From assembly GCA_900095095.1 (NCBI GenBank), contig FMBT01000612.1, forward strand, positions 1 through 36,612: a stretch of 36,612 nucleotides of DNA. The letters run 5' to 3'. The stretch's first letter is position 1, and each line of letters starts with the position of its first letter. The position numbers and the translations under genes are program-made. Source of the stretch: Fragilariopsis cylindrus CCMP1102 (Eukaryota; Bacillariophyta; Bacillariophyceae; Bacillariales; Bacillariaceae). Below the pieces are notes generated by a model. That model saw only the letters and a program-made list of their open reading frames with translations, ran no database searches and was not told the origin of the DNA. Below, piece by piece: positions 1-36,612 of this stretch.

Positions 1-360
1 AAAGTGGAATGAATGAGGCAATTTTCTTCAGGGCGCAATTTCTGGAAAAAAATGATCTTAGTCTCTGCATACTCATCATAGCACCCCAATCACGAATGGT
101 AAAATGTACGCGTCGACATACTCTATGCAAAGAACAAAAAGAAGGCATAATTGTTTGATTTTGGTGATGTCTTCGATGTCATCGAAATCAAGAAAAATCA
201 CGAAAAGATACGATATTTTTTGTATGTTCTATGCACTGTACAGTATATTGAATATTGGGGATTGGCGGGGTGCACAAACGCCCATAATGCTGTACAAACA
301 TTAATATTAACGACAAGAATAGGATAGATATCGTTCTATTAGTGACCACTACCGCTGACC
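1..360. other. non-coding 5' flank of pyruvate carboxylase gene
   Basis: No convincing gene is seen here. The only plus-strand ORF (about 66 codons from 104) has no recognisable domain and ends before the pyruvate carboxylase start. The stretch presumably holds the promoter and 5' UTR of the downstream gene, but I cannot point to a specific element. Confidence 0.5.
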
Positions 361-3300
361 ATGTTTCGAGCCTCGATTATCCGTCATGCAGTGAGACGAC
401 AATCTACTAGTAATCGTTTTAGAAGTAACAAATGCAATGATGGTATTATTTCTTCTTTCTTAACTGGAGCGAAGAATAAGAGTCGTCGGGCGATATCGAC
501 GACGTCGTTCTTCTTTCCTTGCCAACATCAAATCAGCAGGAAGTTCCGTCGTCGCTGCTACTTTCATTAGACACTACATGTAATAGAAACTACAGTAATG
601 TTAGGGTGAATCATCCTTCTATGGCACCAAAGAAGAGTGTTAATAATGTAGAACAACCCTTTAAGAAATTAATGACAGCCAATCGAGGTGAAATTGCTAT
701 AAGGATTAGTCGTGCTGCATCTGAATTAGGTATATCAACAGTCGGTATCTATTCCCGAAGGTACGTCGTAGGTAAAAAATATATATAAAAGAAGTTGATA
801 TAAAATAGTATGAGAAATGCAAAAATTGAATCCAAATTCTTACTTCATCAAGTTGATCCCATTCGGCCTTTTTTCCTTTCCATTTCCTTTGTTAGATCGA
901 TTCACACAAACATCGTTACAAGGCAGACAAGCATTCCAATTAGATCAATCCAAATCACCTGTTGCACAATACCTTGATATTGGTACTATTGTTAAAATTT
1001 GTGTTGACAATGATGTCGAAGCGGTTCATCCCGGTTATGGGTTCTTAAGTGAAAATACTGACTTTGCAAGAAAACTTCGAGAGAATGGTGTTTCCTTTGT
1101 CGGACCGACTGTAGAAAATTTAGATAATTTTGGTAATAAGGCAACCGCTAGAAATATGGCTGTTGCTGCTAATGTACCAGTCGTGGCTGGATCAGAAGAG
1201 GCATTTGAAACTATCAAGCAGGCAAGAGAATGGATTGCTGACCCTGCCAACAAATGTTCATATCCTGTTATTGTTAAGGCCCTCATGGGAGGCGGCGGCC
1301 GTGGTATTCGTATCGTCCCCACTGAACCAGATCTAGAGGCAATGTTTACTCAAGCTAGCAATGAGGCGTTAACTGCATTCGGTGACGGTCGATGCTTTGT
1401 CGAAAAATATGTTGATACTCCTCGTCATATAGAGGTACAATGCCTCGGGGATGGTACCGGTAATGTGGTGCATCTATGGGATCGCGATTGTTCTGTTCAA
1501 CGTCGACACCAAAAAGTTGTCGAATGTGCGCCGGCTCAAGATTTATCCGAAGAGACTAGGGCGGCTATTTTACACGATGCTGTTGCACTATTGAACAGTG
1601 ATAATTACTTAAATGCTGGAACTGTAGAATTCCTCGTTGACAAAAAAGGGCAGCATTATTTCATGGAAGTTAATCCTCGTGTACAGGTTGAGCACACCGT
1701 AACAGAAGAAGTCACAGGTATTGATATTGTACAGTCTCAGATCCTAATTGCTAGTGGTAAAACACTTCTAGATCTTGGACTGACTCAAGACAATATTCCA
1801 GAACCCAGTGGATTTGCCTTACAATGTAGGGTGACTACGGAAGATCCTGAGCATGATTTTCGGCCTGATACTGGTACAATCAGTGTCTTTCGCCTGCCAA
1901 CAGGAATGGGTATTCGGCTCGATGATGGGCCTGGATTTCCTGGGGCCAAGATTACTCCTCATTACGATTCTCTACTTGTTAAGATTACGGCCAAGGCACG
2001 TACACGACGAGAGGCTGCAGCGAAATTGATCAGAGCACTAAACGAATTTCGTGTTCGTGGAGTGAAGACTAATAAATCCTTCGTAACTCAATGTTCTTGA
2101 AAATGAACAATTCTTAGATGGTGTCGTTGACACTGGCTTCATTGCACAAAATCCGGAGTTACTGGCTCCTCTTCATGAAAAAGATCGTGCACAAAAAGTA
2201 TTGAAATATATTGCAAATGTCATAGTTAATGGTGCACCCAAAGAACTTGGAGCTGTCGGTGGTCCACCAGTATCTGTCGACCCATACATTCCTGAAATTG
2301 CTCCTACTAGAAATAAGACCGACAAGAATAATTTGAAAGTTATTTTCGATGAGGAAGGCCCAGAGGCATTTGCTCGTGCTGTTAGAGATAACGATGGATT
2401 GCTTGTTACAGACACTACGTGGCGTGATGCTCATCAATCCTTACTTGCGACTCGTCTCCGTACGATTGATATGCTTAATATCGCTCCAGCTACAAGTGTA
2501 GCTCTTGCGAACTGCTATTCGCTTGAATGTTGGGGAGGTGCGACATTTGACGTTTCCATGCGATTCTTGCGAGAGTGTCCATGGGATCGACTCAATGATT
2601 TACGTGAGGCTGTACCCAATATTCCTCTTCAAATGTTACTTCGAGGGGCAAATGCCGTTGGTTATACTTCATACCCTGACAATATGAACTACGAATTCTG
2701 TCGAATGGCGAAAGAATCAGGCATGGATGTCTTCCGGATTTTTGATTCTATCAACTATATCGAGAACATGAGACTTGGTGTTGATTGTGTTGGCGAGGCT
2801 GGGGGGATTGTTGAAGCAGCTGTGTGCTATACTGGAGATGTTTCTGATCCTAACCGTGGAATGTATACTCTGGAGTATTACCTGGATTATGTTAAAGAGC
2901 TACACGCTCTTGGAATCCATGTTCTTGCTATCAAAGATATGGCAGGACTATTAAAGCCAGAAGCAGCTACCATTCTTATCAGCGCAATTCGCCAACAACA
3001 TCCAGATTTGCCGATTCACGTTCATACCCATGATACCGCAGGAACGGGAGTTGCATCGATGTTGGCTTGTGCCAAAGCTGGAGCTGATGTTGTAGATGCT
3101 TGTTCTGATGCTATGTCCGGAACTACATCACAACCATCTTTGGGAGCTCTCGTAGCAAGTACGAATGGCACTGAGCATAGCACTGGCTTAACATTGGAGG
3201 ATGTCCAGTCTCTTAACGAGTATTGGGAAGAATGTCGTGGTCTTTATGCCCCATTTGAATCTGGTCAGAAGACAGGCTCTTCTGATGTGTACACCCATGA

Positions 3301-4413
3301 AATGCCTGGTGGACAATATACTAATCTCTTATTCCAGAGCAGTCAACTAGGATTGACTGGGCAGTGGAGTAAGGTCAAGAAAGCATATGCAACAGCTAAT
3401 GAATTGTTGGGTGATATTATTAAAGTCACTCCCTCGAGTAAAGTCACTGGAGATCTTGCACAATTTATCGTTGCCAATGACCTCACCAAGGAAGATATCA
3501 TCAAAAGAGCAGAGACATTATCCTTTCCAAAAAGTGTCATCGAGTACTTCCAGGGTTACCTTGGGATCCCTCCATTCGGTTTTCCTGAAGAATTACGCAG
3601 GAAAGTTCTGAAAGGACAGACCATTGAGGGCACGGATGGCTTGGTTTCCTTTGAAGGTCGTCCAGGTGCTGAAATGGCTCCATTTGATTTTGATAACGAG
3701 CGTCAGAAGCTGGAAGAACAATGGGGTGGTGATAAGACAGGAGGTGTTGGAGGTCATGTTAGATCTGGTCAAAATATTCGTGACGTCGATGTGATGTCGT
3801 CTGCCTTATATCCAGCGGTCTTCGAGGAATTTATGACCTACAAGAGAGATTATGGATCATTAAACTTCCTAGATACCAGGACATTTCTGACTGGTATGAA
3901 AGTTGGAGAAGAACTTGAGATTAGTCTCGAGCCGGGAAAGCATTTGATGATTAAGCTAGTAGCTCGATCAGAGCCGGATCAAGATGGGCATGTTACCATT
4001 CAGTTTGAATTGAATGGAACACCTCGTACGGTATCCGTTAAAGACAAGTCTCTCGGTGGCGAAGCCGCTACTGAGCGACCAAAGGCACTTAAGGGTGATG
4101 ATGGAAGTGTTGGTGCACCCATGCCTGGGGTGGTACTAGAGACGAAAGTTAAGAAAGGTGACAGTGTCGATGTTGGGTCTCCATTAGTATCGCTCTCAGC
4201 AATGAAGATGGTGAGTAATTGATTGTACTTAAGTTATTGTATGGTTTTGTTCATTTCCTTTTCCGTATATTTCCTCATCCTTGTCTTTTCTCACAATATT
4301 TTCAGGAAACAATGGTAGCATCACCTGTCAAAGGCGTTGTGGAACGAGTTGTTGTCACAGCTGGCGAAGAGGTTAGTGGTGGAGACTTGCTTGTCGAGAT
4401 TACAGAAGAATAG
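361..4413 (+). CDS. PYC: pyruvate carboxylase, mitochondrial-type, split by introns, one frameshift
   Basis: Biotin enzyme that carboxylates pyruvate to oxaloacetate (anaplerosis). Domain order is complete. The biotin carboxylase part (about 650-2080) has a [14 protein letters not shown] start, a glycine-rich ATP loop (MGGGGRG) and [15 protein letters not shown]. The carboxyltransferase barrel begins at [18 protein letters not shown] (about 2410) and contains [11 protein letters not shown]. The biotinyl domain has the acceptor lysine in SAMKM (4196-4210). Intron 4211-4305 (GTGAGT...TTTCAG) directly follows SAMKM and rejoins [10 protein letters not shown] in phase. An upstream intron ends at 895. 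The donor keeping frame is 772, since the stronger-looking GTACGT at 761 puts the next exon out of frame. The ATG at 361 opens a basic, acid-free presequence ([20 protein letters not shown]) of mitochondrial type. It joins the body in frame if an intron of about 425-570 (or 410-570) is removed. Near 2089 one extra base breaks the frame inside a conserved stretch. Expected product about 1228 residues. The family assignment is sure, the 5' structure is inferred. Confidence 0.93.
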
Positions 4414-4587
4414 ACGAGTATAAACGTCTCGCATTAATAACATGTTGATATTTAGAAGAAAGAAAAATTATATAGTTCAGACTAGTACAATGATTTGTTG
4501 TATGGTGAAACTAGTAGCGAGTAACGGGTATTTCTTAACTGATAGATTACAAGTGCGTTATTGTTGTAATGGTCTAAAATTTTAATT

Positions 4588-5806
4588 TCAATCCTCGTCT
4601 CCAAAATGACCAGGACGAGAAATATCTAAAGAACTAGGATGATGTTGGCGAGATGTGAATGGAACCAAAATGTCTTTCATGAATCTTTCTAAGATGTAGC
4701 CTGTTAATCCCCAAATTGCATAAGGACCGCCAACAAAGATTGGTGCATGATCATCTTTATACACCCAATTCTTTTTTTCTAGAAGACTTGACAACGGAAT
4801 CGTGAAGACCTCTGCCACTTCATCGGGATTTGGTTTAAGATCCAACTCGGCAACGTCTTGATTGAAGAAGCAGACAACTGGTGTAACAGCAACTCCTACT
4901 AAATGATGCACTGTTCGGTAGTATTGGGTTTTTGTTTTGTAATACACAGAAAGATCGGATCGGATCGAATCGAATCGAATCGAATATGTTAGATTGTTGA
5001 TGGTAATGTAAGAAATCAGAAGTATGAATCAATAAATAAGTAAGAACCGACTTACCTTCTCCCCAGTTGCAACGCAGTATCCCTAAAACGCTTATTCCGT
5101 TTGTTACTCCAGTTTCACGATGATAGTCAAAGTCAAAACCTCCAATTTCTTCTTTCATTTCTCTCAAACATGTTTCCACGATCGTTCTGTCTCCCTTCTT
5201 ACAATACATCCCACCTGGTAGACAGACTTCATCAGGATGTGCTCGTAAAGATGCACTACGTTTCTCTAACAATAGAGACGGAACACCATCAACGTGGACC
5301 AAGGCAATGACCACACCGGCCCTTCTTGAATGTCCCATAGTAACTTGCCGTGGCATCCTCATTAGTGCCTTCCGAATTGTTTCCAATCTGGCAAAATTGA
5401 ATGGTTCATTTAGGTCTAATTGTCGTAATCGTTGTCTCCGTTCTAGAACTACATCAGGATGGCAATCAATAAGGAATTCCTTTAGTAATTCAAACTTATT
5501 TTCTGCGGCCAATTTTGATGCCATTTGTAACATCTCCTCTCGATCACGTAATGCACTAGCCAATGAATTAACAGTATACTGTTCAATTAATAATCTCATA
5601 TCAACAGCAGGATCTTCGTGTAGAACACCATTTTGTCTATCTCTCATCCTACCACCGTGCAATTCCTGATTTCCTATACGATTAAGCAATGATACAAGAT
5701 TATGTGGATCAGAATGTGCATTCTCGATTACATTCTCACGCCAGTATAAGGTGGTATCTGTGGTTGAGCTGTTGTTGTCGGGACGCCAGATTCGTTGATG
5801 TTCCAT
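4588..5806 (-). CDS. Nudix hydrolase, CoA diphosphatase (NUDT7/NUDT8-like)
   Basis: Predicted to hydrolyse coenzyme A or acyl-CoA to phosphopantetheine products and 3',5'-ADP, in mitochondria or peroxisomes. There are two exons, 5056-5806 and 4588-4910. The intron 4911-5055 (GTAAGT...ACAG) joins the frame as NWGE-VHHLVGVAVTP. The Nudix box is at residues 198-223: PGGMYCKKGD then REMKEEIGG, with D of the GD pair where many Nudix proteins have E, as is common in the CoA group. The second exon has NPDEVAEVFTIPLSSLL, the typical C-terminal CoA-hydrolase signature, and an IWGLT segment near the end. Total 357 residues from the ATG at 5806. About 150 residues before the Nudix fold are charged and helical and not recognised. 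A basic leader in a different frame lies just upstream (5728-6066), so the true start may be further 5'. It is convergent with pyruvate carboxylase, 174 bp apart. Exact substrate is inferred. Confidence 0.85.
4953..4988. repeat. pentanucleotide microsatellite in Nudix intron
   Basis: Short tandem run of GATCG followed by AATCG units, lying wholly inside the 4911-5055 intron of the Nudix gene, so length change would not affect the protein. Confidence 0.8.
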
Positions 5807-6066
5807 TTCTTATCAACATTTGTGACAGCAGCAGTGGCAATTATATTATCTCTATGCCTACTAGCATAAGTATCCTCCTCAGAATCATCGTCAGTTGATG
5901 AAGTCGATAAAAATCGGTGAGTGCTTATTGATGAAGTAATGTGTGAGTGTTTCATTGCAGTCGATAAAATTCTTGGTCGAACATTTCCAACGTTTTTCCG
6001 AGGAATGATGTATATTGCCGTGAACATATTATATTTAAGCAAGCATTTACTCGCACCATTATTCAA
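5728..6066 (-). other. possible N-terminal leader of the Nudix gene in another frame
   Basis: This 112-codon reading frame overlaps the first 79 bases of the Nudix CDS in a different frame. It starts with an ATG at 6066 and a basic, hydroxylated stretch (KYNMFTAIYIIPRKNVGN, then ISTHRFLSTSS) that resembles a mitochondrial presequence. It may be the real 5' exon of the Nudix gene, joined by an intron I could not place or interrupted by a one-base frameshift in the 5728-5806 overlap. It has no domain of its own. A GT-AG pair at 5739/5674 looks good by consensus but does not restore phase. Confidence 0.3.
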
Positions 6067-6698
6067 TGCTACTTTCTATTATCGTGAGATTTTGATCCCC
6101 GTAAAAGAAATAATAGAACAGTCGCTTTTCTTTGATCTTGTCAGTAGTTTCTATGTCTTTATTTACTGTGCTGTTTTTTGATGTTCGTACTAGCTAATGT
6201 CAGTGGTGGTGTGATAATGTGCTTACAAGATTCGAAAGAGGGTGTTCTTGATCCTTGTTCGAGGTTCAAGGCTGTGTGGTATACATGTTTGACAAAAGAT
6301 CTTCATATTTCACTACTGTACTTGATGATTTTTGTTTTAAAGAATAAAAAATTTAAAAAACATCATGCAGTAATTTGCATACTTTTCAAGTGAACGGGCC
6401 TCATACTGTTCAAATGAACGGTCCTCATACTTACATACCTTGTTATCATACAATAATTACCATACTAGAGTATGTTACAAACATTCGAAAATCTTTTCCA
6501 GTCGTGCTTGAATGATTATTTTAAGAATTCTGGCCAATACCTGTACTACATTATTGTAGTATCTACAGTAGATAAGAAGAAGAATTCAAAGTGCTGCGTA
6601 TCTAGAAATAAATAAATAAGTACATAGAAATAATTCCACTTCTTTGGAGTGAGTCGATGATATTTACTATTAGGAATCGTTTTGTATCACAATTTTAT
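6067..6698. other. intergenic, upstream of Nudix and downstream of aminotransferase
   Basis: AT-rich stretch with no supported gene. It contains a small imperfect direct repeat around 6393-6432 (GAACGG then CCTCATACT, twice). It should hold the Nudix promoter and the 3' end of the aminotransferase transcript. The ORF at 6178-6393 has no recognisable domain. Confidence 0.5.
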
Positions 6699-7625
6699 TC
6701 ATTCGTCAATTTTCGTCGGAAATTGAAGTATCGTATCAGCAAGTCGTTCATACTCATGTATCTCGTTGTAAACATGACATGATATTCGTACATAAAGAAC
6801 ACCCTGAATGCATTTGATAGGAACTTCAATAAAGTTATCATATAAATAGTCTTGTACCGTTTTGGCATCGTCCGACGACGACAATGGTGATTGTGATGGT
6901 AATTGCGATAATGACTGGATATTATCTGGTAATCGCACCAATACCATCATAGGTGAATGGAGTTCCCATGGTACCAAAAGATATCGTTCCCAATCATCTC
7001 GATTGTTGTTGCTATGCCAACTTCGAATAAGTAATTGAGCTGCTTCTCGAAGTTGATTGTTGATTTTAGTTCTAATTGACACTGCAGTATCAGTACCTCC
7101 ATTATCAATTATCTTTGTATGTTCTTGCTGTTGTTGTTGTTGTTGTTGATGTTGTGGTTCCTCCCAATAATCTAATACGGCAGGAACTGATAATGCTGCT
7201 GCATAATCACGACAACCATCCCATAAAAATCGACTTTGAAATCCATCATTGATACCATGAGAAATAACAGCAGGATGACGTAATATGGAATTTCGTATTT
7301 CTATATGGGGACAGTATAAGAATCCAACCCCACGTGGACAACATAACCATTTATGTCCATTAGTAAGGTAAAAATCAACATGTGGTAATTGTTGGGTATT
7401 CAAGGCAAGATCCTGTTGTGCAAATAATCCATGCGCACCATCAACTAGAATTAACATATTAGGATATACTTCTTTTGCTATCTTTGATAGTCGTTCCAGT
7501 GGCATATTTATTGCAGTATTCGACGTTGTATGGTCTAAAATCAAAAGTGCATTCTCAATTTGTTTATTATTGTCCTGATTCTTCAGTTTCTGTAGAGTAT
7601 CTAGCAATGCGCACTCGAACAAATC

Positions 7626-7657
<32 letters not shown>

Positions 7658-8751
7658 CTGGTTCTCCATCATCATCATTATTATTATCCCAGCATCGATG
7701 TAAGTAATCGCTGACAGGAATTTCTGTAACATTTTGTGGACAGTACTCATCTGCCATCTTTTTTAGACTTCCGTATGATGTATCCCACAATATTACATGA
7801 CTCTTTTCTTTATATAATTCAGAATATCCACGAAGAATTGTATTTAACCCATACGTGACTGTAGTATAATATAATATATTGTATGAATTTTGGTTTGGTT
7901 TGGTTACAAATTAGTGGATTAGCATAATATTACATGCGCAATGAAATCTTCCAAATCATACGCTACCTATCAAACGAGTACTATCTAAAGATAACTTTAA
8001 TAGTAAAGCAAACGACCATTACCACTTTTCTCAACCGAAGAAAGTCACATCACATCACATCATATCACATCACAACGTACCATTAGGTATGATTGTAATA
8101 TCATCCCTTGATGAATTACAAAAATCTGCAATCCTTCTGGCTGAATATACCATATGAGGAAGTAAATCCCTATCAAAGTATCGCAATGGTTGCCGTTCTA
8201 GATGGTATCTGTTTTGTTTTTAAATGTTTAAAGAATGTATGTATGTATGTATGTGTATTGATAGGCGGGATGATTGGTGAGTATTTATTGTGGACGAAAG
8301 TTTTGTATTATTCGAGGATGATGATAATACTATCATATAGTTTGTTGTATATCGATAAAACAAACATAAAATAAGGATAAACGCGAACACATAACACACA
8401 ACTCAACACGAACCTCCACTGCTCTGCACGATCATATCCGACTTTCAAAGCAGCACCAAAAGCCCCATGGTTAAGAAATGTCCATTTCTTACGGTCCAGT
8501 AGAAAATCATCACCAGAATATTGATCTTTTTCTTCCTTGTTTAGGTGATGTGATGATTTCTTCTTCGGTTCGAATGGAAGTTGTGGTATTATATAATCAT
8601 CATCCGATTGTTCCATCAACATATCAACATTTTCAGAATGGAAGGAACCAATACCCTTGTATCCCTTTGTGTGCGTTGAAAGTTGACGATGACGATGACG
8701 CAACAGCAACAACACCTTGTTATTGTTACTTCTACTCAGGATTTTCATCAT
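6699..8751 (-). CDS. class V aminotransferase-fold PLP enzyme (isopenicillin-N epimerase-like)
   Basis: PLP enzyme of the class V aminotransferase fold, closest in style to the isopenicillin-N epimerase / cysteine-lyase-like group. Substrate unknown. Three exons fit in phase: 8414-8751, 8081-8208 and 6699-7858. The introns are 8209-8413 (GTTCGT...AACAG) and 7859-8080 (GTACGT...TACAG). The joins give RAEQWR-YHLERQPLRYF and IIPN-VTYGLNTILRG, both matching family pattern. Key motifs are WTFLNHGAFGAAL near the N-terminus, LILVDGAHGLFAQ with the PLP-interacting aspartate, and TNGHKWLCCPRGVGFLY with the Schiff-base lysine. Length is about 541 residues from an ATG at 8751 (an upstream ATG at 8799 adds 16 residues of TGACAA-type repeat). 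The N-terminus MMKILSRSNNNKVLLLLRHR looks mitochondrial. Poly-Ser (about 7626-7655) and poly-Gln (about 7129-7149) tracts are inserted between conserved blocks. Confidence 0.88.
7626..7655 (-). repeat. poly-serine coding microsatellite
   Basis: GATGAT-type trinucleotide run on the plus strand, read as about ten serines on the minus strand inside exon 3 of the class V aminotransferase. It is framed by acidic and Asn residues between conserved blocks, as expected for a loop insertion. Confidence 0.85.
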
Positions 8752-8799
8752 CGTTGTCTTCGTCGTTGTCGTCATCGTTATTGTCAATGTCAATGTCAA

Positions 8800-9355
8800 T
8801 GCCGTCGTCGATTTTATGGTGAATAATTGATTGTTTATTGATCGATAATACTGTAGTCGATAGTTGTAATTCGTGATGTTTGTGTTTGACTCATTCGATT
8901 CGATTTTAATGTGAGTTGAAAGGTTTATCGATAATCGAAAGCAGTCTCGACCCGTACTGCATCCCTTATGAGTGGTGAGTATTCGTGGGGGAAAGTTGCA
9001 AATGTAGATATAACAATTGTACAGTAGCTAGTTAGACCAATACGATGTAGAAGCAATACTCTTACAGCTTCTTACAAACTTCGATGAAAATGGTTTCGAT
9101 CCTACTACTGTTCTAATTGAATAATGTAGAAATGCCCTTGTTAAAATATGTAATGAAAGTCAATATTTATACTATAACGGTTTAATATTAGCTAAATTTG
9201 TAGTTTTGATGTAGTAAAATAAGTATTGATGGAAGTCTATCATCAAATCAGAACGAAAATGAATAAATTGAATGATGGAATGGTATTATCTTATCTTTTT
9301 TTACTACTATCATGTGTCTCTTTTTGTTGTTGTTGTTGCTGCTGCTGCTGTTTGT
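8800..9355. other. intergenic between aminotransferase start and OCT stop
   Basis: No gene is supported. It should contain the aminotransferase promoter and the OCT 3' UTR. A CAA/CAG-type trinucleotide run (plus strand GTTGTT then GCTGCT, about 9325-9352) sits immediately after the OCT stop codon, hence in the transcribed 3' UTR of that gene rather than in coding sequence. Confidence 0.5.
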
Positions 9356-10658
9356 TTATTCTACCTTACCCATTTGTGCTGCCATAACAGCCATTACAGT
9401 CCACATACGATTTTCTGCTTCGTTGAATACCAATGATGCGTCACTATAAATAACCTCATCTGTAACTTCTTCAACATGACGTGGTAGACAATGTAAAAAT
9501 ACAGCCCCATCATTTGCCTTACCCATCAACTCTGTATTAACTTGATATCCATCAAATTCCTTTACACGTTTTTCGTATTCATCTTCTTGACCCATACTAA
9601 CCCAAGTATCAGTAACGACAACATCAGCACCCTTTACAGCATCCTCAGCAACATTTGTTGTTGTTAAAGTAGCACCATTTTTTTTCGCAAGTACAACACT
9701 TTTTGCCATAATATCAGGATCACATTCATATCCTGCTGGTGTTGCAATTTGAACATTCATTCCCATTTTCAATGACCCTAACATAAGATCATGCAATACG
9801 TTATTACCATCACCGACCCATGCAACTGTCTTTCCGGACAAGTCCTTACCAAAATGTTGTTGCAATGCCATTAAATCTGCTAATGTTTGTAATGGATGAT
9901 GTAAATCACTTAATGCATTAATGATTGGTACAGAGGAATATTTTGCTAATTCTGTAATATCATTATGAGCGAATACACGTGCTAAGATTATATCATTAAA
10001 TCGACTTAATACAGATGCTGTATCTTTCATAGATTCATTTACACCAAGTTGAATATCAGATGGACCCAAAAAAAGAGCATGTCCACCAAGTAAGGCCATA
10101 CCTGTTTCACTTGAAACACGTGTCCGAGTTGATCGTTTTTGAAATATCATACTAACAGAATGTCCATCTAATGGTTTAGGTAACGACTTTGATTTATCAG
10201 AGTATGTAGCCTTAAATTGATGAGAAACATCCAATAATCCCTTCAATTCATCGTTACTGGCAATTAATTAATTGTTTTGGTCGTTTCGTGGAAAATTACA
10301 TGTATTGTGTAGTCAGTTAGTAATTCCATCAGTCACAGAAAAAAGGGACGTTTTGAATCAATGGAAATGTGGATGGGGTTCGGGCAGGAATAAGTGAGAC
10401 AAAACATAGTTATATATCTTGTCGGTAGACGACGACGAGAATTCCGTTCAATTCCATTTCGATGAGGTTGGAATATGAATGATACAAAACATGATGAAAG
10501 ACTCTACTCTACTCTTAAACTCACCTTAGCTGATCGATTGAAATAAAATGTTCACCTTTCAAAGTAGATACAGAGTCACTGAGAGATGATGCAAATCTAG
10601 CTGATATGTGTTGTCGTTTCACGACGGAAGTAATTACGGATCGACTGATGCTAAACAT
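9356..10658 (-). CDS. OTC: ornithine carbamoyltransferase, mitochondrial
   Basis: Transfers the carbamoyl group of carbamoyl phosphate to ornithine, giving citrulline, in arginine synthesis and the urea cycle. Two exons: 10525-10658 and 9356-10256. The intron 10257-10524 (GTGAGT...GCCAG) joins SIDQL-SNDELKGLLDVS in phase. The product has 344 residues, typical for the family. Carbamoyl-phosphate binding motif STRTR is at residues 87-91, HPLQTLAD follows in mid-protein, the ornithine loop is DTWVSMGQE, and the catalytic HCLPRH begins at residue 300 (Cys301). The N-terminus MFSISRSVITSVVKRQHISA is basic, without acidic residues, which supports mitochondrial import. In diatoms this enzyme is part of a mitochondrial ornithine-urea cycle, which fits. 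No frame damage was seen. Confidence 0.96.
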
Positions 10659-12363
10659 GCTTGCTTTTGCTTTTCCTTTTCTGCTGCTGTAAAATTAAGT
10701 GTATGATGTGTATGTGCTATAAACGGTATGTTACTTCTATGATTTCGAAGATTTAATTTTACAGTATGTTGTTTTCAGAACGGAACTAACTTCTTGTTAT
10801 AGCAACTGAAGTGCAAGAATTAAACACCTTTTCTCGATGGCGATTCTCGATGATTCTATTACAGTATTATTATTCTTGTTACATTGTATCCTGCCATGTG
10901 CTGTACTCCGTCTCTATTACCGGTACTTTTGAATTTGCAGTTGACGTCACCTTTGAATTTGCGCATCGTTTGTAAATCAAACGATCGAAGATCTCGAATA
11001 CATCTTGTTTTACATTGTACGACCAAAATTGTTGGTTCCACGTGGCACCACTTTTTCTTGCTTTGCGAGACTATTCTTCCTTCAGCCCTTTTCATCTTTT
11101 CATCCTTTTTCCTCTTGAATCTTGCAAGAAATAAGCAGAGCTTCTGAGCCTCAAGGTCTTTGTGGAGAACAAACATGGTGACTTCTTTGTTGTTGCTTAC
11201 TGGTAATGTGGTGTATTTTTGATATCCTTTTGATGGGGAAGAATTCAAGATTCCATTCATTCTATGCTCTCTGTGTAGTAGAGAACAATACCTAGTTGGT
11301 AAAGATCAATATCATCAGTTGACAAAACAAGATCTCCAGCATCTACATACTATTATATGATGAATGTATGTATCTATCCACCAGGAGGCAAGTGCAGCCC
11401 TGTGTTGATCAAGGAAGGAACACAAAAAGAAACATGCAAATTACTCTATTAAAACAAGTGTGCAGTGTATAGATGTTGTGTTAACAGGAATCATGGATAA
11501 ATTAAATTATTCAGCAGGATATTTGAGATGCCAATTGCAATGATTGGAGGTGGTAAGTCAATGCTATCTACTGCTGTACCAATGTAGGAAGGGGTGAGAT
11601 GTAACAGATACATCATTTAGTGATGAAAACTTGGATTCTAAGGTACAGTCTTAGGAGCAAAATGGGACATACTTTGAGTGTTGTACAGACATGATGTTGG
11701 TGTAAATAATATTGTGATTGGAGTATAAGTTACTCCTGATGAATAGAATGGAGTTGTGTTGATGGGTGAATCTAGTGTAGATTAAATAGAACTCTGACAA
11801 GAAAGAAGAGAAAAGAATAGAAAAGAAGCATGTTGGCTTAGGATCTTTTGTAGTGTTAGAGTAGAAGAATCATCTTCAAGGTGACTAATAGCAAGAAAGG
11901 AGGAAGAAACTTGAACAAACAATAACAATGTCTTTTATAAGGGTGAAGCTATCATGATTCACTACTAGAGAATGAATCCCGTGATAATTAATTGTTCGAC
12001 ACTCGTAATTGATTATTAGCGTTCTTGTTCTCGCGTATTAAGGCGTGAGGCGTGCGTGATACAAAAAGCAGATAAAATCGCTCGATCACCTCGCTTGACT
12101 TTTCTCCGGTCTTCTTCTCACATCGAAAATCGAAATGCAAGAAGGAATTGTTCGTCAAGATTGCACGATCACTCCACTCGTAATCTCTTCTTTCTTCCTT
12201 TGAGTGCTCTTCTCATATACTACAAAGCCTTTGATCTTTATTTATTCTCTCTCTCTCTCTCTCTCTCTTTCCTGTAGACTTCTCTTTCTATCTACGTCAT
12301 CGCTCGCTCGTTCTATCTTTGGTTCAAATATCGTCTCGCGTATTCTTTGCTTATTCATTCATC
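10659..12363. other. 1.7-kb intergenic region between divergent genes
   Basis: This long gap separates OCT (minus) from the coiled-coil protein gene (plus) and so holds both promoters. A minus-strand ORF of 133 codons (10859-11260, ATG start) is rich in Lys/Arg and has no recognisable domain; I treat it as chance. A CT run at 12246-12268 followed by CCTGTAG (to 12277) looks like a 3' splice acceptor, so the downstream gene may have a 5' UTR intron. No RNA gene was recognised. Confidence 0.45.
12246..12277 (+). promoter_or_regulatory. CT-tract with possible 3' splice acceptor in 5' UTR
   Basis: A pure CT dinucleotide run is followed directly by TTCCTGTAG, which has the form of a polypyrimidine tract plus acceptor. 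It lies 86 bases before the ATG of the coiled-coil gene. No matching donor could be fixed, so a simple microsatellite in the 5' UTR is the alternative. Confidence 0.35.
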
Positions 12364-13677
12364 ATGAACTCGTCGTCGTCTCAAAAGTTCGTAACACCGA
12401 CCTCTACTCCTCAAGGTAATCACAACAACAACAACAACAACAACCAGCATCATCATCAGCACCAACAAAGTGCGGGAGGTGCTGGAGTGGCTGGAGGTGG
12501 TAGTGGTAGTGGCAATGATAATGGCAGTGGTAGTGGTAGTGGTAGTTTCGTACAAAGAAATTCAGTCCAGAATCAGTTTGCAGCATTGTCCGCTGATCGT
12601 GATAAATTTGTTCGTGAGACAGAAGCAGCCAACAAAGAACTCCAACAAATTCATGTAGAGCATCAATCTATTCGAATTCAACATGATAAGTTGATCGAAC
12701 ACAATCGTCAAGCGAGGGCGATATTAGGAGAAAGGATGGAAACATTAGTCATCTGGAAGGATAAAAAGGCACGAATTATTCGTGAAACGAATAACGAAGG
12801 TCTTGCCATTCGCGACTGCACGAATCATTCCAAGACGGTAAGTCTCCCTCCCGATAATGATGGATTAGTGATGTTCTACCTTTTCGTCTTCTTTTTTTGT
12901 CTTGTTTCTTCTTTTTCCTTCTCTCTGCTGTGTTACTGATATTAATAAGCTTGATCATGGTCGTTGGTCATTGGTCATTGGTGTGATACTATGTTTGCAA
13001 TCTACCCCGTTCTGTTCTATTCTATTTCGTTCCATATAAACCATAATTACGAATAATTGAACATACGGATTTCGGATTTTTCTTATATAAAACCTGACAC
13101 GTATACTCACTCATCGACAAATAAATTTCGCCTACTCATATTATAGCTGGATAAGAAGAAGGATGAGGCTACCAACAGGTACATTGTCGAAGTGGATGCT
13201 CTGAACGGAGACACAGAAAAATTTCTCTATGGTCGAATGGAGAAACACACTGAAAAATGTATTTCAATCCGATCTGTGGAAGCTGTCATTCTTCCTGCAT
13301 TCGATAAGGCCTTACGAGACAATGATAAGCCTCAACTTTCGAATCAAACACAAAATCTTCATGCAAGTATTGAGAAATTGAAAAATTCCACTAAACACCG
13401 TAATGACATTGTTTCTCGTCTTGGTGAACTGCACTGTATGTTGCAAGAACGCGGTATGAACGTCGACGACGACAACAACGATAACAACGATCAAGCTAGG
13501 ATGATACGATTAGCACAAGAGGAAGAAGGAGGATCAGCTCGTACCGATGATAATGCTGCTAACGCTTCTATGGAACTATTTTATGGACCAACTAATGCCG
13601 AAGAAGAAGAAGAAGAAGAAGAAGAAGAAGAAGAAGCCGAGGTCGAAGATTCGGAATACATTATGATGACTGAGTAG
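12364..13677 (+). CDS. hypothetical coiled-coil protein with acidic tail
   Basis: Not recognised. Two exons, 12364-12837 and 13147-13677, are joined across a GTAAGT...TATAG intron (12838-13146), phase 0. The product has 334 residues. It begins MNSSSSQKFVTPTSTPQG, followed by a poly-Asn/His/Gln stretch and a Gly-Ser rich linker (about residues 20-60). A long charged helical region with coiled-coil character follows (about 65-240, for example ADRDKFVRETEAANKELQQI). It ends with a run of about twelve glutamates and the tail SEYIMMTE. The low-complexity flanks with a helical core suggest a structural or adaptor role, perhaps nuclear or cytoskeletal, but nothing in the sequence fixes this. The start was chosen because it is the first in-frame ATG; upstream in-frame codons lack one. 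No frame damage. Confidence 0.75.
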
Positions 13678-14192
13678 GAAGAAGAAACAATTATATTTTC
13701 TCCGTCGTTCACAACCAAAGGAAAATATACGAATAAATTATTGAAGTAATACGCCACGCCGACCAGTTGTATCTTATGATGCGATGCGATGCAATGCGAT
13801 GACTAACAATACATACTGTATCGCGATATACTACTATTTGCGCTACGGTGTACTTACTGCGTAGTTTCCGGCGAGAAAGTCGATCCTCGGGGTGCAGGTG
13901 ACTCTGTGATTACTCAGGACGAAACAACATGAGGGGGAGCATAATACGTGTAAAATTAGAACTAATACTTGATGAAGAAATATTAATGTAGTCAATTTTA
14001 TTAGTTAAAGAAATATTAGCCAGTAACAGATGAGTAAAATTATTTTTTATTTTTATTGTTGCGATATATTTTCTCATGAAAGACATGAGAATCAATGACG
14101 TAGGAAATCCATTGCACTCCCGTAGTTCTCGTTCGTCGAGAATCACCGCCATGTTGTATATTGTAGGATAGATTTACCTATGTACCCAGTTC
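13678..14192. other. convergent intergenic region
   Basis: Lies between the stop codons of the coiled-coil gene (+) and methionine synthase (-), so it holds both 3' UTRs. Short GATGC-type repeats occur near 13780-13800. An 80-codon minus-strand ORF at 13910-14152 shows no domain and is discounted. Confidence 0.5.
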
Positions 14193-17100
14193 TTAGCGGT
14201 CGTAGTTTAAGATAGGTGACAACCAACGCTCAACCTTTTCAAGATCCATCTTTTTACGGTCGGCATAACTTTGAACCTGATCCTTTCCGATCTGTCCCAC
14301 AGCAAAGTATTCAGATTGTGGATGCGCAAAGACTAACGCAGAAACAGATGCAGCAGGCATCATACTCAATGACTCACTCAACTCTATGCCAGCATGCTCG
14401 TATACTTGTACAATATCCCACATAGTTGCTTTTTCTGTATGATCAGGTTGGGATGGATATCCGGGAGCAGGACGAATACCGTCGTACTTAATTTTCAGTA
14501 AATCAGATTCATCAAGATCTTCACCTTGAGCATATCCCCAAAGGTCAACACGAATCTCCCGATGCAAATATTCTGCGAAAGCTTCGACGAAACGGTCTGC
14601 AAGAGCTTGTGCCATAATTTTGGAGTAATCATCCTGTTCAGCTTCGTACTTCTGGACAAGGGCATCACAGCCAAAACAAGATACGGCGAAGAAACCGATG
14701 TGATCAGTGTAACCCTTTGGTGCAATAAAATCAGCTTGAGATAAGAATGGATCAGTTGATTCTTTTTCTGCTTGTTGTCGCAACATGCAAAACTTCCCAG
14801 CAATCTTTCCAGCCTCACGATCTTCTTCAGTTTCAAAAATATCAACATCTTCGCCATCTTCACTACGATTCGCAGGGAAGAGTCCACAAACACCCTTCAA
14901 ATGAAAGCTTCCATTTTCGACAATCTCATTCAACATTTTCTGAGCATCATCAAAGAGCTTTTTTGCCTCAGGGCCGACTGTCTTGTCTTCAAAAATCTTT
15001 GGATATCCCCGATTAGGATAACGACCACGCAACTCCCAAGTTTGGAAGAATGGATTCTACATTATCAGTCAATAGGAAAAGCAAAACAAATGTGAATGAG
15101 AGACGCGAACAAGAAGTGATAAATGACACAAATTAACTTGAAGCAAAAAAGGTAACACGTACCCAATCCATGTATGGGACAACATCCGCAAGTTTAACCG
15201 AATCGATCACAGTGATACCAGTCTTGGTCGGAACGGGAGCAGGTGGGACTGCATCAAAATCGATTTTCTTATGTTCCTTCTTGGCTTGTTCAAAAGTCAG
15301 GAAATTTCGATCCTCAAGTCCTGCATAGTAATCTTCTCTCATCTCGTCATATTCTTCTTGCAGATCATCAACGAAATCGGTCTTGTTCGCGTTAAGCAAT
15401 GAGGAAACAACAGTAACAGAACGCGATGCATCAAGTACATGAATGACTGGATGTGTCTCGTTAAAGAAATTGGGAGCAATCTTCACGGCTGTGTGCATCT
15501 TCGATGTCGTTGCTCCACCAATAAGAAGAGGCTGTTTGAATCCAGCCTTCGCAAGTTCTTTCGCGACGGTAACCATCTCATCTAGCGATGGAGTAATCAA
15601 TCCAGAGAGACCAATAACGTCAACGTTATATTCCTTTGCCTTCTCGAGAATTTTCTCACAAGAGCACATGACCCCAATATCATATACCTTATAATTATTG
15701 CAACCTAGCACAACTGCAACAATGTTCTTTCCGATGTCATGAACGTCACCTTTCACGGTAGCCATTAAGACTTTGCCTATAGAACCACACAAATAAGAAA
15801 AGATAAAAAATTAGTTTTGTATCGTAGCGATAAAAGACATAATAAGAAAGAAAAACATTGAGAAAAACACTAACCTGCATATTGTGAATCATCATCCTCA
15901 GGGACATCGTCCGGATCGAGACCTTGAGCAATAAGATTTTGTCTCTTTTCTTCGTCCATAAATGGAAGTAAATATGCTACTGCCTTCTTCATAACACGAG
16001 CAGATTTAATGACTTGAGGCAGAAACATCTTTCCGGCTCCGAACAAGTCACCAACGATATTCATACCGTCCATCAGAGGCCCTTCGATGACATGCAAGGG
16101 TTTTTCAGCCTCGAGTCTTGCTTCTTCAACGTCTTCAATAACGTATTCAGATATTCCATTGATAAGAGCATGTTCCAGACGCTTCTTAGCTACTTCGGTT
16201 CTCCACGACTTTGTAATAACCTTGACAACGTTGCCGCCTGCTTTACGAAGTTCGATCGCTTCCTTCTCCTTCTTCGTAAACTCGAGCATATTTTCGCATG
16301 CTTCAGGATCCCGATTCCAGATGAGATCCTCGCAGCACTCACGAAGATCAGCATCTACCTCACTCATCATAAGCATTTCATCTGAGTTGACGATACCCAC
16401 ATCCATTCCCGACTCACGAATGGCATGGTCCAAAAACACAGCATGAATAGATTCGCGAATTTTTGTTACTCCACGGAATCCAAACGATAAGTTGGAAATA
16501 CCACCACTGATCTTTACATAAGGGCATTGCTCCTTGATTGTCCTAGTTGCTTTGATGAAATCAATGGCATAGTCAGCATGCTCCTCCATTCCTGTACCAA
16601 TGGTCAAAACATTAGGATCAAATACAATATCTTCTGGTGGGAAATGCACTTCATTCACCAAAATATCATAGGATCTTTTACAAATACGGACTTTTTCACT
16701 CTCTGTAGCTGCTTGTCCATCTTCATCAAAAGCCATCACCACAACTGCTGCTCCGTGCTTCCTTAACAATGTTGCCTGCTCCTTGAAAAGCTCTACCCCA
16801 ACCTTCAGAGAAATCGAGTTCACAATGGGCTTTCCTTGGCACCATTTTAGACCAGCCATAACAATCTCAAACTTGGAAGCATCAAGCATGAAAGGGGCTT
16901 TGGCAACCTCTGGTTCTGTCACAGCAATCTTCACAAACTTTTCCATACATGCAATACCATCAAGCATACCATCATCAACATTGATGTCAATGACATGAGC
17001 ACCATCTTCCACTTGCTTCTTGGCAATGTCCATTGCAGTACCATAGTTCCCAGCCTTCATCAACTTCTTGAATCTGATTGATCCAGAAATGTTACAACGC

Positions 17101-20100
17101 TCTCCAACATTCAAAAAAGGAAGACCGAGTTGATTATGACAATCATCAACAACCAAATCCTCCAAACCAGAGAGCCACATCTTGGGTCGTCCTAAATCAG
17201 GGAGCTTTCGGGTCTCATACTTTGCAGCAGTTTCTCTGATAGCTTTGATGTGAGGTGGTGTTGATCCACAGCAACCTCCCACCATGTTCAACCACCCATT
17301 CTTGAAGAAAACCTCATTTCCTGCAGCCATATCAGTGGGACTTTCATCATATCCACCCATGGCATTAGGAAGGCCAGCATTGGAATACACATGGACAAAA
17401 CACTCAGCAACCTTGGAAAGTCTTTCAACAAAAGGAACCATGTGGCTAGCACCCAAAGCACAGTTCAAACCAACAACCATCGGCTTGCAGTGTCGAATCG
17501 AAGCATAGAAGGCCTCTCCAGTTTGACCAGAAAGAGTACGCCCGGATTGATCAACTAGAGTACCTGAAACAAAGAGAGGAATATCGAGCCCACTCATCTC
17601 GAGATATTCACCAACGGCATAGACAGCTGCTTTTGCATTCAAAGTGTCAAAAATAGTCTCCACCATCAAAATATCAGACCCTCCATCAACCAACCCAACA
17701 ATTTGTTCAAAGTAGGCATCAACGAGCTCATCAAATGTCACGTTACGTTCTGCAGGATCTTCTACAGAAGGGGATATGGAGCCTGTGCGGTTTGTAGGCC
17801 CGATTGCGCCAACCACAAACCTTGGCTTGGTAGGGTCTTTGGCAGTGACTTCATCGCACACTTCCCTTGCAAGTCTAGCAGATTCATAGTTCAGTTCGTA
17901 CACGTATCCCTCCATCTCATAATCAGCCATGGCAATGGTAGTAGAAGAAAAAGTATTGGTTCCAATCATATCAGATCCTCCAATTTCAAGGTATTGTCTA
18001 TAGATGCCTTGAATCACATCAGGCTGGGAGATACTCAACATATCATTGTTGCCTTTCACATTACAATTCCAATCCTTAAACGTCTCACCTCTAAATTCCT
18101 CCTCTTCCATTCTGTTCTTTTTTGCGTAGTTTTGGATCATTGTTCCCATAGCACCATCATATAAAGCAATTCTAGAGGAAAAAAGCTTTGTGATGTATTC
18201 CCTAAGGCTATCTCGTCCTCTCACAAAGTGGGGGAATGTTTCAGGAAAGAGGGTTGAATCTTGCCCGTGATCAATATTGACGTCCTTGTTTTTAATGGTA
18301 GATTTGGCTCTCTCTGCAAGGATCTTCTCGTGTGTGAGGTTAGAATTCAAGTAGGGATTCGGTACGTGATTACGAGCAGCATCGGAATATGGAAGGGGTG
18401 GTTCGGATTGAGGTGTTAATTCATCAGTATCCCACGAGAAGCGGACGCGATCGACATTCTGAATTTTACCTCTTGGTTTACGCGGAATCGGAAGATTTTT
18501 CTTTTTCGCTTCTGCGACAGATCGTTCGTATTCTGTCCTCGTCAACATATCCTCGGTCGCATCTTCGCTTTTATTAAAAATAAGATTTTCGCAAATTTCG
18601 CGCATGTCAGGCTCGAGTTTGTGGTAATCGAGTAATTCGTGGGAGTTAACAATACCAACGTCCATACCAGATTCCAAGATAGCGTGATAAAGAAATACAG
18701 AGTGGATGGATTCGCGAATTTTTGTTACTCCACGGAATCCAAACGATAAGTTGGAAATACCACCACTGATCTTTGCATAGGGACATTGCTCCCTGATTGT
18801 CTTGGTTGCATTGATGAAATCAATGGCATAGTCAGCATGCTCCTCCATTCCTGTACCAATAGTTAAAACATTAGGATCAAATACAATATCTTCTGGTGGG
18901 AAATGCACTTCATTCACCAACATATCATAAGATCTTTTACAGATACGGACTTTTTCACTCTCTGTAGCTGCTTGTCCTTCTTCATCAAAAGCCATCACCA
19001 CAACTGCTGCTCCGTGCTTCCTTAACAATGTTGCCTGCTCCTTGAAAAGTTTTTCTCCAACCTTCAAAGAAATTGAGTTCACAATGGGCTTTCCTTGGCA
19101 CCATTTAAGACCAGCCATAACAATCTCAAACTTGGAAGCATCAAGCATGAAAGGGGCTTTGGCAACCTCTGGTTCTGTCACAGCAATCTTCACAAACTTT
19201 TCCATACATGCAATACCATCAAGCATACCATCATCAACATTGATGTCAATGACATGAGCACCATCTTCCACTTGCTTCTTGGCAATGTCCATTGCAGCAC
19301 CATAGTTCCCAGCCTTCATCAACTTCTTGAATCTGATTGATCCAGAAATGTTACAACGCTCTCCAACATTCAAAAAAGGCATACCAAGTTGATTGACACA
19401 ATCGTCAACAACCAAATCCTCCAAACCAGAGAGCCACATCTTGGGTCGTCCTACATCAGGAAGCTTGCGGGGCTCATACTTTGCAGCAGTTTCTCTGATA
19501 GCTTTGATGTGAGGTGGTGTTGATCCACAGCAACCTCCCACCATGTTCAACCACCCATTCTTGAAGAAAACCTCATTTCCTGCAGCCATATCAGTGGGAC
19601 TTTCATCATATCCACCCATGGCATTAGGAAGGCCAGCATTGGAATACACATGGATAAAACACTCAGCAACCTTGGAAAGTCTTTCAACAAAAGGAACCAT
19701 GTGGCTAGCACCCAAAGCACAGTTCAAACCAACAACCATCGGCTTGGAGTGACGAATGGATGCGTAGAATGCCTCTCCAGTCTGTCCTGAGAGTGTCCGG
19801 CCAGACTGGTCAACTAGAGTACCTGAAACGAAAAGAGGAATGTCTAATCCACTCATCTCAAGGTACTCTCCAACAGCATAGATAGCTGCTTTTGCGTTCA
19901 GTGTATCAAAAATTGTCTCCACCATCAGAATATCAGATCCTCCATCAACCAAACCAACAATCTGTTCAAAGTATGCGTCAACAAGCTCGTCGAACGTAAC
20001 ATTTCGTTCTGCAGGATCTTCGACTGAAGGGGAGATAGATCCAGTACGATTCGTTGGACCAATAGCACCAACCACGAATCTTGGTCTAGTGGGATCTTTC

Positions 20101-20735
20101 GCAGTAACCTCGTCACAAACTTCTCTCGCAAGCCTAGCCGACTCGTAGTTTAATTCATATACATACGCTTCCATCTCGTAATCCGCCATCGCAATGGTAG
20201 TAGATGAGAATGTATTTGTTCCGATTAAATCCGATCCTCCGATCTCAAGATATTGTCGGTAAATTCCTTGGATAACGTCAGGTTGACTGATACTTAACAT
20301 ATCATTGTTTCCCTTGACATTACAAGTCCAATCTTTAAATGTTTCTCCTCTAAATTCCTCCTCTTCCATTCTGTGCTTTTTTGCGTAGTTTTGAATCATA
20401 GTACCCATGGCACCATCGTATGCTGAAATCTTGGTAGAGAAAAGAGTAGTGATGTACTCACGAAGACTATCTCGTCCTCTAACAAAGTGGGGAAATGATT
20501 CTGGATAAAGCGTCGCATCCTGTGCATAATCGATATTGACATCGCCTTTAATCGTTGACTTTGCTCTTTCCGCAGCAATCTTTTCGTGTACCAGTTTGGT
20601 ATTTAAATATGGATTTGGTACGTGATTACGAGCAGCATCGGAATATGGAAGCGGAGGTTCAGTTGCGGGGACTGGCTTAAAATCATCGTAGGCGAATTTC
20701 TTCCTTGGGTATATCTTCGCAGGTGCCGCAACCAT
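14193..20735 (-). CDS. metH: cobalamin-dependent methionine synthase with duplicated homocysteine/folate modules
   Basis: Transfers a methyl group from methyl-tetrahydrofolate via B12 to homocysteine. Three exons: 15875-20735, 15163-15776 and 14193-15056; introns 15777-15874 and 15057-15162 rejoin in phase ([29 protein letters not shown]). Product about 2112 residues against about 1230-1260 normally. The N-terminal half occurs twice. Each copy has an extension ([19 protein letters not shown]), a homocysteine domain ([15 protein letters not shown]) with zinc cysteines GLNCALG and [10 protein letters not shown] (Cys339, 402, 403 in copy A; 1092, 1155, 1156 in copy B), and a pterin domain ([16 protein letters not shown]). 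After copy B come the B12 cap, the B12 domain with DVHDIGKN (axial His about 1633), and the activation domain with [15 protein letters not shown] (from about 2020). Copy A is followed only by a remnant of a cap domain. All catalytic residues seen are present in both copies and the frame is open throughout. Confidence 0.95.
16451..17487 (-). repeat. methionine synthase internal duplication, high-identity tract, copy B
   Basis: This tract, covering the end of the homocysteine domain and most of the folate domain of copy B, is nearly identical in DNA to 18710-19746, at a constant offset of 2259 bases (753 codons). Outside it the two copies differ at many synonymous sites. The border near 17487 is abrupt: the next 200 bases differ about every few codons. 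Confidence 0.9.
18710..19746 (-). repeat. methionine synthase internal duplication, high-identity tract, copy A
   Basis: Partner of 16451-17487. For example the stretch 19501-19740 shows one mismatch against 17242-17481 by eye. Below 18710 the copies diverge sharply into unrelated-looking DNA encoding the remnant cap domain and linker of copy A. Confidence 0.9.
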
Positions 20736-21197
20736 TTTAGTATCTTATTCCTAAGAGATAAGGTAAGTGAATAATATGTTTTCCTTTCTAGAATTCGTTC
20801 GTGTAGTTTGGAAAGATTGATTCGAATCGTCTTCTTCCAACTCAATTTATTTTCCTTACAATCAAAGCTTCGGATCTACCTTGTACTGTATCGTAAGAAT
20901 GTAGCAACGTAAGAGGTATGTAACCGTTGATGCTACTTGTACTTGTACAAAAAGAAGCTTTTCATCCTGACTTGCACTTTCTAACAATAATAAAAAAGAA
21001 TCTTAACAGACACATACTGGTTGTGACGTGGATGCGTAGAGCTCACGTAGATTTTGTACTGAACGTTCGTATTCTTTGCGCACCCCACGTTCCAATTCGT
21101 GACTGAGACCTACTATTATTGAGCTAGATAGACGCTACAATTGTACACACTAACGAATTACTAGTACTAAACTACAATTATTGTACTACTGTACAGC

Positions 21198-21239
<42 letters not shown>

Positions 21240-21619
21240 GACTAGCTCCGAGCACTAGTACTCTCCAATAGCAACATCAATGATATCATTATTGATGACA
21301 CTGCAACAACAATCTGCAAGATGAATGTTCATAGCATATTGCTCATAGCATATTACACAACAACAACAACAACAACAACAGAAGATTACAAGTCCCCAAG
21401 CCAAAATTGATCATCACCTTACTTACTTAGTACTAACAACAATGACAGTAGTATATCATATAGGGCTTGAGAGAGTGGCTAAGGTGGTGGATGAGGAGGT
21501 TAGTATAGCATCAAGAGCAATGGCCCTGAAGACTCCAAAAAAGTTGAGAAATACTACTACAAGGTTAAGAACGATGATGGAGACTATTATTATCGCTTTG
21601 GATGCTGACACACTGCTGT
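20736..21619. other. intergenic, methionine synthase promoter region and 5' flank of retroelement
   Basis: No supported gene. It should contain the methionine synthase promoter. It holds an (AT)n microsatellite, CAA repeats at about 21359-21380, and a short direct repeat (CTCATAGCATATT, twice near 21328-21355). A 64-codon ORF at 21442-21636 runs into the LTR and has no recognisable domain. Confidence 0.5.
21202..21237. repeat. (TA)18 microsatellite
   Basis: Uninterrupted 36-base TA run about 470 bases upstream of the methionine synthase start and 380 bases before the 5' LTR. It is self-complementary and could form a hairpin or cruciform. Confidence 0.95.
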
Positions 21620-22432
21620 TGTTAAATTATACATAGTACTCAAGCGTAGGAGTCATATGTCGTACATAAGCCCCGCGGAGTAGAAATACGAGCGCGATGA
21701 GATTAGTGAGTGAGAATGCACGTGTATGCATTATTGAGATAAAAGAGAACCGAAAGTTAGCTAAAAGCCAACATCGTACTGTTGGAGTTGAAGTGACTGT
21801 CGAAGCAGTTGTCGAAGCAATTGGAACCGAGCGCAAATAAGAGAAGTGCTTAGGTATATTTATACAAATCGGAACACGATTAGGAAGAGTGTCCGAATAC
21901 ATAGAACACGATTATGAAGAGTGTTATACATATGGAAGTCGAACAGATGTCGATGTCCACCTTTGAACCGCTAATGCGATATATATGCATTGAGGCGAAG
22001 TGAGTTAGGAACAGAAAGTTGTATGCAAGGTTACTGGAAACCGCAATACTAAAATACGAAGAAAAGAGCAGAATTACCTCGATTACGAGAAATGAACAAT
22101 TACTGTCTTTTATTGTTGAGAAATTGTAATAACCATAGACTAATTAAACAAGTGTGTTAATAACAACTTTTGCGTTTGAACATATCGTTGTCTGGAAAGA
22201 TAATAGAAATATCTACATTTACAGAGTGAACATTGTTCGGAAGAACTTTCAGCATTCTAAAAGGGAGAGTATCCTGGTAGAACATCGCAACCAGTCTATA
22301 AGAATCGAGAGTATCTTTTCTTACCGTCATAGCAGAATCTTACAAGACCGAAGAGTAAGATTGTCTGAATATCAAATCCTATTTGATACTGAACCCGTTT
22401 CAACAATCATCGATTGTTTGTGAAACTTATCA
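21620..22432 (+). repeat. 5' LTR
   Basis: Direct repeat of 30209-31021 at an offset of 8589 bases. Differences are visible around 21778-21800 (small compensating indels) and at single bases near 22027, 22242 and 22332. It should carry the promoter and polyadenylation signals of the element. Minus-strand ORFs inside it appear in both copies and are incidental. Confidence 0.95.
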
Positions 22433-22629
22433 GATTAACAGTCGCAATTCTATCCTATAGAACTGCTGATCAACTTCCTTTGATTTCATTTTGAACATCA
22501 AGAGGACCGGAGATCCAATTAAATTTAATTGATATTATTGAATTAACGATCTCGAAAGAAGTCTAAATACAATATACTCATACCTCAAGTCTTACCGAAT
22601 AAGCAACTAGAGAAGTCATTCAACTGTGA
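22433..22629 (+). other. retroelement leader between LTR and gag-pol
   Basis: A 197-base untranslated leader. The primer-binding site would be expected right after 22432 (GATTAACAGTCGCAATTC). It does not show the usual initiator-methionine tRNA complement of many copia elements, so the primer is unidentified. Confidence 0.5.
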
Positions 22630-25600
22630 ATGAATCAAGAAGAAGAAAAAGAAGGAACAGCTAATAATCCACTACCCACAACAGGAAGTGATAATAGCGA
22701 TAGTCCATCTTATTCTTACTTGTCGGCAGCCAGCCTATCGCCAATACCCGAAGCGTCGCTCGACAGCTCTACTCCTCCAAGAGAAGATCCAAGTCTACTG
22801 ACACCTTTGCGTCAAAGTACTACCTCTCCAAGGTCCGCGAAACCACTCAAGAGAAAGCAGCAATATCTATCGACGAGAGGAGAAGCAGAACCTGAAGCGA
22901 AACTAGATCATAACAACAGCGCTCTAAGCGGCTCTAGTTCCGGCGATTCAACAGATTCTGCTATACCCAGCTTGGATTCATATCTAGCAGGACATCAGAT
23001 CAAATCTATTGTCTCGAAAGAAACAACAAACGACCCAGAAGAGAGTATCGAAAGAAACGACGATAACGACAAAGGAACAAGTCCACCTGATCCTTCAGAT
23101 CCTCAAGACCCATCCGATCCTTCTAAGACTACAATGCCGTCCACTCGAACAACACCTACGGTAGCGACAACTGCTATAGTTCAAAAAGATCTAGAACATC
23201 TGTTAGTAGATATCATGGCACTTAAGCTCACGGATTATGTCTCGTTAGCACTTCACCGTCAAGGATGTCGTTCCTTTGAAGATTTCTGTGTATTAGATGA
23301 AATTGACACAGACACTCTTCAATACGATACGGTAGATGGTATTTCTAATACGATTAAAGCAGAGCCATGTAATTCAACAGACAGGAAGAAGATCAAGCGT
23401 GCTGTTGCCTACTGCGCATTTCGTGAAAGTGATGGATCCGATGTTGAGAGACGTAATCCAACAGCATGGGTTGCAGCTGATTACTCTACATGGTGTAGAA
23501 CTGGATATCCTGCCTGGCTTATCACACTCTCGAATGCAGCGTCAGTAACCTCATCTTCAGGAACGAGTGGTAGCTCAGCTGGTACTATCTTTTTACCTAA
23601 AAGCCAATTAGAAAAGGACCAAGATGCATTGCTTGTTAGCTGGAATAGAAGCCCAAGAGATATTGCTAAATATCCACATATCAAGGATGATGTAGGTTAC
23701 GGAGAATGGTTTATCAAGATGAAACGGCAATTGAAGGCTGATCGATTATGGCGGGTAGCAGCACCTAATTGGACAATTGCTAAGAATTGCAGTACAGGAT
23801 CCGATACAATTTTAGCCGAACTTCAGCTAAACTATTTCGAACAGATCCTAGCTGCAGTTCTTCAGAATCCCGAAGGTAAAGGTTTACTAACCACACATCC
23901 AGAAGATTCACTTTATGTATGGAAAAAGCATGAGGAACATCAGACGTCATCTGATTCTGCAATGCAAGGTACACATATCTTGATGAATAAGATAATGTCT
24001 TTAACGATTACTAAGTTCGATACAAGATACGAATTTCTCATTTCGTTCCAAGAATGTGCTGACAAGTATGACAAGATCGCAAGAAAGCCTCTCGACGAAG
24101 ATTTTAAGATTATGCTTCTTCAAAAAGCCACTAATCCTGATGTCGCTCTTTCCAATAGTTGGGTACAAAAGACAGAAGCAAAGAGAGCCAATGCGTTACC
24201 TGGTGCACCTACTGCTGTTTCATATACGGAATACCTAAAGTTCCTGATGCAACAATCAAAGGTACACGATTTGAACACTCCATTCAAACGGCCAACTCGC
24301 CATGCGCATCAAGCTGAATCATTTTACAATGATAATGACAACGGCGTTATCGACGGAGAAGACGATGGTACTAGTGATTTCATTGCAAATATGTCCATTT
24401 CTGGTGAAACTATGAGCAATGAACAAACGGTACTCGCCTTCGCCGCTTATCAACGCAACCGTCCGCCACCTCGTCCTCGAGATCCAGAAGCTGATATCGA
24501 CCAAGCAATATACAGCAAGTGTTCTAGGGAATTTCGCATTGCATGGAGCAAGGAGCCAACGGATATCAAGAAGCAGATTCTTAAACAGAATAACAACAAA
24601 TCTCCTAAGCAAGGTGCTAAGAAGAATAGTGAATTAGCTGTTTACATGGGTCAGTCTGAAGGCTACGAAACAGATACATCTGCATATTCAGAAGCTACGT
24701 ACGGATACGACGCTGATGACAATGACGATCAATCTGTTATTGAAGCTACCGAGCTAGTTGCAAATGCAGCAAGAAGACGCCCCAATGGAATCCTCAAGAA
24801 GAAAGATCTTCCAAAGAAGACCGATCTACCAATTGCTGATCCACGAAGAATGCTGTCCAATAGATCTACACCATTAATCGGAAAAGATGGAAATATCACT
24901 GGACATCTCACGTATACAGCCTCTATGGCAGTAATCCGTCACCGATTCGATCAAGTCGATTCTTCGCAAGCAGTTTCCATCGAAGATAACTATGTCATAT
25001 CCGTCAATGCAACCAAATTCTTTGATGAACCGCTTGCATTAATGGACGGAGGCGCTAATGGTGGAATCGCAGGCAGCGATATGAGAGTTATGTCATACAA
25101 CTCGGACGGACGACGTGTTAATATTGGCATTGCAGGTGATCATCAAATGACGGGCAAGAAACTCGGTACCTTTTGCGCTGTGATCGAAACTCGATTCGGA
25201 CGTGTTCTAGCAATATTCCATCAATATGCTCATGTACCCGAACAAAGACGATCAATTCATTCTAAATGCCAATTTCAAGCGCATCACAACCTAGTTGGTG
25301 ATACAGCGACAGCCTATGGCGGTCTTCAACGCATCGATACAGCAGATGGGTATCAACTACCTTTAACTATTCGAGCAGGATTACCATACATCCGTCAAAC
25401 GTATCCCACCGATGCTGATATGAACCTTCCACAAGTACAATTTACTTCACCTTCTCAATGGGATCCCAATCTTAATGATGATAACCGTACATCAGAAGAA
25501 ATGATACGAACATTTCCTCCTATTCCTAAAGAAGCCATCGATAACTTCTATGATGAATATGGAAGAACTAACTACGAATATTTACAAAAGCGTGTAAATA

Positions 25601-27510
25601 AAACCGTTGAGATTGAACCTGACGATGATGACAGTGTTGGTACTATGCCCGGTTTACAAGATCGAGCTCGAGAAGATTCCTCAAGTGATGATGATAGTGT
25701 TGTGGAACATATCCGACCATCTACCTCAATTGAATGGAATGTTCCAATCGATGACTCCAATGGGGAGAAAATTGAATGTCCTCGACTTAGGAAAAGTAAG
25801 CTCAAACGTCGTATTCGAATCAAAGAAAAACGACTCAAAGCTGCGTCCTCTAAGCAAGAACTGACTGACAAGAAAACATCTGCTTCTAAAGCTAATGATT
25901 TACCAATCCCAATTATTGATAACATGGGCAATAATAAGGAATCATCTACAATGGTAGACGGCATAAAATTCTTTCCGGCAGAACGTAATTCGACTTGCAC
26001 CGACATTATTGAGGACAATAATATCGAAGATTTGAACGATCAAATATTTTATGACTCCACTGAAGTACTTCATGATCCTAACATCTTTGTTGACACTGTA
26101 TCCGACACAGCGTATCTAGATGACATGTCGACGCCTCGACCTACGGAGCACGAGTACTGGGAAGACTTTCTATCAAACGAAGTCACTCAACGTCTTATTT
26201 ATCAAGGCATCATTGATTCCTGTGAACAATATGACATCAACGCTAACGATATAGCTTCTGTAATGACGCCTCTCAAGCCAAGATATTCGGTACCCACACC
26301 GATTGACTACGAATCCAAACGGAAATATTTTGCACATCTACCGGCAGATATTATTAGAAATACCTTTAAGAATACAACGCAAAATATGAAGCTGCCTCCA
26401 TCTACGAACCTGCACAAGATGTTTAAGTCACCTAATCCTTCTGCAAACCTCAAACGTCGAGACGAAGCTGATGCAACTGACATGATCTATTCAAATACAC
26501 CTGCTATAAATGGTGGTGAGAAATGTGCTCATATCTTCGTTGGTAAAAAGTCAAAACTGACTGATGCATACAAGGTTAAAAATGGTTCTTCTGAAGAGTT
26601 TCTAGAAAGCCTACAAGATCGAGTCCGTTATCGAGGATGTCCTACAGGATTAGAAGCAGATAATGCTCCTATGTACCGCGGTTGGAAAAACTCACGATAT
26701 CTCCGAGATATATGTATTTCCCAGTGGCAGTGTGAATCGAAATATCAGCATCAAAATTACGCTGAAAATCGATGGCAAACTGTCAAGCGGTACACTAACC
26801 GAGTCATGGATCGCAGCGGCTGCCCTCCTTACATTTGGTTTCTAGCATTATCGTATGTCATCTTCTGCCTCAATCATTGTGTTGATCCTATGCTCGGAGA
26901 TGGAACCAAAAGTCCTTTGCAAATCGCGACATTCCAAATGACCGATATTAGTCCTCTGCTGTACTTTTATTTTTGGGAACCTGTTTATTTTCTTCTCGAT
27001 GAAAAGGAACGAAAGTTTCCAGGAAAATCAAAAGAATGCAGAGGCCATTGGGTAGGAGTATCAGAACACATTGGAAACAAGATGACCTACAAAATCATTA
27101 CAGATGATACTGGAGAAGAAATTTGCCGATCTGCCATACGTACTGCACGGGACACTACGATGAAGAATCTACGCGAAGATCCAATCACGATTGATGATAA
27201 CCTACTCAACGTAGAAGATATCATTTCTCCAGCAGAAGAAATTGCAAATATCAAGTTAAAAGAAGTAACCTCGGGAAATACTTTTAACAATTTTGATACT
27301 ACAGCAATATTAAAGAACATCGGACGACCAACTACAAGAGGAACTGAAAGTAAAAGCAAAACTAAAGCTCATCAACTACAAGAAGAAGCGGATGACTACT
27401 TTTTTGATTCAAATGAACAGCAAACTGGTCATTTTAACACAGCACCTCCTGTTGTCCCGTTAAATCGTCGCTGCCCAAACGTTCATCTACTACCAAGTCG
27501 AAACATGTAA
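22630..27510 (+). CDS. retrotransposon gag-protease-integrase polyprotein
   Basis: One open frame of 1626 residues from ATG 22630. The N-terminal 180 residues are disordered and Ser/Pro/Asp rich. A gag-like helical region follows (about 190-560), without a visible CCHC zinc knuckle. A retroviral-type aspartic protease centres on ALMDGGANGG (about residue 805, DGGA in place of the usual D-S/T-G). The integrase region is toward the C-terminus: GLEADNAPMYRGW gives a catalytic-type Asp, and HQNYAENRWQTVKR the Glu. A downstream segment (SPLLYFYFWEPVYFLL, GHWVGVSEHIG) resembles the copia integrase C-terminal part. The stop at 27508 comes before the reverse transcriptase, where a frameshift continues a related sequence. 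Codon use is plain and no damage is seen within this frame. Confidence 0.9.
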   Translation: MNQEEEKEGTANNPLPTTGSDNSDSPSYSYLSAASLSPIPEASLDSSTPPREDPSLLTPLRQSTTSPRSAKPLKRKQQYLSTRGEAEPEAKLDHNNSALSGSSSGDSTDSAIPSLDSYLAGHQIKSIVSKETTNDPEESIERNDDNDKGTSPPDPSDPQDPSDPSKTTMPSTRTTPTVATTAIVQKDLEHLLVDIMALKLTDYVSLALHRQGCRSFEDFCVLDEIDTDTLQYDTVDGISNTIKAEPCNSTDRKKIKRAVAYCAFRESDGSDVERRNPTAWVAADYSTWCRTGYPAWLITLSNAASVTSSSGTSGSSAGTIFLPKSQLEKDQDALLVSWNRSPRDIAKYPHIKDDVGYGEWFIKMKRQLKADRLWRVAAPNWTIAKNCSTGSDTILAELQLNYFEQILAAVLQNPEGKGLLTTHPEDSLYVWKKHEEHQTSSDSAMQGTHILMNKIMSLTITKFDTRYEFLISFQECADKYDKIARKPLDEDFKIMLLQKATNPDVALSNSWVQKTEAKRANALPGAPTAVSYTEYLKFLMQQSKVHDLNTPFKRPTRHAHQAESFYNDNDNGVIDGEDDGTSDFIANMSISGETMSNEQTVLAFAAYQRNRPPPRPRDPEADIDQAIYSKCSREFRIAWSKEPTDIKKQILKQNNNKSPKQGAKKNSELAVYMGQSEGYETDTSAYSEATYGYDADDNDDQSVIEATELVANAARRRPNGILKKKDLPKKTDLPIADPRRMLSNRSTPLIGKDGNITGHLTYTASMAVIRHRFDQVDSSQAVSIEDNYVISVNATKFFDEPLALMDGGANGGIAGSDMRVMSYNSDGRRVNIGIAGDHQMTGKKLGTFCAVIETRFGRVLAIFHQYAHVPEQRRSIHSKCQFQAHHNLVGDTATAYGGLQRIDTADGYQLPLTIRAGLPYIRQTYPTDADMNLPQVQFTSPSQWDPNLNDDNRTSEEMIRTFPPIPKEAIDNFYDEYGRTNYEYLQKRVNKTVEIEPDDDDSVGTMPGLQDRAREDSSSDDDSVVEHIRPSTSIEWNVPIDDSNGEKIECPRLRKSKLKRRIRIKEKRLKAASSKQELTDKKTSASKANDLPIPIIDNMGNNKESSTMVDGIKFFPAERNSTCTDIIEDNNIEDLNDQIFYDSTEVLHDPNIFVDTVSDTAYLDDMSTPRPTEHEYWEDFLSNEVTQRLIYQGIIDSCEQYDINANDIASVMTPLKPRYSVPTPIDYESKRKYFAHLPADIIRNTFKNTTQNMKLPPSTNLHKMFKSPNPSANLKRRDEADATDMIYSNTPAINGGEKCAHIFVGKKSKLTDAYKVKNGSSEEFLESLQDRVRYRGCPTGLEADNAPMYRGWKNSRYLRDICISQWQCESKYQHQNYAENRWQTVKRYTNRVMDRSGCPPYIWFLALSYVIFCLNHCVDPMLGDGTKSPLQIATFQMTDISPLLYFYFWEPVYFLLDEKERKFPGKSKECRGHWVGVSEHIGNKMTYKIITDDTGEEICRSAIRTARDTTMKNLREDPITIDDNLLNVEDIISPAEEIANIKLKEVTSGNTFNNFDTTAILKNIGRPTTRGTESKSKTKAHQLQEEADDYFFDSNEQQTGHFNTAPPVVPLNRRCPNVHLLPSRNM

Positions 27511-30214
27511 AACCTAAGAAATTACGCGACTTACATCCAAAAGATCCAGTAGAGAAAAGGAACACGTAGTAGTAAACGTTTGCGAGATATGAACATTCAT
27601 GCAATGAATGCACTCATGACAAACGAAGTACAACCTGAACAAGACCTTCCGTTATCAACTAGTCGCAACAAGAACATGTTACGGATATCAACCATCCCAC
27701 CAACCCACGGCCATCGCCTCTAACCCGTCAACAGGTTCTGAAAAATCGTGATACGCATATCACCGAACAAGAAGATCAATTTGTCTATCTACGAGAAAAT
27801 GGGGAGAATGAAAATCCTATATGGCAAGAATTTGAGTTTCCTCTCGAAGACGAAAATGGTAACGCGGTAATCGGAGAAGATGGCAAACCGATGGTAATAA
27901 TAGCACCTCCACCAAGTGACCTAGTAGGAAGAGTATTTCTAACCAAACCAGACGAGAGAGGTGAAGTTAATCGAGCACGAGTTGTAGAACTTATCAAGAA
28001 CTTCGACGGCGAAGTAGAGAAGAATCAAGATCTAATCAGGTTCAAGCTTAACTATGATCACAGTTCCCAAGAAGATATCATGTCTTACAACGAGATCCTA
28101 GATTACATCGAAAGAGAGAAAACAATGAAGACGGACATCATTGGAAGTTTCGTACTATATTAGGACACGTGCATACTCCTGTGGGACACAAGGAAAGAAT
28201 GGGGAGTGACTATAATGTCAGACGGCTTGGGAAACTGGAGCAGTTTCGGTTGAACCATTGGACTTCCTTGCTAAGGATATCCCAGTTGATCTTGCTATAT
28301 ATGCCAAGAAACCGACCTACTTGAGTTAGAGGGATGGAAACGCTTTAAAAAGAATTGCTAACCGAGATCAGCATATTCGACGACTTGTGAAACAAGCCAA
28401 GCTACGTTCCTTCCGTGTTACTCCGAAGTACAAGTATGGATTCTCTATACCACGCAATTACAAGGAAGCCCTTGAATTTGACGAAAGGAACGGAAACCAT
28501 AAATGGCAAGAAGCAAATGTACTGGAACATGCGCAACTAACCGACTATGCAGTATTCAAGAATAAGGGGTAAATTCAACGAAGCAAAGATACCAGAAGGA
28601 TATCGAAAGATTCAGGTTCATACTATCTTTGATGTGAAACACGATGGCAGACACAAGGCTCGAGTTGTAGCTAATGGTAATCTAACGGATGTACCTCTTG
28701 AATCTGTTTACTCAGGTGTTGTTTCATTACGTGGCTTACGTACATGCATATTCTTAGGAGAGCTGAACAACATGACTCCATGGGCTACTGATATTGGAAA
28801 TGCTTATCTTGAAGCAAAGACCACAGAAAAGGTATGTATCAAAGCAGGGCCAGAATTTGGGGAGCTACAAGGAAACCTTCTTATCATCGATAAGGCTCTT
28901 TACGGACTACGACTTAGCGGAAAAGCTTTCAACATTTTGCTATCTGACTGTCTACGAGACCTAGGATTCTTTCCATCTAAAGCCGAGTCAAGTATTTTCA
29001 TGAAAAATGTCCCACAAGAGATGTGTACGAATATGTGGCCACATATGTCGATGACCTATGCATTATTATGGAGAACCCGTTAGAGTTCCTCGAGCAGCTG
29101 TCGTCAGCACCGTACAACTTCAAACTGAAAGGTTCAGGAGAAGTTAACTTCCACTTAGGATGTGGATTTGAAAGAGACTCTGATGGAGTTCTATGTATGA
29201 ACCCAGGTCGGTACGTCGATAAGATGGAAGATGCCTACAAGCAAGTCTTCAAGGAATTGCCTAAACAGAAGTACAGATCGCCGTTAGTAAAAGGAGACCA
29301 TCCAGAGCTTGATACAACCGCATTCCTTGACCAAGACGGAATTGAGATATATCAATCATTAATAGGAGCTATGCAATGGGCAATCTCTATAGGACGATGG
29401 GATATTCAATCGGCAGTAATGACCTTATCAAGTTTCAGGGCTCAACCAAGAAAAGGACATCTTGAAAGAATCAAACGTATCTACGGATTCTTATGCAAGT
29501 TCAGGCATTTCAAACTACGCTTTCGAGTTGATGAACCAGATTATTCCGGTACTCCACCAATGCCACCTTACGATTGGAGCCATTCCGTATATGGAAACCC
29601 AACTGAAGACATCCCTAAAGATGCACCGCCTCCACTGGGAAAACGAATCGTTTTGACCCATTACTTCGATGCAAATCTAATGCATGACGTACTCTCCGGA
29701 AAGGCAGTTACAGGCGTAGTTCATTTCTACAACAAGACTCCAGTCGATTGGTATTCCAAGAAACAATCTACTACAGAGACTGCAACATACGGATCTGAAT
29801 TCCTAGCATGTCGAACTTGTTTCGAACAGATCATTGATCACCGACAGTATCTACGATACCTTGGAGTACCAGTGGGTGGGAGACTACGCATGGGGAGACA
29901 ATGATGCTATGATTAATAGTGCAACCATACCTGACGCAAAGTTACATAAACGACATAACATTCTGTCATTTCACTTTGTTAGAAGCTTAATTGCAAGTGG
30001 TTTCATTAATCTGCAACATATCAAATCGGAAAGTAATATCGCGGATATACTTACGAAACATTGGGGTTACCAAAGTACTTACGAGTTGATCCGTCCAATC
30101 TTTCATTTTGGAGGTAACACGGCCGCGCTGTATTTTGATGATACATTAGAAGTCGATCGCTACATTACTCAATCAGAGTTAGATGAAATCGTTACGATCA
30201 ATGGGGAGTGTTAA
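27511..30214 (+). pseudogene. retrotransposon reverse transcriptase/RNase H region, frameshifted
   Basis: Continuation of pol, split over several frames. 27511-28385 is a degraded spacer with pieces that look like a chromodomain-like fold (28140-28330). 28387-28572 is the start of the reverse transcriptase. 28547-29083 carries the palm, with KARVVANGNLT and ATDIGNAYLEAKT. 29023-29904 carries the catalytic YVDD at 29044-29055 and the beginning of RNase H (TETATYGSEFLACR). 29834-30214 carries the end of RNase H (GDNDAMINSA, HIKSESNIADILTKHW). At least four frame changes or stops separate these pieces. The final TAA (30212-30214) overlaps the first bases of the 3' LTR. The region is non-functional as it stands, unless the sequence contains errors. 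Confidence 0.88.
30199..30208 (+). other. polypurine tract before 3' LTR
   Basis: CAATGGGGAG lies immediately before the TG of the 3' LTR, the position where plus-strand DNA synthesis is primed. The purine run is short (GGGGAG), so it is a positional call. Confidence 0.6.
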
Positions 30215-31021
30215 ATTATACATAGTACTCAAGCGTAGGAGTCATATGTCGTACATAAGCCCCGCGGAGTAGAAATACGAGCGCGATGAGATTAGTGAGT
30301 GAGAATGCACGTGTATGCATTATTGAGATAAAAGAGAACCGAAAGTTAGCTAAAAGCCAAACATCGTTTTGGAGTTGAAGTGACCTTGTCGAAGCAGTTG
30401 TCGAAGCAATTGGAACCGAGCGCAAATAAGAGAAGTGCTTAGGTATATTTATACAAATCGGAACACGATTAGGAAGAGTGTCCGAATACATAGAACACGA
30501 TTATGAAGAGTGTTATACATATGGAAGTCGAACAGATGTCGATGTCCACCTTTGAACCGCTAATGCGATATATATGCATTGAGGCGAAGTGAGTTAGGAA
30601 CAGAAAGTTGTATGCAGGGTTACTGGAAACCGCAATACTAAAATACGAAGAAAAGAGCAGAATTACCTCGATTACGAGAAATGAACAATTACTGTCTTTT
30701 ATTGTTGAGAAATTGTAATAACCATAGACTAATTAAACAAGTGTGTTAATAACAACTTTTGCGTTTGAACATATCGTTGTCTGGAAAGATAATAGAAATA
30801 TCTACATTTACAGAGTGAACATTGTTCGGAAGGACTTTCAGCATTCTAAAAGGGAGAGTATCCTGGTAGAACATCGCAACCAGTCTATAAGAATCGAGAG
30901 TATCTTTTCTTACCGTCATAACAGAATCTTACAAGACCGAAGAGTAAGATTGTCTGAATATCAAATCCTATTTGATACTGAACCCGTTTCAACAATCATC
31001 GATTGTTTGTGAAACTTATCA
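30209..31021 (+). repeat. 3' LTR
   Basis: Nearly identical partner of the 5' LTR (TGTTAAATTA ... ACTTATCA). Followed by CTATTATTACCC, which shows no match to the five bases preceding the 5' LTR. Confidence 0.95.
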
Positions 31022-32227
31022 CTATTATTACCCAATTATGATAGAACCCCTTCTATTTTATACTCTAAGGAAGAGTAGGAAGAGAACAACAAATACAAGA
31101 TGCATTATTATTTTAGCTGTATTTTGGTGATAGGACTTACTGGATGCATACAATAATTCTCTTACTTGCACCTCCCTCCAGTTACCAACCAAAACTCAAA
31201 TGCTTTCTCTGTAGTTGTATGCGATGAAAAAATTCGCAAACAAACCATCTATTTTGATCCCTGTTTTTTCCCTGCTTCCTTTTGTGTGTTTAGAACTTTA
31301 TTAAATAATCAACTCCTCTTTTTTAATGGTTGTACTGTACAGAGAAATGGATTTTTACCATTCATGGTCGTCGTATTCTCAACCCACGATTGACTTTTTC
31401 TTTTACTTTTCCTCCATGCAACGAAATTTGTCTACGAGAATAGAGCTGGAAGAAATTTAATACGATAAAAGTTAGGACACGGAGAATGAATGATTGGAGA
31501 TTGAACGCTTTTTTTTCTCTCTCACTGCATATGAATGCACGTACTTTTCTCTTATGAATTCGTGTGAACAGCTTTCGTTGCACGGAGGAGTAGCAGTGAG
31601 TGTCAAGATCTCAAAATCTTGTTTTTTACAGAACAAAACATCACATCATGAATTATGACGACGACGAAGAAAAAAAAAGTAAAATAATGCATTCTAGTTT
31701 TCATTCTTATTTTACTGTATCACATAAATTATCATACACTGCACTACTGTCAGTATATCTGTATTGACATACGACATACAATAACTGTAAAAACAAATAG
31801 CAATTCATACATACTATAGTACAGAGCAGTGAGTGGTTGTGTCATTCATTTTAGTCCTGTGGTCCTGTTGTTCTACCGGTAAAGAAGAAAAAGGAAAGAA
31901 GAAGAAATAAAACAGCAGGCAGGATCGACAGAGAGGCAACAACAACAACCAAAAAATACGGTAGCATTATTGTTCCATGTCAATAATTACTTATTATTGT
32001 CGTCGACGTCATCATCAGTTGTTACAATTACAATTACTTGTATTGTATTTCGTTATTACGAATGTTATATTGTATCAATAACTGCATTCAACTTTAACTT
32101 GAACGATAGTCAAAATAACAGTAGTAACAATAACAATAACCAGAGAGGTAATAACAACAGCAATAACAACATCAATAGCAATAGCAACAGCAATAGTAAT
32201 CGCAATAACAATAGCAATAGCAACAAT
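31022..32227. other. intergenic after retroelement and poly-Asn 5' region of PCMT
   Basis: 31022-31969 has no supported gene and is AT rich. From 31970 an ATG opens a frame that runs into the isoaspartyl methyltransferase through a long Asn/Ser repeat (CAATAGCAA-type units, about 32100-32227). This may be an N-terminal extension of that protein or a transcribed 5' UTR repeat; the conserved protein itself begins at the ATG at 32228. Confidence 0.5.
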
Positions 32228-33304
32228 ATGAAATTTGCATGGAAGAGTCGTGGAAGAAATCAACATGATTTAATTCAACAATTACGTAAGTCAGGTATAA
32301 TCCGTACCGATATTGTACAACAAATTATGGAACAAGTGGATCGTAAGAACTATTGTTATTATCCAACAATAGATAGTGATAGTGATGCAGATGAAGATAT
32401 AGACGAAGACTCTTCTTCTGTTATTTCTGAATTATGTTATTCCGATCGTGCATTATCCTTAATAAAAGGACAAACAATCAGTGCTCCACATATGCATGCC
32501 TATGTCTTAGAAGAAGTATTCCCATCATTAATAGAACAATATTATAATATTGTGAATAGAAGAAGTACTACTAGTAGTAAGAACGACGACGACGACAATG
32601 ACGACAATGACGACAATGACCAATGACGACAATGACAATAACAATAAACAATAGGAACGAAAGAATGAAGATTTTAGATGTCGGTTGTGGTTCTGGATAT
32701 CTTACGGCATGCTTTGGACGATTCATAGAATCACTTTCAACAACAACAACAACAACAACAACTGATACTACTACTACAGATAGTAGTAATGATCCAACAT
32801 CATCAATGATGGCGGTTGATAATAATAATAATAATAATAATAGTCGTCCTACAATAATTGGAAAAGTATTTGGTATTGATATTCATCAAAGAGTTAGTGG
32901 ATATGACAAGACAAAATTTGAATCGTCAAGATAGTGACCTCCTATTAGCAGAAGGAAGTAGTAGTACAAGTAAAGTAGTAGTATTATAAACTTATCCTGG
33001 GGGAATGGTTGGAAAGGACTACAAGAAGAAGCACCCTTTGATTGTATCCATGTGGGTGCGGCAGCAGAATCATTCCCATATGAATTAATGAATCAATTAA
33101 AAGTGAATGGTCTTATGATTTTACCGGTTGGTAGTCAAGAATCATTACAGCCACAATTATTATACAAAATTCATCGTATTGCAATAATAAGTTATTGATG
33201 ACCAAACTATATTATGAAGATGATTTTGAAATACTACATTATTAGGTGTACGGTACGTACCATTAATTCATGATGATAATGATGACGACGATATAAATAG
33301 ATAG
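32228..33304 (+). pseudogene. protein-L-isoaspartate O-methyltransferase, multiply frameshifted
   Basis: PCMT uses AdoMet to methylate isoaspartyl residues in damaged proteins. The family pattern can be followed from end to end but in changing frames. Seen in order: MKFAWKSRGRNQHDLIQQL, the GQTISAPHMHAYVLEEVFP signature (about 32471-32527), the AdoMet motif MKILDVGCGSGYLTACFGRF (about 32665-32724), GKVFGIDIHQ, the acidic/IHVGAAAESFP block (about 33035-33085), LMILPVGSQE, and a C-terminal VRYVPLIHDD. Frame changes occur near 32618 (in a GACAAT repeat), 32888, 32986, 33182 and 33243. Conserved residues continue on both sides of each break, so the breaks are recent or are sequence errors. Thr- and Asn-rich microsatellite inserts interrupt the fold between motif I and GKVFGID. 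If ATG 31970 is used, a poly-Asn extension precedes it. Read literally it is a pseudogene. Confidence 0.82.
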
Positions 33305-34400
33305 GGTAATAATATAGTAATGAAGTTCATTCCATTCAATTCCTTATCAGGAAAATAAATAAAAAAGAACACTAGAGAAAAATAAATAAAACAACTAAGT
33401 TACAACAGATCAATTGAAAATTTAAGTTGAATACTACAGTTAATTGACAACAAACGTTTGTTCTATGTCATGGTTCTATCTGTCTATTGTCTTCTTGGGC
33501 TGTAGATATAGACACAGGAACACGAATGATGATTAGTAACATCGTATGACAATGAAGACCCATATCGATAACGATAATAACGGACGCTTGTCGTCAATAA
33601 TAAGGAAGAATTTTAGAAAAAATTGCAGAACTATTACCACCCATTTGTGGTTATAGTCCTAGTAGTAATACTACTTTGTTGCAGTCATAACCAATAAAAA
33701 TGACATCTACAGTATCAATCATCATGAGTGTTAAACAACTCACTCAATACTACTGTTTACCATTACTTCATCACTTTAGAAATGAACGAAGAGACATGAA
33801 ACTACCACATACCATACCGCTTGAGCTATCGATAACGACGACTACTATTTATTATCCTAGAAACCATTATATGTGGGAGCATAGGCTAGAAAAATAGGTA
33901 GATGAATAATTTACTTAAGCATGCATACCTCTCTCTCTCTCTCTCTCTCTTGTAACAACAATACTAGTACCCCCGTGATCAGGCCAGACTTCCTCCTACA
34001 GTATCCTTTCTGCTCGATGAAATTGCAAAAACTCAAACGACATTGATTGGTTGGAAGAGTTATTTCAAGATCTATGTGGCGCGTTATTAAATAACGACGC
34101 GAAATTTCGCAGAAGGCATGATAGTGGTTGACCAATCAAAATCGATTTAGAAGAATCGCGAAATACGACAGATGACATACATTCACAACTTCACAAAGTA
34201 AAGATTGCATTTTCGATTTCAGATTTCAAAAATCTGCATTTTCGATTTATGTCTTTGTTAATGCGGCTATTGCAAGTACAGCACACAAGCATACTGAGCA
34301 CAAATTTACTCCTATTTTAAGCGGGATAGACGATAACTACAAACAACCCCACAACTTTGAACAACCTTGACGACGAAACAAAATAACAACAGAACACGCT
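33305..34400. other. intergenic region between PCMT and Mpv17-like gene
   Basis: No supported gene. Small ORFs at 33700-33897 (+) and 33911-34135 (-) show no domain. A CT microsatellite lies at 33929-33950. The last few hundred bases should contain the promoter of the Mpv17-like gene. Confidence 0.5.
33929..33950. repeat. CT dinucleotide microsatellite
   Basis: Uninterrupted CT run of eleven units in the intergenic region, unrelated to any coding exon that I can support. Confidence 0.9.
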
Positions 34401-35361
34401 ATGACGACTATACTTAATTGCAACGCGGGAAAAGGAAGAATGAGAATGATAATGAGAATGGTGGCAATGATAACAATGACTTTCTTTGCCTGCTGCTTCT
34501 ATCGTCGCCTTTGTTGACAGCATCATTTGCGGTCGTTCCATCAAGAACAACAAGAACAACAACATCAAGTACTACTACTACTACTGCCACTTCCTCCTCC
34601 TTAAGTATGTCGTCATCAGCAACAACGTTACAACACGTATCAGATTTTTACCAAAATTTTCCAATCCAAGCAGCTGTATTAACCTGTGGTGTAAAAGCAT
34701 CAGTTGCTGATACAGTCGCACAAATCAAATCACAAGCATCATTACTACAATCAAAAACAGCATCGGTAGTAAAAAAATCAAGCAAGACAGACAATAACAT
34801 GAGCAGTAACAATAACAATAACAATAACATCATTCAGAATTTCAATTTAGATTTAAACTATTTCAACTTTTGGGAAGGACGACGTAATCTCGCGTACGTG
34901 CTATACGGTGGGATATATATTGGATTAATGTCATACCTGGAATATAGTTATGTATTTCCTTCATTATTTGGTTATGAAAAAACAATACAAATACTAATTG
35001 AAAAAGTTTTATTTGATAATTTCTTTGTTGCACCATTTATATGGTTACCACCAGCCTACATTATTAAGCATGGGTATATAGTGGCGACGATAGTGGCGGT
35101 ATTGATGACAACAACAACGATAACAATGACAGTACAATCAGTCTCATATTAAAGGAAGGGTATAATAAATATATGCATGATATTATGAATAATAATTTAC
35201 TAACAATGTATTGGACGATATGGTTACCAGCACAAACTATATCATTTTCTATTGTACCTGATCATTTACGTGTTGCTTTTATGGCATCTATAAGTTTTTT
35301 TGGTTTATATTATTTTTCAACTGTCTGCCATCATCAAGCAGCTCAATTCATCAGATACTAG
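34401..35361 (+). CDS. Mpv17/PMP22-family membrane protein, two frameshifts, possible plastid or ER leader
   Basis: Small multi-pass protein of inner mitochondrial, peroxisomal or plastid membranes; function of the family is poorly defined. Family marks are DFYQNFPIQAAVLTCGVKAS and VADTVAQIKSQ near the N-terminus, RRNLAYVLYGGIYIGLMSYL, FFVAPFIWLPPAYIIK, and the C-terminal signature IWLPAQTISFSIVPDHLRVA followed by FFGLYYFSTV. The conserved body runs in one frame from about 34486 to 35080, then changes frame near 35080 in a low-complexity Asp/Asn loop to the last exon-like part (35085-35361). A second change is likely near 34480: the ATG at 34401 or 34440 is in another frame from the hydrophobic leader LCLLLLSSPLLTASFAVVPS. 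That leader looks like a signal peptide with an ASFA site, as in diatom plastid or ER targeting. Poly-Thr and poly-Asn stretches lie between the leader and the conserved body. Confidence 0.8.
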
Positions 35362-35892
35362 TTCAGAACAATAATTAAGTTAATGCACCGATTCCTCTAC
35401 TAAATACATTCATTTTTTAAATTTAGTATAAAGTTTCCTTTCTTTAGTTCTTTTTTTTCTTAGTATTTTGATCGTGTCGTGTAGAATAAACTTTTTAATT
35501 TTAATTTAGATCTTTTGTTCAATAAGTGAAACGCCAGTCAAGTTCGATCTCAGTTGAATATTAAGAATGGTAATTACGTCTATCTTGGGAAAGCAGTACA
35601 GCTACAGTAGTGATAAAAATACACGACTTCCTCGCCGCTCGTAATAGTACATATTCCATATTAATTGATATTAATTTACCTGCACCAGTTTTTGTGTTTG
35701 TATCGCGTGTTATTGGAATCTCGATTTGTAGTACATAGGGTTACTCCGCCACGCACGCACTACTACTCATAGCTTTTTACCGATTGCTTTTCTTATTCTT
35801 ATTCTTATTCTTATTCTTATTATTTATAGTGTACATTACGCATTATACTGTTACGGTAAAATCGCATTTTATCGAACTTTTATGAACCATCT
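35362..35892. other. intergenic region between Mpv17-like gene and repeat protein
   Basis: No gene is supported. Contains the (TCTTAT)5 microsatellite at 35791-35820. It is shared by the 3' ends of the convergent Mpv17-like gene and the minus-strand repeat protein. Confidence 0.5.
35791..35820. repeat. (TCTTAT)5 microsatellite
   Basis: Five perfect copies of a hexamer in non-coding DNA. Confidence 0.95.
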
Positions 35893-36535
35893 TGAATTTG
35901 TGTCGTCCTATCAGCAGCTTTTGATTGTCCATCTTGAATTTTGTGCATTTACTTACGGCATTCTCTTGGAATGATCCACAACATCTTGAATTTGTTTCCA
36001 ATTTGTGATTTTACATCTTGTATTTGTGCATCAACTTGTGTTTGTACACCTTGAATTTGTGCATCCACTTGTGTGTACATCTTGAATTTGTGCATTGACG
36101 ACATTCTTGGAATTATCTACCACATCTTGAATTTGTTTATTAGCTTGAGCTTGTACATCTTGTATCTGTGAATTCACTTGTGTTTGTACATCTTGAATTT
36201 GGGCTTCGACTGGCATCCTTCGAATTCACAACCACATCTTGTATTTGTTTATTCACTTGTGTTTGTGCATCTTGGATAGGTACCACCACCTGTGATGTCA
36301 CTTGATCAACGTATGGTGCTGTTACTTCATTTACTTTAATTGCTGTTTCTTGTAAGATAGGTGTTGCAACTTCCACAACTTTTGATGCTGTTTCTTGTAA
36401 GATAGGTGTGGCAACTTCCACAACTTTGGATGCTGTTTCTTGTATTATAGGTGTTGCCTGTTCCACAAATTTTGATGATACGTCTATCATAACTGGTGCA
36501 GCTGTGTCATAGGCTGATTTACTTCTTTGAGCCAC
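35893..36535 (-). CDS. amphipathic repeat protein, partial at the 5' side, frameshifted
   Basis: Not recognised as a named family. The first half consists of about three copies of a 15-residue unit of the form QETASKVVEVATPIL. The second half is built from units of the form AQIQDVQTQVN and KQIQDVVDNSKN. Both have a strong helical, amphipathic pattern, as in coiled-coil or lipid-surface binding proteins. The repeat continues to about 35893 only if the frame changes near 36222, 36077 and again near 36000; each change is one base within a repeat unit. The frame is open from 36535 but has GTG there and a stop just upstream (TGA in frame), with no ATG, so the true 5' exon is spliced in from further upstream, possibly beyond the window edge. 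Confidence 0.5.
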
Positions 36536-36612
36536 AAATGGTATTCACAATTTTAATCATACTCCATATACCCAAGAACAAATTCGAAATAAATAATGAT
36601 AGTCCACCACCA

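Follow-up and report, generated by a model that had tools for sequence, protein, structure and literature searches.

Does the methionine synthase (METH) gene in this window, the whole 36,612-nt stretch of Fragilariopsis cylindrus CCMP1102 DNA analysed here, encode two substrate-binding halves on a single cofactor-binding half, and could both of them work? METH is the enzyme behind the algal need for B12, whose supply limits many algae (PMC10828217, accessible part). On the minus strand, joining three exons across GT..AG introns gives one frame of 2112 aa with a single terminal stop; the open frame 15870-20735 runs without a break, and exon 1, which has no intron in the gene model used, ends at 15875, directly before the GT donor. 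The protein consists of an N-terminal extension, a homocysteine domain (Hcy) and a folate domain (Fol), all three present twice (heads A and B), followed by one Cap, one cobalamin (Cob) and one activation (Act) domain:

14193..20735, minus strand, whole METH gene, three exons, 2112 aa (joined frame, GT..AG introns)
15875..20735, minus strand, exon 1 with both N-halves and the Cap domain (open frame, joined exons)
20469..20735, minus strand, N-terminal extension of head A, aa 1-89 (protein and AlphaFold model, confidence low)
19488..20417, minus strand, homocysteine domain of head A, aa 107-416 (PF02574, 2.6e-83)
18645..19364, minus strand, folate domain of head A, aa 458-697 (PF00809, 4.5e-47)
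18210..18500, minus strand, inter-head linker of ~97 residues, aa 746-842, including the N-extension of head B (mostly low model confidence)
17229..18164, minus strand, homocysteine domain of head B, aa 858-1169 (PF02574, 3.5e-83)
16386..17105, minus strand, folate domain of head B, aa 1211-1450 (PF00809, 3.7e-47)
18711..19751, minus strand, gene-conversion tract, copy A, aa 329-675 (third-position differences, permutation test)
16452..17492, minus strand, gene-conversion tract, copy B, aa 1082-1428 (third-position differences, permutation test)
16212..16235, minus strand, Linker 2 from Fol B to Cap, aa 1501-1508 (pLDDT <50)
15969..16184, minus strand, single Cap domain, aa 1518-1589 (PF02607)
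15777..15874, minus strand, intron 1 (joined gene model)
15163..15776, minus strand, exon 2 with the single cobalamin-binding domain (PF02310 at 15774-15490; DVHDIG at aa 1631)
15057..15162, minus strand, intron 2 (joined gene model)
14193..15056, minus strand, exon 3 with the single activation domain (PF02965 at 15056-14250, 5.1e-105)

The repeat recurs at an offset of 752-753 codons, marked by [12 protein letters not shown] at aa 26 and 778 and by GGCCGS at aa 400 and 1153. S-methyl_trans and Pterin_bind each match once per half (107-416 and 458-697; 858-1169 and 1211-1450), and B12-binding_2, B12-binding and Met_synt_B12 match once each in the C-half. The Cap and Cob domains, the latter with a copy of DxHxxG, which we take to be the cobalamin-domain motif, and the C-terminal activation domain place the protein among the B12-dependent methionine synthases (MetH/METH), whose canonical order has a single Hcy and a single Fol domain where this protein has two of each. 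By sequence, the gene is clearly a MetH/METH with a layout that departs from the canonical one, and we regard multi-head METH as a variant of the known enzyme.

A second contig (300.7 kb) has the same gene, differing at 92 of 6339 nt, of which 77 are third codon positions; this contig and the 36.6-kb one are collinear over ~21 kb, and their METH coding sequences are equal in length. We conclude that the two contigs are haplotype-like versions carrying the same METH layout. Between them, dN/dS is 0.0014/0.069 for copy A, 0.0034/0.070 for copy B and 0.0022/0.038 for the rest, and both heads bear the signature of strong purifying selection. No further METH was found in the assembly, in which the exon-1 protein and PF02965 each matched two places (best candidates scored); a METE gene with both Pfam domains is also present, on two contigs.

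Zinc cysteines are intact twice (C339/C402/C403 in head A, C1092/C1155/C1156 in head B), as are the N, D, N, R, R and R residues of the folate domain that contact MeTHF. The original prediction had called both sites intact in both copies, and alignment with the contact residues of human MTR, mapped by hand from the list in the accessible part of PMC13376404, confirms it. Among 97 multi-head proteins, 183 of 188 complete heads keep all nine ligand residues and 5 depart at one position; heads were chosen by a GGC[CS]G-type motif, which partly fixes two adjacent zinc positions and leaves the other seven free. The third zinc cysteine is serine in one head of P0027, P0057, P0058 (first) and P0039 (last).

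How old is the duplication? Third positions differ between the copies at 20 of 347 codons inside the tract and at 209 of 380 outside it (0 of 2000 permutations as extreme), and on this sequence pattern we regard homogenisation of ~1 kb of both copies by gene conversion as demonstrated. The duplication is old, its copies partly homogenised: silent sites approach saturation outside the converted part, including aa 10-328 before the tract, which thus went without conversion for long. A recent duplication is ruled out, the high overall similarity stemming from a conversion tract between near-saturated flanks. In the unconverted Hcy part (aa 131-330), the heads differ at 6 of 200 residues in haplotype 1 and 7 of 200 in haplotype 2, with synonymous change too large to estimate; inside the tract, 13-15 of 320 residues are different and silent differences are few (dN/dS ~0.24). 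The ligand residues lie within or at the very edge of the converted tract aa 329-675, and their identity alone is therefore no proof of independent use. The 5' flank and the linker show no homology signal at the DNA level (score 21 against a shuffle mean of 20.6 and a maximum of 38); the starts of the two N-extensions show a weak protein resemblance (0.0015 of shuffles as good).

A search among relatives for METH of the same long layout, proposed at the outset, found it in other diatoms and in further stramenopiles. At least two head motifs occur in 80 of the 120 relatives listed by the protein search, including Nitzschia inconspicua, Epithemia, Hondaea and transcript-derived proteins, a count biased to multi-head forms by multi-headed queries and by listing the best 120 per search. 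Head number varies from 1 to 2 or 3, and in 162 proteins, counting matches that cover at least 60% of a module, N-halves reach three and Cap, Cob or Act never exceed one. Across proteins, head cores resemble their own partner in the same protein and tails keep position-specific types: the nearest neighbour of 148 tails from 74 proteins lay at the same position in another protein for 133, in the protein's own other half for 15 and in the opposite half of another for 0. The A-type tail, CENL..N...ATEDML.RT.YER...RKPR, precedes the second N-extension and head and is present in the window as [44 protein letters not shown]. We recognise stramenopile multi-head METH as a group, to which the Fragilariopsis gene belongs by this tail. 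In the diatom part of a C-half tree, a quick one with SH-aLRT only and head labels from motifs, some of them missed (P0137 is marked two-headed at a domain count of three, P0110 one-headed despite its A-type tail), one-head forms sit among two-head forms, so that the second head would be dispensable in some lineages, or the singles are collapsed assemblies. Diatoms with one-head models include Skeletonema potamos, Mediolabrus comicus and Nitzschia sp. Nitz4. Our long-contig set comprised 12 proteins on contigs >100 kb and 2 transcript proteins; multi-head or partial entries on other long contigs, P0085, P0061 and P0123 among them, were excluded as rearranged or incomplete. Other stramenopiles share the layout, and green algae have one resembling it; it is not unique to this genome. 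The original prediction of two complete, intact homocysteine/folate halves with a single B12 cap, B12 and activation domain is borne out by both contigs and by many relatives.

What might the second head do? Two catalytic N-halves probably share one cofactor C-half, an idea of the original prediction that agrees with the evidence, in the arrangement [Hcy-Fol]A-long linker-[Hcy-Fol]B-Linker 2-Cap-Cob-Act. Homocysteine and methyl-folate would both bind to each head, and the one methylcobalamin domain would dock by turns on either of two substrate-loaded N-halves joined by a flexible linker of ~97 residues. One head could thereby swap product for substrate while the other services cobalamin, since MeTHF reportedly binds first and THF leaves last in the ordered kinetics of E. 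coli MetH (PMC13376404, accessible part), and turnover per B12 molecule would be raised. The median length is also 97 aa in 86 non-green linkers, and a 97-aa random-coil tether would give a local concentration of very roughly 1 mM, on assumed scaling constants. Algae take up B12 and do not make it (PMC10828217, accessible part); METE is also encoded in this genome, which means that auxotrophy does not impose B12 economy. Other observations also count against this reading: with the ligand residues in the conversion tract, one selected head could maintain both; one-head forms occur among the two-head diatom forms; inside the tract, dN/dS between heads exceeds that between the two contigs; and at two sites where 80 bacterial MetH almost always have tyrosine, head B departs from head A.

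It is unlikely that the second N-half is a redundant by-product, with unequal recombination making repeats and conversion overwriting decayed copies to no benefit. The demonstrated conversion, which covers the catalytic ligand residues, the variable head number and the nesting of one-head forms among two-head forms would all suit such an origin. It sits poorly with the 6-7 residue differences in aa 131-330 despite near-saturated silent sites, with the multiplication of the N-half only, and with a junction and position-specific tails that are kept in diatoms, Hondaea, Mucochytrium, Chrysophaeum and Aureococcus.

Rather improbable, too, is that only head B works with the cofactor, head A being a folded sensor, substrate buffer, docking module or separate homocysteine methyltransferase. 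Head B alone carries a short Linker 2 of the normal kind, tails of A and B type stay distinguishable from protein to protein, and some relatives have one head with serine in place of the third zinc cysteine; the retention of all nine ligand residues in nearly every head argues against it, allowing for the motif-based bias at two zinc positions. D1436 and M1457 of head B replace tyrosines found in 78/80 and 80/80 bacterial MetH, and we rejected this divergent folate-sensing loop as a general sign of split function, since inner and last heads alike of other multi-head proteins vary at both sites (Y at position 704 in 44/95 inner and 29/93 last heads; at position 683 in 19/95 and 15/93).

Alternative transcripts or internal starts are very unlikely to yield a one-headed enzyme from the same gene: head B does have its own N-extension, but no Met lies between aa 758 and its DGAM (first Met 863), exon 1 is free of introns in the model, and MMETSP proteins of relatives (P0051, 'type:complete'; P0060) are two-headed, an indirect answer to the case of single-copy transcripts raised at the outset. 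Finally, although long, similar repeats can be misassembled, some of the identical cores in metagenomic relatives could reflect faulty repeat resolution (P0002 is a possible case) and the Aureococcus model P0085 looks rearranged, the concern that the two copies are an assembly or gene-model artefact is ruled out to near certainty by two collinear contigs, each with its own haplotype-like differences, by an A-tail/B-head junction outside the homogenised tract, and by the same layout on long contigs of other species (N. inconspicua 4.6 Mb, Epithemia 367 kb, Hondaea 110 kb, Chrysophaeum 176 kb) and in MMETSP-derived proteins, so the two copies are real.

Two catalytic heads on one cofactor half would have wider meaning. 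We tentatively entertain multi-headed METH as a design by which algae and their relatives in general economise on cofactor, with 2-3 N-halves per cobalamin domain, more than one probable origin (stramenopiles; green algae; perhaps the P0088/P0089 lineage) and maintenance by selection and gene conversion, so that one scarce B12 would serve several loaded sites in turn. Some of the one-headed models of diatom METH may then be collapsed assemblies of the repeat. The literature searched, which comprised part of the matches, with subscription papers outside it, and was itself partly accessible (including PMC11439496, PMC10828217, PMC4523565, PMC3476827, PMC10567725 and PMC13376404), yielded no description of METH with repeated N-halves, and the accessible structural literature makes no mention of a 2:1 or 3:1 head-to-cofactor layout. 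Such ratios would provide a natural test of which step is limiting for the enzyme, substrate exchange or cobalamin travel; they change the reading of METH genes, B12 quotas and METH transcripts in plankton data, and they present tandem halves of one enzyme that evolve in concert over long times with ends staying distinct.

Among known systems, N. inconspicua P0006, Epithemia clementina P0033, Hondaea fermentalgiana P0064, Mucochytrium quahogii P0060 and Chrysophaeum taylorii P0122 share the layout, A-type tail and a similar junction, P0122 differing, with P0121, in having three heads; their sources label these proteins only 'methionine synthase' or 'hypothetical protein'. Twelve pattern matches in viral contigs included no relative. 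The bacterial MetH models TIGR02082 and NF007024 both match exon 1 in two stretches and also exons 2 and 3, whereas all 80 bacterial loci have a single GGCCG motif in frames no longer than 1285 aa (three are short, 772-1049 aa), with no multi-head form among them or among the rows listed for 299 genomes (267 with a match), whose longest cap-containing frame was 1397 aa. In green algae, the long METH proteins found are two- or three-headed. Chlamydomonas eustigma P0137, Botryococcus P0138, Dunaliella salina P0139, Astrephomene P0150, Mesostigma P0124 and Chlorokybus P0148 carry 2-3 N-halves and at most one C-half, as the diatom protein does. Their linkers, however, are mostly shorter (n=15, 48-131 aa, median 50) and their junction sequence differs; every one of 30 heads from 13 proteins has its nearest head within its own protein, and in the C-half tree they fall into their own clade, of 11 rows. 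Human MTR (PDB 9ssp, 4ccz) has a rigid 70-kDa N-half joined to its C-half by a flexible Linker 2 (PMC13376404, PMC10567725, accessible parts). The duplicated diatom unit corresponds to that N-half: the AlphaFold model of head A folds alike (TM 0.97 by target, rmsd 1.6, 51-53% identity), with like ligand residues, the C-half order Cap-Cob-Act is the same, and the B half with Cap aligns to MTR 16-768 by sequence. Human MTR, however, has one N-half in 1265 residues, whereas the diatom METH has two, together with an N-extension and an inter-head linker.

The METH gene of the window (methionine synthase, 2112 aa) lies on the minus strand, with two short introns separating three exons:

20735-15875, minus strand, METH exon 1
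15776-15163, minus strand, METH exon 2
15056-14193, minus strand, METH exon 3

The frame from 20735 to 15870 on the minus strand is open for 1621 codons. Pfam places a homocysteine and a pterin domain twice, followed by a single Cap, cobalamin (Cob) and activation (Act) domain, and the NCBIfam metH models match two stretches on exon 1, continuing across exons 2 and 3. The repeat unit, offset by 752-753 codons, includes most of the N-terminal extension. The open frame and domain matches thus uphold the original prediction of two homocysteine/folate halves (heads A and B, B being next to Cap) joined to one Cap/B12/activation part (C-half), and the measured offset agrees with its period of 753 codons.

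The window is one whole 36.6-kb contig (C128) within a 67.9-Mb, 818-contig assembly. Exon-level matches to the silicon-transporter family number 27 in this assembly and mark it as that of a diatom. A second contig (C608, 300.7 kb) carries the same two-copy gene; over window 1-21340 the two contigs run collinear, with about 95-99% identity. The coding sequences are both 6339 nt long. They have 92 differing sites, of which 77 are third codon positions, and 11 amino-acid differences (dN/dS 0.0014/0.069 for copy A, 0.0034/0.070 for copy B and 0.0022/0.038 for the rest). We read the two versions, from these sequences, as two haplotypes. The suspicion that the two heads are an assembly artefact is ruled out by C608, with its own differences and equal coding length. 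Among the best candidates scored, the exon-1 protein and PF02965 each matched two places and no further METH was found in the assembly; METE domains are also present, on two contigs. Since collinearity stops at 21340, the DNA upstream of METH differs between C128 and C608. The other features of the window are:

817-4222, plus strand, biotin carboxylase/pyruvate-carboxylase-like frames
9356-10246, minus strand, aspartate/ornithine carbamoyltransferase frame
21798-31028, a pair of direct repeats, each near 640 nt (634/642 positions equal, spacing 8589), with more equal stretches starting from 21620
22630-27510, open frame between the direct repeats, no match in a Pfam search
35993-36477, near the contig end, two short imperfect repeat families

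The layout of 21798-31028 resembles that of an LTR retrotransposon inserted recently.

Similarity between copies A and B is uneven over the repeat; across one 300-nt stretch it is 87%. In haplotype 1 (C128), third positions differ in 20/347 codons within aa 329-675 (the tract) and in 209/380 outside, and in haplotype 2 (C608) in 20/345 and 208/382, respectively, a contrast that none of 2000 permutations equalled. Four-fold sites in haplotype 1 differ at 75/127 (59%) over aa 10-330 and at 7/8 over aa 691-730, where 69% is expected with unrelated letters. Nine sites variable in both copies within the tract are in step per contig (A1=B1, A2=B2) and one is crossed; one more is in step outside. This uneven third-position and four-fold divergence and the in-step variants show that the duplication is old and that the middle of the repeat is homogenised by conversion within chromosomes. 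Outside the tract, at aa 131-330, the heads differ at only 6-7 of 200 residues despite silent change too great to estimate, showing long-standing selection on both heads. Identity of the ligand residues (zinc cysteines and methyl-folate contacts) is weaker evidence because they sit within the converted tract, R674 being at its edge. Within the tract, copy A aa 331-650 and copy B aa 1084-1403 differ at 13-15 of 320 residues with few silent changes (dN/dS about 0.24, more than between haplotypes); possibly these are selected head differences that survived conversion.

At least two GGCCG head motifs occur in 80 of the 120 protein-search matches listed (hand count). These multi-head METH include Nitzschia inconspicua P0006 (2113 aa; P-numbers denote database relatives), Epithemia clementina P0033, two MMETSP-derived proteins, P0051 and P0060 (Mucochytrium), and Hondaea fermentalgiana P0064 (2120 aa). 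Further searches used P0064 and P0088 as queries. Three homocysteine and three folate domains are present in P0121 (2851 aa), Chrysophaeum taylorii P0122 (2877 aa), Chlamydomonas eustigma P0137, Botryococcus P0138, Dunaliella salina P0139 and P0142; P0001, a truncated protein with three head motifs, has three folate and fewer than three homocysteine domains. Each of these seven carries at most one C-half. Astrephomene, Mesostigma and Chlorokybus METH are two-headed. Across 162 proteins (161 matches listed plus window METH), none has more than one Cap, Cob or Act; of the 106 with Cob and Act, 56 have two homocysteine domains, four have three and 46 have one, five of these 46 with two folate domains. 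P0100 starts inside an A-type tail (the stretch after the folate domain that precedes a second head), and like it some one-headed entries are 5'-truncated multi-head proteins; a motif rule put 16 of 104 rows in this truncated class.

Several relatives show individual peculiarities. In P0027, P0039, P0057 and P0058, one head of two has serine in place of the third zinc cysteine (position 403) and is perhaps partly specialised. P0083, a partial METH with two heads, carries the label Sphagnum compactum and is likely, at a guess, an algal contaminant. The Aureococcus models P0085 and P0123 appear rearranged or incomplete, P0085 beginning within a folate domain and having three folate SN.SF motifs versus one full homocysteine domain; the gene behind them may be multi-headed and its models broken.

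A further comparison took in 74 two-head proteins whose halves are each complete (73 matches plus window METH; 148 halves). Median core identity (aa 130-330 and 331-670) is 1.00 within proteins versus 0.82-0.84 between them, and in either region the nearest half is the same protein's other half in 134/148. For the tail (aa 698-745), the nearest is another protein's same-position half in 133, its own other half in 15 and another protein's opposite half in none. Because cores are nearest their own partner and tails the same-position half elsewhere, we read one ancestral duplication in most of the 74, with cores homogenised later. The 15 exceptions, including P0088, P0089, P0077 and P0073, in which both tails are alike, may reflect wider conversion or separate duplications. 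In the two-headed P0088 (1936 aa) and P0089 (1923 aa), the tails of the two heads are nearly identical. The one-headed P0140, P0141, P0143 and P0144 share 85-89% identity with P0088, and a recent, separate duplication is possible for P0088 and P0089. Since metagenomic assemblies can put one consensus in both copies, as may have happened in P0002, the comparison was repeated on 12 proteins from contigs >100 kb and two transcript-derived ones, leaving out rearranged or incomplete proteins such as P0085, P0061 and P0123. In 11 of these 14, at least one own-head pair is closer than any other protein's head; the exceptions are window METH (closest to P0002, 1597/1621 residues identical), P0039 (0.897 to its own head versus 0.915 to Epithemia) and P0051 (1.000 to both). 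For green-algal heads, the same protein holds the nearest head in 30/30.

When the C-halves of 110 rows were placed in a quick maximum-likelihood tree, 83 fell into a single clade (SH-aLRT 97) comprising diatoms, the pelagophytes Chrysophaeum and Aureococcus, and the thraustochytrids Hondaea and Mucochytrium. Nested within it are Skeletonema, Mediolabrus and Nitzschia sp. Nitz4, each with a single head; one-headed oomycetes (Pythium, Lagenidium) and Fibrocapsa fall outside. A green clade (SH-aLRT 100; 11 rows) is multi-headed throughout, and its junction sequences differ from those of stramenopile multi-heads.

Among the papers listed in searches of open literature, none describes METH with repeated N-halves. 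In a survey with 1666 strains, METH was scored on the basis of reciprocal BLAST, trees and Pfam domains; its passages containing 'duplicat', 'repeat', 'tandem' or 'architecture' say nothing about METH copies (PMC11439496). The CBA1 study used a profile-based METH search (PMC10828217). Multi-head sequences are already public; where the rows looked at carry a source name, it is 'methionine synthase', a synonym of this or 'hypothetical protein'.

AlphaFold gives head A as a confident N-half (aa 90-755) followed by a low-confidence stretch (aa 758-790). In the model of head B with Cap, confidence is low up to about aa 841 and in a short Linker 2. Disorder is less sure in the N-extension and linker, where alignments are shallow. 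A fold search with head A returned the human MTR N-half as best match. According to two structural studies, the homocysteine and folate domains move together as a rigid N-half, connected to the C-half by flexible Linker 2, Cob has to travel about 50 Å between the folate and homocysteine domains, and in E. coli MetH methyl-folate (MeTHF) is first to bind and THF last to leave (PMC10567725, PMC13376404). Because the duplicated unit is this N-half, we infer that two loaded heads alternate on one cobalamin; a 97-aa tether would, by a rough estimate, hold head A at about 1 mM.
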